NCBI RefSeq assembly: GCF_001442535.1
Contig: NZ_CP013141.1
Coordinates: 408,171-472,170, forward strand
DNA from: Lysobacter antibioticus
Lineage (GTDB): Bacteria > Pseudomonadota > Gammaproteobacteria > Xanthomonadales > Xanthomonadaceae
DNA: 64,000 bases
Reading direction: 5' to 3'
Part shown: one piece after another, positions 1 through 64,000 of the stretch
Numbering within the stretch: position 1 is the stretch's first letter
Layout: every line of letters starts with the position of its first letter
The notes under the pieces: model-generated
The model's database searches: none
The model's input: only the letters and a program-made list of their open reading frames with translations
What the model was told of the DNA's origin: nothing
Position numbers and translations under genes: made by a program

Positions 1-228
1 GAAGCGAGCGATCGCTTCCGTCGTTGGTGAGTGCCGGGGCGACGACACAGCCTTGCCGTTCACGAACGAGGCATAGGGCGTCGGCGCTATTCGTCATGAC
101 GGTTCGTAAAGTTCGTCGGGAAAGTGAGAGAGGCCCCGCGCACGACGGCCGAGTCGTATGACGTGTCCGCACCTGGCAATAGAGCGATGCCATGAGGTTC
201 GCAGCCCTCGCGATATCGGCCGGTGGCC

Positions 229-996
229 TCATCCCCTACGCGCGGTCACGATCCAGGCACGCGAATCGAGCCAGACGCCGTCGGCCCTTTGGTGCTCGGT
301 CAACACAGATCGGAGGCGATCGAGCGCCGGCTCGCGTTGACGGGTATCGAGGCGGGCGACCTTCTCTTGCACGGTAGAAAATCCGGAGACGAACTCGAAG
401 GCGGCATCGACATCGGTCCCGTAGAAGACGGGCTCATGCACTTCGTCGAATATCGGGGCGGCGAAGCCGGCAGCATCGAGAATGCGCCTTACGAAATCCG
501 CTGCGCCCAGGGAGAACGCCGGTGGAGTGGTGGGGTTTTCGACTCTTGTGTCATCGGGCGGGAACGCGCTTTCGATGGCGGTGGCCCATTCGTTACGGTC
601 GCGCGGTTGCCATACCATCATCACGAGCCGCCCCTCGGGACGCAGTGCGCTTCGTATGTTGGAGAAGGCCGCGAGCGGATGCTCGAAGAACATCGTGCCG
701 AACCGGCTGATGGCCACGTCGAAGGATTCGCGCGGCAGCCCATGTCGTTCGGCGTCGGCGCACGAGTATTCGACGTTGCCGAGCCCTGCTGCACGGGTGA
801 GTTCCCGTGCGCGCTCGATCATCTCATTCGACCGGTCGATCCCGAGCACAGACCCCGTCGTCGCTTGTTGCGCCGCTTCGCGTGTCGTCTGCCCGGTCCC
901 GCAACCGATGTCGAGGACCCGATCGGAGGTGCGGATCGCATACGCGCGTCGCAACAGGTCGTTGTGACGTTGCAGCTCGAGGTCGTAGTCGATCAT
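229..996 (-). CDS. class I SAM-dependent methyltransferase (UbiE-like)
   Basis: A 255-residue cytoplasmic protein with a Rossmann-type methyltransferase core. Motif I reads VLDIGCGTGQTT near residue 38, an acidic residue follows at the end of beta-2 (GIDRSNEM), and the downstream motifs SFDVAISRFGTMFF and LRPEGRLVMMVW are in the usual order for UbiE/MenG-type enzymes. It should transfer a methyl group from S-adenosylmethionine to a small molecule; the substrate cannot be read from the sequence. The frame is open to 1083, but the ATG at 996 is chosen because AGGAG sits 8 bases upstream and the family normally begins just before the motif I strand. It stands alone on the minus strand with no obvious operon partner. 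Confidence 0.85.
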   Translation of the reverse strand: MIDYDLELQRHNDLLRRAYAIRTSDRVLDIGCGTGQTTREAAQQATTGSVLGIDRSNEMIERARELTRAAGLGNVEYSCADAERHGLPRESFDVAISRFGTMFFEHPLAAFSNIRSALRPEGRLVMMVWQPRDRNEWATAIESAFPPDDTRVENPTTPPAFSLGAADFVRRILDAAGFAAPIFDEVHEPVFYGTDVDAAFEFVSGFSTVQEKVARLDTRQREPALDRLRSVLTEHQRADGVWLDSRAWIVTARRG

Positions 997-1178
997 TCGG
1001 ACGGCTCCTGGTTCGTTCTTCGGCTCCGGCGAGGACAGGCATCCTCGATAGGCGGTATGAAACTTGGCAGGCTGAGGACTCATACCAACTCAAACAGAGC
1101 CTGGGTACGAACTGCGGCGCCTGCGTAGGGGGGCGGTGCTAGGATTCAAGAACAGCCGAGGTTAGTCAGGGGAGATCG

Positions 1179-1277
1179 ATGAACGAGAACAACAGGAAGA
1201 AGTGGCTTTGGGCGATGTTCGCCATCGCGATCGTCATCGCCTGCGGAACCTCGCTGATAGTGGTCGCCTCCCGCTAG
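1179..1277 (+). CDS. very small single-span membrane protein
   Basis: A 32-codon frame begins with ATG after a GGGGAGA ribosome-binding site. The product starts with a charged stretch (MNENNRKKWLW) followed by one hydrophobic helix (AMFAIAIVIACGTSLIVVA) and ends SR. The shape (short polar N-terminus, one membrane helix) and the good ribosome-binding site are the only evidence. I do not recognise a family. It lies between two minus-strand genes, so it would be transcribed alone. Confidence 0.45.
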   Translation: MNENNRKKWLWAMFAIAIVIACGTSLIVVASR

Positions 1278-1302
1278 TGCTGTGGCGGCTGGATGAAAGC
1301 CG

Positions 1303-1923
1303 TCATCGCGCCCGCTGCAGGCTCAGAAACTTGTACATGTTCTCGATCGAGCGTTGACGCCGCGAAGGATCCATTCCGCCGTCGTCGACCAATTCCAGCC
1401 CGGCATCAGCGATCCGGTTCGAAACCACCGCGTTATCGATATCGAGGTCTTCGCGGCGGACCAGGCCGGAGACCCGGTAGGTTTGTTGCTTGCCGCTGAC
1501 ATCGAGCGTCAGCAGGCCCTGGATCCGCACGCTGCCGTCCGGTTTCACCGCGACCACTTCCGCGGGAATGATGGTCAGCAGGTCGCTGGGCACGGCCTGG
1601 GGGCTGCTGGCGGCCGGCGGTTTGGCCCAGGTCGATTTGAGCGCGAACACCCTGACGGCATCGCCGACATGATGCGTGGGGTGGACTGCCGGGTGGCCGA
1701 CGTAGTCGTTGACGTCGATCGGGCCTTTGAGTGGCAGCGAGGATGGCGGCGGCGGCGCCATCGGCATCGGCGGCGCCTCCAGCACCACCCCGGACGGTTC
1801 CGGAGGCGGGGGCGGAAGCGGAGGCGCCGCTGGGCTCCGAGCCTTGACGGGGCCGGCGCATAGGGCCACGACCATCAGCAGGGCCGGGATCGACGCGTGG
1901 CGGGCATCAGCTTGCGTACTCAT
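1303..1923 (-). CDS. exported protein with a FlgH-like (flagellar L-ring) C-terminal domain
   Basis: 206 residues. An N-terminal hydrophobic segment (PALLMVVALCAG) looks like a signal peptide and is followed by a very proline-rich linker of about 40 residues. From about residue 95 the sequence follows the conserved core of flagellar L-ring protein FlgH: DLLTIIPAEVVAVKPDGSV, a GKQQTYRVSG strand, and VRREDLDIDNAVVSNRIADA, which matches the FlgH signature of RVSGxVRPEDIxxxNTVxSxRIADA. FlgH forms the outer-membrane ring of the flagellum. No flagellar genes are nearby, and the proline-rich N-terminal part is not that of ordinary FlgH, so this is probably a FlgH-related outer-membrane or periplasmic protein with another role. 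The ATG is preceded by AAGGAT. Confidence 0.65.
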   Translation of the reverse strand: MSTQADARHASIPALLMVVALCAGPVKARSPAAPPLPPPPPEPSGVVLEAPPMPMAPPPPSSLPLKGPIDVNDYVGHPAVHPTHHVGDAVRVFALKSTWAKPPAASSPQAVPSDLLTIIPAEVVAVKPDGSVRIQGLLTLDVSGKQQTYRVSGLVRREDLDIDNAVVSNRIADAGLELVDDGGMDPSRRQRSIENMYKFLSLQRAR

Positions 1924-2040
1924 CTGGAAAATCCTTTTCTCTTACGGTAACGGTGAAGCCCGGGCCAGTCCTGGTCGTCGGCCGCATCGAATCTGCCTGC
2001 GTAAGCATACGCTGATGTCGACGAAGACCGATGTCGACGA

Positions 2041-2092
2041 AGGCCGCCGGTGTCGGGGGCGTACAGCGGCTTCGGTTCGAATGACTGTCGGC
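2041..2092 (-). other. degenerate integron attC-like site
   Basis: Read on the minus strand this begins GCCGACAGTCATTCGAACCG and continues AAGCCGCTGTACGCC, matching the gene-proximal half of the attC sites at 36-46 kb (GCCTAAC, ATTCATTCAAGCCGAAGCCGC). It starts 9 bases after the terminal stop codon of the lipoprotein gene on the same strand, exactly where a cassette attC would sit. The distal half is poorly conserved, so this is likely a relic. Confidence 0.4.
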
Positions 2093-2100
2093 CATCGAAG

Positions 2101-2313
2101 TCACTTCCCCTGCGCTTGCTCACGACACCAGTGGTCGATGGCCGACTGATGCTGCCGTTCTTTGCCCAGAGCGCAGTTCTCGGCGATCTTTGGTTCGCAG
2201 TCAGGCAGTCAGGCAGTCAGGCAGGCGGCCTTCTCTCCGGCAGGGGATGCGCATGCGGACAGAAAGCTGAGCAAGATCAGCGCTGAAGGTGCGGCGGCAG
2301 GGTGTGGCTTCAT
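2101..2313 (-). pseudogene. small lipoprotein gene with a premature stop from an 8-bp repeat
   Basis: The frame from ATG (2313) to TGA (2101) is exactly 71 codons with one internal TGA at 2209-2211. The N-terminus MKPHPAAAPSALILLSFLSAC is a lipoprotein signal with an LSAC lipobox; the downstream part is Cys- and charge-rich (CEPKIAENCALGKERQ). The internal stop lies inside three copies of TGCCTGAC. Removing the 24 bases restores an uninterrupted 62-residue lipoprotein, so the repeat either inactivated the gene or reduced it to a 34-residue lipopeptide. No family recognised. Confidence 0.5.
2200..2223. repeat. three tandem 8-bp units inside a lipoprotein gene
   Basis: GTCAGGCA is repeated three times without mismatch on the plus strand. 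The unit is not a multiple of three, but three units are 24 bases, so the reading frame is kept while a TGA is created in the second unit on the minus strand. Confidence 0.85.
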
Positions 2314-2443
2314 CTTGACGGCGGATACCGGATTAAGCCGGGCCGCGGGGCGGCTTCGGTCGGTTGAACTACTCTGGCTCGGTGCTGGCCGACGCTCCGC
2401 CGGCAACCGAACGCCCATCGTCCGGCGGCATGAATTCGCGACC

Positions 2444-2797
2444 TCAACCGGAGCCGCTGCAAAACACCGGCGGAAGGATATGCGAGGCCACCTCGACCGC
2501 AAAATAGATCAGCCATATCGCGACGCCCAGCCAAATCAATTCGAACGCTCTCAGATAGGCAATCGTCAGCAGCAGGATCAGCGCCGGAATGCCGAGGATC
2601 ACCAGGCAGGCCACGAACACATAGGCGCCGCCCCAACAACCGAAGGCCCCCGTGCTTAGAGAGACTACCGAGGCGGTCGCCAACAGCAGTACCAGGATCA
2701 GGCAGACGATGGCGCAGATACGCGCGCTGCGATGGCGCCTTGCCAGCCGTGCATTTACCGGTGGCGGACTGGTTGCGAGCGGCCCTGTGTCGGTCAT
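2444..2797 (-). CDS. small integral membrane protein, coupled to the upstream gene
   Basis: 117 residues starting MTDTGPLATSPP. After a short basic stretch there are hydrophobic segments ICAIVCLILVLLLATASVV, GAYVFVACLVILGIPALILLL and ELIWLGVAIWLIYFAVEVA, giving three membrane helices. Its ATG overlaps the TGA of the upstream gene (ATGA at 2794-2797), so the two are almost certainly translated together. I do not recognise the family. The frame is open much further upstream, but that region is the shadow of the neighbouring gene. Confidence 0.65.
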   Translation of the reverse strand: MTDTGPLATSPPPVNARLARRHRSARICAIVCLILVLLLATASVVSLSTGAFGCWGGAYVFVACLVILGIPALILLLTIAYLRAFELIWLGVAIWLIYFAVEVASHILPPVFCSGSG

Positions 2798-3252
2798 GGC
2801 GTCAGCTCGTGTTGCGGTCGGTCGGTCTGTGCCCCGCACCGACGGGAAAACGCCCAATCCAGGGCCAGCGCCACCGATACGAACACCAGGAGCACCAGCC
2901 CGGAGAAGATAACGCCCAGCATCGACAGCGCCCAGAACATCAAAGCGGCGGTTTTCCACGCATCGAACAGGCCTGCCGCCAGCATGCAGACCAGCAGCGG
3001 AACGAACTCGAGGAAGAGATAGCCGGCCACCGCACGACGCATCGCTTTGCAAAGCCGCGGCCGCCAGGATGGGCGCAACCACCACGCTGCCGGCAGTGCG
3101 CCGAGCAGAATGAACCAGGGACCGAATACGAGGGGCAGCGGCAGATCGCTGGTCCCGCTCGCCCCGAACTGCGCCTGGCTTTGGCCGATACACGCCAAGA
3201 GAGCCAGGCAAAGCGCCGCGATCCGTGTGAAGCGCCGATACCGTTCGTTCAA
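2794..3252 (-). CDS. membrane protein of unknown function, first gene of a two-gene operon
   Basis: 152 residues from a TTG start at 3252, chosen because AAAGGA lies 7 bases upstream and the product then opens with a signal-like segment (RIAALCLALLACIGQSQAQ). Further hydrophobic segments are LPLPLVFGPWFILLGALPAAWW, GYLFLEFVPLLVCMLAAGLF and ALMFWALSMLGVIFSGLVLLVFVSVALALDW. So it is an inner-membrane protein with an exported N-terminus. It overlaps the next gene by four bases. No conserved catalytic motif was seen. Confidence 0.6.
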   Translation of the reverse strand: MNERYRRFTRIAALCLALLACIGQSQAQFGASGTSDLPLPLVFGPWFILLGALPAAWWLRPSWRPRLCKAMRRAVAGYLFLEFVPLLVCMLAAGLFDAWKTAALMFWALSMLGVIFSGLVLLVFVSVALALDWAFSRRCGAQTDRPQHELTP

Positions 3253-3702
3253 GCAGGAGTCCTTTCGATTTTGAAGACGCGATGATCTGATTGGAGCGCC
3301 TGGATAACGCCCAGGAGCCGGCAACAGCAAGTGCGGTCGTCTCCAACGCGTGCCAAGTCGCTGATTCGTATATTTGCACAACGCTCGCCCGAGCACAGGT
3401 CCGGAGAGCGCCGGCATTGGAGAGCGGGACGGCCTCGGGCCGCATTCGCTGAGCCGGGACGAGTCGCCGATTGCGGGCTATCGCCATCACCTTGCAGATG
3501 CCCGTCCATGGCGCCGTGGCGACAGCGGAGAAGGGATTGAAAGAGCCGCTTCGCTATCTTGATACGACGCGCCAACGCGCTCTTGCAGTACTCGTCCCGA
3601 ACGCCGCCGCGCTCCGATCCCGTCCCTCGTCGCTTTGGTCAGGGAGCCGAGCTTTCGCGGCGTATGGAAACGCAAAGGTCGGCCAGGAAGGGGGTGTCCG
3701 GT
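3253..3702. other. gene-free stretch between two minus-strand transcription units
   Basis: About 450 bases with only short overlapping frames in several phases and no ribosome-binding site or family signature. It should hold the promoter of the two-gene membrane operon at 2444-3252 and the end of the TonB receptor transcript. I see no convincing terminator hairpin. Confidence 0.4.
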
Positions 3703-6546
3703 TCAGAACTGATGTGTGGCACTAACCGAGTAGTAGCGTCCTACCGGGTCGTCGTCGGCAATGGTGTAACCGCCGTTGCTGTAGTTGTAGTTGCCAGGAC
3801 GGCGGTCGCCCAGGTTGTTGACATTGACGCTGAACAGCCAACGTTTGAAGCCGCCATAAGCAATGTCGATGCCGGCCAGGGTCGTGCTGGGCGTATGGCG
3901 TATGTGGTCGACGTTGCTGCCGTAAGTAAACGTGCTGGTTGGTACCGGCACGGACACGGTCGTTGGGCCCATGTAGTGCAGATTGAGCGTTACGATCCAA
4001 TCGCGATAGCTCCAGCGAACATCGCCCAGCACGCTTCGGTTGGGCATTTCGATGCCGGCATGGTCTTCGATCGGCGCGGTCGGACGATGCTGCCGGAGCA
4101 GGCGATGCGTGTAGTGACCGCTCAAACTGAAATCGAGCTCGCCCCAGCTCCGCGTCTGGCGACTGTACTCGGCCTTGATCTCCCAGCCCCGCACTTCGGT
4201 GTTGCCGACGTTATCGAGATAGCTGGCGACGGCGATCAGCTCGCCGTTGTCGTCGCGAATCAAGGCTTCCGGGGACAGCTCTTCAAGGCCCAGTGCATTG
4301 ATCGGCAGAATCTCGTTCTTGCGCCGGATGCGATAGTGACTGCCGGTCAGCGAGAAGTCTTTGCCGGGGGTCCAGATCAAACTAAGGTTGCGGTTGGTCG
4401 ATGTCTCCGGTTTCAGCTTCGGGTTGACTCGTGCGCGCAGATCGACGGCGCAGTAATCGTCGAACTCGGTGCGGCAAGGCCGGGTCGAATCGTCGGCGGG
4501 GACGTAGGATGTCGCCTGTTGCTTGATCAGCAGCGGGCCGCGCAACTCGGCCAATGTCGGCGCGCGATAACCCTCTCCAACCGAAGCGTGCAGACTCAGG
4601 GACTGCAAAGCTCGCCAATGCAGACCGAACATCGGCGAGATCTGATCGCCGTAGCCCCGGTTGCGATCGAGGCGCCAGGCCGCGTCTATCGAGAATTTGT
4701 CGTGCAGCGGCGCCTTGAGCTCGGCGTAGACCGCTGCCGCATCGCGGAAGTCGCTTCGGCCCTGGAAGTCCATCGCCAGCGCGATATCGCCCTTCGCCAG
4801 CAAGGGGTCCGGCCGGTTGCTCAGGTGCTCGTGGCGCGCTTCGAATCCGGCAGCGACCTGGACCTCGCCAGCGGGTAGCGCGAACAGCGGACCGTCCACG
4901 CTGCCGGACAAGGTTTCCAGCGACATCTTCCCGCCCAATACGATGGGAGGCGAAAGCTTGGCGAGCACGGCATCGGAATTCCTGTCTACCCGATTGAAGC
5001 GATAGCTTCGATCATCGACGACCGACCCGAGCGCCGACAGGCAGATCAAGCCATTGATGCGATTGGCGACCTCGTTGTCGCGGCGCGACAGGCTCAGATC
5101 CCAGTTCCAGGCTCCGCGGTAGCCGTTGATGCCGAGGGTGTAGTCCCTGTTGGCGGTAACGACGCGATTGCCGATCGGCCCCACATCGGAGAACCAATAA
5201 TTCAAGAACGAATAGTCGCGAGCTTTTTCGCTATCCGGGTGATCGCCGGACAGCGGCATCACCCCATGGCTCGGCGCGTTGCGCAGTTCCAGCGAGACCC
5301 GGGACAGGCGCAGATCGGCGTAGGCCTCGAGGTTCTGGCCGATCGGCTGGCGCAGGTGAGCGTACAAGGCATTGCTGGCGATACCCGGTTGCAGACTGCT
5401 GTAGCGCGGAGCGTCGAAACCGCACTCGACGCCGGATGGCGTGGGATCGCGATCGCGGCAGCCTGCGATCGGGAGCACGCTGCCGTCGTCCTGCAGGAAG
5501 CCCAGTGCGATCCGCCGATCGGTTCCGCCGAATCGCCGCCGATCGAGCGTGCTCCAGGGACGCTGGCTGCCGATCAGCGGATTACGGGTGAAGTGATCGA
5601 CGCTGACGAAAACGTTGCCGCCGCTGCGCGTTTGCGCGCCGAAGCTGGCGTACTCGCGTTGCTGCTCGGCGTCGCCGCGCTGGGACACGCCAAAATTGCT
5701 GCCGACCTCGGCTCCGCGGTAGTCCTTCTTCAGGATGATGTTGACTACGCCGGCCATCGCGTCGGCACCATAGATGGCCGACGCTCCACCGCGAGCGATT
5801 TCGATGTGATCGACCATGCTCAACGGAATGCCGTTGAGATCGGTCAGCGCACCCATATCGGTCGAGACCAGGCCGTAGTTGGCCATGCGTCGCCCATCGA
5901 CGAGGAACAAAGTCGCGCGCGGGCCGAGCGAGTACAAACTGGCCGAAGCCGCGGCTGCCGTCGGCACCTGGCTGTTGCCGCCCTCGCTGGCGATATTGCG
6001 AGGATGGTGGCCGGTCATGCCCGGCATCAAGCGCAGCACATCGAACAAGGTCTGATGGCCGCTGGCGCGAATCTGCTCCTGCGTGATCAGCGTCAAAGGC
6101 AGCGCGCTCTCAAGCCCCGCGCGCTTAATCCGGCTTCCCGTGACGTGGACTGTGTCCAACTGGGTCGGAGACCTCGGCGAGGATGGCGTCTTCGGCGCAG
6201 TCGGCCGCGCGTCGATCCGCGGGCGCGGCGTAGGCTGAAGCAAGTAGACATTGGCTTTCACCGCGACTGCGGTGAGGCCGGTCCCTTCCAGTAATTGAGC
6301 CAGGCCCTCACGAACTCCGGGACGGCCTCTGAGGCCCGCGCTGCGCCGCTTGGCCACCAAGGCCGGCGAATAGATCAACTGCACGTCTTTGCGAGAGGCG
6401 AAGGCGTTGAGTGCATCGTCCAGGGCGCCGGGCGGAATGCCATGGCCATCGGATGGAACAGCGCCCACTGAGGCCTGATAAGCCCCCGCGACTTGCGGGA
6501 CCGTCAGTGAGAGGAAAAAGCCCAATGCGTGAGAAAATCTGGCCAT
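3703..6546 (-). CDS. TonB-dependent outer-membrane receptor with STN domain
   Basis: 947 residues. A signal peptide (residues 1-22) is followed by an STN domain at about 35-105 (PPGALDDALNAFASRKDVQLIYS and a matching second half), a proline-rich linker, the plug from about 130 (TVHVTGSRIKRAG, a TonB-box-like start, through IEIARGGASAIYGADAMAGVVNIILK), and a long beta-barrel ending in the typical aromatic GRYYSVSATHQF. STN domains are typical of transducing receptors, which often pair with an anti-sigma/sigma system, but no such pair lies alongside. The ligand is unknown. Architecture fits the large TonB-receptor repertoire of Xanthomonadaceae. Confidence 0.93.
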   Translation of the reverse strand: MARFSHALGFFLSLTVPQVAGAYQASVGAVPSDGHGIPPGALDDALNAFASRKDVQLIYSPALVAKRRSAGLRGRPGVREGLAQLLEGTGLTAVAVKANVYLLQPTPRPRIDARPTAPKTPSSPRSPTQLDTVHVTGSRIKRAGLESALPLTLITQEQIRASGHQTLFDVLRLMPGMTGHHPRNIASEGGNSQVPTAAAASASLYSLGPRATLFLVDGRRMANYGLVSTDMGALTDLNGIPLSMVDHIEIARGGASAIYGADAMAGVVNIILKKDYRGAEVGSNFGVSQRGDAEQQREYASFGAQTRSGGNVFVSVDHFTRNPLIGSQRPWSTLDRRRFGGTDRRIALGFLQDDGSVLPIAGCRDRDPTPSGVECGFDAPRYSSLQPGIASNALYAHLRQPIGQNLEAYADLRLSRVSLELRNAPSHGVMPLSGDHPDSEKARDYSFLNYWFSDVGPIGNRVVTANRDYTLGINGYRGAWNWDLSLSRRDNEVANRINGLICLSALGSVVDDRSYRFNRVDRNSDAVLAKLSPPIVLGGKMSLETLSGSVDGPLFALPAGEVQVAAGFEARHEHLSNRPDPLLAKGDIALAMDFQGRSDFRDAAAVYAELKAPLHDKFSIDAAWRLDRNRGYGDQISPMFGLHWRALQSLSLHASVGEGYRAPTLAELRGPLLIKQQATSYVPADDSTRPCRTEFDDYCAVDLRARVNPKLKPETSTNRNLSLIWTPGKDFSLTGSHYRIRRKNEILPINALGLEELSPEALIRDDNGELIAVASYLDNVGNTEVRGWEIKAEYSRQTRSWGELDFSLSGHYTHRLLRQHRPTAPIEDHAGIEMPNRSVLGDVRWSYRDWIVTLNLHYMGPTTVSVPVPTSTFTYGSNVDHIRHTPSTTLAGIDIAYGGFKRWLFSVNVNNLGDRRPGNYNYSNGGYTIADDDPVGRYYSVSATHQF

Positions 6547-6725
6547 ACATAACCGTATCGATCAGACCCAAGCGGATTCCGGACGCCTGGCTTCTATGGC
6601 GAAATCGAACCATAGCATCGCCGATGCGCTGATGGGCTCGGCGGTATCGAACTTCAACGGTCGCCGCGTGCGGCGGCTGAAGGCTCATGCGCAATCGCCC
6701 TCATGCGCGGCGCAGATCGCGCCGG

Positions 6726-6757
6726 CGATGTCACACATGAACGATGTCACACATGAC
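6726..6757. promoter_or_regulatory. tandem 16-bp repeat upstream of the TonB receptor
   Basis: CGATGTCACACATGA occurs twice back to back with a 16-base period, 180-210 bases upstream of the receptor start. Read on the minus strand it gives TGTGACATCGTTCATG, close to the CRP/Clp operator pattern TGTGA-N6-TCACA on one side. A binding site for Clp or another dimeric regulator is an inference. Confidence 0.4.
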
Positions 6758-7003
6758 CGGTCCGAGCGCTCTGCGGACGTTGCGGTATGTCCTGGAATGC
6801 CTGCGGCATGGTGGTGCCGCTGCGTGCCGGCATGAACCCCAACGCATCGGACGTGCCAACAGTCGGGCCGTAACGCTCGGAATCCGCGCCGCATCATGTT
6901 CAAGACGAGATCGCCCCGAAGACGTAAGTCAACTGACTTCGTGCGATGGCTATTCAGGCGGCTGCATGGGGCGACCCGCCGGACCGGTGTGCGGGGCAGT
7001 CAG

Positions 7004-7032
7004 CGGGCCGCGAACGCATCGTTCGCGGCCCG
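7004..7032 (-). terminator. hairpin after the beta-helix gene
   Basis: A perfect 13-bp stem (CGGGCCGCGAACG with its complement) around a 3-base loop, 14 bases beyond the stop codon of the minus-strand gene at 7046. There is no T-run, so it may act as a transcript end stabiliser or a weak terminator. Confidence 0.5.
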
Positions 7033-7045
7033 TTGTGCGCCGTGC

Positions 7046-9217
7046 TTACTGCGGCGCGTCCTGCAACACGATGTCGTCGAGGTAGAAGCTGGCGTTGTGA
7101 TTGGTCGAGCCACCCGAACCCACCAACAGCACCCACACGCTCGCCGTCTGCGCGGGCGGTTGCACATCAGCGACCACCTGGATCCACTCGTCGCCGGCCG
7201 CGGCCAGCGATACGTCGCTGAACGAGGTCTCCTCATCGCCAGTCGCCGGCGTGCCGTCCTCTTTGAGCCAGCGCAGGCGCATGCGCGCATTGGCGGGCAG
7301 CGGCGGGGTGCCGGCGACATGCTTGATCCAGAAGCTCAGGCGCTTGGCGGCGTTGTCGGACAGGTAGCCGGGATGATTGGCGATGGCTGCGCCCCAATAG
7401 CTGTCCTCGGCTACCACCTGCAGGCTGTGCGCGCCGCCGTGGCCGACGTCGGCGCGGGCGATGCGGCTGCCGTACCACGCGGTCCACAGGCCGGCCGACG
7501 CTTCCAGGGTGGCGGTTTGCGGATCGAGCAGATTGAACGAAGAGCCGTCGGTGGTGCTGCCCGCATCCTGCAGATAGGGCGCGGCCTGCCAGCTCTTGAA
7601 GCTCATCGTCTCGCCGTAACGCTTGGCGAAACGCCAGGGGCCGTAGTAGTGGTTGTTGGCGAAGCGGTTGTTGTTGCTGAACATCACATCGTTCTGCACC
7701 TGCTGCACGGTGTACGGCGACCAGCTCAGGTTGTTGTCGCCGGTGGCGTACAGCGCCTGCGCGCCGCAGAAGCTGGAACTACCGCACGGCACCACCGCCG
7801 GGTCGAAGTAGAACTCGTTGCCGGTCACCTCGATGTTCTTGGCGTGCCAGCGGCAGTCGCGCTGCAAGGTCGCATCGCCGTTGATCTGGGTGTAGCACGG
7901 ATGCAGGTTGCTGACCGGATCGGGGTACTTGGTCGGATGCTCCGGGTCCGGACGCACGATCAGCGCCGGATGGACGAAGGGCGTGCAGTACACCTGGCTG
8001 GTGTTGCCGTTGGAGTTGCAGAAGCGGTTGGAGCTCTCGTAGATCGACACGCCCGAGAAATTGTTCTCGAAGTAGTTGTCGTAGATGCGCAGCAGGTCGG
8101 AACCGCTCACGTCCTTGGGCAGGCGACTGTCGCCGCCGGATTCGGACAGGTAGATCGCCGGCGCCGGCGCGCCGAGGTCGGATGTGCCCGAGGTCCAGCC
8201 GTTGTTGATGAAGGTGTTGGCGCGGATGGTGGCGTTGTAGCTGATCTCGTACCAGATGCCGACGCCGTCGTTGTCGCGGATGTAGTTATTCTCGAACAGG
8301 AAGTCGATGTTGTTGGTGTCGGCCCACAGGCCGGTGCCGCGGTTGTCGTGGACGTAGTTGCCGACGATTCTGGCGCCGCGCACGTCCCAGAACTTGCCGC
8401 CGCCGGTGCAGCCGCACTTGGTGCTGGCTTCCCAGTCGTCGAGGTTGTTGCCGGCGATCTCGTTGTGGCTCAGCTCGATATCGACGATAGCCGAACGGCC
8501 CGGCGCCGGTTGCTCCGGCGTCGCCGGACCCTCGCTTTGCAACGGTCTTTTGTACATGCTGAAGCCGTACTGGCCGTTGTCCTTCAGGCAGTTGAAGCTG
8601 ACCTTGTTGTGGCTGCCCAGAAACACGCCGGCGCCGCGATTGTTGACGATGGTGTTGTACTCGATCGTCCAATGGTCGCCGGCGTCGTGGTTGACCACGC
8701 CCTGGTCGAAGTTGCCGTAGTCTTCGGCGGGGTCGTCGCTGTAGCGGCCGAAGTTGCGGATGGTCAAGTAGCGCACCACGACGTTCTGTGCCGTATTGGT
8801 AAAGGCGTAGTGGTTGCGATTTTGGCCGTCGATGATCGCGCCGGGACCGCCCAGGTAGGTATTGCCGTCCTGGGCGATGATCTGGCTGTACTTGTCCGTG
8901 CCGAGGGTGTGTACGCCCGGCTCGAACCAGAAGGTCACGCCGGCGCGCCGGAAGTCGAAACCGCTGTTGTCGCCGGCCGGAACCACGATCGCGCCCTGCG
9001 GCGCCGTCGCCGGGCCGCTCGGCATAACGCCGGCCTGGCAATAGTTCGCCGGCGGTTCGCTCGGCCACATCAAACCCGCGTGGGCCTGGCCTTGGCCGCC
9101 GATACGCGGTTGCGCCGCGACCGCCGGGGCGATGACCAGCCCGCTTAAGAACAAAACCGGCAGCATGCGCGTTACGCGCCTACACCGGGACGATGAGTTA
9201 CGAGAGTCGATAGCCAC
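7046..9217 (-). CDS. secreted right-handed beta-helix protein with C-terminal carbohydrate-binding-like module
   Basis: 723 residues with a signal peptide (LPVLFLSGLVIAPAVAAQ). Residues of about 60-560 show the short Asn-rich rungs of a parallel beta-helix (for example IVNNRGAGVFLGSHNKVSFN and RIVGNYVHDNRGTGLWADTNN), the fold of pectate lyases and related polysaccharide-active proteins. The last 140 residues have a jelly-roll pattern (ASAGLWTAWYGS to SFYLDDIVLQD) like CBM4/9-type carbohydrate-binding modules. It is likely a secreted polysaccharide-binding or cleaving protein; no catalytic residues can be assigned by eye. The start may be the internal ATG of RVTRMLPVLF rather than 9217. Confidence 0.8.
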   Translation of the reverse strand: MAIDSRNSSSRCRRVTRMLPVLFLSGLVIAPAVAAQPRIGGQGQAHAGLMWPSEPPANYCQAGVMPSGPATAPQGAIVVPAGDNSGFDFRRAGVTFWFEPGVHTLGTDKYSQIIAQDGNTYLGGPGAIIDGQNRNHYAFTNTAQNVVVRYLTIRNFGRYSDDPAEDYGNFDQGVVNHDAGDHWTIEYNTIVNNRGAGVFLGSHNKVSFNCLKDNGQYGFSMYKRPLQSEGPATPEQPAPGRSAIVDIELSHNEIAGNNLDDWEASTKCGCTGGGKFWDVRGARIVGNYVHDNRGTGLWADTNNIDFLFENNYIRDNDGVGIWYEISYNATIRANTFINNGWTSGTSDLGAPAPAIYLSESGGDSRLPKDVSGSDLLRIYDNYFENNFSGVSIYESSNRFCNSNGNTSQVYCTPFVHPALIVRPDPEHPTKYPDPVSNLHPCYTQINGDATLQRDCRWHAKNIEVTGNEFYFDPAVVPCGSSSFCGAQALYATGDNNLSWSPYTVQQVQNDVMFSNNNRFANNHYYGPWRFAKRYGETMSFKSWQAAPYLQDAGSTTDGSSFNLLDPQTATLEASAGLWTAWYGSRIARADVGHGGAHSLQVVAEDSYWGAAIANHPGYLSDNAAKRLSFWIKHVAGTPPLPANARMRLRWLKEDGTPATGDEETSFSDVSLAAAGDEWIQVVADVQPPAQTASVWVLLVGSGGSTNHNASFYLDDIVLQDAPQ

Positions 9218-9980
9218 TGCGCAAGTCCCTGGACGATGACGGTGTGAAAGTAGTCGGTGGCGATCGCAGACAACGCGACCGGTCCGCTCTGGCCACGGCG
9301 GCCGGCGGACGGAACCTCAATGGGCTCCGCCCGGACTGCTGGCAGATCGGACCGGACGTTGATGCCATGCGCCGTCATGCAGGCGTAGTGGCAGCCGTCA
9401 TGGCATCTGTAAGTCTGTGATGTCTATCGCGGTAAATACCGGTATCCGCGCCGAAACCGGTGTCCGCTCGGCAGGGATTCGTGCCTCGCCCAATGAGGCC
9501 GGCCATTGCGGATTCGATCGCGGCGGCACCTGCGCAAGTCGCGAAGGTTCCACGGCAAAGCAAGCGGCGAAATTTGCCGGCGTCGAATTCTGAAGCCAAC
9601 TTCGCGGCCTTTTGATTCGCACCTTCGCCGGTATCGCCTCATCCCCGTCCGCGTTCTGGGCCTGGCGCAACGAGCAGTGTGTCATGTGCTCAACGCGCTG
9701 CGACAAGCGTAGCCAGAACCTTGCGATGCGAGCTCGCGCAGCTTTCGCCAGGTTCGGCAAAGTGTATCGCTGCGCGGCTCTTGCAGAAGCGGACGAAGCG
9801 CACGGTCGCTGCCCTTGTTAGACCAAAAAACATGTTCTTAAATGCCGTGCCCATGGAGTGACCGGACCTTTTTACTCCTGCGGGTGCGCCATACGAGCAA
9901 TCATCGATGATTCGTGACGTTGACGTAACAGCTTCCAGCTGAGATGACTCGTCAAAACCTTATATGGAGATAAATTTCAA
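9218..9980. other. gene-free stretch
   Basis: About 760 bases between a minus-strand and a plus-strand gene. It should contain both divergent promoters. The frames present (for example a 120-codon one at 9398-9760) have no ribosome-binding site and arginine-rich, featureless products, so I do not call them. Close to the right-hand gene there is a small inverted repeat (CAGCTTCCAGCTG, near 9931-9943). Confidence 0.4.
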
Positions 9981-10544
9981 ATGCGCATCGCGAAGAAATC
10001 CGCTTTAACCTTGTTTCTGATCGGGCTCTCGTTCGTCGGTACGACGGCAGCTGTTGCTTCGGACCACACTGCGCAAGAGAACGCTGTTTCGCTGGCGGCA
10101 CTTCCTCCTGGAGCGCAACTGCAGGAGTTGAAGCGATATTTCAGAAAGGTCGTCGGCGCGCAAGGCGACCACATGAGTGGGCAGTATTTGCCGTATGGGT
10201 ACGACTACCACTACAAGCTCGAAGGGACGCTTGCTTTCACTTCGTCTACCTGGTTCCCCAACTCGCATTTGATGTACAGCTGCATTCTTCCCGCACCGGA
10301 CCCGAGCATTTACGCCGACTTTTTCACCTCGACCGACGAAAACTGCGAGGGCAGGACCAAGTTCACGGCGCACCCTACGCTCGGCTACGTCAGCTCCACT
10401 CAGATCGAAGGCACCGTTCCGCTCATTCGCTGCCTCATCACTACGCCAGGCACGGGGCAGATGAATCACTACGATGCCGTCGGCGACAACTGCGGCAACA
10501 GCAATGCGGTCAAGGAAGGCATTTTGGGATATGTTTTCCTCTGA
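9981..10544 (+). CDS. small exported protein of unknown function
   Basis: 187 residues starting MRIAKKSALTLFLIGLSF, a clear signal peptide ending near TTAAVAS. The mature part has several Cys (YSCILPAP, DENCEGRT, IRCLIT, DNCGNS), suggesting disulphides and a periplasmic or secreted location. Codon use is less GC-extreme than the neighbours. No family was recognised. A strong intrinsic terminator follows 40 bases after the stop. Confidence 0.7.
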   Translation: MRIAKKSALTLFLIGLSFVGTTAAVASDHTAQENAVSLAALPPGAQLQELKRYFRKVVGAQGDHMSGQYLPYGYDYHYKLEGTLAFTSSTWFPNSHLMYSCILPAPDPSIYADFFTSTDENCEGRTKFTAHPTLGYVSSTQIEGTVPLIRCLITTPGTGQMNHYDAVGDNCGNSNAVKEGILGYVFL

Positions 10545-10584
10545 TCGCCACTAGGGCGAGACGTTTCGCGAGTGAGTAAGGAGA

Positions 10585-10613
10585 GGGTCGCGACATCGTC
10601 GCGGCCCTTTTTT
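10585..10613 (+). terminator. intrinsic terminator
   Basis: A 10-bp GC-rich stem (GGGTCGCGAC / GTCGCGGCCC, one G-T pair) around a 3-base loop is followed by TTTTTT. It ends the transcript of the exported protein gene at 9981-10544. Confidence 0.85.
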
Positions 10614-10674
10614 CTTTAGGCCCGGCCTTCACCCGTTCGGCTATCTCTGTCTTACCGCGATCGAAAGTCGTAGG

Positions 10675-13467
10675 CTAAAGATTGAGCCAATTCCCGTCGG
10701 CACCGCGCATGCCGGTGCGTGCAATCAAGGCTTCGCGCTCGGCTGGACTGCAGTCGCCGGACATCGACCCCGGTTCGAATATTCGATGCAGCTCGAGCTC
10801 CAGGACGGCGTCGCCCCTTCGCCGCGCCTCGCGGTGCAGGGCACTGCCCAGCGCCGTCGCCTTGGCGCGGTCACCGCGTTCGAGCGCATCGGCGGCCTCG
10901 AGCAGATTGAGCCGAGCGATCACGTTCCAGGCATCGTTCGGTATCAGGCGACGCGCGCTCGCGACCAGGTCGCGGCTGCGCGCCCAATCACCGCGCGCGG
11001 CGGCATTCTCGGCCTGGCCGGCCAGGGCTCTGGCCAGCAACAACGCATAACCCGCGGACTGGATCGGCTGCAGTACTTGCGTGTAGAGCCGCTGCGAACG
11101 GTCGAACTCGCCCAGACGCGTCGCCAAGCTGGCGTCTTCCAAGGACGCGACCCATCGATCGGTTGCGCTCGAGGGCAGTGCCTGCTCAGCTTGCTCCAGT
11201 AAGGCCTTGGCCTGGGGCCGGTCGCCAGCGAGCATTTCGACCCGACTGCGAAGGCTCAACGCCATGTGGCGCAAGCTCTCTCGGTCGCCTTTTGCGCATC
11301 GGTCCAGGTTCGCGCGCGCTTGGGCCGGCTCCCCCATGGTCAACAAGACCTGCGAACGCATGCAGGTCAATGTCGTGAGCATCTCCGAGTCGGGCTGCCC
11401 GGCGGGAGTCGGCGGAAAGATGTCCTCGGCGCGGTCGATGATCTTCAAGGCCTGCGCGTACTCGCCACGCACCAGGCTCATGTCCGCAGCGTATAGGCTG
11501 GAAGACATACGCTGCGCGCTGGGCAATTTCATCTCGGAGAGCTGCTTGAATCGGGCCGAAGCGCTGCTCAGGCGGGCGCTGAGCAAATCGTCGGCCATCA
11601 ACCATAGGTTCAAGTCGGTCAGCGGAATCAGATCGCCGGTAGCGCTCGCGATCGCCGCCGCCTGGGTCAGCCGCGACCGATAACCGGCGATGTCGCCGGC
11701 CCGCGCATGTTGGTTCGCGCTGGCGATCAGAATATGGATCTCCAGGCCGCGGTAGCCGGCGGCGTTGGCGCGTGCGAGCAATGCCTCCAAAGCCGGGTCG
11801 GCGCCGTCGGCCGGCAACGGGGCGGATAGCCGCGCCAGCACGCGTGCCTCCAATGCGCCGGTGGCGTTGCCTCCCTTCTCATACAGCACCGCGGCTTGCT
11901 CGAATTCGGGCGGCGTGCCGCGCTCCGGGAACTGCCCGGCATTCGCGCTTGCCAGCACCATAAGTGCATCGGCCTGCTCCAGATTCCATGCCGGACCGGC
12001 CTTTCGCGCAAGCTCCACCGCCTCCTTGGCGGCTGCGCGCATGCGCTCCGGATCGCTGAGCGCAGCGTAAGCGTTCGCCCGCAGCAACCATTTGCCTACG
12101 CAAATGCAAGTGGTGTCGTTGTTGACAGGGCGATCCGCCAGTCGCTCGAGCGCTCGTTGCGGTTCGCCCGCCCTGATGAGCTGCCACGCATATTCAAGCT
12201 GGAGAGACACTGTCTCAGGGGAGCGATCGGCCAACTTAGCGTACGCCGCCAGAGCTTCGGCACCGCGGGTCGGGTCGATCGCCAGGCGTTGAGCTTGCAG
12301 CAGTTCGATAACCGGCGCCGGCGATCCGGCCAGCAGCTTGACGGCCTCGTCCATTTGCGCCTTTGCCGCTGAGGCTTGGGCGAGACGAGCCTGTGCCAGG
12401 GCCAACTGCATGCGCGCCAAGCCGAAACGCGGAGCGCGGGCGATCACTTCCTCGCCAACATGCACCGCCGCGATCCAGTCGCCGTGCTTGAACGCCTGCG
12501 CCGCCTGCACGTAACGCTCGGCAGCATCGGCGCTGAGCTCGAGGGCCGGCCAGGGCTCGGCGTAATCAGGCTGCAGGCGCGCCACGATCTGGCGGGACAA
12601 GGAATCGACCAATGCCGGCAGGTCCGCCCGATGGCCTTCGACTTCCAGCCGCTGCTCCTTGCCGCGGTCCCTTAAACGGACATAGACCTTGATCTTTGCC
12701 GGGTCGCGCGGCGAGGTCGCCGACGACAGGAACAGCACTTTCACCGAACCCGGCGCGCCGGCGGCCAGTTGCGCCTCGTCCAACAGATTGATGCCGGGCA
12801 GGCTGGCCAATTTCCAACCGAGCCATTGTTCGAGCAGTTCAGCCGGCCAGCGAGTGGCACGGTTATCGTCTTCTATCGTGACCAGGGCTACGGTCAGTTG
12901 CGGCTCGGCAGGCGAGGTGAGTTTATTGAAAAGCCATGCGCTTACGATCGCGGCCAAGCCGATGGCCGCCAGTGCCAGCAGCCAAATACGTTGGCGCGAC
13001 CACGCACTGCGCGTCGACTTGACCGCTTCGAGTGAAGGCGCTGGCGCGTCGACCTGCGCGGGAGTCGATTCCGATTTCGCGGGTGCCTCGGCGGCCGGTT
13101 CCGCAGGCATCGCCGCCGATGGCAGTTCACGGACCGAACGTACGGGCTCGGGCGCCTGGAAGACGTAGCCACTCTTGGCGACGGTGCGGATCCATGACTT
13201 GCGCTCTTCGCCCAGCGCCTTGCGCAACAGCCATACCGTCTGCGACAGGTTGGTGTCTTCGACGATCAATCCCGGCCACAGGCGTTCGAACAATTCGGTG
13301 CGCGTGTGAAGTTTGTCCGGTTCGGCCAGGAACAACACCAGCAGATCGAATACCCGTTGCGGTACATCCACGCTCTGCCCGGAGTGGATCAGTCGGCGAA
13401 AACGCAGATCGATGGTCAGATCAGCCAGTTGCAGATAGCGGATGTCGGGAGGCCAGGAGCCGGTCAT
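10675..13467 (-). CDS. CadC-type winged-helix regulator with TPR-like periplasmic domain
   Basis: 930 residues. The first 100 are an OmpR/PhoB-type winged helix (DLLVLFLAEPDKLHTRTELFERLWPG, then SYIRTV-like SWIRTVAKSGYVF), followed by an Ala/Pro linker, one membrane helix (IWLLALAAIGLAAIVSAWLF, about 163-183) and a long helical periplasmic part with repeated TPR-like pairs (AERYVQAAQAFKHGDWIAAVHVGEE). This is the layout of CadC/ToxR one-component regulators with a sensor outside the cytoplasm. The target genes and signal are unknown; the neighbours give no hint. The ATG at 13467 is preferred over 13485 because AGGTGAGA lies 6-8 bases upstream. Confidence 0.85.
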   Translation of the reverse strand: MTGSWPPDIRYLQLADLTIDLRFRRLIHSGQSVDVPQRVFDLLVLFLAEPDKLHTRTELFERLWPGLIVEDTNLSQTVWLLRKALGEERKSWIRTVAKSGYVFQAPEPVRSVRELPSAAMPAEPAAEAPAKSESTPAQVDAPAPSLEAVKSTRSAWSRQRIWLLALAAIGLAAIVSAWLFNKLTSPAEPQLTVALVTIEDDNRATRWPAELLEQWLGWKLASLPGINLLDEAQLAAGAPGSVKVLFLSSATSPRDPAKIKVYVRLRDRGKEQRLEVEGHRADLPALVDSLSRQIVARLQPDYAEPWPALELSADAAERYVQAAQAFKHGDWIAAVHVGEEVIARAPRFGLARMQLALAQARLAQASAAKAQMDEAVKLLAGSPAPVIELLQAQRLAIDPTRGAEALAAYAKLADRSPETVSLQLEYAWQLIRAGEPQRALERLADRPVNNDTTCICVGKWLLRANAYAALSDPERMRAAAKEAVELARKAGPAWNLEQADALMVLASANAGQFPERGTPPEFEQAAVLYEKGGNATGALEARVLARLSAPLPADGADPALEALLARANAAGYRGLEIHILIASANQHARAGDIAGYRSRLTQAAAIASATGDLIPLTDLNLWLMADDLLSARLSSASARFKQLSEMKLPSAQRMSSSLYAADMSLVRGEYAQALKIIDRAEDIFPPTPAGQPDSEMLTTLTCMRSQVLLTMGEPAQARANLDRCAKGDRESLRHMALSLRSRVEMLAGDRPQAKALLEQAEQALPSSATDRWVASLEDASLATRLGEFDRSQRLYTQVLQPIQSAGYALLLARALAGQAENAAARGDWARSRDLVASARRLIPNDAWNVIARLNLLEAADALERGDRAKATALGSALHREARRRGDAVLELELHRIFEPGSMSGDCSPAEREALIARTGMRGADGNWLNL

Positions 13468-14245
13468 CTTGATCTCACCTAGCAAAGCGAATTACGCCCA
13501 GGAAGGCGATCCAGTGCGGCCGCGCCTTTCCGAGCAATCGACGGCGGGCGAGAAACCCGCTGCGACCCAGCGAGGCTGCCAGCCATATTCCGAAAGCGTG
13601 CGGCTAATGATGGTGGAACCAATCGGCATATTCGGCAAGCATCGGCCGCCTTCCCGAGCGCAGGGGTGGGCAGTGCCCTGTTCGACACGTACATCGGCAA
13701 CATGACTGCGGCATAGAAGACCGCCGCTGCCCGGGCGTCGAGGATCCGCTTGGGCGAGGCGGTCCCGCGAAACGACGGCGGCAACGCCGATGTACCTGCG
13801 GTTATGCCCCAATGCGGCCGACCCGCAATCTGAGTCGTATCGGTAAGCCAATCCAAACCGGGCTTAGATTCGCAGGCGTATGTGTGACAGCTTGGCCTCG
13901 CTTCAAAGCCACGCCGCCAGGCCAAAGAACAAGTCTGCCGACATCGACCATCGTCGGCAGTCGCGGCCAGGACGTCATACGTTCCATGCCGTAGCCCTAC
14001 TCATGTCTTGACGCAGAGGGCGGTGTCGGCCCGTCGCCCTACCGGGCTGAGCTGCTATGACCGATGCTACGTGCCGCCACATAGCCCTAGTGGCGCCCGT
14101 GATGACATATGCAGGCTGTGACTTGAACGCGATCGCCGCCGGTATCTGCGCGCAAACCAGCGAACGGTCACGGGCCCCTGGAGGGCTCGTCGGAAATATT
14201 CGCTCGCTACCAGCGCGCCTTCTACGCTCGGTCGACGGCATTCCT
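13468..14245. other. gene-free stretch
   Basis: About 780 bases between two minus-strand genes. Short frames on both strands lack ribosome-binding sites and family signatures. It should hold the promoter of the CadC-type regulator. Confidence 0.4.
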
Positions 14246-15952
14246 TCAGGCTCGGATGGCCTTGAAATGAACCTGAGCCGCGTCGGCGGGCGCCGGTTGT
14301 CCCATCAGATAGCCCTGCAGCTCGTCACATCCGAGGTCGCGCAAGAAGTCGGCCTGACTTGTGGTTTCCACGCCTTCGGCCGCTACCCGCAGCCCCAGAT
14401 CCCGTCCCAACGTCAGAATCGCCCGCGATACCGACGCGTCCAGAACGCTGTGCGGCAGCCCCCGCACGAAGCTCTGGTCGATCTTCAGCTTGTCCCAGGC
14501 GAAGTGCTTCAAATAGGCGAGGCTCGAATGGCCCGTGCCGAAATCGTCCAGCGTCAGCAGGGTCCCCAAGGCCTTGAGTCTGCGAAGCTCGTCTTTCACC
14601 CGTACCAGGTTTTCCAATACCGAGCTTTCCGTCAGTTCGATTTCGAGCATATGGCCGGGCACTCGAAATTCCTGCAACGCGTCGGCAACCGCACGATGCA
14701 GGCCCGCGCGCCGCAGTTGTTGCGGCGATACGTTGACTGCGATGGTGAACCCCGTATAGCCGGCATCCAGCCATAGGCGGATCTGGCGGCAGGCTTCGCG
14801 TATCACCCAGTCGCCGATTTCCCTAATCAGCCCCAAGCCTTCGGCTATAGGGATGAATCTGTCCGGTGCGACGTCGCCGAGCAATGGGCTGCTCCAACGC
14901 AACAGCGATTCGAAGCCGCTCAGGCGCATATCCGAAGCCGAAAACTGAGGCTGGTACTGGAGCATCAATTCACCGGCCTGGACGGCTTCGCGTAACAGGC
15001 CGCCCATTACGGTGCGGTCCTCGATGTCTTGCATGTCCTCGGTTTGGAACGGGCAAACACAGTTGCGGCCCAGCACCTTTCCGCGCTCCGCGGCGGCTTG
15101 GGCCCGGCGCATCAGATCCAGCGCAATGTCGCCATGCGCGGGGGCGTAGCTTATGCCGATCGTCGCGGTCAATAACACGCGATAACCCTTGCCCTCGAAC
15201 GGCAACGTAAGCAGTTTGCGAATGCTCTCGGCTAGGCGTACGGCCGCGGCCCCATCGCCGCCTTGCTGGACGACGACAAACTCATCGCTCGCAAAGTGAC
15301 ATACGGCGACCTGTTCGCTCGCGAGCGACTGCAAGCGAACGCCTACGGCCCTCAGAACCTCGTCGCCGTTCTTATGGCCAAGAGAGCCGTTGATTCCATG
15401 GAAGCGATCCAGGTCGATGAAGACCACTGCAGCGAACGCCCCCGCGTTCTCGAACGCCCGAATCATCTGAGGCTCTAGAACGGAATAGCGCTGCAAGCCG
15501 GTTACGATGTCATACCTGGCATGGTCGGCCTCCGCGGCAAGCAATCGCTTCTGCTCGGTGAGGTCGCGAATGAAGGCCGTGAAGTACGCCATCGTCCCGC
15601 CATCGATCCGCGTCACTGTCAGCTCGACCGGGAATCTCTCGCCGCCTGCCCGAATGGCGACAAGCTCCAGCCTCCGGTCGAGGATGGTCGAGGTGCCGGT
15701 CATCAAATGTCGCCGAAAGCCCCGCCGGTGGTTGTCCCGCATCTCTGGCGGGATGATGACTTCTGCGACTTCGAGGCCGATGACTTGCTCGCGTCTCCAG
15801 CCGAACACGCGCTCGGCGGCTGGATTGAACTCGGTTATTTGCCCGAGTTCGTCGATGACGATGATCGCGTCGAGAGCCGACTGCACTACGGCTCTATATC
15901 TCGCATCGGTCCCCGGGGGGCTCGCAACGCTCTGGATTGTTACGTCTCGCAT
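14246..15952 (-). CDS. PAS-GGDEF-EAL protein, probable c-di-GMP phosphodiesterase
   Basis: 568 residues, cytoplasmic. A PAS domain at about 18-135 (ALDAIIVIDELGQITEFNPAAERVFGW), a GGDEF domain at about 150-300 and an EAL domain at 325-565. The GGDEF signature is degraded to ASDEF, so cyclase activity is unlikely. The EAL domain keeps FESLLRW (E-S-L for EAL), NVSPQQL, EIELTES, LDDFGTGHSSL, KIDQSFV and AAEGVET, so phosphodiesterase activity is likely, perhaps modulated by PAS and by GTP binding at the degenerate GGDEF domain. It stands alone on the minus strand. Confidence 0.9.
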   Translation of the reverse strand: MRDVTIQSVASPPGTDARYRAVVQSALDAIIVIDELGQITEFNPAAERVFGWRREQVIGLEVAEVIIPPEMRDNHRRGFRRHLMTGTSTILDRRLELVAIRAGGERFPVELTVTRIDGGTMAYFTAFIRDLTEQKRLLAAEADHARYDIVTGLQRYSVLEPQMIRAFENAGAFAAVVFIDLDRFHGINGSLGHKNGDEVLRAVGVRLQSLASEQVAVCHFASDEFVVVQQGGDGAAAVRLAESIRKLLTLPFEGKGYRVLLTATIGISYAPAHGDIALDLMRRAQAAAERGKVLGRNCVCPFQTEDMQDIEDRTVMGGLLREAVQAGELMLQYQPQFSASDMRLSGFESLLRWSSPLLGDVAPDRFIPIAEGLGLIREIGDWVIREACRQIRLWLDAGYTGFTIAVNVSPQQLRRAGLHRAVADALQEFRVPGHMLEIELTESSVLENLVRVKDELRRLKALGTLLTLDDFGTGHSSLAYLKHFAWDKLKIDQSFVRGLPHSVLDASVSRAILTLGRDLGLRVAAEGVETTSQADFLRDLGCDELQGYLMGQPAPADAAQVHFKAIRA

Positions 15953-17044
15953 TGAACGCCCCTTCTAAGGCCGCGAGTTCCGCGTAATTCCAATCAGCAT
16001 CACATCCATACGCCTGAGCGTCGAACAATGGAGAGGCCGGACGATTTATGTCTTCGAGCGGTTAGATTCTCATTGGGTCGGCGGTCGAGGAAAGCGCAAG
16101 TCCAGATGCAAGACAGCTGCGAGCGGCAAGCGGTGCAGTCGTTGAGTCTTGCGCGGCCATCTCCAGATTCCGGATCTCATAAAGTTTCAGGCGCAGGTAA
16201 TCCAATTAGGAGCCGATCTTCTCTTGCGTAACGAGAACCAGTGCGCACATCGGTCAGTCGGTTTCTGAGTGGCGCTCTGTGGGGTCGTAGGCCAGCGTCG
16301 TTCGATGCAGAAAGCGCGCGTCATGGGAGGTGGCGCACAGGAACGAACACGACGGCATCTATAAGGCAACGATAGTTCTCGGAGCCCTTGCGAGTACGGG
16401 CCGATCTTTCCCTGGAGCGCCCGGTCAGTGGAAGTCGGCAGAGATCGGATCGGCGCGCTCGGCAAGGCGCCATCGCTGTCGTTGTGCGGATTGAAGGCGC
16501 TGAATCCGGTGCCGGTGGTGGAAAAGGGCAGCCCATGGTTTCCGCGCACGTTGGCGTGGAGCCAGCCAGCGCGGCTCCAATTGCGCGGTCCGATCGTCGC
16601 TATTGGCGTTACATGTTCTTTATGTGCGCCGAGTCACCGGAGCCATCGCAGTATTCAAGCTTTGGACTCACTCTGCGAACTCGACACGTCACACTAATAG
16701 TGAACGAAATAAAATCCAGCGGGCCCATTTCTTCCCGTTAGATTCGGTGCTTGTTCGTTAGATTCGGTGATGAAGCCGGACTCCGACTACGACGTCTCGG
16801 AATCGGATTCGAATGGCCGGTATATCCAACAGCACCTGTCCGTAAGCCGCCTCGACAAGGGCTTGGGCAGTCGACTCGCGCTTCTAACCACCGCGTTGCT
16901 GCCGGTTTCAAGGCGACTTGAGCGTGGCTGATCGATCTGCAGAGCGAAGCGAGTCGCTCGGTTGGTTGTAATCGAGACAGATTGGATGGTTCAACTCCAG
17001 GATCCATAAACACTCATCCGCGAACCCAGTAACGGAGAAAACTC
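15953..17044. other. gene-free stretch of about 1.1 kb
   Basis: No frame here has both a ribosome-binding site and a plausible product. GTTAGATTCGGTG occurs twice, at about 16736 and 16757. The base composition is lower in GC than neighbouring genes, which suggests decayed or transferred DNA. Confidence 0.4.
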
Positions 17045-18001
17045 ATGACGGTGAAATCCGAAGACTTATTCGTCGAGATCGAAGACGTAAAACTGTGCTA
17101 TCGGGTTGAAGGCGACCCGACGCATCCGCCCGTGCTGTTGATCATGGGCTTGAACTCGCAGCTGATCCATTGGCCGCAGCACCTCGTCGACAAGCTGAAA
17201 GAGGAGCATTTCGTCATCCGCTTCGACAACCGCGACAGCGGCCTGACCCGCTGGCGGACCGGGGCGCCGCCTGCCGACGGCTATCGCCTTGTGGACATGG
17301 CCGATGACGCCATCCAGTTGCTGGATCACCTCGGGATCGACAACGCTCATATCGTCGGGGCTTCGATGGGCGGCATGATCGCGCAGAGACTGGCGATCAA
17401 CTATCCCGCGCGAGCGCGCAGCCTATGCTCGATCATGAGCACAACCGGCAATATTTGGGTCGGGTATGCGCAACCCGGCGTCATTGGGGAGTTGATCAAG
17501 GAGCCGCCGTCCGACCAGGAAGGCGCGATCAATCATATCGCGGCGCTGTACGCTCTTATCGGCTCGGATACTCATGCTGTCGCCGAGGGGCCACGTCGTC
17601 GGGCGCTTGCCGAAGCGGCTTACAAGCGTTCGCTCGATTCGAACGGCGCTCCGGCCCACCCCGGCGGCGGCGCACGTCAAGTCGGCGCGATCCTGCTCGC
17701 AGGCGATCGTACGAAGGAACTCAATGGCCTGGCCCTGCCGACCCTGGTCATCCACGGCGACGAGGACGCGCTCATCCACATTTCCGGCGGCAAGGCCACT
17801 CGCAAGGAGATCCCCGGGGCTCAGTGGCTCGGAGACCCGGAGAAGGGCGTCCAGGGCATGGGGCACGATCTGCCGCAGCCGCTCCTCGACGCGGTCGCTA
17901 ACGGCATCATCGATCACCTCAACTCCGCCGCCGAAACCGCTTGGCGGCCGGTAGAAGGGGCGAAAGGGCAAGGGGCACGGACTAACGCAGCCACTCCTTG
18001 A
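17045..18001 (+). CDS. alpha/beta-hydrolase fold protein
   Basis: 318 residues, no signal peptide. The fold signature is clear: PPVLLIMGLNSQ (oxyanion strand), FDNRDSGLT, the nucleophile elbow HIVGASMGGMIAQ with Ser near 112, an acid in HGDEDALI, and a C-terminal His in GMGHDLP. Such proteins are esterases, lactonases or related hydrolases; the FDNRDxGxS motif is common in a group often annotated as haloalkane-dehalogenase-like or esterase. The substrate is unknown. Start ATG follows ACGGAGAAAACTC. Confidence 0.88.
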   Translation: MTVKSEDLFVEIEDVKLCYRVEGDPTHPPVLLIMGLNSQLIHWPQHLVDKLKEEHFVIRFDNRDSGLTRWRTGAPPADGYRLVDMADDAIQLLDHLGIDNAHIVGASMGGMIAQRLAINYPARARSLCSIMSTTGNIWVGYAQPGVIGELIKEPPSDQEGAINHIAALYALIGSDTHAVAEGPRRRALAEAAYKRSLDSNGAPAHPGGGARQVGAILLAGDRTKELNGLALPTLVIHGDEDALIHISGGKATRKEIPGAQWLGDPEKGVQGMGHDLPQPLLDAVANGIIDHLNSAAETAWRPVEGAKGQGARTNAATP

Positions 18002-18123
18002 TCCGATCGCTGACCGGATCACCGGTCACCTCGCTTGGTAGTCGTTCAATGGATGGGGGCGTCACTGGCGGCCCCATCCATCGCGTGTGAACCGGGAGCG
18101 ATCCGGGCGGCGCCGGCAAGTTC

Positions 18124-18162
18124 CAAAAACAAAAGCGCGCCCGGTTGGGGAACCGGACGCGC
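18124..18162 (-). terminator. intrinsic terminator of the PA2169-family gene
   Basis: GCGCGCCCGGTT, a GGGG loop and AACCGGACGCGC form a stem with one mismatch. On the minus strand it is followed by TTTTGTTTTTGG, so it should terminate transcription coming from the minus-strand gene at 18350. Confidence 0.7.
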
Positions 18163-18349
18163 GAGGCAGAACAACTACAGGGGGGAAGCTGGTCTGCCGT
18201 GGTGAAATGCTGACCGATGGGAATCTCCCATACTGAGATCGAAAGTCAGTTTCAACGAGTTGATCTGCGTAGTGAGACCAAGGCCTCGGATCGCAGTAAG
18301 AAGTTCTCGACTTCGACCCAGACGCAGGGCTCAGCGGCGAACAGGATGC

Positions 18350-18802
18350 TTATGCCGCGCCCTTCATCGAGTGCTTCAGCTGGCTCATTTCGCGATGCGT
18401 ACCCCGCACTATCGGCAAGAAGCGCTCCACCGCGGATCGGGCGGCCGGCGTGAGCTTGGAGTCGCCTGCCACCTCATTGAAGGCCTTGAGCAGACGATCT
18501 TCCGAATCCTCCAGTTCGGCAACATAGCCGTAGGCGGTATCGCCAAAGGCCGCGCGGACCTTACCGTAAAGTTGTTGCATCGAACCCGCGAAAGTCCCAT
18601 GTTCGGCAGGCTTTCCTCCCGTCGCCGCGACTTCCGTGCTGAGCGCGGTCACGATATCGGACTTCGTCGAAGCGATGCGGGAGAACAAGGCGGATAGCTC
18701 GGCGTTCTTCACCTCTCCGGAGGCCTCGGTGTAGAAGTCCTTGCCATCGCGGGCAATCTCGATGAGATCGTTGAGATTATGCGTGGTTGCACGATCTGAC
18801 AT
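18350..18802 (-). CDS. PA2169-family four-helix-bundle protein (DUF2383-like)
   Basis: 150 residues, almost entirely helical, no signal peptide. The opening THNLNDLIEIARDGKDFYTEAS, the central LYGKVRAAFGDTAYGYVAELEDSEDRLLKAFNEV and the C-terminal VERFLPIVRGTHREMSQLKH match the ferritin-like DUF2383/PA2169 family, commonly stress- or stationary-phase-associated small proteins. Function is not established. It stands alone and is followed by an intrinsic terminator about 190 bases downstream. Confidence 0.85.
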   Translation of the reverse strand: MSDRATTHNLNDLIEIARDGKDFYTEASGEVKNAELSALFSRIASTKSDIVTALSTEVAATGGKPAEHGTFAGSMQQLYGKVRAAFGDTAYGYVAELEDSEDRLLKAFNEVAGDSKLTPAARSAVERFLPIVRGTHREMSQLKHSMKGAA

Positions 18803-19680
18803 GTCTGACTCCTAAGCTACTTCAAGGGGAGCCCGCACTATCTCGGGCATGGCATGACGCGCCCGTGATCAGCGTCTACCGCTAGCGCAACAAGCGAATG
18901 CCAACTCGCTCGAAACCTCGGCTGCATATGAGTAAGCGTTCGGATGAACGAACAGCATTACGAACAAATTCCAGATATCGATCTGCGTCGAATGAACGCA
19001 GACACGAGCCCTGCGACGACGGCCGGATCATGGCCGAGATGCCGCATGAGCCATGGCTCCGATTCGCGGTGAAAAGGATTTGTCGGTCGGCGATGCGCCG
19101 AGCCGTGTGAAAGCTGAACTCGATTGCGGCGAGGCCGCCGACTCTCCCGGTGCTAGTCGTAGGCAGGGAAGATCATGCGGCTTGAGATCTCGCGCATGAG
19201 AACCTTGAGCTGCGACGATGCACGCACGGCGACGTACGGTTCGTTATGCGCCCGTGATGCTTTCTTTGGATATTTGGAAATGCGGGCCGCGTTCACGATT
19301 TGTGCTCCAGTAAACCGTTTTCAGCACGTAGACGCCGCTTGCTCGTATACCTAGCTTGGTCGCCACGGCCCTGCGAGCGCATCGGCCGTAAATGCCGTCG
19401 GGTCTCCGCGTTTTCCGATGTCGCGCATTGCGGAAGCCGGGACGGTTACCCGCCGCGTACCGCGGCACCTTTGGGGTTTCAATCGGGAACGCAACAACGG
19501 TCGGTGCCGTAGAAGCGCTGGCGGCGGAGCCGCAGCGCCCTGCCGTATCCGGTGCTACGCCGGGCGCTCACCACTAGAGGGCGCCGGGCTGCGTGGAGTG
19601 GGACGCCTCTCACCGCCAATGCGCCGAATAGGTGGTCCACGGTGCCTGTCCTGGTCCCGTCCACACACGGAGAGATGTGC
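18803..19680. other. gene-free stretch upstream of the exoprotease
   Basis: About 880 bases between divergent genes. It should contain the promoters of the PA2169-family gene and of the protease. Short arginine-rich frames are shadows. No operator could be assigned with confidence. Confidence 0.4.
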
Positions 19681-21480
19681 ATGAATCGTCGCATTTTGTC
19701 GCTCGCCATCGGTGCTTCACTGATGTCCGTCGCGCTGCCGGGCCTGACCGCGGAGCTGCTGACCGTCGACAGGCCGATCGAGGGCCGCTACATCGTCGTA
19801 TTGAAGGAACAGGCCGCAACGCTGTCGGCCGACAGCCGCAACGGCGTAGCCAACGTGCCCGCCGTCGCGCAGGGCATCGCCCATCAGTACCGCGTCAAGC
19901 TTCAGCGCAGCTACCAACACGCGTTGCGTGGTTTCGTCGTCGACGCAGACGACGCGTCGTTGGCGCAGTTGCTCAAAGACCCGCGGGTAGCCTTCGTGGA
20001 AGAAGACGGCTATATGTCGGTGGAGGCAACGCAGAGCAACGCCACCTGGGGCCTGGATCGCGTCGATCAGCGCGATCTGCCGCTAAGCACCACCTACACC
20101 TACGACACCGACGCCGCCGGCGTACACGCCTACGTCGTCGACACCGGCCTGCGCGCCGACCACACCGAGTTCACCGGGCGCATCGGCAATGGCTATTCGT
20201 CGGTGCCGGACGACTCCAGCACCACCGACTGCCACGGCCATGGCAGCCATGTGGCCGGCACCGTCGCCGGCACGACCTGGGGCGTGGCGAAGAAGGCCAC
20301 CGTGCATCCGGTGCGCGTATTCGGTTGCGGTTCGTCTGCGCCCAACTCGCAGATCATCGCCGGCATCGACTGGGTCACCGCCAATCACGTCAAACCCGCG
20401 GTGGCCAACATGAGCCTGGGTGGGCCGGCCTCGACCGCCACCGATACCGCGGTTAACAATCTGATCAACGCCGGCGTGGTCGCGGTGGTGGCGGCCGGCA
20501 ACGGCAATATCGACGCCTGTACCGAGTCGCCGTCGCGGGTGCCGCGCGCGCTGACCGTGGGCGCGAGCGACCGCAACGACGCGCGTTCGATCTGGCAGTT
20601 CGGCCAAGCCTCCAGCTGGGGCACCTGCCTCGACCTGTTCGCGCCGGGCACCGCGATCGTATCGGCCGGCATCGGCAGCGCCACCGCCTCGGCCTCCAAC
20701 AGCGGCACCTCGATGGCCTCGCCGCATGTGGCCGGCGTCGCGGCGCTGTACCTGGCCGTGCATCCGGCCGCGACCCCGGCCGAAGTGCATGCGGCCATCG
20801 TCGACAACGCCACCCCCGGCAAGATCAGCGACCTGCGCGGTTCTCCGAACCGTTTGTTGTACTCGCTGTTCTCTGCCGGACCGGGCAACAACCCGCCGGT
20901 CGCCAACTTCACTTCCAGCGTCAGCGGGTTGACGGTGAGCTTTACAGACACCTCGACCGACAGCGACGGCACGATCGCTTCGCGCAGCTGGGCTTTCGGC
21001 GACGGCACGACATCGACCGCGGCCAACCCGAGCAAGACCTACGCCGCGGCCGGCACCTATAACGTCAGTCTGACCGTTACCGACGACGACGGCGCCACCC
21101 ACACCAAGAGCGGCACGGTCACCGTCGGCAGCGGCGGCGCCCAGACCTATACCAATGGTACCGACGTCGCCATCCGCGACAATGCCACGGTGGAAAGCCC
21201 GATCGCCGTATCCGGCCGCAGCGGCAACGCACCGGCCAATGCCAGTGTGTCGGTGAACATCGTCCACACCTACAAGGGCGATTTGAAGGTCGACTTGGTC
21301 GCACCGGACGGCTCGCTGTACAACATCCATAATCGCAGCGGCGGCAGCGCCGATAATGTCAGCGGTACCTTCACGTTCGATTTGTCGAGCGAGCCGCTCA
21401 ACGGTACCTGGAAGTTGCGGGTCAACGACAACGCCTGGTTCGACACCGGTCGTATCGATACCTGGAGCGTCACCTTCTGA
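19681..21480 (+). CDS. secreted subtilisin-family (S8) protease with PKD and P-domain
   Basis: 599 residues. Signal peptide ([24 protein letters not shown]), an inhibitor I9 propeptide at about 30-115 ([11 protein letters not shown] ... [12 protein letters not shown]), then a proteinase K-like catalytic domain with triad Asp in [10 protein letters not shown], His in [10 protein letters not shown] and Ser in [16 protein letters not shown] domain follows ([21 protein letters not shown] ... [16 protein letters not shown]), then a C-terminal proprotein-convertase P-domain ([20 protein letters not shown]). It is an extracellular protease, expected to leave by type II secretion. The ATG at 19681 has GGAGAG 6 bases upstream; an ATG at 19675 overlaps that site. 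A hairpin follows the stop. Confidence 0.95.
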
Positions 21481-21955
21481 TATCTGCGGCACCGATCCAC
21501 CGCGCGTGCACGCCAGTGCGCGCGCGGTGGATGTCTCGCCCCCCTACCGACCGCGAGAGAGAGTGGCTCGGGTGAGGACGCGTACCAAGCCAAATCCGGG
21601 CGCACGTTGGGCGGCGCATTCGCTAAGGCGGATCCTGCTTGTTCGCGGTGGCTTCCGCCGGATCTTCGGCGGGCTGCAGTAGTGCCTCCGCCGCATCTGT
21701 TGGCACGCCTGGCGGAGCCTGTGTCGCGATGACGTCGCCTCGAAGATTGCAACGATGCATGGCGATTCGGCATCGCATGGATCTGACGCGATTCGCCTCG
21801 TACCGCATGTCCCGCCTAACAGCGCGGAAACCGCGCGTAGTCGCTCGCGATGCGTTCCACGCGATGTGGCACGTTTCCCATGTGAATTCGACAACTTCGC
21901 TGTCTCATTCGTTTGTTAGGCTACGCGCATCGACGTCCCTTGCGCAGGAACCTAA
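21481..21955. other. gene-free stretch after the exoprotease
   Basis: About 475 bases. It begins with a long hairpin just after the stop codon (arms ATCCACCGCGCG at 21495-21506 and its complement at 21521-21532, with an inner GCAC/GTGC stem), probably the 3' end structure of the protease transcript. No gene is visible in the rest. Confidence 0.5.
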
Positions 21956-22177
21956 ATGCCGAAGCTGATCATCCGGCGAGTCTCAGTCGATCGCAGCACC
22001 GTTGATGCATTCCAGGATGACGCAGTGAACGCGGTGCTTACCTTGCCCGGTGTGACATCTGCGGTGAAGCTGTTACAGAGCGATCAAGCAGTGAGGATCG
22101 AGTTTGACTGGAAAGAGCCGCGCTACGAGAGCATCGAGGAGCATCTGAACCGGCACGGCTTCACCTCTAACGATTAG
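21956..22177 (+). CDS. small HMA-like fold protein without metal ligands
   Basis: 73 residues. The pattern VNAVLTLPGVTSAVKLLQSDQAVRIEFDW resembles the beta-alpha-beta core of heavy-metal-associated domains (PGVxxV followed by a strand), but there is no CxxC, so metal binding by the usual site is unlikely. No signal peptide. Family assignment is tentative. Confidence 0.55.
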   Translation: MPKLIIRRVSVDRSTVDAFQDDAVNAVLTLPGVTSAVKLLQSDQAVRIEFDWKEPRYESIEEHLNRHGFTSND

Positions 22178-22761
22178 GCCGCATCAGCGGAGTCCTCAGT
22201 ACGGGCTTGCCGCGATCAGCCTGCCGACCAGGTCGATGGGTTGAGGCGACAGCGGTCCGGGCTCAGGCAGGTCGCGCCGTGGCGGCCGAGCTCTTGCTTC
22301 CGTAGTCCGGCTTCGCGCTCGCGTTTCTTAGCGAACCAGTAACCGGCATCAGCCACGCCACGGCGCTGGAAGCTGAGATCAGGGCGGCCATGGTTCAGTG
22401 GGCGTGGCCTGATCGCCAGGGCCGAGTCGAGCCGTGAAGCGGCCTCGGCTCGGAACTGTTGATGGCCGATTGCCAGGTTGCTACCGTCTGCCAAAGAGCC
22501 AAGCGCCCCTTGAGCAAGGCTGCCACGACTGAGGCTTTCGGAAGGGTGTGCGAATGGCGAAGGGGAGCCCTGGAAACTGACGCGCTTGAGACGAGGCTTC
22601 TCGTGGGCACCTGACTGTTAACAGTGGCGCACAAGTCGCGCGGAGTGATATCCCGGCCTGCGGGCGAGAGTCCGGCACATGTTTGGATTTCTTCAGTTCC
22701 GCCTGATCTAATGGCCACCAGCCGTTGTGATTTGTGTGATGTGTCGCGAGAGGGATGCCGT
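22178..22761. other. mostly gene-free stretch with an attC-like relic
   Basis: About 580 bases. The only notable element is the attC-like segment at 22424-22465. The long minus-strand frame at 22395-22811 has no ribosome-binding site or recognisable product. Confidence 0.4.
22424..22465 (-). other. degenerate integron attC-like site
   Basis: The plus-strand text GAGCCGTGAAGCGGCCTCGG followed by CTCGGAACTGTTGATGGC closely follows the attC core at 45037-45096 (GAGCCGCGAAGCGGCTTCGG, then CTTGAATGAATTGTTAGGC). Outer boxes are poorly kept and no gene ends beside it, so it is likely a relic. Confidence 0.4.
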
Positions 22762-23274
22762 TTGGGAATCGTAACTTTATTGAAGCAAGCTTCTGTGGCC
22801 GTTGCGATCATCGCGGCCGGGGCGGCTGCTTTTCATGGGGCTACCGAACACACCATGGTCGTGGGCAACATTGAATACATCTGCCCCAATGGCTGTGTCG
22901 TGACCGCGGGCCCGAAGGGCGCCATGGTGCGTGACATTGCAGGGGCCAGAGTGGCAAAGACGTACGTGTCAGAAGTAACTGCAGAAACCATACAAATAGA
23001 TAATATCGAGTATGTCTGCCCGAACCGCTGCGTCATAACCGAGAGCCCTAGGGGGGCGGTGGTGCGCGACATCGCAGGGGCCACAGTCGCGAAGGCAGAA
23101 GTGCCCCAGACAGCCATCGCCATAGGCAATGCCGAATACATCTGCCCGAACAGTTGTGTCGTAACCCAGAGCCCCAAAGGCCCGGTAGTGAGCGACAGTG
23201 AAGGTGGCAGAGTCGCACAAGGGTACCTGTCGGATGCCTATGCTCTTCACACTGAGCGGCCTTCCCGGCTCTGA
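22762..23274 (+). CDS. exported protein with three CPNxC repeats
   Basis: 170 residues from a TTG start with GAGAGGG 6 bases upstream; the product then opens with a signal-like helix (VTLLKQASVAVAIIAAGAAAF). The rest is three copies of a unit of about 42 residues: NIEYICPNGCVVTAGPKGAM, NIEYVCPNRCVITESPRGAV and NAEYICPNSCVVTQSPKGPV, each followed by a VxDxxGxxVAK-type segment. Each unit has one Cys-x3-Cys pair, suggesting a disulphide or a metal site. The DNA of the repeats is also similar, so they arose by duplication. I do not recognise the family. A longer open frame starts at 22624. Confidence 0.65.
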   Translation: MGIVTLLKQASVAVAIIAAGAAAFHGATEHTMVVGNIEYICPNGCVVTAGPKGAMVRDIAGARVAKTYVSEVTAETIQIDNIEYVCPNRCVITESPRGAVVRDIAGATVAKAEVPQTAIAIGNAEYICPNSCVVTQSPKGPVVSDSEGGRVAQGYLSDAYALHTERPSRL

Positions 23275-23317
23275 CATCATGAGCCCGATCGTCGCTGCAT
23301 AGCTTCTGTCCGGTGCT

Positions 23318-23977
23318 ATGAAGCTCATCCCGGATCATTCACCTGGCCTAGTCCTGACTCCGATGCGCGTAGCAATCTCCGTGACGGGCGTCGAACCGCA
23401 TCGTGTCGCGGTGGCGAAGTTTCACGGCAGTCGTCTTGAGGGGGGCCTGGCGACGTTCGATCGCGAGACCCGTCCGGCTTCGCAGCGCGACTTCGCGCGA
23501 GCCATCAGCAGCTCGCAAGCGAATTCGATCCAAGTCGAGTACCGCGATGCGTTGAAGCTTGCGCGCGGCCGGCTGCCCGGGTCGATCCTATTGCGGGACC
23601 TTCAATTGGATTTCTGGCCGGCTGGCACGGAACCGCTGCCGCTGGAACTGGCGAAAGTGGTCGCCACGTCGGTGCTTCGTCACTTCCAGTCGGGAGGCGA
23701 TGTCGATTCGGTGTTCGATGCCGCCAAGGCCAAACTCGCGAACGATCGTTCCCGCGCGGATGGGGAAAAGCCGATTACGGCGTACCGTCCGATCGGGGTA
23801 GTAACGGCGTTCGATCTCGTCTGGATATTTCCATGCTCTCACGCAAGGCTGGTTGCGCTATCGCTAGCTTTGGTTCGCACATGCGTTGCGGCTCGGCCGA
23901 GCGAGGCGATGGATGGGCGGTCGGCGCGGTCCGTTAGGGGCTTGGATGGTTGCCCAACTGGGCTATCCCTGGTCTGA
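23318..23977 (+). CDS. hypothetical protein
   Basis: 219 residues; the likely start is the internal ATG of MRVAISVTGVEP (23363). The first 150 residues look like a soluble alpha/beta protein (LPGSILLRDLQLDFWPAG, LELAKVVATSVLRHFQSGGDVDSVFDAAKAKL). The last 60 residues change character and may be a frameshifted or foreign tail. No family recognised. Confidence 0.4.
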   Translation: MKLIPDHSPGLVLTPMRVAISVTGVEPHRVAVAKFHGSRLEGGLATFDRETRPASQRDFARAISSSQANSIQVEYRDALKLARGRLPGSILLRDLQLDFWPAGTEPLPLELAKVVATSVLRHFQSGGDVDSVFDAAKAKLANDRSRADGEKPITAYRPIGVVTAFDLVWIFPCSHARLVALSLALVRTCVAARPSEAMDGRSARSVRGLDGCPTGLSLV

Positions 23978-24226
23978 CGAGGGTGTCTTGAGTCTCACCC
24001 CCCGGCCAGAGCCGTAGCTAGGCGTGTTTTCACCGATCAATTCGACGCCTGCTGCATCCAGGGCGTTGATGATCTTGGTCAAGGTGTCGACCACACCGCG
24101 AACATTGCCCAGGCTCGCTTCCATGCGCTGAATCGTGGGTAGCGAAACCCCCGCCTTCTCGGCCAGCGTCTTTTGGTCCATGCCCGCCAAGGCGCGGGCA
24201 GCACGAAGTTGGCTTGCCGTAATCAA
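23963..24226 (-). CDS. XRE-family DNA-binding regulator
   Basis: 87 residues from a TTG start (ITASQLRAARALAGMDQKTL). The helix-turn-helix is QKTLAEKAGVSLPTIQRMEAS, followed by a conserved second half (VVDTLTKIINALDAAGVELIGEN). This compact type is common as a single regulator in mobile and accessory regions of Xanthomonadaceae and related bacteria. It faces away from a set of small genes, with an AT-rich intergenic region between them that holds an inverted repeat. It probably represses its own promoter and perhaps the divergent genes. Confidence 0.8.
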   Translation of the reverse strand: MITASQLRAARALAGMDQKTLAEKAGVSLPTIQRMEASLGNVRGVVDTLTKIINALDAAGVELIGENTPSYGSGRGVRLKTPSSDQG

Positions 24227-24387
24227 TGCAACGACTTCGCAGGCAGGGCGATCGGATGGGGAGCGGCAGAGACGCAGGGGCAGGCGGTCATCGTGGTGGT
24301 CGGTAGGGGGCCAGGGCGGCAAATCATCGCCAATTGCGTGCGATCCGGCACCCTCGCCAGGGTGCCCATCATTCTTACAGCATCTAT

Positions 24388-24440
24388 CTTGATGTACAAA
24401 ACATCTATTGATATCCTTTATACATCCAGTCTGATCATGG
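24388..24440. promoter_or_regulatory. AT-rich divergent promoter/operator region
   Basis: This AT-rich segment holds GATGTA and its complement TACATC about 34 bases apart around TTGATATCCTTTAT, standing out in a GC-rich region. It lies between the XRE gene and the first gene of the small-gene set, so a promoter with an XRE operator is likely. Inferred from position and composition. Confidence 0.45.
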
Positions 24441-24511
24441 TCGAGCTCCGAGCGGGCGGCCCAAGTGCGCGTCCATTTGGCGCATGACACACCGATTCAG
24501 GAGATTCCCGC

Positions 24512-24892
24512 ATGACGGCGCCACTGCCCCAGCTGACCACTTTGACCTTTGTCGGTGTCCAGCTCACCTCCGCCGTGGAGATCGAGCTTCGGGGCAACCT
24601 GTCTTTCCTGGAGGTCTATCGAGCAATCCAGCAAGGAACCTTGCTTCGGGAAATCGACCGGGTATTGCCGGGTGCGTGCGATTTCAGCGTGTACCCGCAA
24701 GACAGTGAGCAGTGCGCGGCCCTGCATGAAGCGCTACGACAGGCCGCGGGCGGTGTTGAGGGGCTCGAGCGGCGCAAGCTTGGGCTGATTTCCTCCGGAA
24801 TCCATTTGGTACTGGCCCTGATCCTGGAAGCGATCAAGCAGTGTTATTGGATTGCTCCCCGCGTGAACCTACAGAACGCCCCCTCTGTATGA
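24512..24892 (+). CDS. hypothetical protein, first gene of a small-gene set
   Basis: 126 residues, preceded by CAGGAGATTCCCGC. Begins MTAPLPQLTTLTFVGVQLTS and contains SFLEVYRAIQQGTLLREIDRVLPGACDFSVYPQD; a hydrophobic helix occurs near the C-terminus (GIHLVLALILEAI). No signal peptide. I do not recognise the family. It opens a run of five closely spaced plus-strand genes divergent from the XRE regulator. Confidence 0.65.
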   Translation: MTAPLPQLTTLTFVGVQLTSAVEIELRGNLSFLEVYRAIQQGTLLREIDRVLPGACDFSVYPQDSEQCAALHEALRQAAGGVEGLERRKLGLISSGIHLVLALILEAIKQCYWIAPRVNLQNAPSV

Positions 24893-24917
24893 AGTCGGCG
24901 GTCGGTACGAGGTAACT

Positions 24918-25160
24918 ATGCTGTTGGAACCCGATCTCGAGTTGGCCGCGTTACCCTGGCCTGTCCTGGCATTTGTGGAAGACTATTTGGCAAACGACGA
25001 TCGCTCTAGCGATGCGGAGTTGGCCGCCCATTTCATGGCCAATGGCTTGACGCGGGGACAGGCCATTCGCGCACTGCGGTTCCGTGGTGCATACCAGGAT
25101 GCTTTCTTCCTAACCCACGAGACGCCTATCCGTTGCGGGGCGCGTCCGCATCAAGCCTGA
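24918..25160 (+). CDS. small acidic hypothetical protein
   Basis: 80 residues with a GAGGT ribosome-binding site, 25 bases after the preceding gene. MLLEPDLELAALPWPVLAFVEDYL followed by a helix-rich part (AELAAHFMANGLTRGQAIRALRFRG), reminiscent of a small helix-turn-helix but not assignable. Cytoplasmic. Confidence 0.55.
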   Translation: MLLEPDLELAALPWPVLAFVEDYLANDDRSSDAELAAHFMANGLTRGQAIRALRFRGAYQDAFFLTHETPIRCGARPHQA

Positions 25161-25234
25161 GGTGAACGTCAGCCCCGTTAGCACGCGAGCGCGGTGTTCA
25201 GTGCCCACACTGCCCCATTTCTTTGGAGTCGAAG

Positions 25235-25447
25235 ATGATTGTGAAAGACAGCAATGGCGCGCCGCTGGCCGATGGCGATTCGGTTCTGGTAATCAAGGAT
25301 CTCAAGGTCAAGGGCACCTCGGTCACGCTTAAGCGCGGGACGTTGTGCAAGAACATCCGCCTGACCGATGACGAGGAGCTGATCGAGTGCAATGTCGAAA
25401 AGGTCAAAGGCCTGGTGCTGCGCACCGAGTTTCTAAAGAAGGCCTAG
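25235..25447 (+). CDS. PhnA/YjdM-type C-terminal domain protein
   Basis: 70 residues starting MIVKDSNGAPLADGDSV, then LVIKDLKVKGTSVTLKRGT and CKNIRLTDDEELIECNVEKVKGLVLRTEFLKKA. This is the small beta-barrel domain found at the C-terminus of PhnA/YjdM proteins (usual form VxDxNGxxLxDGDSVxxIKDLKVKGS). The N-terminal zinc ribbon of full-length PhnA is absent. Despite the historical name, a role in phosphonate use is not established for this family. GGAG lies 8 bases before the ATG. Confidence 0.85.
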   Translation: MIVKDSNGAPLADGDSVLVIKDLKVKGTSVTLKRGTLCKNIRLTDDEELIECNVEKVKGLVLRTEFLKKA

Positions 25448-25499
25448 TTCGGGAAGGGCACGTTACGCCGTTCGTTGCAGTAACTCTTGGGAGACGCGG

Positions 25500-25853
25500 A
25501 TGACACGCAACGATCGAAAGCTCGATGACCTACGGCGGCGCATTCCGACATTCCGCTGCATAGACGGATGCCGCGACTGCTGCGGACCGGTGACGGCGTC
25601 CTCGGAAGAAATGGCGAGGCTTCCGATCAAGACCGAAGCCGAGCACGCGGCGGCCCTGGTCGAATGGAGCTGCCCGCATCTGGGGCCCGGTGGCTGCCAC
25701 GCGTACGATGAGCGGCCGCTCATCTGTCGGCTATTCGGGACGACGCCGCGTCTTGCCTGTCCCAATGGCTGCCGCCCCGAGCAGATGGTCGACGAGCAGA
25801 CCGAACGCGAAGTCCATGCCTTCCTTCGGCAAACCCGGCAAGTGCTGGTCTGA
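25500..25853 (+). CDS. YkgJ-family cysteine-cluster protein
   Basis: 117 residues. Conserved cysteines in CIDGCRDCCGP, WSCPHLGPGGCHAYDERPLICRLFG and ACPNGC match the YkgJ/UPF0153 (CxxCxxCC) family, thought to bind zinc or an iron-sulphur cluster. Function unknown. It ends five bases before the next gene, so the two are cotranscribed. Confidence 0.85.
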   Translation: MTRNDRKLDDLRRRIPTFRCIDGCRDCCGPVTASSEEMARLPIKTEAEHAAALVEWSCPHLGPGGCHAYDERPLICRLFGTTPRLACPNGCRPEQMVDEQTEREVHAFLRQTRQVLV

Positions 25854-25858
25854 CGCCC

Positions 25859-26059
25859 ATGAACGATCTCACGCCGGCCGAGCGCGCAGCATTCTTCGTA
25901 CTGTTGAAGCGGCAGCCGCTGTTCAAGTGGGAGCGAGAGGTACTTACCGAACTGGTGTTGGCGAGCTTGGAGAAGAAGGGGCTGATTCTCCGTGGCGGGC
26001 AGGAATGGCGGGTCACGGAGCAGGGACGGCGTCGCGCGGAATCGGCGCGCAAACTGTGA
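25859..26059 (+). CDS. small helical protein, last gene of the set
   Basis: 66 residues: MNDLTPAERAAFFVLLKRQPLF, then WEREVLTELVLASLEKKGLILRGGQEWRVTEQGRRRAES. The second half looks like the recognition helix and wing of a winged-helix domain (LEKKGLI...WRVTEQGRR), so it may bind DNA. Spacing of five bases from the YkgJ-type gene implies translational coupling. Confidence 0.6.
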   Translation: MNDLTPAERAAFFVLLKRQPLFKWEREVLTELVLASLEKKGLILRGGQEWRVTEQGRRRAESARKL

Positions 26060-26536
26060 TAGGCCGAGCGTAATGATGCGCGCGAACGCCGAGGTAAGTC
26101 CGCCGAGTCATCCATTCAATCCGAGCAAAATGCGGCATCTGTACTCCGCGAATCTGGATGATCCCCGGCCTATTTGCGTCCGGGGTCGCAGTTCGATCTA
26201 GAGCCTCCCGTCATCGACGCTCGCAGGAGCTTTGATGAGCGCCGGCCCGCTTTCTGCGGACGTTCGGTTTCATGAGGTGCATGGCTACCTTATCGCGATA
26301 CTCGCCGGCCGAATCCAATGGCCGCGATTGGCCGAACGCGGTCGGCTGTATTCGCGGACCGCGCAGCGACGACCGCTTTCGGTGCGCGCCGCGGGACCAT
26401 CTGCCTGGGGCGCTGCCCGCGCCGCCAGGGCACTGAGCGGGGCCGAAGATAGAAGGACTCCCCCCGGCCTCCGTCCAAAGTTCATATCTTCCTTGGTGGC
26501 TAATGCCTGTCCAAAATTCCTCGGTTTTTCCCCAGC
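26060..26536. other. gene-free stretch
   Basis: About 475 bases after the small-gene set. A plus-strand frame at 26232-26540 has an arginine/alanine-rich product without a family signature and is not called. Confidence 0.35.
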
Positions 26537-26860
26537 CTAGTCGGCATGCTGATCGCGGTGCGTTGCGGAATTACCCGCCAATTCATGGTGAGGCGATGTG
26601 ACGTGGTCGTCGCAATGGATTTCAAGTTCCCCGTCCAGAATTGAAAGCCGAAACGAAGCGAGTATCTCGTCCAATCCATTAGGCCATTCGGGGCGGGGAG
26701 TCTCGAAGGTCACTGTCACCTCGGGCTCGGACTGCTGTTCAAACCTGATTGATCGCACTTCCTTTAAACGACATAGTGCGAAGCGCGCTAGCTCGGCAAT
26801 GGAGTTCTTTGGTCTTCTTGCTTGATAGGCTCTGATAAGAACTAACCTGTGACGATTCAT
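26537..26860 (-). CDS. orphan protein A of a tandem paralogous pair
   Basis: 107 residues, MNRHRLVLIRAYQARRPKNS. The segment RFEQQSEPEVTVTFETPRPEWPNGLDEI is shared with the gene immediately upstream (LQETPSEATHRVETERAEWPLGLDL), and the N-termini also align. The start has GGAG upstream within an inverted repeat (ACTAACCT at about 26841 and AGGTTAGT at about 26877). No family recognised. Confidence 0.6.
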   Translation of the reverse strand: MNRHRLVLIRAYQARRPKNSIAELARFALCRLKEVRSIRFEQQSEPEVTVTFETPRPEWPNGLDEILASFRLSILDGELEIHCDDHVTSPHHELAGNSATHRDQHAD

Positions 26861-26950
26861 CTCAGCTCCGAAGCTGTAGGTTAGTCAACTAGCTGCCTGG
26901 AGAGTGGCAAGCAGATTCTCTCGTCTTCTAGGAATACTTATAGCGATTAG

Positions 26951-27205
26951 CTAGGGGCGCCAGTCGCATCGTCGGGTGTAGACCGATGTCGCACCACGGT
27001 CATTGGGCGCCAAGTCCAATCCGAGCGGCCATTCTGCCCTTTCGGTTTCAACGCGGTGCGTGGCCTCGCTCGGGGTCTCTTGCAGGACTCTGAAGTCGAT
27101 AATGCCGGCGACGAAGTCGAGAGCGCGTCGGGCTGCCTCGCCGAGGTTGCCGGCCGAGGGCTCTTGATCAGGGCTTCTTGTGACAACGACGAGGTTATTC
27201 CTCAT
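26951..27205 (-). CDS. orphan protein B of the pair, possibly truncated
   Basis: 84 residues from an ATG with GGGAGA 8 bases upstream: MRNNLVVVTRSPDQEPSAG. It aligns with the downstream paralog up to EWPLGLDL, after which the similarity stops (APNDRGATSVYTRRCDWRP), suggesting a frameshift or 3' replacement. The pair probably arose by tandem duplication. Confidence 0.5.
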   Translation of the reverse strand: MRNNLVVVTRSPDQEPSAGNLGEAARRALDFVAGIIDFRVLQETPSEATHRVETERAEWPLGLDLAPNDRGATSVYTRRCDWRP

Positions 27206-27360
27206 AGATCGATCTCCCAAGGCGTTGAGTCATATTCTCGTTGAGTGAGCGATGCTTGTAGACCGCTCGTCGGCTTGTCGCTCATTTATGGGTGCTGGCG
27301 GTCATTCAAAGCTTTCGATCTGCACACGCAGCTTATGCAGGCGCAGGGCTCGCCAGATTG

Positions 27361-29703
27361 CTATTGGACCGAGCAGGTAAAGGTCAACGTAACGAATGCT
27401 CCAACCGGGATAGTACCTAACGGAAATCCGGCCGTAAGATCCGACATCAGAATAGGGGTTGGCGATGTCGGGCACCCACCAGCGACCGTGCTACTGCATG
27501 TGACCGTGGAAGCAGGGGGGCAGTTGAGGCCGCTGCTTGGCGAGTCCTGGACGACCGCGCCAGAAACCGAAACGGGGCCATTATTCCCAACCTTGATCGT
27601 ATACTGAGTACTCGCCCCACGAACAAGAGTGTCGTTTACTTGATCGTTGTCTCCCGCAAGCGGTGTATTGGTTTTGGTGATCGTAAGATCCGCAACTTGC
27701 GCGATATTGGTGAACGTACAAACAATTGAGCTGCCAAAAGATGTAGCGGCAGTGTTCAATGTCACCGTGCGAGTCGATAGGTCAACGCTCGCTGATCCAC
27801 CTGCACCCATACCCGCGCAAGCAATGCCGTCGAGTTGGTAGTTCGCTGGCAACGCCGATTCCGTGACCGTCGTTGCCGTTGCCGGGGAGGTCAGTATCTG
27901 TACCGGCCCCGGCACACCGACGTTCGCGGTTGCTGTCGTGATGTCATGACCGGCGATGCCGTTGCTTCCGGAAAATGAAAACGTTCCGGTACCGTTCTGG
28001 GTGACTTTAACGACCTGCAAGGTCGGCAGCAGGCTGTTCGTCGCTGTACACGATATCTCGCTCAGATTCGCGTTCGCCGTATTTGGCGTCGTTGGCGGTC
28101 CGGTCGGCGCGCTCGTCATGCTAGTGAAAGTTCGGCTGGTGCCAATGCCGCCTAGCGCCACCGCGGCCCCCGAGCGATCGAGGCATGCGATGTTGGATAC
28201 ATAGCTCGACAGGCTGGTGCCGGTGCCAGCGGATTCGCTAACAGTGACTGTTGTGCCGAATTGCACCGGGACGAAGCCAGTGGTGCCGCCGTGCCCGACA
28301 TCAGTCACTGTGCCGCTACTGGTCTGAACTGCCGTTGCCGAAGGCGGCTCCACGCTGAGATTAAAGAGTCCGGCAGCGCTGGCGGGTACCAATGCCTTAG
28401 TAAGACGAACCCGAGGCAGTAGGGTGATCGTATAGTCCTCGACCTCGCCGCTATCGGCGCCGCCTGTCGGGTTCTGTACTTCCGAAAGGGTATAGCCGGT
28501 GCGCAGCCGCATATAGCTTTCGCCTGCGACGTATGCGGCGCCGGTCGGAATCGGCCAACTCAACAGGACCGAACCGGAACTGGAGGTCGAGTTGCAGGCC
28601 CGTTCGGTAGTTTCAAAGGTGCCGTTGCGATTGAAGTCGATCCACCCGCATAGCTGAGCAGTCGAGGCGGCCTGAACGCCATCGACGGGCACGTTCAACG
28701 CATACGTGTTGATCCCGACGATAGGTACCGCGGCGAGTGCGTTGTCGCTGTCCCCCGCAGCTGTATTGTTGGCCAGTGGATTTGCCGTATCGAAGACCGC
28801 GGCCGTCGCATGAAGCGTGTTCACGATATCCGCTTCGGCGGGATGCGCTCCCGCAGCAGGGGCAACGAATGCACCGAGGGTCAGCCCGCCTATCGCGTGC
28901 CCGGCGCCGCCATAGCTGGCAGGCGCATCGCTAAAGTCATCGTCCAGCGTGACCGTGACGGAATAGACGTCAGGCGTTATAGGTTGTGGGGTAGCGGCAG
29001 CATTCATTCGTTGGGCAACAAAGAATCGAATGGTGCTGAACGTTCCGTTGACCTGAATGGTGCCGCAGCCGTTCGTTGTTGATCCCTCGCAGCCGCCTGC
29101 GAGTCCATTCATGAAGCCGCCACGGACACGAGGCATGCCGGCGCCGCCCGCACCAACCGGGGCCGTGCCCAGGATCATTCTAGTTCCCGCGCCGCTTCCT
29201 AGGATGCTGAGAGTTCCGCCGGGAGCCACTGCGGTATCCAAGGTCCATGCGGTGGCGTAGAAGCCCGTGCCGTTGGATGCCGCCCATTCTGAGATGTGGA
29301 ATCGCGGATTTGTAACCGGCCGGGTGAAGGTAAACGTGATCGTCCCATTCTGGGCTTCCTGACCGGCACTGAAGGGGCCTGCCGTACCCGGCGTCTGGAA
29401 TCGATAGGTAATCTGACTCAGTGGGATCTGCGGGTCCCAGTATGTATTAGCCGTCGCGATGGGCGTGCCATTAGCCACCTGCGCGGTCGGATTGGTGCCG
29501 GCGAAACTGACAGTCAAACCCACACCCGACGGGAATGTTGTACCCAAACCTGTTGGAGTCAGATTGAGTTCGGCAGCACCTGCTGTTGATGCGAGTAGCA
29601 TCGATAGAATCAAGAATAGCCGCGCACTTAGCTTTCGAGTGCTCACAGTTGCGTCGGTCGTGCTCAGGTCGGCCGCTACTGTGGCAGCGGGAAGGCAAGC
29701 CAT
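27361..29703 (-). CDS. large exported GEVED / DUF11-repeat surface protein (paralog 1)
   Basis: 780 residues. An N-terminal signal segment (ARLFLILSMLLASTAGAAE) precedes a beta-rich domain (residues about 45-240), a region starting DDFSDAPASYGGAGHAIGG that leads into a GEVED domain ending SGEVEDYTI near 420, three prealbumin-like repeats each ending CTxTN (SEISCTATNSL, SIVCTFTNIA) and a C-terminal DUF11 repeat (ITKTNTPLAGDNDQVNDTLVRGASTQYTIKVGNNGP). These are extracellular adhesive or structural modules. The ATG at 29703 is chosen for its GAGGGG site; the frame is open to 29958. It lies divergent from a paralog at 33232. Confidence 0.85.
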   Translation of the reverse strand: MACLPAATVAADLSTTDATVSTRKLSARLFLILSMLLASTAGAAELNLTPTGLGTTFPSGVGLTVSFAGTNPTAQVANGTPIATANTYWDPQIPLSQITYRFQTPGTAGPFSAGQEAQNGTITFTFTRPVTNPRFHISEWAASNGTGFYATAWTLDTAVAPGGTLSILGSGAGTRMILGTAPVGAGGAGMPRVRGGFMNGLAGGCEGSTTNGCGTIQVNGTFSTIRFFVAQRMNAAATPQPITPDVYSVTVTLDDDFSDAPASYGGAGHAIGGLTLGAFVAPAAGAHPAEADIVNTLHATAAVFDTANPLANNTAAGDSDNALAAVPIVGINTYALNVPVDGVQAASTAQLCGWIDFNRNGTFETTERACNSTSSSGSVLLSWPIPTGAAYVAGESYMRLRTGYTLSEVQNPTGGADSGEVEDYTITLLPRVRLTKALVPASAAGLFNLSVEPPSATAVQTSSGTVTDVGHGGTTGFVPVQFGTTVTVSESAGTGTSLSSYVSNIACLDRSGAAVALGGIGTSRTFTSMTSAPTGPPTTPNTANANLSEISCTATNSLLPTLQVVKVTQNGTGTFSFSGSNGIAGHDITTATANVGVPGPVQILTSPATATTVTESALPANYQLDGIACAGMGAGGSASVDLSTRTVTLNTAATSFGSSIVCTFTNIAQVADLTITKTNTPLAGDNDQVNDTLVRGASTQYTIKVGNNGPVSVSGAVVQDSPSSGLNCPPASTVTCSSTVAGGCPTSPTPILMSDLTAGFPLGTIPVGAFVTLTFTCSVQ

Positions 29704-30035
29704 AGGTGTCCCCTCTGCCCGGGCGGGCAGTGTATGAAATGGCACAAATGAGTTCCCAGGATATGGACACGACAGCCCTTGTGCCATGTGTGAGTTATTG
29801 AACACCTCCCCATACCCCTCGCCCCCTTCTTCTCTCGCCCCTATCAAGCCCGTCGGCTCGGCAAGCGTCTGAAACTGACGATAGCTACTTATCACTCTCG
29901 GCAAACGGTCGAAATGCCGTTCATCGGCCAATTCAGGCCGTCCCCGCCTCTGCGCCAACGCCTAGCGCTTGAACGTCTGCCCTGGAGGGATGTCCATAGG
30001 CCGATGACCTTGCAAGTCGAACAGCGTCTGATCGG
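29704..30035. other. upstream region of GEVED paralog 1
   Basis: About 330 bases without a gene. TGTGAGTTATTGAACA at 29789-29804, some 85-100 bases upstream of the start, is a partial match to the CRP/Clp operator TGTGA-N6-TCACA. Confidence 0.35.
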
Positions 30036-30252
30036 GGCGCTTATCCGTTCGCGCGGAACGCCAGAATCCACTCCGGCGCGCAAGTCGCACAGATTGCCGC
30101 TAGCATCGTGGAATTCGACTGGACCAATCCGAGCTTGGTCGATGGAGACAGCGGCATCATCGCCGGCCACGGCCGGTTACTTGCCGCGCGCCAGCTCAAA
30201 CTCGCGCAAGTGCCGGTGATCGAGCTGGCAGCGAAGTACCGCGCGTTCGATG
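30036..30252 (+). pseudogene. ParB-like nuclease-domain remnant
   Basis: This frame reads YPFARNARIHSGAQVAQIAA and continues SIVEFDWTNPSLVDGDSGII, AGHGRLLAARQLKLAQVPVI and EL. That is the N-terminal ParB/Srx-type domain (GHGR box) commonly fused to or placed beside phage DNA methylases. No start codon with a ribosome-binding site is present, and similarity stops at AAKYRAF, so only a fragment of about 70 residues survives. It points to an old prophage or mobile element here. Confidence 0.7.
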
Positions 30253-30276
30253 TAGCCCACCCCAGTGACTGCCACC

Positions 30277-31293
30277 ATGCTCAATCGCATCCGCCAATTG
30301 TTCAAACCAGTCTCGGTAGCGCACCCGACCGACTATCCCGCGCCCCCGCCGCCGGATACGCCCGAGATCGTCATGCACTGGCTCGCGGATACCCGCCAGC
30401 CCCTAGCAGATTGGGAGCGCATTGCCGAAGCCGAGCGGCCCGACTGATCCGACGCCGAGCGCGACGCGTTCTGGACCGCCGCCGCCTACTATTGGCTGGA
30501 AGCACTAGCCAAGGGGCTCGGGCCCGACTACCGGGTGCTTTCATCTGAGCGCTTCTTGCTGTTGACGGCGCTCGAACCCGCTGACGCTCAGCCCTTCCTG
30601 AAGTATTGCGAGACCGTGCGACGCTGGGTCGTGCGCAACCTCGGTTCGCTCGCCCATCCGATTGGCGGCGGCAAACATGTCTGCCTGATGTTTGCCGAGG
30701 ACGATCAGTACTACGACTACATCGCCCACTACTATCCCGAAGGGGGCGAGTATGCGCTGTCCGCCGGTATGTTCGTAAACGCAGGGTACGGTCACTTCGC
30801 CCTGTGCGAGGGCGATACCGACACCATGCAGCCGACCATTGCACACGAACTCACTCACGCCCTATTGGGGCATCTGCGCATCCCTACTTGGCTTAATGAA
30901 GGCATGGCGGTCAACACGGAGCACAGCCTGTTTCCGCGCCTGGCAGACCCGCGCGCCGCACTCTATTCGCCGCAGGAAATCGCCCAGAAGCATGCCGCGT
31001 TCTGGACTCCCGAGCACATCCAGGAGTTCTGGTCCGGCGCCGCATTTCACCGGACCGATGACGGCAATCTGCTTTCCTATGATCTTGCCAAAAAGATGGT
31101 TGGTCTGGCCGCGCGCGATCACGACGCCTTCATCCCCTTTGTACTGAACGCCAACCGCGACGACGGTGGCCAAATTGCGGCCGAACATCTCGGTTATCCC
31201 GTGCACCACTTAGTCGAAGCGGTATTGGGAGAGGGAGAGTGGATACCAGATCCCGAGCAATGGTCGCGCGCGCCTGCGTATAGAAGCAACTAG
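30277..31293 (+). pseudogene. zinc metallopeptidase-like gene interrupted by an in-frame TGA
   Basis: The frame opens at ATG 30277 (MLNRIRQLFKPVSVAHPTDY) and continues to 31293 with one internal TGA at 30445-30447; protein-like sequence runs on both sides (WERIAEAERPD, stop, SDAERDAFWTAAAYYW). Downstream are HELTHALLG near residue 190 and NEGMA 13 residues further, the zinc ligands of gluzincin (peptidase MA-like) proteases. A fragment beginning with GTG at 30535 would keep the catalytic part and could still be expressed. Other possibilities are a sequencing error or a recent nonsense mutation. No signal peptide. Confidence 0.7.
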
Positions 31294-31435
31294 CGAAGGC
31301 CATTGACAGGTCGTGTTTGGCGTACGGGGGCTGATGCGAATTTTGCGTCCGCGGCTCCCGCGTTCAAACCCGTCCATTCACGCCAGGGAACTCCCTGGTC
31401 CACCGAAGTACATGCCGCCGGTGGAGCCGTTGAGT

Positions 31436-32203
31436 CTATCGGCCTGGGCGCTTCTTTGCGGCCCGTTTCGGTGACTGCGCTACGCTGGCTCGAATTGTTT
31501 GCAAGGTGGGCGCCGGTGCGGCCACGGCCGGCGAGCGCAGCCGCTTCGCCACAGCAGTTCGTTCCAGTTCGAACGCTAGCCGACCGAAGCCCTCCTCGGC
31601 ATAAAGCCAGAAGGCCAAGCCTACCGATACGCCGAGCCCCAGTGCCGCGCCCATCAGGGCGAAGTCAAACGGATTGTCCGCCGAAGGGGTGGAGAGGAAA
31701 CTCTTCAAAGATCCTAGACCTGTCAACAGGGCGGTGATGGTGCCTGCAAATGCACCCCTCGCCTTCGCCTCCTTGAGATGCTGCTCTATGCGGGCCTTGC
31801 GCTCTTCGACATCCTCCGCAGTGGCGGACGAAATGTATGCCCGGAACTGAAGAGCGGCGGCTTCGTCGCGATCGATTTGGTCCGCCTGGACCGCGCTAAA
31901 GCGACGCGTAATTTTCCAGCCCTTCCAGATGCCCTCGGCGGCGCTGGTGATGCTCCAGGAAACGAATGCCAGCAGCATGATGACGAAGACAGAAAGAACG
32001 AACGTCCGCAAGGCTTCTTTCTCAACCCAGCCTGTAATAACCAATCCCAGGCATGCGTACAGGGTCACAGCGCCAAGGCACACGACAAACGCGGCGATGT
32101 CTTGAAAGACGCGGTTGAACCGGCTTAAGCGAAGCAGCGCTTCCTGCTTCTCAATCTCTTTCAATCTGTGTAGCAGATCACGGGTAGGGGGCAGGCTGGT
32201 CAT
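31436..32203 (-). CDS. polytopic membrane protein of unknown function
   Basis: 255 residues from ATG 32203 with AAGGGAC upstream. A cytoplasmic helix (LLHRLKEIEKQEALLRLSRF) is followed by two membrane helices (IAAFVVCLGAVTLYACLGLVI and TFVLSVFVIMLLAFVSWSI), a charged helical domain with a coiled-coil look (DVEERKARIEQHLKEAKARG), and two more membrane helices (FAGTITALLTGLGSL, FDFALMGAALGLGVSVGLAFWLY). The tail is basic. No catalytic motif; no family recognised. Confidence 0.65.
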   Translation of the reverse strand: MTSLPPTRDLLHRLKEIEKQEALLRLSRFNRVFQDIAAFVVCLGAVTLYACLGLVITGWVEKEALRTFVLSVFVIMLLAFVSWSITSAAEGIWKGWKITRRFSAVQADQIDRDEAAALQFRAYISSATAEDVEERKARIEQHLKEAKARGAFAGTITALLTGLGSLKSFLSTPSADNPFDFALMGAALGLGVSVGLAFWLYAEEGFGRLAFELERTAVAKRLRSPAVAAPAPTLQTIRASVAQSPKRAAKKRPGR

Positions 32204-32338
32204 TCTGAAGTCCCTTTGAAATGACGGGGTTGCTTGCCCTTCGTAACCTAATCGACCGTAGCGGCGATTTGAAGTGGACACGTAGCCGGAGGTTACGGCT
32301 CGGTGTCGGCGGATTCGCGATCCGCGAGGAAGTCCGGC

Positions 32339-32713
32339 TTACGGGTGGTCGGGCGTCTGCAAATAGCTAGGCAAGTAAGAGCTGTCCCACTCTTCACTGG
32401 AGGGCATGGCGATATCTGGCCGTAGTTTCTTGGCCAGCGCCTCGAAGCTCGCAATATCTTGGCGACCCAGGCTGTGCCATGAAGACTTCACTTCGCACGC
32501 GTAAGCCAGGCCATCAACGATCGCAAGAATGTCTGCTTCGGAATCTGGGGCCGTACGATCTGGCGAGTAGCCAAAGATCGTCGGGCCCGCATACATGAAG
32601 GAGCGGGAGGCTTGTTGGCGCAATAAAGCGAGCGCCCAAATTAGCGACAAAAGTGCTGCGGCTACGTAGACTTTCGAGCAGGAAGCCGCCAGCTCGAAAC
32701 TGCCAAGAAACAT
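32339..32713 (-). CDS. membrane-anchored PD-(D/E)xK-like protein
   Basis: 124 residues. One hydrophobic helix (VYVAAALLSLIWALALL) is followed by a soluble domain with SEADILAIVDGLAYACEVKSS. The acidic residues EAD and the EVK reproduce the D-x(n)-ExK core of PD-(D/E)xK nuclease folds such as the NERD or Mrr families. The domain is short, so it may be a fragment. Function unknown. Confidence 0.5.
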   Translation of the reverse strand: MFLGSFELAASCSKVYVAAALLSLIWALALLRQQASRSFMYAGPTIFGYSPDRTAPDSEADILAIVDGLAYACEVKSSWHSLGRQDIASFEALAKKLRPDIAMPSSEEWDSSYLPSYLQTPDHP

Positions 32714-33231
32714 TTACTGGCGGGCGCCTGCCTCATTGCGTATTCGGCGACTCCCCGGTGAGGGAGACAGCGTTCATCACGGGCTCGCTTGTGCCATAGA
32801 GATCGATGGGCTGAGCAGCGCCGTGAACATATCGAGGCGATAGTGCGTGATTGTGGCCGATGGCGCCCGTCAATCATGCCTGCCAAGTAGGGCAGCCCCC
32901 TTCATCTGCGCGCCATATCTAGCCCGGATGTCTCGGTTTGCCTGCCGTTCGTCGGGCTCACTCAGCCTCACTTCGGATTCTGATGACCTGTTCAGCTTTA
33001 GTTGGTTCATGCGCCATCATTTCTGTGATATCTGTCACAAATTGAAAAGCAACCAGCAAGGGGCGGGACATGGGGGAATCTGGGAGCTTTAAGCCAGGCG
33101 TGGACGCCTCTTTATCTTTACATCCGCAATTGGAGGCGCGCGTCGGGGCACTTGGCTGCGTCAGAGCCAGAAGTAATCTGCTCCATAGATTTCAGGCAGG
33201 CTTGGCGTCGGAGACGAGAACGGCTCAGCGC
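32714..33231. other. upstream region of GEVED paralog 2
   Basis: About 520 bases without a confident gene. It contains a perfect Clp/CRP-type palindrome at 33024-33039, listed separately. A frame extending the downstream gene to 33070 is open but has no good start signal. Confidence 0.45.
33024..33039. promoter_or_regulatory. perfect CRP/Clp-type operator
   Basis: TGTGATATCTGTCACA matches the TGTGA-N6-TCACA consensus with no mismatch in either half-site. It lies about 190 bases upstream of the second GEVED gene. In Xanthomonadaceae the CRP homolog Clp uses this sequence to control secreted and surface proteins. Confidence 0.6.
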
Positions 33232-35934
33232 ATGACGACAGCGGCGTCGAGCAGCGTGAGCTCGCCGCATCCAACTGCGAAGCGGAAACTTTTTACGCCC
33301 AGACCACTTGCCGGCCTGGCGCTTTCGTTATCTCTATTGTTTTCCGCCACACCGGTACAGGCTCAGTATGCGACCGGCGGCATCGGCCAATATCGCAGCC
33401 AGATCCTCTGGTTCGAATGGGGCACCGCGCCGAACAATATCCCCCAGCTCGGCACGACCGTGACCAATACCGTCTCTGTGTCCGGGGTGCCGCTAGCGGT
33501 GACCTGCACCTTGTCCGCGATCTCGGGTAATGGCCCTGACCCGGATCTGCGCATCTATCGGCCGGGCGGTTACGGGTGGGATGGCCTGGACGATCTTTAC
33601 AACATCGGCGGTACCGGTGGCGCCAATAGCATGGATATTGGCCTGATAAATCGAACAGGGGGTTCTCAGGCCACGTTTACGTTTGCGTGCGCGGCGACGC
33701 TGGGGGGTGTGCCCTATGTGTTGGATGGCCTGGTTTTTGCCGATGCCGAAACAACCGATACCGGCGAATTCATCCGTACGGTGCCGGTAGCCGGGGCGAC
33801 CTTACGTGTAATCGAGCGCTATCGCGAGCCGGGCTGTACAGGCGGATACAACGTCAATCTGACCGCCGGTACCTATCAGTTCACGACCATCACAGGGTGC
33901 AGTGGTCAGCCCAACCCGATGGGCATTTACTTTCTGGACAACGCTGCCTCGGCCACTATTACCTTGCAGGGCGGCGTAGCGACCTCTGGGCTGCAGGCGG
34001 TGGCCGTCGGGGTCATGCTGAGTGTGGCCGACTACGGCGACGCGCCCAGCAGTTATGGCAGTGCCGGCCATCTGCCACAGTACGCCTGGAGTGGAGGCAC
34101 CTTGCCTTCGGGCAACACCGATATCTTCTCTGCCGGATTCAGCCCTGCCACCTTGACGCAACCCACCACTGCGCTGCTGGGCACGCGTGTCGATGTGGAA
34201 AACCCGGCTTGGGCCGGGGCCGGGGCCACCTTGGATGATGGCAACGGCGCCGTGGACGATGAAGACAGCGTAAATACAGCCACCTTGGCGCCGCTGTACC
34301 GCGGTTTGAGCGGCAACAGCTATACCGTGCCAGTAGTTTGCGTCGGCACCGCATCGGTTGCGGGCTGGATCGACTTCGACCTCAATGGCACGTTCGACGG
34401 CGACGAACGCTCGGCGACCGCGAGCTGCAGCGGCGGCAGCGCAACCTTGTCCTGGACGGTGCCTACCGACGTCACAGCCGGGAGTTCGTACCTGCGTGTA
34501 CGCACCGCTACTAGCGCGCTCGAAATCGCGAGCGCAACCGGCATTGCAGGCACGGGTGAAGCGGAAGACTACGCACTTACCATCACCGATCCGAAAGTTC
34601 GTGTCGCTAAGCTGACTCAGGGTGGCGTTGGCGGTCCGTTCGCCTTCTCAACGACCAACACCTTGAGCCAGCCGGCCGCCCTGACCACAGTCACAGCAGA
34701 CACGGCCGTGACCGGAACGCCGGTGTCGATCGACGACATCGCGACAAGCGTCGCCGTAACCGAGACCGCACTGCCGACGGGCTGGGCTCTATCCGCAATC
34801 GCCTGCACCCAATCGGGTGGTGCACCGGTGGCCGGGGCAACCTATGATCTCGCAAACCGCCGCGCAACCGTCCCAAGCAGTGCGCTATCGGCTACATCGG
34901 ACATCACCTGCGCATTCACCAACGGCAAGTTGCCGGTACTGACGGTCCGCAAGATAAGCCAGGGCGGCGTCGACAGCTTCGACTTCACCGGTGATAACGG
35001 CATCGCCGCGCAAACGCTGACCACGACGGTGGCCGGCACGCCCGTCGACGGCGCCACGCAGGTGTTGACCACGGCGGGGGCGGTCACGACGATCACCGAG
35101 GCGCAGGTTCCGATAAACGTAGTGCCTACCTTCACTCTGACCGATATTACCTGCACCGGCCTGGGCGCCGGCGGCATAGCAGTGCGCGGCACAGCGCAGA
35201 ACAAGAACCGGATCACGCTGAATGCGGCCGCGACGGCCTTCGGCGCCAACATCGTGTGTACTTTCACCAACGTCAAGTCGCCGACCGTGCAGTTGCGAAA
35301 GAGTTGGGTGAGCGCGATCGTCAACGACTTCTATCGCCTGACCGCGAGCGGCACCGGACCGAACCACAACGTCGCCTACGCCTTCAACTTGGATTCGACC
35401 GCCAACACGGCCAACGAGACCGACAACGGCGGCGCACAGCGGGTTGGTATCGGGGACACGGTCACCCTGTCGGAGACCGCCGGAGTGGGCAACGTCGGAA
35501 TCTACACCGCCTCGGCCTGGGCCTGTACCGGCGGCAGTTTGAGCGGCAATACGCTGACTATTGGCGCGGCAGATGTCGGTGCGGCAATCGTATGTTCGAT
35601 CACCAATACGGGCAAGGTTGCTAACCTGACCATCACTAAGACCAACACGCCCGTCTCGGGTCCGAACGATCAGGCCGGAGACACCCTGACCCGCGGTGCG
35701 ACCACGACGTACACCATCGCGGTCACCAATAACGGCCCCGACACGGTGACCGGGGCGATGCTTCGTGATCCGGCGGCGAGCCGGGTGGGATTGACGTGCG
35801 CCAGCGCCCCTGTTTGCACGGGCAGCGCTTGCCCGGGCGGGCTGACGATGGCGGCACTCGATGCAGGCGTTCCGCTCGGTGCGCTAGCCAATGGCGCGAC
35901 AGTCGTAGTCTCGTTCCCATGCACCGTCAATTAA
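33232..35934 (+). CDS. large exported GEVED / DUF11-repeat surface protein (paralog 2)
   Basis: 900 residues from the ATG at 33232. Signal peptide LAGLALSLSLLFSATPVQAQ; a beta-rich N-terminal domain resembling CshA-type non-repeat domains (YATGGIGQYRSQILWFEWG to VIERYREPGCTGGY); DYGDAPSSYGSAGH and a GEVED domain ending TGEAEDYAL near 442; three prealbumin-like repeats ending CAFTNG, CTFTNV, CSITNT; and a C-terminal DUF11 repeat (ITKTNTPVSGPNDQAGDTLT). The last domain is nearly identical in pattern to paralog 1. Likely a surface or secreted adhesive protein. A perfect Clp-type operator lies upstream. Confidence 0.85.
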   Translation: MTTAASSSVSSPHPTAKRKLFTPRPLAGLALSLSLLFSATPVQAQYATGGIGQYRSQILWFEWGTAPNNIPQLGTTVTNTVSVSGVPLAVTCTLSAISGNGPDPDLRIYRPGGYGWDGLDDLYNIGGTGGANSMDIGLINRTGGSQATFTFACAATLGGVPYVLDGLVFADAETTDTGEFIRTVPVAGATLRVIERYREPGCTGGYNVNLTAGTYQFTTITGCSGQPNPMGIYFLDNAASATITLQGGVATSGLQAVAVGVMLSVADYGDAPSSYGSAGHLPQYAWSGGTLPSGNTDIFSAGFSPATLTQPTTALLGTRVDVENPAWAGAGATLDDGNGAVDDEDSVNTATLAPLYRGLSGNSYTVPVVCVGTASVAGWIDFDLNGTFDGDERSATASCSGGSATLSWTVPTDVTAGSSYLRVRTATSALEIASATGIAGTGEAEDYALTITDPKVRVAKLTQGGVGGPFAFSTTNTLSQPAALTTVTADTAVTGTPVSIDDIATSVAVTETALPTGWALSAIACTQSGGAPVAGATYDLANRRATVPSSALSATSDITCAFTNGKLPVLTVRKISQGGVDSFDFTGDNGIAAQTLTTTVAGTPVDGATQVLTTAGAVTTITEAQVPINVVPTFTLTDITCTGLGAGGIAVRGTAQNKNRITLNAAATAFGANIVCTFTNVKSPTVQLRKSWVSAIVNDFYRLTASGTGPNHNVAYAFNLDSTANTANETDNGGAQRVGIGDTVTLSETAGVGNVGIYTASAWACTGGSLSGNTLTIGAADVGAAIVCSITNTGKVANLTITKTNTPVSGPNDQAGDTLTRGATTTYTIAVTNNGPDTVTGAMLRDPAASRVGLTCASAPVCTGSACPGGLTMAALDAGVPLGALANGATVVVSFPCTVN

Positions 35935-36027
35935 TGCCGCTTGTGGCGTGAAAACAAGCTGTATCGGCCAATTATGATTTCGTCATCTGGCCGACCCTAA
36001 CCGTTTCGAAATGACGGGGGAACGATT

Positions 36028-36126
36028 ATGTCCACTGATAAAATTGTCGCCAGAGTTCTCTTGCTTGTTATGGCCACGCCCATCTCAACATTGACGTTGG
36101 CGCACGGGCCTAGGCGATTCATATAG
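36028..36126 (+). CDS. truncated exported protein (signal peptide only)
   Basis: A 32-codon frame with GGGGGAA 6 bases upstream encodes MSTDKIVARVLLLVMATPIS followed by TLTLAHGPRRFI. It is an intact signal peptide plus a few residues, then a stop. It sits at the left edge of the cassette array, so it is probably the 5' end of a gene cut off by recombination there. A genuine mini-protein is possible but less likely. Confidence 0.4.
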   Translation: MSTDKIVARVLLLVMATPISTLTLAHGPRRFI

Positions 36127-36159
36127 AAGAACTGTGGGGCGGGTTTCAGATTGGGGGGG

Positions 36160-36546
36160 TTATGGCGAGGCCGCGTGGGCAGCGGCCGAGTCTGCGACTA
36201 GGCGTCGCATGTCCTCCGGCTGGAGAGCGATTCCTTGCAGCGTAAAGATGCGCTGGAAGGTGCCGTTAGTGTTGAACACCAGCATCACGCTCTTGGTCGA
36301 ACTGCTGACGTTGCCCGTCCAGATGCTCGACTTGCTCTGGATGTATGTCCAGGTGTGACCCACGGCGCCGCTCTGGCCCACTTGGGAGTCGTCGGCTGGG
36401 CGACCCAGCAACTTGGCTGCTTCAGCCAGCGTTGTCTGGCCGATCTGCAACTGCGACAAATTCGCCTCGTTGAACTCCTTGCCAATCGTGGCTTTAGCAC
36501 CGCACATCAGCAGCACTAGCAACAATGACCCGACGATCCGCATCAC
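36160..36546 (-). CDS. BamE/SmpA-like exported small protein (cassette gene)
   Basis: 128 residues with a signal segment (MMRIVGSLLLVLLMCGAKA; no full lipobox). The core LSQLQIGQTTLAEAAKLLGRPAD, HTWTYIQSKSSIW and SVMLVFNTNGTFQRI follows the BamE/SmpA fold (helix, then three strands with GxTxxEVxxLLGxP). It lies directly left of attC 36589-36647, as the next cassette in an array read on the minus strand. Periplasmic. Confidence 0.65.
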   Translation of the reverse strand: MMRIVGSLLLVLLMCGAKATIGKEFNEANLSQLQIGQTTLAEAAKLLGRPADDSQVGQSGAVGHTWTYIQSKSSIWTGNVSSSTKSVMLVFNTNGTFQRIFTLQGIALQPEDMRRLVADSAAAHAASP

Positions 36547-36588
36547 GACTTCTTCTCCTTGCGTAGTCCCCCCTGGGCTTTAGCAATA

Positions 36589-36647
36589 GCCCGGTGCTTG
36601 AATTAAGCTAAACCGAGACGCGGCGTCGGCTTGAATGATTGTTAGGC
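36589..36647 (-). other. integron attC site 1
   Basis: 59 bases. On the minus strand it begins with the box GCCTAAC, then AATCATTCAAGCCGACGCCG, a short symmetrical centre and TTAATTCAAGC, ending in ACCGGGC where the second box GTTAGGC is expected. The first box is perfect and the second is degenerate. It lies 18 bases beyond the stop of the serine hydrolase gene. Confidence 0.75.
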
Positions 36648-36665
36648 CGTGGTGGCCTAGAGGAT

Positions 36666-37733
36666 TCAGTTTGGTATCTGTCGCATGAGCTTGTACAGAT
36701 TATGTATGTCTGCGGGATGCCCCTGCTCCTTAAGTCCGCTGAATATTAGGAATCCAAGAATTGAATTTCCTGTGTCGCGACGATTCACCAGCGTCAGGTC
36801 GCGCTCGCGATCAATCAACAAATACTGACCACCCCAGCCGTCCGCATTCACGGTTCCGAGTTTTGAGTTCAACCACCAAGAGTGGCCAAACCCGTCATAG
36901 AACGGACTTTCGACGGCCGAAGATGCCGTGGTGCTCTTGTCGATCCACGCTGCTGAAATGATTCTTTTCTGATTCCACATGCCGTCTTGAGCCACCAGAG
37001 CCCCAAGCCGAGCAAGGTCGCGCGCGCTCATATGGATGCGATAGGTTCTGTAGTCAGACTCAGATCCCTTTCGATCATAAAGAACGTGCTCACGGTTGAA
37101 GTCTTGCATGCCCAGAGGGGCCGATAGCCAAGCGTCCAGGGCTTCTCCAATCGAAAGGCCGGTCTTCTTCTCGAAGATTTCACCTAGAACATTAAAGTCC
37201 CAGTTGTTATAGAAATAGTGCTCCCCTGGGGGAAACTGGCCGCGACGAGGACGGCCTTCTTTAATCTCAACCGTCTCCGCACCGGACTGAAGATAGATTC
37301 CCGACCGGGATTGCAGAAGATGCTCGACCGTTGCTTGCTTCTCGGTGCTCGTCAATGGCGTTCGACTTTCATCGATGCCAAGCTCTCCAAGCGTTTCGTT
37401 TAAGTCGATCAACCCGCGGTCGGATGCGATGCCGAACAACAAGCTGACGACACTCTTTCGTGCGGAGGCCAAGTTCATGGGGGCGTCGATCTTCCCGTAG
37501 TGCATCACGATCTTTTCGCCGCGCAATACAACGAATGCATCGATTGGATCCGCCTGCGTTTCGATGTACTTTCGAAGGCTGTCCGCCTGTTCCGGCAATA
37601 GCGGGGACTCCGCCAGCGGGACGGGGTTCGTTGCAGGTGCGTCTCGATCGACGAATGGGCGGAGCATTACAACAAGCGATATCGCAATGGTTGCGATCAG
37701 TGCAAAGCCCGAAATCTTCACGATGCGTCGCAT
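36666..37733 (-). CDS. serine beta-lactamase-like hydrolase (cassette gene)
   Basis: 355 residues from ATG 37733 (GGGGA upstream; ATG 37748 is also possible). An N-terminal signal-anchor (VKISGFALIATIAISLVVML) precedes a class C beta-lactamase-like domain with the Ser-x-x-Lys motif in NLASARKSVVSLLFG, a Tyr-x-Asn in YFYNNWDFNVLGE and a C-terminal GWGGQYLLID segment. These enzymes are esterases or peptidases of the penicillin-binding fold; true beta-lactamase activity is not implied. The attC follows immediately, making this a complete cassette. Confidence 0.8.
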   Translation of the reverse strand: MRRIVKISGFALIATIAISLVVMLRPFVDRDAPATNPVPLAESPLLPEQADSLRKYIETQADPIDAFVVLRGEKIVMHYGKIDAPMNLASARKSVVSLLFGIASDRGLIDLNETLGELGIDESRTPLTSTEKQATVEHLLQSRSGIYLQSGAETVEIKEGRPRRGQFPPGEHYFYNNWDFNVLGEIFEKKTGLSIGEALDAWLSAPLGMQDFNREHVLYDRKGSESDYRTYRIHMSARDLARLGALVAQDGMWNQKRIISAAWIDKSTTASSAVESPFYDGFGHSWWLNSKLGTVNADGWGGQYLLIDRERDLTLVNRRDTGNSILGFLIFSGLKEQGHPADIHNLYKLMRQIPN

Positions 37734-37909
37734 AGACAGGTTCCCCATTCGAGTTCCATGAGCTGGAGGAGATGGTTCTTCCACGGTCTAACGTATTTTA
37801 GACATCATGCCGGACGGCTCGATTTTCTGGCGTGAGGCCGACCGAATGGCCAGATGTGGGCATGAAGGGCGACGAATGCCTAATGCTGGATACCTGGTGG
37901 CGCGGAAGA

Positions 37910-38479
37910 TCACAACCATAGATGGGAATTCTTGCTGCAACAGAAGCGGGCAGGCAACCTGGCTGTTCGAAGAGGCCTAACGCCTGAACTAGGTGGAGCT
38001 GCGAAGCGGCTTCGGCTTGGATGAACCGTCAGGGGGGCAACATAACGCCAATACAGTACGTGCTGCCCGTCTTTCCGTACGGCAAGAGCCGACAGCAGCG
38101 GAACTCCTCCCGTCGCGGAACGTTCTGGGTAACTATAGAAATCGTAGTCGACCAGTTTTTCCGGTATCCACTCGCGATTGAACCCGAGCTCGTAAAACTC
38201 ACCCGCATCCGCAGCCCGGCACGACGAGGCCGGAGGCCTCCAATGCAACTTGGCCGGCAGACTAAAAGCCAGTGCGCTCTCGTTTGTATCGACGTTGTGC
38301 ACTTCGCTCAGGCGGGACGCCTCTGGCGGAATCCACGAAGGGATCCATCTCCTCTCCATGGCAGAAGCTGCCACTGCGTCAGCACTAGTCGCGTAAGTTA
38401 CGTCCTGCACGTCGTCCGTGCACGAGCATGCCAGCCAGACGAGAGCTGCAAATATTACCCATCGCGAGAAACTGTCCAT
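37910..38479 (-). CDS. lipoprotein whose frame reads through its attC (cassette gene)
   Basis: 189 residues from ATG 38479, which lies right next to the upstream attC, as expected for a cassette start. Signal MDSFSRWVIFAALVWLACSC with a lipobox-like LACSC. The body (WIPSWIPPEASRLSEVHNVD, YELGFNREWIPEKLVDYDFY, DGQHVLYWRYVAP) is unrecognised. After YWRYVAP the frame continues through the whole attC at 37975-38034 and stops in the next cassette at 37910, so the last 40 or so residues are encoded by recombination-site DNA. The frame start at 38542 would lie inside the neighbouring attC. Confidence 0.6.
   Translation of the reverse strand: MDSFSRWVIFAALVWLACSCTDDVQDVTYATSADAVAASAMERRWIPSWIPPEASRLSEVHNVDTNESALAFSLPAKLHWRPPASSCRAADAGEFYELGFNREWIPEKLVDYDFYSYPERSATGGVPLLSALAVRKDGQHVLYWRYVAPLTVHPSRSRFAAPPSSGVRPLRTARLPARFCCSKNSHLWL
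37975..38034 (-). other. integron attC site 2
   Basis: 60 bases on the plus strand from GCCTAAC (37975-37981) through GCCTGAACTAGG, the core GCGAAGCGGCTTCGGCTTGG, to GTCAGGG. The inner part is a strong imperfect palindrome. The box next to the following cassette is perfect; the gene-side box has GTCAGGG for GTTAGGC. Confidence 0.8.
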
Positions 38480-38480
38480 T

Positions 38481-38554
38481 GCTACCTGATACCGGAATCG
38501 TGCCGCGCTGCGAAGCGGGGCCGACAGAAAGTGGGTGCACATGATCCGTCAGGC
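38481..38554 (-). other. integron attC site 3
   Basis: 74 bases. On the minus strand it begins GCCTGAC, has the core GCCCCGCTTCGCAGCGCGGC and ends CAGGTAGC one base before the next cassette ATG. The TGA inside the first box is the stop codon of the preceding gene (38549-38551). Confidence 0.65.
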
Positions 38555-38857
38555 GCGAACGAATGTGATCGCAGCCGAGGCAAGTACCAAGATTATGGGC
38601 ACCATGATTGCCATGCGGTATCTCCTGCGCAACCGGCCAAACTGCGGCGCTGCTATCAGCAGCATGTGAGTCGTTGCCACTGTAGCCACGAGCGTAACGA
38701 TGGTTGGGTCGACCCACGATAGGTCGCCAGCAGCCGAGTACGGATCAGTGGGAAACCAGGCAATCGCCAGAAATAGGGCATACATCGCTACCGGCCAAGC
38801 CAGGCCGAGGGCGCAACCAAGTCGCAGGGACGCAGAGCGATGAAAAACGTTAAGCAC
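38549..38857 (-). CDS. small membrane protein, second gene of a two-gene cassette
   Basis: 102 residues from a GTG at 38857 with AAGGA upstream, overlapping closely the end of the preceding gene (stop at 38862). Three membrane helices: LGCALGLAWPVAMYALFLAIAWF, PTIVTLVATVATTHMLLIAA and MAIMVPIILVLASAAITF. Its stop codon is the TGA of the attC box GCCTGAC. Function unknown; coupling suggests it works with the exported protein encoded just before it. Confidence 0.6.
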   Translation of the reverse strand: MLNVFHRSASLRLGCALGLAWPVAMYALFLAIAWFPTDPYSAAGDLSWVDPTIVTLVATVATTHMLLIAAPQFGRLRRRYRMAIMVPIILVLASAAITFVRA

Positions 38858-38861
38858 CTGC

Positions 38862-39425
38862 TCATTCCTTGAAGGTGTTGATAGCCGTTGCCAGATGATT
38901 CGAGGGCCCAGTCCTGTCGGACATCTTGAGCGATGCTCGCGGCCAAGCGCAACGGGATGTCCGGACGCGGAGAGCCTCGGGCCGGTCGGCGTCGCCAACG
39001 GGAAGCTTTGGCGGATGCGAGATTCCCGACGGCGATGCCGATGTCGTAGAGACGTTCCGGAGGCTTGCACGCTCGCAGTCGATAGTCATGAGCTGGGAGT
39101 CAGGCGTGAAGTCGCTTCGGCTTTGCACAAGGATCTTCCGGGCGCGCCCGCTCCAGACTCGGCTGGTATGAGCATCTTTCTGGAGAGGGTCATCACCCTC
39201 GGCCACGCGGCAAACGTGCGCTTCTGGCAGCAGCACTGCAACTTCAGCGTTCGCCAGCGACACACAAGGTTCTTCTGCTTCGATCTTTAGATGAACCAGC
39301 TGGCCATTGCTTCGGAGGCGAGCATCTAGAACTTCGAGGCGCGCCCTTATCGTCATGGTATCGGCCGAGGCCTTGCTCATTAGTGCGGCAGAAACCACAC
39401 GAAATGCGAGAACCTTCAACGTCAT
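38862..39425 (-). CDS. exported protein, first gene of a two-gene cassette
   Basis: 187 residues. Signal-like N-terminus MTLKVLAFRVVSAALMSKASA, then a beta-rich segment (TIRARLEVLDARLRSNGQLVHLKIEAEEPCVSLANAEVAVLLPEA is in this region, shown as separate strands). The C-terminal third is Ser/Arg/Pro-rich. No family recognised. It ends five bases before the GTG of the membrane protein gene, so the pair is translated together. Confidence 0.5.
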   Translation of the reverse strand: MTLKVLAFRVVSAALMSKASADTMTIRARLEVLDARLRSNGQLVHLKIEAEEPCVSLANAEVAVLLPEAHVCRVAEGDDPLQKDAHTSRVWSGRARKILVQSRSDFTPDSQLMTIDCERASLRNVSTTSASPSGISHPPKLPVGDADRPEALRVRTSRCAWPRASLKMSDRTGPSNHLATAINTFKE

Positions 39426-39898
39426 GCGCAGCCGCTGACACGCACGCAGTAGGAATTCTCTGACAGCCAGTCGAGGCTCAGACTTACGCGTTGAGCAGAG
39501 TGGCGGCGTGGGGTGGGTGCTTGTTGGCGCTCATAGCGGCTCAGTTGGATGATCTGCAACTGACCGCATGTTGGAATGCGGCGCCGGCGCGGTGGCCCCG
39601 GTAAGTGGCTGATTTCGTGACCTTAGCTCTCGTTGCCACCGCGTAGACTTAACAGCGAGTGTCTGAGGCGGATATAGTGCAGCGGTTTGATGGGTGGCGA
39701 TAAGTCCTGTCGTTTTGCCAGCGAGCGTGTTGCTTGGTCTCGGGGCTGAAGTGCCGACCGAACGACGAGGTCGACGGACCAGCAGGATCGGATGGTCCTG
39801 CTTCCATCGCCGATGCAGTCGCTGCGCGGGGATTTGAACTGGGAAACTTCTCGCCACAGATTGCGACCATTCGATAGTCAGGAAACGGAGGATTCCCC
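39426..39898. other. gene-free stretch upstream of the DUF4189 gene
   Basis: About 470 bases. No attC core is recognisable here, although one would be expected right of the two-gene cassette. It should carry the promoter of the plus-strand DUF4189 gene. Minus-strand frames here read as shadows. Confidence 0.4.
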
Positions 39899-41128
39899 AT
39901 GGACTCGATGAAGAAGATTCTTGTGCTGCCCGCATTGCTGCTTCTGGGCTGGAGCGTCCAGGCGCGCGCGCAATGCTCGGTGGCCGGTGGCCAGCAACAA
40001 CAGCAGTGCATGCAGAATTTTGTGCAGAACGTAGTCGTGCCGTATCAGCAGGCGATACAGGCGGCAGCGCAGAATCAACCGCTGCCCCCGCCGGAGAGTC
40101 CGATGGAGGCGATGCAGGCCAGGGCCGGCGCACAAGCGCGCAAGGGGTGGGGCGCGATCGCGGCGTCGCCGGCGCTGGCGCAGGTCGGCATCGCCGGCGA
40201 TCTGGGCAGTCAACGCAAGGCAGAAAGCGCGGCGCTCAAGCAGTGCGCCGATCAGGGCGGCGAAGGCTGCACGCTCATGGCGAGCGCGAACAACGCCTGC
40301 ATCGCGGTGGCGTTCAACGCCGACAAGCAATTCGCCAGCGCGGTGGGCCAGGACGAGATCGCCGCCAGCCGCGACGCGCTGAGGGGCTGCAATGCGAAAA
40401 GTCCGGACAAGATCTGCAATCTGCGTAGCGAGCCGCTGTGCTCGGGCATCGCGGGCGGTTTGCTGCAAACCGACGGCATGAGCGCGCAGCAGCGCGCGCA
40501 TCTGTTTGAAATCGCTGGTGACGATCGACAGTTCTTCGGTGCGCTGGCCGGCAACGGTAAGGCCGTGTACTCGGCGGCGAACGCGCTGTCGCAGGCCGAT
40601 GCCGAGAAATCCGCGAAAGATCGTTGCACCGGGCCGGCGTGCAAGTTGATCGCGGCGCATAGCAATAGCTGCCTGGCGGCGGCGTGGCCGAAGAAAGGCG
40701 GCCCGCCGTTCGTGGCCGAAAGCTCCTATCCGGAAGCCGCGCGCGTGGATGCGCTGAGCCAGTGCGCCGCGGCGAACGGCGCCGGTTGTCTGGTGTCGGC
40801 GCCGAATTGCTCCGGCCGCGCATATTTCGACTACGACTATGCGCGCATCCACGCCGGCGCGAAGGCCGAAAGCGAGCGCAGTCGTCAAGCCGGCGCGGCG
40901 CTGCTCGAACCTTGGGTCGGCCGCACCGAAGCCGAGTTCCGCGCCCACTGGGGTTCGCCGTCGGCCACCACCGACATCCTGCAGGGCGAATCGAGGCTGA
41001 CCTATGAAAAGGGTTATCGCGGCAAGAATGGCGCAGAGCATGCCTGCAAGGTGGCGGTCTTCACCCGAGCGTATAAAGTCTTTTCTTACTTCACCGAGGG
41101 CGACGTTTGCGCGGACATCGTACGTTGA
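39899..41128 (+). CDS. exported protein with two DUF4189-like domains
   Basis: 409 residues, signal peptide KILVLPALLLLGWSVQARAQ and a Gln-rich start. The first DUF4189-type unit begins WGAIAASPALAQVGIAGDLGS and shows the typical spaced Cys (ALKQCADQGGEGCTLMASANNACIAVAF). A second, looser unit (YSAANALSQADAEKSAKDRC, CKLIAAHSNSCLAAAW) follows, and the C-terminal part (EPWVGRTEAEFRAHWGSP) resembles small periplasmic domains with a GxTxxEF motif. Codon use is GC-rich like the core genome, unlike neighbouring cassettes. It is transcribed against the array. Confidence 0.75.
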   Translation: MDSMKKILVLPALLLLGWSVQARAQCSVAGGQQQQQCMQNFVQNVVVPYQQAIQAAAQNQPLPPPESPMEAMQARAGAQARKGWGAIAASPALAQVGIAGDLGSQRKAESAALKQCADQGGEGCTLMASANNACIAVAFNADKQFASAVGQDEIAASRDALRGCNAKSPDKICNLRSEPLCSGIAGGLLQTDGMSAQQRAHLFEIAGDDRQFFGALAGNGKAVYSAANALSQADAEKSAKDRCTGPACKLIAAHSNSCLAAAWPKKGGPPFVAESSYPEAARVDALSQCAAANGAGCLVSAPNCSGRAYFDYDYARIHAGAKAESERSRQAGAALLEPWVGRTEAEFRAHWGSPSATTDILQGESRLTYEKGYRGKNGAEHACKVAVFTRAYKVFSYFTEGDVCADIVR

Positions 41129-41231
41129 GGCTCGCTGCCTGAAGCGCCATAGCACGGTATCGCTTGTGTGGTCTCAGCCGCGGAGGCAGCCCAAGCAACG
41201 ATGTCGCCGCAACTACTGCGCCCGAGCAGCA

Positions 41232-41744
41232 TCATGGCGGATCAAGGACAAGGTGAGGGCAGGAGTCGTCGGAGGCCACGCAGACTGACACCGGAGCGCC
41301 TAGCACTCCCGAGCGTGACACCGGCGTAATTTTCAACCTCCAACGAACGTGGCCATCTGCATCTCGCGAGATACCTGTCCAAGCCAAACTTACTGAGACT
41401 CTCCCCTTATAAGTTCGCAATGGAGCAAGCGGATACCTCGGGAGCAAACCTTCGTCCTTGACTCCCGTCTGAGCCTGAATTAAGACGCCGTAGCTATCTG
41501 TGTCGCGGGCGGAAGGGCCGGAAAGCTCAATTGTGATGAAGCCAACCCCGTCGCAGCTGTCACCGGCGGAGATCCAGGGGACGAAATTGACATCTCGTAC
41601 GCCGACCCGAGGCGGTTTCGCGGAAGCATGCTCGATGCCATCCACATGAAATTCCGACGACCTGTAAAGACTGCATGCCAGTCCCGTGTTGGGCAGCAGG
41701 GCTAACAGTGCGAGTGCAGGGAAGACTTTAGTCACGATTGTCAT
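41232..41744 (-). CDS. exported protein of unknown function (cassette gene)
   Basis: 170 residues. Signal peptide MTIVTKVFPALALLALLPNTG with Cys just after cleavage (LACSLYRS). The mature part is beta-rich (VGFITIELSGPSARDTDSYGVLIQAQ, YKGRVSVSLAWTGISRDADGHVRWRLKITPV) and ends CVASDDSCPHL. The ATG lies directly against the attC-like site 41745-41790, the position of a cassette start. No family recognised. Confidence 0.6.
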   Translation of the reverse strand: MTIVTKVFPALALLALLPNTGLACSLYRSSEFHVDGIEHASAKPPRVGVRDVNFVPWISAGDSCDGVGFITIELSGPSARDTDSYGVLIQAQTGVKDEGLLPRYPLAPLRTYKGRVSVSLAWTGISRDADGHVRWRLKITPVSRSGVLGAPVSVCVASDDSCPHLVLDPP

Positions 41745-41790
41745 GCGCTAGGATTGAGTCGCGAAGCGGCTTCGGCATGGGCCGTTGCTC
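41745..41790 (-). other. integron attC site 4 (degenerate)
   Basis: The plus strand reads GCGCTAGGATTGAGTCGCG then AAGCGGCTTCGGCATGGGCC and GTTGCTC. The core palindrome and GATTGAGTC flank are kept; both outer boxes are degenerate and the site is shortened to about 46 bases. Confidence 0.6.
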
Positions 41791-41840
41791 GAGGCTTCCA
41801 GGCGAGGCAACAGCGGAGTCCGAGATCGAAGACGCGGTTT

Positions 41841-42563
41841 TCATGCCTTAGACGGCACAGGCTGCGGCTTGGTAATGTCCTCGCGCAGTGTTTCTTCGAA
41901 CGTTCCAAAACAGCATTGCCGTCCGTACTGGCTCAATGAGAAGAGCGCGATCGCTTGCATATCCCGCTCAAAATCAGCCGGTAGCGGATGCGGAATTCGA
42001 CGACCAAGAATGTGGCTCTTCACCAGGTAGTCGAGCTGCCGCAGAAAATATTTTGGATCGCCGGCCAGTTCAGACGGGACCCATACCCGGTTTATCGTCA
42101 AACTATTGGACGTAGCGATGAAGCCGGCGGCATACATCAAAACGCCGGTCCAACTGCGGGAAAAGTACATGCGATCGCCATACAGATAGACGTCCCACTT
42201 ATCCTCCATTTGCTGCGCCTTGAACAGCGCGCCTTCAGCCACTTCGCCGGAAGGGTACGCGAGGCGACATTCGAGTTCGATCGCATTCTCCGGTAGCACG
42301 CCGATATGCTCCTGCCCCAGGCTGGCGCGAAGATTTGCGAAAGAGGTCGCGATACGTTCGTCCGCAGTAGTCGACCGCATGGTGCTGACGAACCTCAAAC
42401 AGTCGTAGCCCTCCACCGTGAATGGGTTACGCGGATCGTCCTTGGCCAACCAGCGTACAGGTTGCGATTCCTGTGTGGGAGCAGTCTCGGCGGATGAGGC
42501 CTTCTGTGCGGTTTCAGGTGTCGCCGGCTTCTTGCGGAACAGGTCGAGGACGGACTTGAGCAT
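41841..42563 (-). CDS. soluble protein of unknown function (cassette gene)
   Basis: 240 residues: a short amphipathic start (MLKSVLDLFRKKPA), a Thr/Ser/Ala-rich linker, then a folded part (NPFTVEGYDCLRFVSTMRST, CRLAYPSGEVAEGALFKAQQ, WDVYLYGDRMYFSRSWTGVLMYAA) ending near CFGTFEETLRED. No signal peptide, so probably cytoplasmic. No family recognised. It lies between attC 4 and attC 5. Confidence 0.65.
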   Translation of the reverse strand: MLKSVLDLFRKKPATPETAQKASSAETAPTQESQPVRWLAKDDPRNPFTVEGYDCLRFVSTMRSTTADERIATSFANLRASLGQEHIGVLPENAIELECRLAYPSGEVAEGALFKAQQMEDKWDVYLYGDRMYFSRSWTGVLMYAAGFIATSNSLTINRVWVPSELAGDPKYFLRQLDYLVKSHILGRRIPHPLPADFERDMQAIALFSLSQYGRQCCFGTFEETLREDITKPQPVPSKA

Positions 42564-43002
42564 GAGACGGAGTCGCTCCGGGTGAGTGAGGAACTTCTGC
42601 GATAGATGTCAATCTTCAGCCGGCATGTTGCGTTGGTAGTGCGAGACGTGAAGCGGCCTCGGCATGAATTAGTTGTTGCATCGGGCACGATGATGCTGAG
42701 CCTATGCCATACCGCTGAACTGGTCATGGTTGTCGAGACTCGATTTTACGAGTGGAACTCGACGAGATGACCTAGCTCCATCCGACTATATCAAGGCCAT
42801 CGCGAGCGGCGTAGTTTCGCCACCAGCAGACATGGCCCGCAGCGACCGCAGGCAAAAATCCGGCGCGTCAGTACGGTGGTTCACCGTAAGAACTGCCAAA
42901 GGATTGTCATGAGCGATCCGGTTACGTTACAAGACCCGCGCACGCATGGCGCTACCTCCGACGACAAGATCTTGTTGATCTCACTGCGGGCTGAGTCCGG
43001 CG
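42564..43002. other. intergenic stretch with attC 5 and the kinase promoter region
   Basis: About 440 bases. Apart from the attC at 42627-42679, no gene is visible; a frame starting at 42909 (MSDPVTLQDPRTH) runs only into the shadow of the kinase gene. A cassette gene expected right of attC 5 is missing. Confidence 0.45.
42627..42679 (-). other. integron attC site 5 (partly degenerate)
   Basis: Plus-strand text GTTGCGTTGGTAGTGCGAGA followed by CGTGAAGCGGCCTCGGCATG and AATTAGTTGTTGC. The core and the ATGAATT flank match the other sites; the outer boxes do not. Confidence 0.6.
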
Positions 43003-44538
43003 ATGACCAGCCCGAGCACCGGCAGCAGCATCGTGATCGGGATGCGCCGCACCCAGCTCGGCCCCTTGATTAAGAGAGGCGGCGCCGGCAGCGTGTACCT
43101 GCTGCCGGACTATCCCAATAGCGTCGCCAAGATCTACCACGCCCGCGTCGATCCGCCGAGCTACACTGATCGCATCGAAGCCATGCTGCAGTTGCGCCCG
43201 CAATTGCCGGACCAGATCGAAGGCGACAAACGCTACGTGCAGATCGCCTGGCCCGACGCGACGGTGCGCGACGCTCGCGGCCGCTTCGCCGGCTTCACGA
43301 TGCCCGTATTGGACGTGGATGCGACCTCGGAATTGGAACAAGTCCTGCAGGAGCGCCAAGCGCGCGCAGCCGGTTTGCCGGTCGGGTTGGGTCGCAAAGT
43401 CACCTTGGCGGCGAATCTGGCGTCGGTGCTCGCAGCCTTGCATACGCAGCATCATTACGTGGTCGATCTCAAGCCGGTGAACCTGCGTTTCGATCGCGCC
43501 TCGCTCCACATCGCCTTGCTCGACTGCGACGGTTTCAGCATCCAGGGTCGCGGCCGACGATTCCACGCGCCGCAGTACACGCCCGATTATCTGGCGCCGG
43601 AATACCAGACCCACTCCCTGGACGAAACCGGCGAGGAAACCCAGGACCGCTTCGCCCTGGCGGTGGTGATCTTTCAGCTGCTGAATTTCGGGATCCATCC
43701 GTACAGCGGACGGCCTGCGCACGATAGCGTGCCGACCGACGTGCCCGGCCGTATCCGCGGGCGTTGCTATGCCTACGGACGCAGCGGCAATTCTTCCATG
43801 CTGCCGAACCCGGTCAGCGCGCACGCGATGATGCCGGTACGGTTGCGCGATCTGTTCGACCGCGCGTTCAGCGACGCGCCGGCGGCGCGGCCGAGTTCGG
43901 GGGAATGGGGCAATGCGTTGCGCCTATATGCGCAGCCTTCGCGCGGGCTGATCGTGGTGTGCGACAGAAATCGCGAACATCAGCATTACGTTGGACAGAG
44001 CTGCGCTTCGTGCGTGCGCGAGGAACTGCTGACGCGCGCCGCGCGTAACGCCAAGTCGCGACCAAAACCGCAGCCGCCGGTCGATCGGATGGCGGCCTCG
44101 CGCACGGGCCGGCAGGCTTACGCGCCCGCGCCATCGCAAGCGCCGGCTCAGATGCCGCCGTCCTATGGCATGCCGCCGGCCGCATCGCCGCACACTAGTC
44201 TGCCCACGCACAGGCCGCGTTTCGCCAGCTCCATGCCCGTGTTGATGTTGTTGATGGTGCTGGCGCTGCCGGGGGCGATCGCAGTCATCGCTGCGTATTA
44301 CGGTGGAGCTGATGCGGACTACTCTCCCGGCGGTGGTTGCTCTTGGCTTACCCCAGACGGTAGATACGGTCCCACGCAAGCCTCGCCGCAACCATGCCGC
44401 CAGTGTCCATGCACGCGCAGAGAGATGGATGAATTTATTCAATCGCGGATTCAGACCGATGTGCATACGCTCCCTGCTATACGCGTATCGGCCGACGAAG
44501 CGGTGCTGGACCCGCGTCCTCCAGGCGGCATTGAATGA
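43003..44538 (+). CDS. membrane-anchored protein kinase-like protein
   Basis: 511 residues. The N-terminal 300 are a eukaryote-like kinase: glycine loop KRGGAGSVYLL near 25-35, Lys in SVAKIYH, a catalytic loop VVDLKPVNLRFD near 152-163 (D-L-K-P-x-N) and DCDGF in place of DFG near 174. A Pro/Gln-rich linker leads to one membrane helix (VLMLLMVLALPGAIAVIAAY, about 410-430) and a short Cys-containing periplasmic tail. It is GC-rich and transcribed against the array. Partner phosphatase or VWA genes, often found with this type, are not in the window. Start uncertain; an in-frame ATG at 43042 is an alternative. Confidence 0.8.
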   Translation: MTSPSTGSSIVIGMRRTQLGPLIKRGGAGSVYLLPDYPNSVAKIYHARVDPPSYTDRIEAMLQLRPQLPDQIEGDKRYVQIAWPDATVRDARGRFAGFTMPVLDVDATSELEQVLQERQARAAGLPVGLGRKVTLAANLASVLAALHTQHHYVVDLKPVNLRFDRASLHIALLDCDGFSIQGRGRRFHAPQYTPDYLAPEYQTHSLDETGEETQDRFALAVVIFQLLNFGIHPYSGRPAHDSVPTDVPGRIRGRCYAYGRSGNSSMLPNPVSAHAMMPVRLRDLFDRAFSDAPAARPSSGEWGNALRLYAQPSRGLIVVCDRNREHQHYVGQSCASCVREELLTRAARNAKSRPKPQPPVDRMAASRTGRQAYAPAPSQAPAQMPPSYGMPPAASPHTSLPTHRPRFASSMPVLMLLMVLALPGAIAVIAAYYGGADADYSPGGGCSWLTPDGRYGPTQASPQPCRQCPCTRREMDEFIQSRIQTDVHTLPAIRVSADEAVLDPRPPGGIE

Positions 44539-44657
44539 CCGCGCGATACGGCGGGCGCCTATGCGGCGCAAGCTGGCGGCGAGTAAAGGTTCAGCGTCTT
44601 CAACAAGGTGCGCTAAATTCAGCTGCCGCCGTTGGCATGCCGTGCAGCTATTCAGCC

Positions 44658-44718
44658 GCATCAGTTCAACCTCCAAGCCGAGCCGCGAAGCGGCTTCGGC
44701 TTGAATGAAGTGTCAGGC
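44658..44718 (-). other. integron attC site 6
   Basis: 61 bases with the core GAGCCGCGAAGCGGCTTCGG, flank CTTGAATGAA and outer box GTCAGGC (44712-44718). The distal box is GCATCAG in place of GCCTAAC. The TGA stop of the cassette gene to the right (44713-44715) lies inside the box. Confidence 0.8.
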
Positions 44719-45021
44719 GTCACCGGTTGGCTCCGGCATCACCCAAGCATCACGATACTCCTGTGTTGGATGCTGGAACTTAGGATAAGTTTGCCAATAG
44801 CGCTCCCCATAGATGCGAAGCATAGCCCAGTGCCATGCCTCGTCATGGAAGATTAGCCCTCGCAGGTCGCCAGGCTCCTCGTAGGGATAGAACGCAAGAG
44901 CTGCATCACGAGCATTCGTCGCCGAAAGAGATCCGTAGTAGTGGAGAACCCAGGCGAACATGCGGCGCTCGTGCGCCAAATACGCGAAGTACTCCGCCTC
45001 TGTCCAATCCTGAGTTTCCAT
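44713..45021 (-). CDS. small aromatic-rich soluble protein (cassette gene)
   Basis: 102 residues, no signal peptide, very rich in Trp and Tyr: METQDWTEAEYFAYLAHERR, MFAWVLHYYGSLSATNA, YPYEEPGDLRGLIFHDEAWH, WAMLRIYGERYWQTYPKF. Helical in outline. It fills an attC-to-attC interval of about 320 bases exactly and is the cleanest cassette in the window. No family recognised. Confidence 0.7.
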   Translation of the reverse strand: METQDWTEAEYFAYLAHERRMFAWVLHYYGSLSATNARDAALAFYPYEEPGDLRGLIFHDEAWHWAMLRIYGERYWQTYPKFQHPTQEYRDAWVMPEPTGDA

Positions 45022-45036
45022 GGAAATCGGTGTAGC

Positions 45037-45096
45037 TCCTAACGCCTGAATTGAGTCGAGCCGCGAAGCGGCTTCGGCTTGAATACTTCGTCCGCC
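45037..45096 (-). other. integron attC site 7
   Basis: 60 bases: TCCTAAC (45037-45043), GCCTGAATTGAGTC, the core GAGCCGCGAAGCGGCTTCGG, CTTGAAT, and GTCCGCC at the gene side. This is the best preserved inner palindrome in the array. The start of the previous gene follows 16 bases to the left. Confidence 0.85.
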
Positions 45097-45186
45097 CTGG
45101 TGTGCGGTCTATCAGAAGGCCTTGGAAAGAAGCTTCGACCCGTGTTTTGGTCAAGTTGGCCGGAATATTCCATTCGCGCCGCCGCG

Positions 45187-45894
45187 TTACTGGGCACACT
45201 GCTTGAGTTTCTGGATAACCGGCGCGGCCTCTGCCCATTGGATCGCCATCGCCGTTTTCCCATCGATCGACAACTTGAAAGTCTGTTGATCGCGCATGCC
45301 GTCCAGCGCCGCAGCCAGTCCAGGCACGGCGAACGCGATCGCTCCGGCCCTGCCTTGATATCTGTAGCTGAACACCTGGACGGCTTGAGCAGGTTCATTG
45401 TCTTGCTGAAGCGTGATGTTTATTTTCCTGACCTTTTTCGGCTGCGGGAGTCCCGTGCCGTAAAAAATAAGCCAGGCATCGGGCTTGGGTTTCTGAAACC
45501 CCATGATGCTGACGATGCCGCCGCTTGTGCCGTTGTCCGCGCTTGTCAATTTGGCGAATGAAGCAGTGCATAGCTTGCCTTCAGGCGTTGAACTAGATGC
45601 GGAGAACCAAATGCCCTTGGCCACTTCCTGGGCGATTCGTGCATCCCTTTGGTCCTTTTCGGCCTGGAGTTTTTTCATATTTTCCACTTCCTCTGGAGTC
45701 ATGGAGCGCACCGGCGCGCGATCCCTGGGTCCCAGGGAATCCAGGTAATCATTCTTCTCGCGAATCCAGTCGTCCATGCTGTATTCGTACGGCGGGCTGC
45801 AACCATTGCCGTCGTACAGCATGCCTGTCGGGCAGGCTCCTGCCTGGAATGGTAGGGCCAGGAAAACAAAAAATGACGCACTAAGTATTTTCAT
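45187..45894 (-). CDS. exported protein of unknown function (cassette gene)
   Basis: 235 residues. Signal peptide MKILSASFFVFLALPFQAGA with a Cys following. A charged helical segment with coiled-coil character (TPEEVENMKKLQAEKDQRDARIAQEVAKG) precedes a beta-rich C-terminal domain (CTASFAKLTSADNGTSGGIVSIMGF, WLIFYGTGLPQPKKVRKINITLQ, FKLSIDGKTAMAIQW) ending KLKQCAQ. The end of the domain (regulatory strand, Cys near the C-terminus) recalls small secreted domains of invasion-associated proteins, but the match is weak. Flanked by attC 7 and attC 8. Confidence 0.65.
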   Translation of the reverse strand: MKILSASFFVFLALPFQAGACPTGMLYDGNGCSPPYEYSMDDWIREKNDYLDSLGPRDRAPVRSMTPEEVENMKKLQAEKDQRDARIAQEVAKGIWFSASSSTPEGKLCTASFAKLTSADNGTSGGIVSIMGFQKPKPDAWLIFYGTGLPQPKKVRKINITLQQDNEPAQAVQVFSYRYQGRAGAIAFAVPGLAAALDGMRDQQTFKLSIDGKTAMAIQWAEAAPVIQKLKQCAQ

Positions 45895-45895
45895 A

Positions 45896-45945
45896 TTGTG
45901 TTTTCCGCATTTTGGAAGTGCCTTGGCTCGAATGAATTGTTAGGC
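45896..45945 (-). other. integron attC site 8 (half-preserved)
   Basis: The gene-side half is intact on the plus strand (TTGGCTCGAATGAATTGTTAGGC region, with a perfect GTTAGGC at 45939-45945). The central palindrome is replaced by CCGCATTTTGG and the distal box is unclear. Confidence 0.6.
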
Positions 45946-46274
45946 CTGCGCCCAGTAGTCACTTAGGCTCCGGCTTGAAATCAAACTCAACACCAAGCCC
46001 GGCCATCGCCGCCGCAGCCTTTTTGCACCCGCCTTCAGCGACTAGCGTCGCCGGTCTCGCAATCGATGATGAAACCGGCCAGGCGGCTGGGGTGGGCCAT
46101 TTTGTTGCTCCGGGCAGTGGATTCGCTGCCAGATTGCCGCGCTGTCGGGCCGCGCGGAAGTGCACGTGTCGCCGATTCGGCAGATCGCGGGCAACAAGCC
46201 CGCCAAGTGGCGGGCTTGTTGCGTGATGGGATCGACTTAATTATGGTCCCTTTGTTTCCCTACAAGCCGAGGTT
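45946..46274 (-). pseudogene. coding remnants between attC 8 and the IS30 element
   Basis: A minus-strand frame at 46035-46100 reads MAHPSRLAGFIIDCETGDAS, like the start of VOC/glyoxalase-fold proteins, and stops. Another frame ending at 45959 carries VAEGGCKKAAAAMAGLGVEF and DFKPEPK, resembling a genuine C-terminus. Between the two frames lies at least one shift, so this is probably a decayed cassette gene. The hairpin at 46191-46222 lies upstream of it. Confidence 0.4.
46191..46222. repeat. perfect 15-bp hairpin
   Basis: GCAACAAGCCCGCCA and its exact complement around a 2-base loop. There is no T-run on either side. It could be a terminator for the lipoprotein gene disrupted by IS30, whose original stop lay just upstream. 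Its ends ...CAAC and GTTG... echo attC boxes but it lacks the mismatched bases attC needs. Confidence 0.55.
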
Positions 46275-47413
46275 TGCACTGTCAACGTCTAAGTGCAGCA
46301 AACGAGTCGAAAACACTCTGACGAACCTTCGCAGCTAACTCAGGCATGCCCAGCTCACGCAAGAACACCACCGCCGGGAATTGATAGCCCAACGACGCCC
46401 GTGGCCGCGTGTTGAACTCATGAGCGATTCGATCCAATTGCCGTTGCGTGTAGCCCGACAGATCGGTGCCCTTCGGAAAATATTGCCGGAGCAGACCGTT
46501 GGTGTTCTCGCAGATGCCGCGCTGCCAAGGACTGCTTGGGTCAGCGAAGTAGACCGATACGTTGGTGCGCTGGGTCAATACCCGATGCAGCGCCATCTCC
46601 TTGCCCTGGTCGTAGGTCAGCGTCTGCCTCGCCGATAGCGGCAAACGACGCAGCACCCGGCTGAATCCCTCCAGCGCGTCAGCGGCCGTGCAACCACGCA
46701 TCCGCGCCAGCACCGTGAACAGGGTCTTGCGGTCCACCAGCACGCCGATCGCCGAAGCGTTGCGTGCGCCGACCAGGAAATCGCCTTCCCAGTGGCCGGG
46801 CACCAGGCGTTCGGTGGCGGCGGGCGGACGCAGGTGAATACTCTGCACATCCAGCATCCGACCGCGCCGCTCCGGGCCCCGTGCGGACGAATGGCGGGCA
46901 GCGCGCTGCTGCTTCAGTAAACGAGTCAGCTCCCGCCGAATGGGGCCACGGGGCATGGCATAAATCGCCGTATAGATGGTCTCGTGCGACACCCGCCACT
47001 CCGGTCGGTCAGGATATTCTTCGCGCAGTCCCTGGCTGATCTGACGTGGCGACCAATAACGTGCCAGTCGCCGCTGCACCTCCAGCCACAAGGCACTGTC
47101 GGCGCTCAGCTTGCGCTCGCGTCGCGCTCGACGGCGCAAGCGCCGCGCCCGTTCGCCAGCACGAACCGCATCATAGCCTCGCCGGGGTCGACCCAGCGCC
47201 GGGGTGGGCCCCGGCGTACGCACCCCATTGCGGGCCAATTCGCGCGACACGCTGCTATCGGCACGCCCCAACATTCGGGCGATAGCGCGGCCGCTATGGC
47301 CATGCTGCTTCATGGCCATGAGCACACCGCGTTCTTCGGCGCTGAAGTGGCTGTACTGGGTTCCCATGCGCTGACCTCAAGGGTGGGTGATGCGCTTGAG
47401 GTTAGACAGTGCA
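46275..47413 (-). mobile_element. IS30-family insertion sequence, intact
   Basis: About 1.14 kb. The ends are inverted copies of TGCACTGTC followed by similar AAC-CT-AAG segments (TGCACTGTCAACG left; TGCACTGTCTAACC right, read inward). A GTT triplet lies directly outside each end (46272-46274 and 47414-47416), the 2-3 bp target duplication typical for IS30. It carries one transposase gene. Confidence 0.85.
46282..47367 (-). CDS. IS30-family transposase
   Basis: 361 residues, full length. An N-terminal helix-turn-helix (HFSAEERGVLMAMKQHGHSG, RAIARMLGRADSSVSRELARN), then the IS30-type linker with RPPAATERLVPGHWEGDFLVG, and a DDE integrase core with the acidic residues in WEGDFLVGA, DRKTLFTVL and the ENTNGLLRQYFPKGTDL motif characteristic of the family. 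The frame is intact, so the element could still be active. Confidence 0.95.
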   Translation of the reverse strand: MGTQYSHFSAEERGVLMAMKQHGHSGRAIARMLGRADSSVSRELARNGVRTPGPTPALGRPRRGYDAVRAGERARRLRRRARRERKLSADSALWLEVQRRLARYWSPRQISQGLREEYPDRPEWRVSHETIYTAIYAMPRGPIRRELTRLLKQQRAARHSSARGPERRGRMLDVQSIHLRPPAATERLVPGHWEGDFLVGARNASAIGVLVDRKTLFTVLARMRGCTAADALEGFSRVLRRLPLSARQTLTYDQGKEMALHRVLTQRTNVSVYFADPSSPWQRGICENTNGLLRQYFPKGTDLSGYTQRQLDRIAHEFNTRPRASLGYQFPAVVFLRELGMPELAAKVRQSVFDSFAALRR

Positions 47414-47764
47414 GTTGCTTTCTTTTGTCATGATTCGATAAACGCGGCCATTTTGATCGAACACTACGATGATTCTTGTCGTTTTCGTGACCGCATTCAC
47501 TGGCGGCTCGGAAACAAAAAACGTGAGGGTAGGCGATTCAAGTGCCTCCTCTTGAATTAATTCAGCCGGCAATGCCGATGTATCGGCCAACGGAGGGTTG
47601 GGCTTGAACTTTATGCCGCGGCCTTTTAGTAGAAGTTCGACGTTGGCGCGAGTCTCTCCGACTCTAATTCCTTCAGTCGCAGCCTCGGCAAGCCCCTGCC
47701 TCTGGCAAGAGGCCGAGTAGATACTGAAAAATGCCAACAGCAATCCGTTAATAGCGCGTTTCAA
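47402..47764 (-). CDS. lipoprotein with BamE-like features, 3' end altered by IS30
   Basis: 120 residues. Signal INGLLLAFFSIYSASC with a YSASC lipobox; the mature part has GIRVGETRANVELLLKGRGI (helix with the GxTxxxVxxLL pattern of BamE/SmpA) and a strand pair TTRIIVVFDQNGRVYRI. The last three residues (CTV) and stop are encoded by the right end of IS30. Joining the sequence across the element would give LGL and a TAG instead, so the insertion changed only the C-terminal tripeptide and the gene probably still works. Confidence 0.65.
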   Translation of the reverse strand: MKRAINGLLLAFFSIYSASCQRQGLAEAATEGIRVGETRANVELLLKGRGIKFKPNPPLADTSALPAELIQEEALESPTLTFFVSEPPVNAVTKTTRIIVVFDQNGRVYRIMTKESNCTV

Positions 47765-47888
47765 TGATTAGGCCCCTGTGGTTCGAACTGCACTCAAGTT
47801 GAACGGTCGCTCCCCAAAGCATGTTGCCAGAGTCAGGCGTGGCAGCGGGTTTAGTGGGCTGCCCAGCAAATTAAAACGCTGCCCAGCC

Positions 47889-48724
47889 TCAAAGTGAGGC
47901 ACGCTCAAAGGCCTCGGGACTGAGGCCGCCCAGGTGGCTGTGGCGGCGGGTGGAGTTGTAGAACATTTCGATGTAGTCGAAGACGTCGGCACGGGCCAAA
48001 TCGCGGGTTTTGTAGACGCGTTTGCGGATGCGCTCTTTCTTCAGGCTGCTAAAGAACGATTCGGCGACGGCATTGTCCCAGCAGTTGCCGCGGCGGCTCA
48101 TGCTGGGCGAGAGACGGTGCGAGCGACAGAACCGCTGCCAATCATCGCTGCCGTACTGTGAGCCTTGGTCTGAGTGAACGATCACGTCCTGGGATGGGCT
48201 TGCGCCGCCACAAGGCCATCATCAACGCATCGATCACCAGGTCGCGTGCCATGGTCGGTTTCATCGACCAGCCGACCACCTTGCGCGAGTGCAGGTCGAT
48301 GACGACCGCCAGGTACAGCCAGCCTTGCCAGGTTCGTTTGATGTCGGTGACCCAGGCGCGGTCGGGCGCAGCGACGGTGAATTCCCGATTGAGCCGGTTC
48401 GGCGCGATGATCGATGGACGCCCGGCAATCCGGCGCGGTGTCTTGTAGCCCGATTCGCCTTGATTTTATGGCTCTTCATGATCTTAGCCACGCGATGCTT
48501 GCTGCATGCCTCGCCGGCTTCGCGCAAATCATCGCAGACGCGACGCGATCCATACACACCGCTGCTGGCCGTATAGGAATCGCGAATCAGGCCCAGCAGT
48601 CGATCATCTTCGATCGTTCGATCGGATCGAGGTTTGCGCAGCCACTGATAGAAGCCGCCACGGGTCACCCGCATTAGCCGGCACATCGTCGCCGTGCGAA
48701 ACGTCGTGCGGTGATCGTTGATGA
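47889..48724 (-). pseudogene. IS3-family transposase OrfB, two frameshifts
   Basis: The N-terminal part (MCRLMRVTRGGFYQWLRKPR to KSHKIKANR) and the C-terminal DDE part ([16 protein letters not shown] ... HSHLGGLSPEAFERASL) are in different frames. A one-base loss after the codons for KANR (about 48450) and a one-base gain near 48190 would restore [13 protein letters not shown], then [20 protein letters not shown], in a continuous reading. The transposase is therefore not made and the element is not autonomous. Confidence 0.85.
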
Positions 48725-49018
48725 AGCGGTATTTAACTCGGGTTCCTTGGCGAAATACCGTGCCGCCTTTCTTAGGATGTCGCGTTCCTCCTCCACGCGA
48801 CGCAGCTGCGCACGAAGCCGCAAGATCTCGCTCTTGGCGTCGATCAATTCACCCGCTTGCTTCTCGGCTTTGTCCGGCGCAACCGCTTTAATCCACTTGT
48901 ACAGGCTGTGTGCCGACACGCCCGTGCGGGCCGAAACTTCGGCCACCGTTTGGCCGCTCTCGACGATTTTCCGAACCGCTTCTTGCTTGAATTCCGGAGT
49001 AAATCGCTGTGTGCTCAT
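48674..49018 (-). CDS. IS3-family transposase OrfA
   Basis: 114 residues. A helix-turn-helix (QRFTPEFKQEAVRKIVESGQ, TVAEVSARTGVSAHSLYKWI) followed by a leucine-zipper-like coiled coil (IDAKSEILRLRAQLRRVEEE) and DILRKAARYFAKEPEL. In the family OrfA and OrfB are joined by a -1 frameshift; here the switch would occur at TTAAAT just after PEL, giving KYRFINDH. Confidence 0.85.
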   Translation of the reverse strand: MSTQRFTPEFKQEAVRKIVESGQTVAEVSARTGVSAHSLYKWIKAVAPDKAEKQAGELIDAKSEILRLRAQLRRVEEERDILRKAARYFAKEPELNTASSTITARRFARRRCAG

Positions 49019-49160
49019 GGTCTTCCTCCTATGCTCGGATCATAGGCCGGAAGTGTCTACATTTCCCTGGGCAGTTCACCGCGTGCTGTCGTCTAGCTGT
49101 CAATCATTGGTCGGAGGTTCAAGTCTAGCGGGTCGCGCCTGAATCGAAAACCGACGGGAT

Positions 49161-49535
49161 CTACGCGGGCTGCAGTCCACCAACCCGTTCGGGAATGCAT
49201 TGCCAAAATGCGCGGGGAAATCCGCATTCCGTCTGCGACCATTCCCGCCAGTCGGGATTCACCGACTCGACCAAGCGGCGTTGCCAACGATGCGGCCAAC
49301 TTCGGATCTGTGCGGCTCGCTCGCATGCCGCCGCGTGGGTCTGGGTTCGCTCAAGCCAAACCAAGCAGAAAGGGAACAGAGTGCGGTCACCGGTACGACA
49401 CTCTCGTTGAAAATGCACTTCTCGGACTTCACGCACGACCTCAGCGAGCTCCCCACCCACACCGACCACATACGGGCCGGCGCGCTGATCGGCGAGAAGG
49501 TAGACCATGTACGGTCCCGTGGTTCCGCGTTGCAT
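49161..49535 (-). CDS. degenerate GIY-YIG nuclease-like protein
   Basis: 124 residues from ATG 49535 with GGAGA 6 bases upstream. GPYMVYLLADQRAGPYVVGV corresponds to the GIY...YIG strands (MVY for GIY, YVVG for YIG), and ERTQTHAAACERAAQIRSWPHRWQRRLVESVNPDW matches the conserved helix EAIxREKQIKxWxRxxKxxLIxxxNPxW in pattern. The usual catalytic Arg and Glu positions are altered in part, so activity is uncertain. It starts 20 bases after the preceding exported-protein gene. Confidence 0.7.
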   Translation of the reverse strand: MQRGTTGPYMVYLLADQRAGPYVVGVGGELAEVVREVREVHFQRECRTGDRTLFPFCLVWLERTQTHAAACERAAQIRSWPHRWQRRLVESVNPDWREWSQTECGFPRAFWQCIPERVGGLQPA

Positions 49536-49554
49536 TCGACTTCTCCAAGCGATC

Positions 49555-50511
49555 TTATCCGCCAGGCCCCGTTTTCCTCGTCGGCAAGGGAGCGCCACTG
49601 GCAGGATCGGTACGAGGTTCCTCGCCCTTTCCGAATCTGGACAACGCCAACTGGGTTGCTTGGGTGGCTGCCTTGTAGTTCAAATAGTTGGTCAAGGTGT
49701 AGCCAGCCAGAAAAGTGTAAACCTCGGTGCTGCCATCCTTGGATACGACTTTGCCCAGGCGACTCCAGCCTTTGTCCGGTTTCCTTGGGTCAAAAGTCCA
49801 TACATCTCCGTACCCATCGGCCTGCTGATTTACTTTATTCGTTTCAATCCAGCTGGTTAACTCCTTGTTGCCGTCTAGCGGATATATCGCGATATTGGCG
49901 CTCCGTGATCGTGCGGGTGGCATTTTGGATATATCGATGCCAGGACCGATCTGATCCCAAAGGATTGGAGCGGGCTCATCACTGTAATCGGTGGCACTGA
50001 GAGTCCAATGTGAACCCCCGTCCATGCTTGGGGATATGATCATTCTCGTTGGAACCAAAGCTCCGTCTCCGGCCCAGACAAAGCTGACAAACTTCTGCTG
50101 CTTGTCAGGTAGAATTTCCCGGCTGGTCATTCCGCGCGGCGGGTGATCTGCCATGTCACCGAACTCTCCCAGGACGCCAGTAATCTCGCGAGGGAGGATG
50201 TACATATAGCAGCGCGAGTACTCGTTCCGGAAGAAAACATAATCTCCGTCTAACGTGCGCCAGCTGTCACCTATTTCCCGAATGCCAACCAGCCTGGCTT
50301 CATCTCCTTTCAGGCGTGTGCCTGCCTTATCCAACGCCTTGGCAAATTCGTCTGGCTTCGATCGAAGCACAAGGCAATGATCATGAAAAAGCTTGATGGC
50401 ATGTTTGGCGTCGGAGTCGTTGTCAGGTGAGGCCGCTTGCACTGCCCCACAGCAAGCAATCAAAAAAAGTAGGGCGGCGAGGCGAATGCGCATTTTTTTC
50501 ATCGTTGACAT
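49555..50511 (-). CDS. exported protein of unknown function
   Basis: 318 residues. Signal peptide MKKMRIRLAALLFLIACCGA (preceded by MST). The mature part is a mixed alpha/beta protein (DHCLVLRSKPDEFAKALDKA, GDSWRTLDGDYVFFRNEYSRC, SPSMDGGSHWTLSATDYSDE, GYGDVWTFDPRKPDKGWSRL). The SMDGG/WTL pieces hint at a beta-propeller-like or sialidase-like pattern but are too sparse to claim. It precedes the GIY-YIG gene on the same strand. Confidence 0.65.
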   Translation of the reverse strand: MSTMKKMRIRLAALLFLIACCGAVQAASPDNDSDAKHAIKLFHDHCLVLRSKPDEFAKALDKAGTRLKGDEARLVGIREIGDSWRTLDGDYVFFRNEYSRCYMYILPREITGVLGEFGDMADHPPRGMTSREILPDKQQKFVSFVWAGDGALVPTRMIISPSMDGGSHWTLSATDYSDEPAPILWDQIGPGIDISKMPPARSRSANIAIYPLDGNKELTSWIETNKVNQQADGYGDVWTFDPRKPDKGWSRLGKVVSKDGSTEVYTFLAGYTLTNYLNYKAATQATQLALSRFGKGEEPRTDPASGAPLPTRKTGPGG

Positions 50512-50690
50512 TTTCCTTTGTCGAGCCGGTTCTCATTTCATTGCAGATGGGATGTCATACGCGGTCAGGCAGGATTGCTTTCCGAGCCAGAGGTGCGCGC
50601 CACCAGCTGCGCCAACTGACTTCATCCCTCACTATGAACTCAGGCTTCGACAACTGGGCGACTAATTGGAGTACACAGTAGCTCCTCCGA

Positions 50691-53600
50691 TTATCGTGAG
50701 GGGCCACGGCTCGGGTCATCCGGATTGCGCCGCGATGCCTCCTGCGCCAGTTGCTGCTCGCGTTGCTGGTTGACCGCCTGCGTCTCGCGCAGGGTGTCCT
50801 GCATCGCGGGCGGCGGCTCGGAAAGCGATACGCCGGTATGAAAGCCCGGGGTGTGTGTCTCCACCCAAAGCTTGCCGTTGGCGGCGGCGACCAGCTTGAT
50901 ACCGCCTGCGTCATGAATCTCGTTTTGCTTGGCCGCGAGCATGGCCGCAGCTACGGTTTCATCCGAAATGTGGCCGGGTGCACCCGTACGAATCTTCGCG
51001 AACATGGCTTGGTCCGCAGGAGACATGCGCGCAAGATCCTGAGCGTCCATTGCCGGCGCTGGCGTCGCCTTGTCGCCGACCTGCGCAAGGGGCCGTTCCC
51101 GCTCCTTGGAAGGATCTTCGTTGGGTGCGTTCGACGGCTCGACTCGACGGCCTATCTCGGTCGGACGCGCGTCGGACAGCGGCGATGTCAGCGAAGCCGC
51201 AGTGGTTTCGACAGTTCGCTCTCCATTGGCCACTGCCGCCAGTTCAATAGGTTTCGCGGTCTTTTCGGTGGCTGGGCTCTCGACGGCGGCGTTCTCCGTC
51301 TTCCGCGATTCGATCTTGGCATGTTGCGCTATCGCAAGCGCCTGAACCGTCTCGGGGTCAACGCTGCCTGATTCCGGCAGGCCATGGTCGCGTTGTAGCT
51401 GGCGCACGGCTTGCTCGGTCGCGGCATCGAACTGACCGTTCCGCTGCAAAGGTGCAGCGGGTGATCCGCCATAGCCGATCCGCTGCAAGCGGAATTGCAG
51501 CATCTCGACGTCATCGCCTCGGTCGCCGCGGCGCAAGGTGCCGTCATCAGGCGCGGGCTCGGCTTCGGCCGCCACAGGCGCACCTTGGGGGAAAGGCTGG
51601 GCAGGCGCTGGAGTCGGCGTGTCTGGCGTGGGCGTGGCCTCGGCCGCTACCGGCGCGAGGTGAGGTGCGGGCTGGGCTGGCGCGGGCGCGGGCGCGGGCG
51701 CGGGCGTGGGCGCGTCAGGCGCGGGCTGTGGCGCGGGTGTTTTCTGTTCTGGCGGCTTCGCAACAACTACGTCGGGTTTAGGCGGTTCGGCTGGTGCCAC
51801 GGCGACCGTCTCGGGCTCGGCCTGCTTTGGTGCGGAGGGCAAACCGGGCTCGGCAAAGGCTTGAACGTTCTCCGCTTCGCGAATGGGTGGGGGCGTCACA
51901 ACCGCGAGTGGAGCGACAGTAGCTGTTTGTTGCACACCGTCCAGAGTTCCGGGCGGCTCGCGCCCAGGCTCCGTACGTTTTTGTTCCGATAGTTTTTCCT
52001 GCTTCTTCTCCACGACAGGTTCGGCGACCGCAACCGCAGCCTTGGCGATCACGGGCGAAGGAGCATCCACTTCGCGCAATGCCTCGGGCTTGGGTGCCGG
52101 TTGCAGTTGAGCGGCGTCGAGCGTGTTCGTGACGATGTCGGGAACAGCATCGGTTGCATTGGCGACGGCCTGGCGAGCAGTGGCCTGCACATCATCTCGT
52201 TGTAGGCCCAAGCGGTTCGCCTGGCGCACGACTTGCTCCAATGCTTCGCGTTGCTGCGGCGACAGATTTGCAATCCGTAGTTCTGGTGCTTCCGGCGCAG
52301 TTGGCGGCGGCGAGCGCAAGTCCAGCATGGCCATTTGCACTTCTAACGGGCTGGTTACAGCTTGCGGCCTATTCGCGCCGTCCGCATCGCGGCGGATGTG
52401 TTGAATCGGACTGTCGATGCTAAATTTTTTGTCTGCGTTGAGTTCCAAGTGCAGCGATGTCGTCAGTGGGTTGACGCCAAGCTCTTGCTGGGTGCGCCTG
52501 ACTGCTTCCAGCGCGGCTTCCAATTGCTCTGGACTTGGTTTGACTCCGTGGTCTAGATAGGTCGACATCAGATCCTTTCGCTCGATGTCCTCCAAGGTGG
52601 GCGGCTGCCGAGGCGGAATTGCGGCGACTTGTTCTTGATGCTGCGCCAACTGCGGTTGCAACGCCGCACGAGTGCTATCCAGTTCATGACGAAGGTTACC
52701 GGCGGCCACCACGGACTCGCCATTGCGCTGCCATTGCCCTTCCGCAGTGCGCTGATACAACTTGCCATCCGACGCGGTTAACGAATCATGCTGAAGCGCG
52801 GATTGTATAGAGGGCGGCACCCCGCCGAACCGCTCCCAGCCTTCGCTGCGGTGAACCACTTGGAAACGAGCCGCCATCGGCGCAGGGCCGTTGGCGATGT
52901 TCTCCTGGATCACCTGTTGCGATGCCTGCTCCAGTTGGGCTGCGCGCTCAGCGCTGGCCGGGTCGACTCTGACGATGGGCACGCCGGCCTGTTCAAAGCC
53001 CACGATGACCTTTCGCTCCCACGCGCCCGTTTGGGGATCCCGCTCCCAATCGGCGCGGCGCATGCTTACCGGGTCGTTCTCCGCCGCCGGCTGCGCATAC
53101 GGATTTCGCGGCGTCGGAAGTTTCCCGATCGCCAGTTCCGTTGCCGAAATACTCGCGTGGTAATTCAGCGCGTCCGCCGTTTCCGGATCTGCAGAGAAAT
53201 CCTGTTTGGTCGGTAGGTTCTTGCCGTCATCGATCAAGTCGCCAAAATCTTCCCGGACCCATTGCCGCCCGTTGGAATGCCATGTGACGCCCTTTAGGGT
53301 ATGCGTGTAGGTCTCGTAGCTGTCCAACACCGTGGCGACATGCTCGCCCACATGCGCGCCAGCCACGGCTGCACCGCCGATGACAATAAAGCCAACGACA
53401 CCGGGGCCAGTGGCTGCCGCCGTGGCGACCAAACCAGCAGAAGCACCACCTATCCAGCCACCTGTGCCGCGCGCAGTGTAGTGCGTCAGCTCCGACTGTG
53501 CGGCCGACAGATTGTCTTGCGAGAGCAGCGTACTGGCGCGGTCGGCACTGGCCGTGGCGTCCAGCACGCTGGCGGCTAAGCCAAGACCAACAGCGGTACC

Positions 53601-54476
53601 TATCCGTCTGCCGGGTCCAGCCCGCGCGGCCTCTGCTGCGCGTTCACTTTGCGCTAGCTGCGCTTGCCAGTCACTAATGTGCTTCTGCCCCGCGAGTACG
53701 TACTCAGTTGGCGGGTTCATGCTTTCTGCCAAGGGTCGGGATATCTCTGTAAATGCTGGTGTCTTGCCCTCGATCTGAGTTCCGGAAAAATAGGCTCGAC
53801 TATCCATCAAGATAACGCGTGACTCTCCTCGCAGTGGAACTCCGGAATCGTCAAAGGCCACTCGCAACTGACTCACGTTTTCCCGCGCACGCGCAACGAT
53901 CATCTCGAAGGCAGCTTGATCTCCATGAGTGGATTGGTGTGCTACTAACACTTCCCGCGGAATACCCTCGATGGTGGTGACGTTCTGATTGGCTAATACA
54001 TGCGGCACCTCAATCGCGCCGAAGACGCGAGTGGGCTGCGCATCGCTCACAATGGCGCGTACCTCACCGATCGTCTTGTCAGCGAATCGACCCGACGCAT
54101 CGGCCCACGGGCCCTCGGTGGGGTGGTAGAGCCAATCTGTAGCAGGGCCGCGGTAATTTCCGGTAATTAAAGGCTCCGGGTCAGGCAACCCGTGAGCCAC
54201 GGCAACGGCATGCTTAAAGTCGCGGGATTCCAAAAAATCAGCGGCCTGACTACCATTGATAACGCGAACATCTTCGCCAGCGGCCCGCATTGCATTAATA
54301 ACGTCGGTTGACCAGATGTCTTTTGCAGCCGGTCCACTGTAGAGAACTGTGAGACGTCCGGAACTATCCGCATCTACCTGCGCGGCTAGTTCGCGTAACT
54401 CCTGTGGTGTTGCGTACTGACTTGGGTTCCCGCGCAGAAGCGCGATCGCTTCATCAGCGCTCAGCGTCTCTGTCAT
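50691..54476 (-). CDS. 1261-residue modular protein, candidate type IV secretion effector
   Basis: No signal peptide. An N-terminal domain (about 1-280, LTVLYSGPAAKDIWSTDVIN, VLVAHQSTHGDQAAFEMIV) of unknown fold; glycine-rich hydrophobic segments at about 289-375 (GWIGGASAGLVATAAATGPG); a long helical middle; a Pro/Ala-rich linker near 890-970; a PG_binding_1 domain at about 977-1045 (LRRGDRGDDVEMLQFRLQRI ... LPESGSVDPETVQALA); and a C-terminal part at about 1150-1261 (MSPADQAMFAKIRTGAPGHI, GKLWVETHTPGFHTGVSLSE) with a Gln-rich tail. This layout recalls Xanthomonadaceae T4SS effectors (XVIPCD-type C-termini); that identity is an inference. The start overlaps the upstream stop (ATGA). Confidence 0.75.
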   Translation of the reverse strand: MTETLSADEAIALLRGNPSQYATPQELRELAAQVDADSSGRLTVLYSGPAAKDIWSTDVINAMRAAGEDVRVINGSQAADFLESRDFKHAVAVAHGLPDPEPLITGNYRGPATDWLYHPTEGPWADASGRFADKTIGEVRAIVSDAQPTRVFGAIEVPHVLANQNVTTIEGIPREVLVAHQSTHGDQAAFEMIVARARENVSQLRVAFDDSGVPLRGESRVILMDSRAYFSGTQIEGKTPAFTEISRPLAESMNPPTEYVLAGQKHISDWQAQLAQSERAAEAARAGPGRRIGTAVGLGLAASVLDATASADRASTLLSQDNLSAAQSELTHYTARGTGGWIGGASAGLVATAAATGPGVVGFIVIGGAAVAGAHVGEHVATVLDSYETYTHTLKGVTWHSNGRQWVREDFGDLIDDGKNLPTKQDFSADPETADALNYHASISATELAIGKLPTPRNPYAQPAAENDPVSMRRADWERDPQTGAWERKVIVGFEQAGVPIVRVDPASAERAAQLEQASQQVIQENIANGPAPMAARFQVVHRSEGWERFGGVPPSIQSALQHDSLTASDGKLYQRTAEGQWQRNGESVVAAGNLRHELDSTRAALQPQLAQHQEQVAAIPPRQPPTLEDIERKDLMSTYLDHGVKPSPEQLEAALEAVRRTQQELGVNPLTTSLHLELNADKKFSIDSPIQHIRRDADGANRPQAVTSPLEVQMAMLDLRSPPPTAPEAPELRIANLSPQQREALEQVVRQANRLGLQRDDVQATARQAVANATDAVPDIVTNTLDAAQLQPAPKPEALREVDAPSPVIAKAAVAVAEPVVEKKQEKLSEQKRTEPGREPPGTLDGVQQTATVAPLAVVTPPPIREAENVQAFAEPGLPSAPKQAEPETVAVAPAEPPKPDVVVAKPPEQKTPAPQPAPDAPTPAPAPAPAPAQPAPHLAPVAAEATPTPDTPTPAPAQPFPQGAPVAAEAEPAPDDGTLRRGDRGDDVEMLQFRLQRIGYGGSPAAPLQRNGQFDAATEQAVRQLQRDHGLPESGSVDPETVQALAIAQHAKIESRKTENAAVESPATEKTAKPIELAAVANGERTVETTAASLTSPLSDARPTEIGRRVEPSNAPNEDPSKERERPLAQVGDKATPAPAMDAQDLARMSPADQAMFAKIRTGAPGHISDETVAAAMLAAKQNEIHDAGGIKLVAAANGKLWVETHTPGFHTGVSLSEPPPAMQDTLRETQAVNQQREQQLAQEASRRNPDDPSRGPSR

Positions 54477-54931
54477 ACGATGCAACCCTGGTCGATTTCC
54501 AGGATGACTCTGTATCCCGACCAGGCGCGGGAGTAGATGCCGAAGCTTCTGTAAGCAATCAGTCCCTCTTTGAGGTCAGCAAGAAACTGGGCTTTCTGAT
54601 CTTTCAGGTGCGCTGGGAGGCCACTACTGCCGTTGAGCCATATCAGTTTCCATAGCGACCAGCCCACTCCGTCCGATTCTTCTCCGCTAGAAACAAGATC
54701 AAGTCGCAGGAAATTTAGTTCGCTGCGCCAGAAGAAATTCCACTCGGTGCGGTTGCGTACTTCAGGATCGGCTCCACCACCAGAGGCGATATTCCGCAGG
54801 TAAATATTTCGTTCACGGTCGATGGTCCAATCCCGCGCTCTGGTTCGGCCTACGAATACCTTCTCGTCAATTTTATCTAGTTCGAAGCGCTCGACATCTT
54901 CTGCAGGGATGAACTCATTTACAAATGGCAT
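54473..54931 (-). CDS. small acidic protein, candidate immunity protein
   Basis: 152 residues from ATG 54931 (GGAGC upstream). Soluble, no signal peptide: MPFVNEFIPAEDVERFELDK, RARDWTIDRERNIYLRNIAS, RTEWNFFWRSELNFLRLDLV, GYRVILEIDQGCIV. The TGA overlaps the ATG of the effector-like gene by four bases, so the two are translationally coupled. Upstream overlapping small genes paired with antibacterial effectors usually encode immunity proteins. The lack of a signal implies a cytoplasmic target. No family recognised. Confidence 0.6.
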   Translation of the reverse strand: MPFVNEFIPAEDVERFELDKIDEKVFVGRTRARDWTIDRERNIYLRNIASGGGADPEVRNRTEWNFFWRSELNFLRLDLVSSGEESDGVGWSLWKLIWLNGSSGLPAHLKDQKAQFLADLKEGLIAYRSFGIYSRAWSGYRVILEIDQGCIV

Positions 54932-55404
54932 TTCGATGCTCCGTGTCAGCTGCGTATTGCATGTGCGCTGACTAACGCTGCGAGGCGCATGTAGTCGCGA
55001 CGTTCGATACGCCAAGGTTGTGCCCGCCGCCTTGCGCCCCAGACTGGGGTGAGGCGAATTGGCAGTGATTGTTGGCAGGTTTGTTGCATGAACTGTCCGT
55101 GTTGGACCCGTGTAAACACTCTCACCGCACGTCTTGCGCGGTAAGCACCTGGATGCCCGCTACAGGGGCTAGTCAAGGATTGGGTCAGGCGGGAGCACCT
55201 ACGTTGGGCGCGTCCGAGGAATAGATGAAGCTCGGCGCAGCTTGTACCGGGTGCCGAACCGGAGTCAAGACCGCTAACTGGTTTCTGTGGAAACGTCCCG
55301 GCAACGGTGCAAGTGTGACATTGGGGTGGAGCCCCGATGTTGCGCTTCAAACAGACGTGCTGTATCCCGTAAATCGGCCCGGCCGCCGAGCCAGGGAGAC
55401 GTAT
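54932..55404. other. gene-free stretch
   Basis: About 470 bases between divergent genes. It must hold promoters for the effector/immunity pair (minus) and the LON-domain gene (plus). No convincing operator or attC was seen. Confidence 0.4.
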
Positions 55405-55980
55405 TTGGCCACTGAGTTATCCGTCCTGCTTCTCCCGGTTGTGCTGATTCCGGGCGGCATCATTCATCTCAACTTGCCGGGAACGTGGGTCGGCCTGTTG
55501 CGCGAGCGCGCACGACATGACTTGGGCTTTGGCGTCTGCCTTAATGTCGGACCGGCCGAGGGTGTCCCCGTGGTTGCCGAGATCGGCACTGAGGCGCACG
55601 TAGAAGACTTCGTCGTCGAGGCGAACGGACACATCCGATTAACGCTACGTGGCGTGCGGCGGTTCGAGGTGGAGAAACTACAACCCGGCGAAACCACAGT
55701 CGTGGCTCCGCGTGCTTTCGTGCGTTGGCGAGAATCTCGGCATGACGAAGACATCGATTGCGCGCGTGGCCTGCTGCGGACATTAGTCGAGGCGAAGGGC
55801 GGACCGGAGGTGCTCGCCCAGGCGCAATTCGATGACCCCGATTGGATCAGCTGGCAGTTCGTCGCGTTGGACAAAAAAATGCAGCCAAATCAGCTTCAGG
55901 AATTGCTGGAGGAGGACGTGCCATTCCGGCGGGTGCTTCGCGTCCTCGATGCTTTTGCGGCGCAGCCGGCGCCGTTTTGA
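55405..55980 (+). CDS. LON substrate-binding domain protein
   Basis: 191 residues from a TTG with GGGAGA upstream. LPVVLIPGGIIHLNLPGTWVGLLRERA and VPVVAEIGTEAHVEDFVVEANGHIRLTLRGVRRFEVE follow the N-terminal LON domain (LPLFPLxxVLFPGxxLPLxIFExRY ... GTxAxIxxxxxxxDGxxxxxxxGxxRFxI). There is no AAA+ or protease domain, matching the stand-alone LON-domain family common in proteobacteria. Role unknown, perhaps substrate or ligand binding. Cytoplasmic. Confidence 0.85.
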   Translation: MATELSVLLLPVVLIPGGIIHLNLPGTWVGLLRERARHDLGFGVCLNVGPAEGVPVVAEIGTEAHVEDFVVEANGHIRLTLRGVRRFEVEKLQPGETTVVAPRAFVRWRESRHDEDIDCARGLLRTLVEAKGGPEVLAQAQFDDPDWISWQFVALDKKMQPNQLQELLEEDVPFRRVLRVLDAFAAQPAPF

Positions 55981-56288
55981 CATTGGCCAGTGCTGGAGGG
56001 GCCGACCGCGAACCTACGGGGAAACATCGGCGCTCTGCCAATGATCGTAAGTTGCGGCACTCTTTTGATGTCAAAAGATCAAAAAACCGGACTTCGTAAG
56101 TGCCTGAATTTTAAGGGGCAAGCAATGGTCGGCCGACCAAAGGCTTGGAGAAAAAGGCCTGGAGAGAGGCGAAAAAAATCGCCAAATGACCTGTCTGTGG
56201 ATAACTCGCCGGCCAATGGGGAACGCCAAAAGCCTCGGAGTAAGGCCTGCTCGTCGTTGCGACGGGGCGTAGAAAAAATCGAGGGGGA
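55981..56288. other. short intergenic stretch before tRNA-Arg
   Basis: About 300 bases of comparatively AT-rich sequence (runs of A near 56070-56090 and 56140-56180). No gene or duplicate of the tRNA end is visible. It lies downstream of both flanking genes. Confidence 0.4.
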
Positions 56289-56365
56289 TGGCGCGCCTGG
56301 AGGGATTCGAACCCCCGACCAATGGCTTCGGAAGCCACTACTCTATCCGGCTGAGCTACAGGCGC
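56289..56365 (-). tRNA. tRNA-Arg (anticodon CCG)
   Basis: 77 bases including an encoded CCA. The minus strand starts GCGCCTGTAGCTCAGCC, the anticodon loop is CTTCCGAAG (CCG), the T-loop region is GGTTCGAATCC and the 3' acceptor GGCGCGCCA pairs with the 5' end. All four arms form. It reads CGG codons. The 3' end faces the accessory region. Confidence 0.97.
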
Positions 56366-56641
56366 GTGGTAGACACGCACGAAGCGATCGTGCGGCCGTG
56401 CATTCTAGCGGAAACCGGGGCCGAAGGTGGTGGGGTCGGAACCGGCCCGGCGATCCGGCCCAGGCGAGGGCAGGGCGCCCGGCGGTGGCATGGCATCCCT
56501 CGTCCTTGTCCGCCGTGGTTAGTCGCGCTTCGGTGCGGCCCCTTCGATTGGATAGGTCCCAGTCGACGCCGCCGCCATCCGCAAAGCCCGGCGGGCCTCG
56601 CCGCGGCGAAGCGCCGGGACGGCCGCGTTACTCTATGCGCC

Positions 56642-57553
56642 ATGGATCACGCTCACCCCGACACCCCTGCGCCGGCCTGGCGGCGCAAGCTTGCGCTGTA
56701 CTGGAAACTGACCCGCGGCGATCGGCCGATCGGGTGGTTGCTGTTGCTGTGGCCGACCTGGTGGGGGCTGTGGATCGCCGCCGAAGGCGTGCCGCCGCTG
56801 TGGACCTGGTTCGTGTTCAGTGCCGGGGTCTGGCTGACCCGGGCGGCCGGCTGCGTGATCAACGACTACGCCGATCGCTGGCTCGACCCGCACGTCGAAC
56901 GTACCAAGCACCGGCCCTTGGCGACGGGCGAGGTGCGGGGGCGGGAGGCGCTGGCGGTGTTCGCGGCCTTGATGCTGGCGGCGTTCGCGCTGGTCCTTAC
57001 CTTGAACCGGCTGACCATTCTGATGAGCTTCGTGGGCGTGGTGCTGGCGGCCAGCTATCCCTACTTGAAGCGCTACACCTATCTGCCGCAGGTCTACCTC
57101 GGCATGGCCTTCGGCTGGGGCATCCCGATGGCGTTCGCGGCGGTGCAGGGCGAGGTGCCGGCGGTGGGTTGGCTGTTGTATGCGGCCAATATCCTATGGT
57201 CGACCGCCTACGACACCTGGTACGCGATGGTCGACCGCGAGGACGATCTGAAGATGGGCTCCAAATCGACGGCGATCCTGTTCGGCGAGATGGACCTGGT
57301 CGCGATCGGCATCTTGTATGCGCTGATGTTCGTCGCGCTGTTCCTGGTCGGGCAGCGCGCCGGCCTCGGGGTGTACTACTTCGGCGGTCTGGCGGTGGCG
57401 GCGGCCTTGGTGGCGTACGAGTTCGTGATCGCCCGGCACCGCGAGCGCGAGCCCTGCTTCCGCGCCTTCCTGCACAACCACTGGGTCGGGTTGACGATCT
57501 TCGCCGGCTTGGCCCTGGACTATGCCTTGCGCGCGACGAGCGTCGCGGCCTGA
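56642..57553 (+). CDS. ubiA: 4-hydroxybenzoate octaprenyltransferase
   Basis: 303 residues, integral membrane. It attaches the octaprenyl chain to 4-hydroxybenzoate in ubiquinone synthesis. The first aspartate-rich motif is [20 protein letters not shown] near 80-99; the second is [20 protein letters not shown] near 187-206, both binding the Mg-prenyl diphosphate. About eight hydrophobic helices alternate with these (for example [33 protein letters not shown]). Length and motifs match UbiA exactly. The ATG at 56642 is chosen by alignment with the family; the frame is open to 56288 across the tRNA. Confidence 0.96.
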
Positions 57554-57694
57554 TCGCGGGCGCTCGTTGACGAGGATTGCCGCGGAGATCGGCCCGGGAA
57601 TCGGCTAGAGCGGGCCGCGAGTGCGTGATCGCGGTTAATGACAGGGGCGCGCCGCTGGCGTGCAATGGCGGATCGTCCCCAGTGGAGTGCCGTC

Positions 57695-58240
57695 ATGTTG
57701 GAGTTGTCGCGTGGCCTGTTGTTGCGGGGCCTGCTGTCGCAAGGCCTGGTCCTGGGCGCCCTGGCCTGTTGCAGCGGCGAGGCGTTCGCGCAGTCGGTGA
57801 CGGCGCCGAGCCGCGAACATTTCGCGCCGAAGGGCTGGGAGGGGTCTTACCACGGGCTGCATTACTCGCCGGTGGTGAAGATCGGCGACCGGGTGATCGT
57901 CTCCGGCATTCCGGCCATGGAAGGTGCGGACGACGAAGCCCGTGCGCGTTGGGTGTTCGAGCAGCTCGAGGCGCATCTGCGCAGCGCCGGAGCCAGTCTG
58001 GCCGACGTGGTCGAGCTGCAGAGCTTTCATGTCGCGGCCGATCACGCCGAGTTTCGGCGGCGTATGGATCCGGTCTTGAAGGTGCACCGCGAGTTCTTCA
58101 AGGATCACTACCCGGCCTGGACCGCGGTCGCGACGCCGGGCTTGTTCTCGAAGGACGCGAGTTTCGAACTGCGGGCCGAGGCCGTAATCGGCTCGGGGAG
58201 CCGGTCCAAGGCGGAGATCGCGAAGCCGGCGGCGCCTTGA
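57695..58240 (+). CDS. exported RidA/YjgF-family protein
   Basis: 181 residues from ATG 57695 with GGAG upstream. A signal peptide (LLLRGLLSQGLVLGALACCSGEAFAQ) precedes a RidA-fold domain: YSPVVKIGDRVIVSGIPA, ARARWVFEQLEAHLRSAGASLADVVELQSFHV, and a C-terminal PAWTAVATPGLFSKDASFELRAEAVI. Cytoplasmic RidA hydrolyses reactive enamines and imines; the catalytic Arg of RidA (usual xNxRx) is not clearly kept here (TAVATPGLF), so this periplasmic homolog may do something else. It sits between ubiA and atoE. Confidence 0.85.
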   Translation: MLELSRGLLLRGLLSQGLVLGALACCSGEAFAQSVTAPSREHFAPKGWEGSYHGLHYSPVVKIGDRVIVSGIPAMEGADDEARARWVFEQLEAHLRSAGASLADVVELQSFHVAADHAEFRRRMDPVLKVHREFFKDHYPAWTAVATPGLFSKDASFELRAEAVIGSGSRSKAEIAKPAAP

Positions 58241-58379
58241 TGTAGGCGGCGGTGGCTTGGGGCAGGGGATTGCTCTTAGTCGACGAACATCGCAACGCCT
58301 GCTGCCTGCGACTAAAGTGCAAGTGGTCGCGGCCGTGACCGCCTCGACAATGCCTTGCTCTCGTCGAAGGACAGCCGTC

Positions 58380-59807
58380 ATGACCGCAGTTTCCGCCCCT
58401 CCCGCCGACGGGCCGCTCGCTCGTTTCGCCCTGCACAGTGCAGCTTGGGCCGAGCGTTGGTTTCCCGATGCTTACGTGTTCGCCGCGCTCGGCGTGGTCA
58501 TCGTTGCGGTGTGCGCGCTCGGCTTCGGCGCCACCCCGGCGGCGACCGCAACCGCGTTCGGCGACGGCTTCTGGAGTCTGATTCCCTTCACCATGCAGAT
58601 GGCCTTCGTGGTCATCGGCGGCTACGTGGTCGCGACCGCGCCGGCGGTGGCGCGGGTGATCGATGCGTTGGCTCGGGTGCCGCGCAGCGGCCGCGGCGCG
58701 ATCTGCTACGTCGGCCTGATCAGCATGTTGACCTCGCTGCTGAGCTGGGGCTTCTCGCTGGTATTCGGCGGCTTGCTGGTGCGCGCGCTGGCGCGCCGCG
58801 AGGATCTCGATATGGACTACCGCGCCGCCGGCGCCGCGGCCTATCTCGGCCTCGGCGCGGTGTGGGCGATGGGTCTCAGCTCGTCGGCCGCGCAGTTGCA
58901 GGCCAACCCGGCCAGCATGCCGCCGGCGCTGTTGGCGACCACCGGGGTGATCCCTTTCAGCGAAACCATTCTGTTGTGGCAGTCGATCGTGTTGACCGCC
59001 GTGCTGATCGCGGTCTCGCTGGTCGTGTGTTTCGTGACCGCGCCGCGCGGCGCTTCGGTGCGGCGCGCCGGGGATTTCGACGTCGCCGACGAGCGTGCGG
59101 CGTCGGTGCTGCCGCCGCGCTCGCGGCCGGGCGAATGGCTCGAATACAGTCCGCTGATCACGATCCTGCTGGCGGCGATGAGCCTGGGCTGGCTCGCCTA
59201 CGAGTTCGCCAACAAGCCGCTGGTCACCGCGATCGCCAACCTCAACACCTACAACTTCGCGTTCCTGACCGCCGGCCTGTTGCTGCACTGGCGCCCACGC
59301 AGTTTCCTCAACGCGGTCACGCGTGCGGTGCCGAGCACGACCGGCGTGTTGATCCAGTTCCCGCTGTACGGCGGCATCGCGAGCTTGCTGACGGCGGCGA
59401 AGGGCGGCGACGGCCAGACCCTCGCCCATCATCTGTCCAGCGTGTTCGTGCAGATCGCCACCACCGAGACGTTCACGCTGGTCATGGGCGTGTACTCGGC
59501 GGTGCTCGGCTTCTTCGTGCCGTCCGGCGGCGGCAAGTGGATCATCGAGGCGCCGTACGTGATGCAGGCCGCCAACGACCTGCAGGTGCACCTGGGCTGG
59601 GCGGTGCAGGTCTACAACGCCGCCGAGGCCTTGCCGAACCTGATCAATCCGTTCTGGATGCTGCCGCTGCTCGGCGTGTTGGGGCTGAAGGCGCGCGACA
59701 TCGTCGGTTTCACCTTCATCCAGTTGCTGGTGCATATCCCGTTGGTGCTGGGCCTGCTCTGGCTGCTCGGTTCGACCCTGAGCTATCACCCGCCCGTGAT
59801 GCCCTGA
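58380..59807 (+). CDS. atoE: short-chain fatty acid transporter
   Basis: 475 residues with a dozen hydrophobic helices; AtoE-type permeases take up short-chain fatty acids such as butyrate and acetoacetate. Recognised from WFPDAYVFAALGVVIVAVCALGFG, FWSLIPFTMQMAFVVIGGYV, the conserved LLSWGFSLVFGGLLVRALAR, SGGGKWIIEAPYVMQAA (PSGGGxWxVQxP of the family) and NLINPFWMLPLLGVLGLKARDIVGF. Start ATG 58380 has AAGGA upstream. No ato catabolic genes are adjacent. Confidence 0.93.
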   Translation: MTAVSAPPADGPLARFALHSAAWAERWFPDAYVFAALGVVIVAVCALGFGATPAATATAFGDGFWSLIPFTMQMAFVVIGGYVVATAPAVARVIDALARVPRSGRGAICYVGLISMLTSLLSWGFSLVFGGLLVRALARREDLDMDYRAAGAAAYLGLGAVWAMGLSSSAAQLQANPASMPPALLATTGVIPFSETILLWQSIVLTAVLIAVSLVVCFVTAPRGASVRRAGDFDVADERAASVLPPRSRPGEWLEYSPLITILLAAMSLGWLAYEFANKPLVTAIANLNTYNFAFLTAGLLLHWRPRSFLNAVTRAVPSTTGVLIQFPLYGGIASLLTAAKGGDGQTLAHHLSSVFVQIATTETFTLVMGVYSAVLGFFVPSGGGKWIIEAPYVMQAANDLQVHLGWAVQVYNAAEALPNLINPFWMLPLLGVLGLKARDIVGFTFIQLLVHIPLVLGLLWLLGSTLSYHPPVMP

Positions 59808-60668
59808 GGGGCGCAGGCAGGTCCGACGACGCCCCGGCAAAATCCTACCCGCGCCTGCGCCGATGCCCGACTGACCCGGGCCGCGGCGCAGGCGATTCTA
59901 TGTCCGTGGGAAGCGTCGCGGCCGGTACGGAACGGCGTCGCGCGGCCAGGATGCCGCAGGTCCTCACGATGGTTAAAAACCGCACGGAAGCAGAAGGAAA
60001 AAGCAAGCGGAATTCCGCGGAAAACCGCAGGAAAACACGTAGAAAAACGTCGTTCGAAGGCATCGCTTCTCAGCCTGTGCGACGCCTGAAAGCGACAATG
60101 ACTCACGCGAAAGGGAAGGGACTCCCACGCAGTCGGATCGGGGCTCGGGCAACGGAATGCGGCATCGCGTCCTCGTCGGCGGATCGCGTTCCGACCGAGG
60201 CCCCGGTCGACACGGCGAAGGAAGCGCCGGCCCGAAAAACCCGCTCGATTCGACCTGGTGCGCCCGGAAGCGGCGTGAAAGGAAGCGACCGCCAAGGAAC
60301 GGCGGCCGGTCGGAATCGGGGACGCGCCCGGGATGGCGCGCGTGGCGGAAAGGACTCCGCCACCGGGCCGCAAAGGAGGACGTCGCGGGCCGGTTCTCCG
60401 GCCGTGCGTGTGCCCGCATCGTGTGCCGATGCGCCGGCTTCGTTATGACTTGTGCGCATTCGCGCAAGCGCGTCACAGATCCAGGGGACGCAAGCGCCCG
60501 AATAGTGCGATCGGTACGGTGATCCGGGTGCCGCGACTGCGTTAGCGTGCGGTCGTCGTCGGGTGTCGATCGAAGACGGTCCAGCGTCGTCGTCCGGGCA
60601 AGCTCCGGCGAGAATCGGCCGCGCCTCAGGCGTGGCCGCCCGTCGTGCTGTGTCCCAGGAAGGCCCCC
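59808..60668. other. gene-free stretch with an A-rich segment
   Basis: About 860 bases. The A-rich part at 59965-60060 encodes in one frame MVKNRTEAEGKSKRNSAENR and onward, a Lys/Arg-rich frame continuing to 60448, but the third-codon-position GC is low compared with real genes here and no ribosome-binding site precedes it. I do not call it. Long frames on the other strand are shadows of neighbours. Confidence 0.4.
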
Positions 60669-62393
60669 ATGATCCTGTCCCCGCTCCTGCGCATCGCCAG
60701 CCTGTGGCTGCTGGCGAGTTCCTGCGCCTTCGCCGCCGTGCCGGCGCATTACATCGTGTTCGAACGCGACGCCCAAGGGCGCGCCGAGCCGGTGTTCTAC
60801 ACCCAGGTGCAACTGTCCGACGGTCAACGCGACCGGCAAGGTGCGCGCCAGGCCGAGCGCGGCGTCGAACGCGTGGCGTATCGAGCCTCGCGTAACGGTG
60901 CCAAGAGCGCGGCGTTGTACGAAGCGCAGGTGCCGAATTTCATCCGTGCCGAGTTCGCGCGCGATCCCGACCATGGCGATGGTGCGATCCAGTTGAACCC
61001 CTTGGTGCGCGACCCGCATCGTGCCTTCGTCGTGCGGGTGCCGTTGGCCGAGGCCGACGAGATCGAACTGCTCGGCCCTGCCGGCAACGCCAAGGCGGTG
61101 CAGCGCATCGACCTGCGCGAGCTGGCGATCCGTTCCTCGCAACTGCCCCTGGCGCAGATGCTGCGGCAGCCGGTCGCGATGGTGGATACCGCACAGGCCC
61201 AGGACGCCAAGGCGGCGAACTCGGCCAACCGCCTCGACATCCTCGTGCTCGGCGACGGCTACACCGCGGCCGAACAGAGCACGTTCACGAGCCAGGCCGC
61301 GTCCTTGAAGACGGCGATGTTCAACGTCAGCCCCTACAAGGAATACCTGAGCTTCGTGAATTGGCAGGCCGGCTTCGTCGCCTCGCAGCAATCCGGCGCC
61401 GACCATCCGCCGTACCAGGCCGGCTGCACCGGCACCAGTTGCTGCGCCGACGTCGCCTCGCGCACCGACCCGCGTGCCGGCCAGTTCGTCAACACGGCGC
61501 TGGACTCCACTTTCTGCACCAGCCAGATCCATCGCTTGCTGACCGCGCGGTCCTCGAAGGTGATGGCGGCTGCGGCCAGCTTCCCGAATTGGGACAAGAT
61601 CATCGTCACCGTCAACGACCCGGTTTACGGCGGCGCCGGCGGCTCTTATGCAGTGATCTCGGCGCACAGCAGCGCCGCCCTGATCGCGATCCACGAGTTC
61701 GGCCACAGCTTCCACGGCCTCGCTGACGAGTACGAAAGCCCCTACCCGGGGTTCCCGGCCTGCAGCGACATCAGCGGCAGTGCGGCTTGCGAAGCCAACG
61801 TCACCAACCAGAGCAACGCCAGCCTGGTGAAGTGGCGCAGCTGGTTCACCCCGGGCTTGCCGATCCCGACGCCGGACGGCACTGCCGGCACCGGCCTGTT
61901 CGAAGGCGCGCGCTATCGCAGCACCGGCATGTTCCGGCCGGTCGACAGCAGCTGCCTGATGCGCAGCCTCGGTACCAGCTTTTGTGCGGTGTGCCGGCAG
62001 GAGTACGTGCGCATGCTGTATCGCGGCGGCTTCGGCTCGCCGGCGGCGGGCATCGACCTGATCGAGCCGGGCACCGAGATCCCGTCGCCGGCCACTGCGG
62101 TTGGTTACGCGCGCGGCACGACGCGACGGTTCAGCGCGACCTTGCTGCGGCCCAGCGTGGGCACGGTCGCGGTGCAGTGGTATCTGGACGGCGTGGCTAT
62201 TTCGGGTGCGACCGCCGCGAGCTACGACTTCCGCCAGGATGCGGCCACACCGGCGACACGCACCCTGGAGCTGCGGGTGACCGACAAGACCGCATTCGTG
62301 AAGGCCAGCATGGCCGGCAATCTGTTACTGCATTCGCGCAAATGGACGATCCGGGTCGGAGCGGCGCCGGTGGTGGTGGCGCGAGTGGACTGA
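60669..62393 (+). CDS. secreted M64-family zinc metallopeptidase
   Basis: 574 residues. Signal peptide MILSPLLRIASLWLLASSCAFA; an N-terminal beta domain (about 22-165); then the peptidase M64 (IgA peptidase-like) domain with DILVLGDGYTAAEQSTF, YLSFVNWQAGFVASQQSGAD, and the zinc site HEFGHSFHGLADEYE (HExxHxxxGxxDE) near 341. CxxC-type pairs (CCADV, CAVCRQEY) suggest disulphides. The last 110 residues form an Ig-like domain. AGGA precedes the ATG at 60669. Expected to be secreted, substrate unknown. Confidence 0.92.
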   Translation: MILSPLLRIASLWLLASSCAFAAVPAHYIVFERDAQGRAEPVFYTQVQLSDGQRDRQGARQAERGVERVAYRASRNGAKSAALYEAQVPNFIRAEFARDPDHGDGAIQLNPLVRDPHRAFVVRVPLAEADEIELLGPAGNAKAVQRIDLRELAIRSSQLPLAQMLRQPVAMVDTAQAQDAKAANSANRLDILVLGDGYTAAEQSTFTSQAASLKTAMFNVSPYKEYLSFVNWQAGFVASQQSGADHPPYQAGCTGTSCCADVASRTDPRAGQFVNTALDSTFCTSQIHRLLTARSSKVMAAAASFPNWDKIIVTVNDPVYGGAGGSYAVISAHSSAALIAIHEFGHSFHGLADEYESPYPGFPACSDISGSAACEANVTNQSNASLVKWRSWFTPGLPIPTPDGTAGTGLFEGARYRSTGMFRPVDSSCLMRSLGTSFCAVCRQEYVRMLYRGGFGSPAAGIDLIEPGTEIPSPATAVGYARGTTRRFSATLLRPSVGTVAVQWYLDGVAISGATAASYDFRQDAATPATRTLELRVTDKTAFVKASMAGNLLLHSRKWTIRVGAAPVVVARVD

Positions 62394-62502
62394 TCTTTTC
62401 GGTGGAACACCGAATGCATAGCCATATGTCGTAGTCGTTGTCGTCGCCGCGCGCGACGGCTTGATAGCTGTGGTGCGGCGTTGTAGCCGGTGGCAGAAAC
62501 TA

Positions 62503-62540
<38 letters not shown>

Positions 62541-62576
62541 GCTGTGCGCAGTTTCACACTCGCGAAGGCAGCTGAA

Positions 62577-62789
62577 GACCCGGAGGGCGGCCTGCATGGA
62601 TGCAGGCCGTTTTTCATCGGGACAGGGATGTCCCGTATGTAGATCCCCGCGGAGGCACCGTTCGTGCGGGCTTGTGATTCAAAGAAAAGCAACTTCTTTG
62701 GTTACCTTTGACCGAAGGGAATCCAGACGGACTTTTGTTGCTTATGGCAAAAGAAAGTAACCCGCCGCTTTAGTGGCGGAAGCTTTTGG
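62577..62789 (+). repeat. composite repeat, left arm of inverted pair
   Basis: Modules in order: GACCCGGAGGGCGGC, a short hairpin (CTGCATGGATGCAG), CCGTTTTTC with a second hairpin (GGGACAGGGATGTCCC), a variable middle, then a highly conserved TTTCTTTGGTTACCTTTGAC, CGAAGGGAATCCAGACGGAC, TTTTG and AAAGAAAGTAACCCG. An inverted copy lies at 62828-63036. Confidence 0.85.
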
Positions 62790-62827
62790 CGTTTGATCTT
62801 GTTTCTTTAGAGGCTTGAGCAAGAGCA

Positions 62828-63036
62828 GAGCTTCCGTCCGCTAACGCGGCCGGGTTACTTTCTTTTGCTAAGCCCAAAAGTCCGTCTGGATTCCCTTCGG
62901 TCAAAGGTAACCAAAGAAAAGGGCTCTCCTTGCAAGGGCACAGGCCACGAGTGCGATGCCCGCGCCGGGATTTTTCGATAGGACATCCTTGTCCTATCGA
63001 AAAACGGCGCACGTCCTGTGCGCCGCCCTCCGGGTC
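62828..63036 (-). repeat. composite repeat, right arm of inverted pair
   Basis: Read on the minus strand it has the same order: GACCCGGAGGGCGGC, hairpin (GGCGCACAGGACGTGCGCC), CCGTTTTTC with hairpin (GATAGGACAAGGATGTCCTATC), then the same conserved TTTGGTTACC... segment. The hairpins keep pairing through compensating changes although their sequence differs from the left arm, so they are probably functional as RNA or DNA structures. Confidence 0.85.
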
Positions 63037-63077
63037 TCCACTTGACCGGTAAAGCGGCAAAGCAGATCAAAATCTCA

Positions 63078-63225
<148 letters not shown>

Positions 63226-63368
63226 CGGTTGGCATTCGCGCCGGCTCTTGAGTAGGAGCGGCGCGAGCCGCGACCGCGATACTCCGAGATGGCGGCGATA
63301 CCACGGGTAGTCGCGAAACCATGGGTGCCAGCGAAAGCTTGCTCGTGGGATTGACGGCTCGCTGCGAC

Positions 63369-64000
63369 TCAGCCCGCAGTCACTCGCGCACACACCCAAG
63401 CGTCGACACGCTGGGCACCGGCGCGCCGCAGGGCCGCGGCGGCGGAGTGGAGGGTCGCTCCTGTAGTCATGACGTCGTCGATCAGGACGATATGGGCGGG
63501 CAGGGGCTGGCCATGGCGCCAGGCGAAGGCGCCGCGCAGGTTGCGGCGGCGTTGTTTGGCGTCCAGCAGGGATTGCGCCGAGGTGTCGCGCAGGCGGATC
63601 AGGCCGTGATCGAGCAGGGGCAGGCGCAGTTGCCGCGACAGCGGCCGCGCCAATTCCAGGGCCTGGTCGTAACCGCGTTCGCGCAGCCGCCGGCGATGCA
63701 AGGGGATCGGGACCAGAACCGGCGCGGGCGCTTCAGTGGCGATGTCCGATGCCGAGGGCGCTGCGAGTCCCGGTGCCGTAGTCGAGGGGCTCTGCGTCAG
63801 CAGCGGCTCGAAGGCATTCGCCATCATCGTCGTGAGCAGACGGCCAGCCGCCAGGTCGCGATGAAACTTGAAGCGCGGCAGCAGGCGGTCGAGCGGCGGT
63901 CGGTATAAGCAGGCGGCGTGGACCTGGGTCAGCGGCGGCGGTCGGCGCAGGCAGTGGCCGCAGACCAGGGGCAGGTCGGGCAGGCCGGGCGGGCCGGGCG
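63369..64000 (-). CDS. comF: ComF family protein, 5' end beyond the window
   Basis: At least 210 residues, open to the right edge. The N-terminal part visible at the edge has LPLVCGHCLRRPPP (a zinc-finger CxxC half) and ACLYRPPLDRLLPRFKFHRD, the typical YxGxxRxLIxxxKFxxD segment of ComF; then the phosphoribosyltransferase domain with LVPIPLHRRRLRERGYDQALELARPL and the PRPP motif VLIDDVMTTGATL. ComF proteins take part in DNA uptake in transformable bacteria. An internal ATG at 63827 is not the real start, because the family signature continues upstream in frame. Confidence 0.93.
   Translation of the reverse strand, partial: PGPPGLPDLPLVCGHCLRRPPPLTQVHAACLYRPPLDRLLPRFKFHRDLAAGRLLTTMMANAFEPLLTQSPSTTAPGLAAPSASDIATEAPAPVLVPIPLHRRRLRERGYDQALELARPLSRQLRLPLLDHGLIRLRDTSAQSLLDAKQRRRNLRGAFAWRHGQPLPAHIVLIDDVMTTGATLHSAAAALRRAGAQRVDAWVCARVTAG

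Follow-up and report, generated by a model that had tools for sequence, protein, structure and literature searches.

Layout of the region

The window (the whole 64,000-nt stretch of Lysobacter antibioticus DNA analysed) carries, at 36160..45945, a series of mostly minus-strand ORFs interspersed with attC sites in a single orientation. The genes of this region, with an insertion element and a tRNA gene to its right, are as follows; attC sites are lettered a to h from left to right.

36160..36546, minus: BamE-like ORF at the left end (20.8 bits, under the cut-off of 23.2); no attC was found past it
36666..37784, minus: serine hydrolase, PF00144 fold (97.1 bits); stop 18 bp ahead of attC a
37910..38542, minus: ORF lipoprotein-like by eye, reading through attC b
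39899..41128, plus: DUF4189 gene (PF13827, 81.6 bits)
41232..41744, minus: ORF of 170 aa, hydrophobic N-terminus by eye
41841..42563, minus: cassette ORF of 240 aa, no Pfam family; weak sites at both ends
43003..44538, plus: kinase-like gene (Pkinase 29.3 bits, under the cut-off of 31.7), reading against the orientation of the attC sites
44713..45021, minus: cassette gene of 102 aa; start 15 bp past attC g, stop within attC f
45187..45894, minus: cassette gene of 235 aa without a Pfam family, its N-terminus hydrophobic by eye; stop 90 bp from its attC
46275..47413, minus: IS30-family insertion (NF033563, 272.8 bits), right of half-site h
56289..56365, minus: tRNA-Arg(CCG), close to where the conserved right flank begins

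An arrangement in which each ORF runs towards its own attC fits 44713-45021, 45187-45894, 41841-42563, and 36666-37784. It does not fit the two plus-strand genes or the read-through ORF at 37910-38542. The first-pass annotation had starts and stops abutting attC sites throughout: 44713-45021 bears this out well, as does the stop of 36666-37784, but 39899-41128, 43003-44538, 37910-38542, and the distant stop of 45187-45894 do not.

The protein from 44713-45021 has relatives in Montanilutibacter (81%) and in Nonomuraea and Streptomyces (54-60%), one of which is annotated in its source as DinB family; that from 45187-45894 has them in Hydrogenophaga, Acinetobacter, and Methylotenera, and DNA relatives less than 1.2 kb from attC sites in two other Lysobacter genomes (G010 and G002). 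A generic attC scan near the distant relatives of 45187-45894 (loci L080 and L081) gave nothing convincing; this is no evidence of absence, because the same scan missed the sites of L025. A protein search with 41841-42563 returned 173 proteins, itself counted. The kinase-like gene has a 92% copy flanked by attC cores in G010, while further copies are 76-84% identical and, in the two of their loci that were retrieved (L074 and L075), stand without linked attC at E <= 0.1. Nor was attC seen near the fetched homologues of 36160-36546, of 36666-37784 (72-73% identical, in four genomes), or of 39899-41128 (87%, in G019).

attC sites

A covariance model of attC (R1) was built from eight sites, none from the window. 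It places four minus-strand sites in 36160..45945, each with E < 1e-7 (a, b, f, and g below).

22413..22468, minus: solo attC, outside 36160..45945 and inside the conserved left flank; 27.6 bits, E 1.9e-5
36588..36648, minus: site a; core degenerate, R' lost, R'' GCCTAAC intact; 35.4 bits, E 9.6e-8
37974..38035, minus: site b, well-formed, with GTTAGGC at R' and 2 mismatches at R''; 50.9 bits, E 2.8e-12
38483..38543, minus: site c, attC-like, weak; 17.1 bits, E 0.024
41754..41775, minus: core d, weak; core match exact; 14.5 bits, E 0.14
42647..42663, minus: core e, with 2 mismatches and without model support
44668..44719, minus: site f, with an intact core and one short arm; 44.2 bits, E 2.6e-10
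45036..45097, minus: site g, well-formed, with GTTAGGA at R' and 3 mismatches at R''; 50.4 bits, E 3.7e-12
45919..45946, minus: half-site h, a single side followed by truncation; 16.3 bits, E 0.039; reads GCCTAACAATTCATTC

The attC array reported in the first-pass annotation is thus real, and its single orientation is borne out by all four supported sites, but the count given there, five well-formed and three degenerate, was too high: two are well-formed (38.0 and 45.0 kb), one is short-armed (44.7 kb), one is degenerate (36.6 kb), and the rest are weak or unsupported. The core CGCGAAGCGGCTTCGGC, allowing up to three mismatches, matches 13 times in the window against 1.17 expected, a number reached in none of 100 shuffles; seven of the 13 lie inside 36160..45945. 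Genome-wide, the 23-base core at the same tolerance gives 19 matches versus one for a reversed control. Two cores, 42647-42663 and 39105-39121, have no R1 match even at E <= 10.

The strong sites form two pairs, 36588/37974 and 44668/45036. Because the 6.6 kb between the pairs holds only weak sites, these may be two clusters rather than one; the answer hinges on the distance rule and on the weak sites. The default distance in IntegronFinder is 4 kb.

Applied to 20 loci fetched around IntI matches in other genera of the same family (19 with IntI above cut-off, one partial), R1 found attC in every one, with up to 88.8 bits for sites beside IntI. The motif of the window is therefore attC, and of the Xanthomonad type, as the first-pass annotation had proposed. 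Group IIC introns in attC were considered, as a GC-rich inverted stretch, similar in each case, comes after the attC cores of L029, L031, and L032. Rfam at gathering thresholds gave no introns in seven loci, however, and when nine sources were scanned for long ORFs containing a reverse-transcriptase box, two matches came up, both in L026 and both chance-like; the idea was dropped.

Decay of the sites

The conserved outer boxes of attC are RYYYAAC and GTTRRRY. None of the five sites checked (a, b, c, f, and g) has both in the expected register: a, b, and f match at one box of the two, with the register shifted in f; at g there is one mismatch in R' and three in R''; c matches at neither. A strict scan of the whole window that required both boxes and applied a folding filter returned a single pair, 44771-44664, longer than the site it encloses. 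Compared with shuffles, plus-strand folding gave z of -4.10 for f, -1.63 for a, -1.29 for b, and -0.71 for g, so the two best-scoring sites, b and g, fold little better than shuffled sequence. A site from another array of this genome gave -1.67, and a consensus site from the sister genome G011 gave -6.09, or -6.59 on its other strand; this G011 site thus folds equally well either way, and no strand preference emerges. Because its sites are outscored in the attC model by 227 of 263 sites beside IntI, the window cluster looks, on sequence scores, like a decaying relic. Sites b and g do retain GTT at R'.

Genomic setting

The cluster sits between flanks shared by the window genome (G000) and the nearest species compared (G001). 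These flanks are 85-93% identical, and the solo attC at 22413-22468 falls in a gap (22365-22484) of their alignment. The interval between them is 32.7 kb in the window (23338-56070) versus 6.9 kb in G001; at E 1e-8 the two intervals share no sequence, and they have no cassette in common, although attC sites are present in the G001 interval as well. The tRNA-Arg(CCG) gene adjoins the same flank in G001, G002, G008, and G016, with attC within 2 kb on the array side in the first three. A search of the 20 family loci gave no match to the proteins of the window flanks.

The interval might instead consist of islands and IS elements accreted beside tRNA-Arg, its attC having come in larger segments and not by cassette integration at this place; this is possible, if somewhat doubtful. 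The interval is missing from the corresponding place in G001 and carries both the IS30 element, which has five more copies in the genome and does not interrupt the G008 counterpart, and an HTH_21 fragment; parts of it have paralogs elsewhere in the genome, at 5.58-5.60 Mb. A 235-bp piece of the flank, with 38 bp of the tRNA end, has also been displaced in G007, where it lies away from tRNA-Arg and has three attC sites and a tRNA-Met as neighbors, with attC on the opposite side compared to the window; the G007 tRNA-Arg itself (L135) has no attC in 19 kb. Such accretion is harder to reconcile with the lack, left of the tRNA in the window, of any same-direction match of at least 12 bases to the tRNA end, and with the recurrence of attC near this tRNA in three other species although the rest of the interval differs.

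The missing integrase

The genome is a single contig, 99.99% complete. With the TIGR02249 cut-off as criterion, there is no intI in the window, as previously noted, nor in the genome as a whole. A 284-aa Lysobacter IntI (P0001) used as query gave only matches at a level common to all 20 Lysobacter genomes compared; these matches are taken for Xer recombinases. A TIGR02249 match at 1712722 was rejected as an intI remnant: the ORF, of 135 aa, looks like a generic tyrosine recombinase, and P0001 does not match it at E <= 1e-5.

The chromosomal integron of G011 (L042) shares its attC consensus and orientation with the window cluster, with cassettes on the strand opposite intI. Its intI, apparently short at the N-terminus (model positions 33-314), lies beyond the attC sites on the side corresponding to the right of the window, where the first-pass annotation had expected an integrase. 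It stands between the array and acnB, a place where the window genome has no attC. Arrays at acnB occur in four of the 20 genomes (G011, G012, G013, and G018); in the other 16, the window genome included, acnB and the far flank are within ~1.6 kb of each other with no attC at E <= 0.1. The idea that acnB once housed an integron in the window genome was set aside; in all 16, an empty site may reflect either loss or original absence. In the 20 family loci, of about 17 kb or less each, acnB was not found.

A permissive tblastn with IntI at the acnB-side array ends of G012, G013, and G018 gave only matches with E of 0.13 or worse. G012 and G018 share the acnB-adjacent junction and some distal cassettes, the remainder being mostly different. 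Because sites on the acnB side are decayed and inner ones fresh, intI may once have been located deeper in the arrays, with separate loss; loss before the two split, with later turnover, is a candidate alternative.

The region is very probably a CALIN, that is, Xanthomonad-type attC sites and cassettes that lost, or never adjoined, an integron integrase, because attC sites are present in a near-complete genome without intI. This was the name proposed in the first-pass annotation. Cassette proteins with relatives in distant genera count in its favor, as do the shared flanks and tRNA with attC in other species and the spread of attC without IntI through the genus. Against it are the presence of only two well-formed sites, the lack of a checked site with both boxes in register, the modest folding of b and g, the gap between the two strong pairs, the homologues in loci where attC was not seen, the plus-strand orientation of two genes, and the ORF that runs through attC b. 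Cassettes would have been placed by IntI acting on attC; the integrase gene is not found in the genome; the sites have drifted, with lowered scores and lost boxes; at least one IS element has entered; and the cassette genes would persist as ordinary chromosomal genes, whose movement would require IntI in trans.

Whether such movement still occurs, by an integrase supplied from plasmids or transient strains, is a separate matter, and we consider it distinctly unlikely. The absence of common cassettes between such similar flanks in G000 and G001 would fit continued exchange, as would the GTT retained at R' in b and g and the wide occurrence of IntI on plasmids; differential loss accounts equally well for the difference in content, however, the low scores of the window sites are as expected under disuse, and the best 5000 plasmid matches are all below 60% identity to the Lysobacter IntI.

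Weakest is the proposal of a dispersed hairpin repeat (a REP-like element or terminator) merely resembling attC: the core of the motif does form a hairpin, repeats of other kinds are plentiful in these genomes, and nine of the 27 R1 matches in this genome (E <= 1) are scattered single copies, but it is highly improbable because of the linkage to IntI, both in the 20 family loci and in the 72 sites of the only Lysobacter genome of the 20 with intI, and the supported window sites share one orientation and are mostly intergenic. The other 18 matches fall in three clusters, that of the window and two more, and are not the dispersed repeat, unrelated to gene boundaries, that the first-pass annotation had named as its counter-case.

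Relation to known integrons and the genus

In Xanthomonas, according to PMC12444791, CALINs are present in about half of genomes, at recurrent loci away from intI and outside ilvD; intI is often inactivated and, where present, nearly always beside ilvD. The Lysobacter case is alike in having attC clusters without neighboring intI at recurrent chromosomal places; it differs in that 19 of 20 genomes have no intI over the cut-off and in that the recurrent place is the neighborhood of tRNA-Arg(CCG). A study of Xanthomonadales-type attC, from the same order, sorts attC types and resistance cassettes, lists Lysobacter among the genera with such sites, and reports a chromosomal integron in Lysobacter oculi; its available text describes neither the present locus nor a genus-wide loss of intI (PMC8352920). 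The window cluster is an addition to a CALIN type already published, and the integrase-less situation is known in related bacteria.

What the locus adds is a well-bounded integrase-less cassette cluster, and an indication that scattered CALINs can mark loci common to several species. The genus-scale case is more useful: attC is present in 18 of the 20 Lysobacter genomes and the integrase is nearly gone, IntI above cut-off occurring in one of the 20 versus 132 of at most 189 other family members. G012 and the single-contig G013 have 59 and 33 attC matches, respectively, with near-consensus sites and no intI. This opens a testable question: are arrays dynamic without a resident integrase? That Lysobacter, as sampled by these 20 genomes, is an almost integrase-free genus still keeping and reshuffling its attC clusters, with traffic dependent on visiting integrases, is an unlikely but conceivable reading; if true, large near-consensus arrays without intI, as in G012 and G013, would be its visible trace.

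attC sites

The region at 36160..45945 is a decayed CALIN (a cluster of attC sites and cassettes without the integron integrase gene, intI), and the first-pass annotation, which had described a cassette array here, is judged both to have picked out a real feature and to have interpreted it correctly. The window spans bases 408171-472170 of the single 5.77-Mb contig of a 99.99% complete genome (G000). A core sequence taken from it has 13 matches in the window (1.17 expected), seven of them inside the region, and 19 genome-wide, against one with a reversed control.

To avoid circularity, an attC covariance model (R1) was built from eight sites outside the window, seven from an array at 4.796-4.803 Mb and one from 2.857 Mb. 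With filters off, this independent model recovers four minus-strand sites in the region and a solo site outside it:

attC sites matched by R1 in the window
37974-38035, minus strand, attC b, 50.9 bits
45036-45097, minus strand, attC g, 50.4 bits
44668-44719, minus strand, attC f, 44.2 bits
36588-36648, minus strand, attC a, 35.4 bits
22413-22468, solo attC outside the region, 27.6 bits

Three more candidates in the region are weak, with R1 E-values of 0.02-0.14. Two cores, 42647 and 39105, have no R1 match at E ≤ 10 in the unfiltered window search. None of the five sites checked (a, b, f, g, and the weak c at 38483-38543) has an intact in-register pair of outer boxes. In single-stranded folding, only site f is clearly better than shuffled sequences (z -4.10; b, -1.29; g, -0.71; consensus site of the Lysobacter genome G011, -6.09). 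The solo site falls in a ~120-bp gap of the alignment to G001, the nearest species compared (acnB 97% identical), in an otherwise conserved flank.

R1 was also run on the loci surrounding 20 of the 132 IntI matches in other genera; 16 loci are from single-contig genomes, and 19 of the IntI matches are over the TIGR02249 cut-off, that of G127 being partial. Every locus has at least one attC match at E ≤ 0.001, for a total of 263; as judged by reading, the direction of intI correctly predicts the side and strand of all but one, the exception being a palindromic second call in one locus (L098). Scores exceed 70 bits at 155 of these sites and 51.5 at 227, compared to 50.9 for the best window site. 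The window sites are therefore genuine attC, in the weak tail of the score distribution.

In the whole genome, with 150 of 2196 first-look candidates scored, R1 has 27 matches at E ≤ 1; the count at E ≤ 0.001 is 21. Eighteen of the 27 are grouped, at 0.44-0.45, 2.86-2.87, and 4.80 Mb; the remainder are single. The cluster at G000:C1:4796014-4802871 (L025) is better preserved, with ten sites by core search, two of which (4797708 and 4802854) have an upstream flank in common, suggesting a duplicated cassette; a third cluster (L026 and L043, G000:C1:2856633-2873641) is looser and on the plus strand. At three loci (L029, L031, L032), a GC-rich inverted stretch shared by all three (ATCGAGGGG...CCCCTCGAT) comes after the attC cores, and L031 and L032, 1.6 Mb apart, are identical over ~108-base stretches around two sites. 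The stretch G000:C1:5584491-5591184, a few kb from attC sites at 5.595 Mb, has segments paralogous to window 39323-39802 and 49453-53582.

Genes of the region

There are 11 ORFs in 36160-45894, two of which overlap. In Pfam, a PF00144 serine hydrolase fold and DUF4189 score over cut-off, and a BamE-like and a kinase-like match fall under it; by eye, about half of the 11 have a hydrophobic N-terminus. The best-bounded cassette, 44713-45021, starts 15 bp past one attC and stops within the next. Relatives of its protein are found in Montanilutibacter (81%) and in Nonomuraea and Streptomyces (54-60%); a search with 45187-45894 returned 107 proteins, including ones from Hydrogenophaga (75%), Acinetobacter (52%), and Methylotenera. 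ORF 37910-38542 is open through a whole attC site, predicting a protein with an attC-encoded tail. The protein clusters (100%) for 44713-45021 and 41841-42563, P0109 and P0136, include a contig of 5,916,388 bases, suggesting that another, larger chromosome may carry both cassettes.

Two compared genomes link region genes to attC: DNA relatives of 45187-45894 in G010 and G002 have attC sites at most 1.2 kb away, and a 92% copy of the kinase-like gene in G010 is placed between attC cores. Counted against these links, the stretches fetched for 36666-37784 homologues (from four genomes) and for those of 39899-41128 and 36160-36546 contain no attC. Most of the larger genomes, G000 included, have copies of the kinase-like gene (76-84%), and the two copies fetched have no attC at E ≤ 0.1.

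Chromosomal context

Window 1-23337 and 56071-62376 align in order to one G001 contig, in blocks of 85-93%. The interval between these conserved flanks is 32.7 kb in G000 vs. 6.9 kb in G001. Nothing in the shorter interval matches the window at E ≤ 1e-8, although matches to window 33361-35871 at 69-72% do occur in other parts of the same contig. In the fetched G001 locus (L117), the interval has attC sites at 7214 and 12803 and an attC core at 12269, in the same relative orientation as in the window.

The right flank, which includes tRNA-Arg(CCG), was used as a query against five relatives. An attC is found less than 2 kb from the tRNA, on the array side, in G001, G002, and G008, the last two each with one further attC deeper in and in opposite orientation. 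G016 has no attC at E ≤ 0.01 in 40 kb, and G007 none in 19 kb by its tRNA-Arg; in G007, a relocated 235-bp piece of the flank has three attC sites next to it, opposite to the array side. These three (L134:7037-9612) are between tRNA-Met and the 235-bp piece, which includes 38 bp of the tRNA-Arg end. G010 has only ~210 bp of flank in common, 1.6 kb from attC sites.

Integrase distribution

The integrase reported missing from the window was not found elsewhere in G000, a single-contig genome, either: no IntI exceeds the TIGR02249 cut-off, and sub-cut-off matches are also present in 14 of 14 control genomes. Among the 20 Lysobacter genomes examined (the name here stands for these 20; strains so named in papers may belong to other genera), only G011 has an IntI over cut-off, and with this protein as query the other 19 yield only matches at a level common to all. 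An attC array adjoins acnB in G011, G012, G013, and G018, with intI between them only in G011; the other 16 genomes have acnB and the far flank together, with no attC. At L041:6740-7240, between acnB and the next gene, there are GTAGGAGCGGCGCAAGCCGCGAC-type repeats, of another kind.

A draw of 198 genomes from the family includes 133 with a match at E ≤ 1e-50 and 130 over cut-off. At least nine of the 198 are Lysobacter, a count that leaves out 45 genomes with no match, so that matches outside the genus number 132 of at most 189 genomes. Fisher's test (1/20 vs. 132/189) gives 1.3e-8, a descriptive value because the genomes are related. By contrast, when 150 candidates are scored in each genome, attC sites at E ≤ 0.001 are found in 18 of the 20 Lysobacter genomes, which have between 1 and 72 apiece.

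In Xanthomonas, according to PMC12444791, 93% of 707 genomes have integron features, intI nearly always adjoins ilvD, and about half have CALINs at other recurrent loci. The same paper places intI in Lysobacter sp. CECT 30171. In PMC8352920, Lysobacter is one of the genera with Xanthomonadales-like attC, and a chromosomal integron is reported in Lysobacter oculi; these papers show that some strains named Lysobacter do have integrons. PMC7148499 is not relevant here. Among the titles listed by a literature search, none concerned Lysobacter integrons as such, although they may be described elsewhere. The CALIN here is another case of an already known kind of element; the more interesting part of the finding is how differently attC and intI are distributed in the genus.
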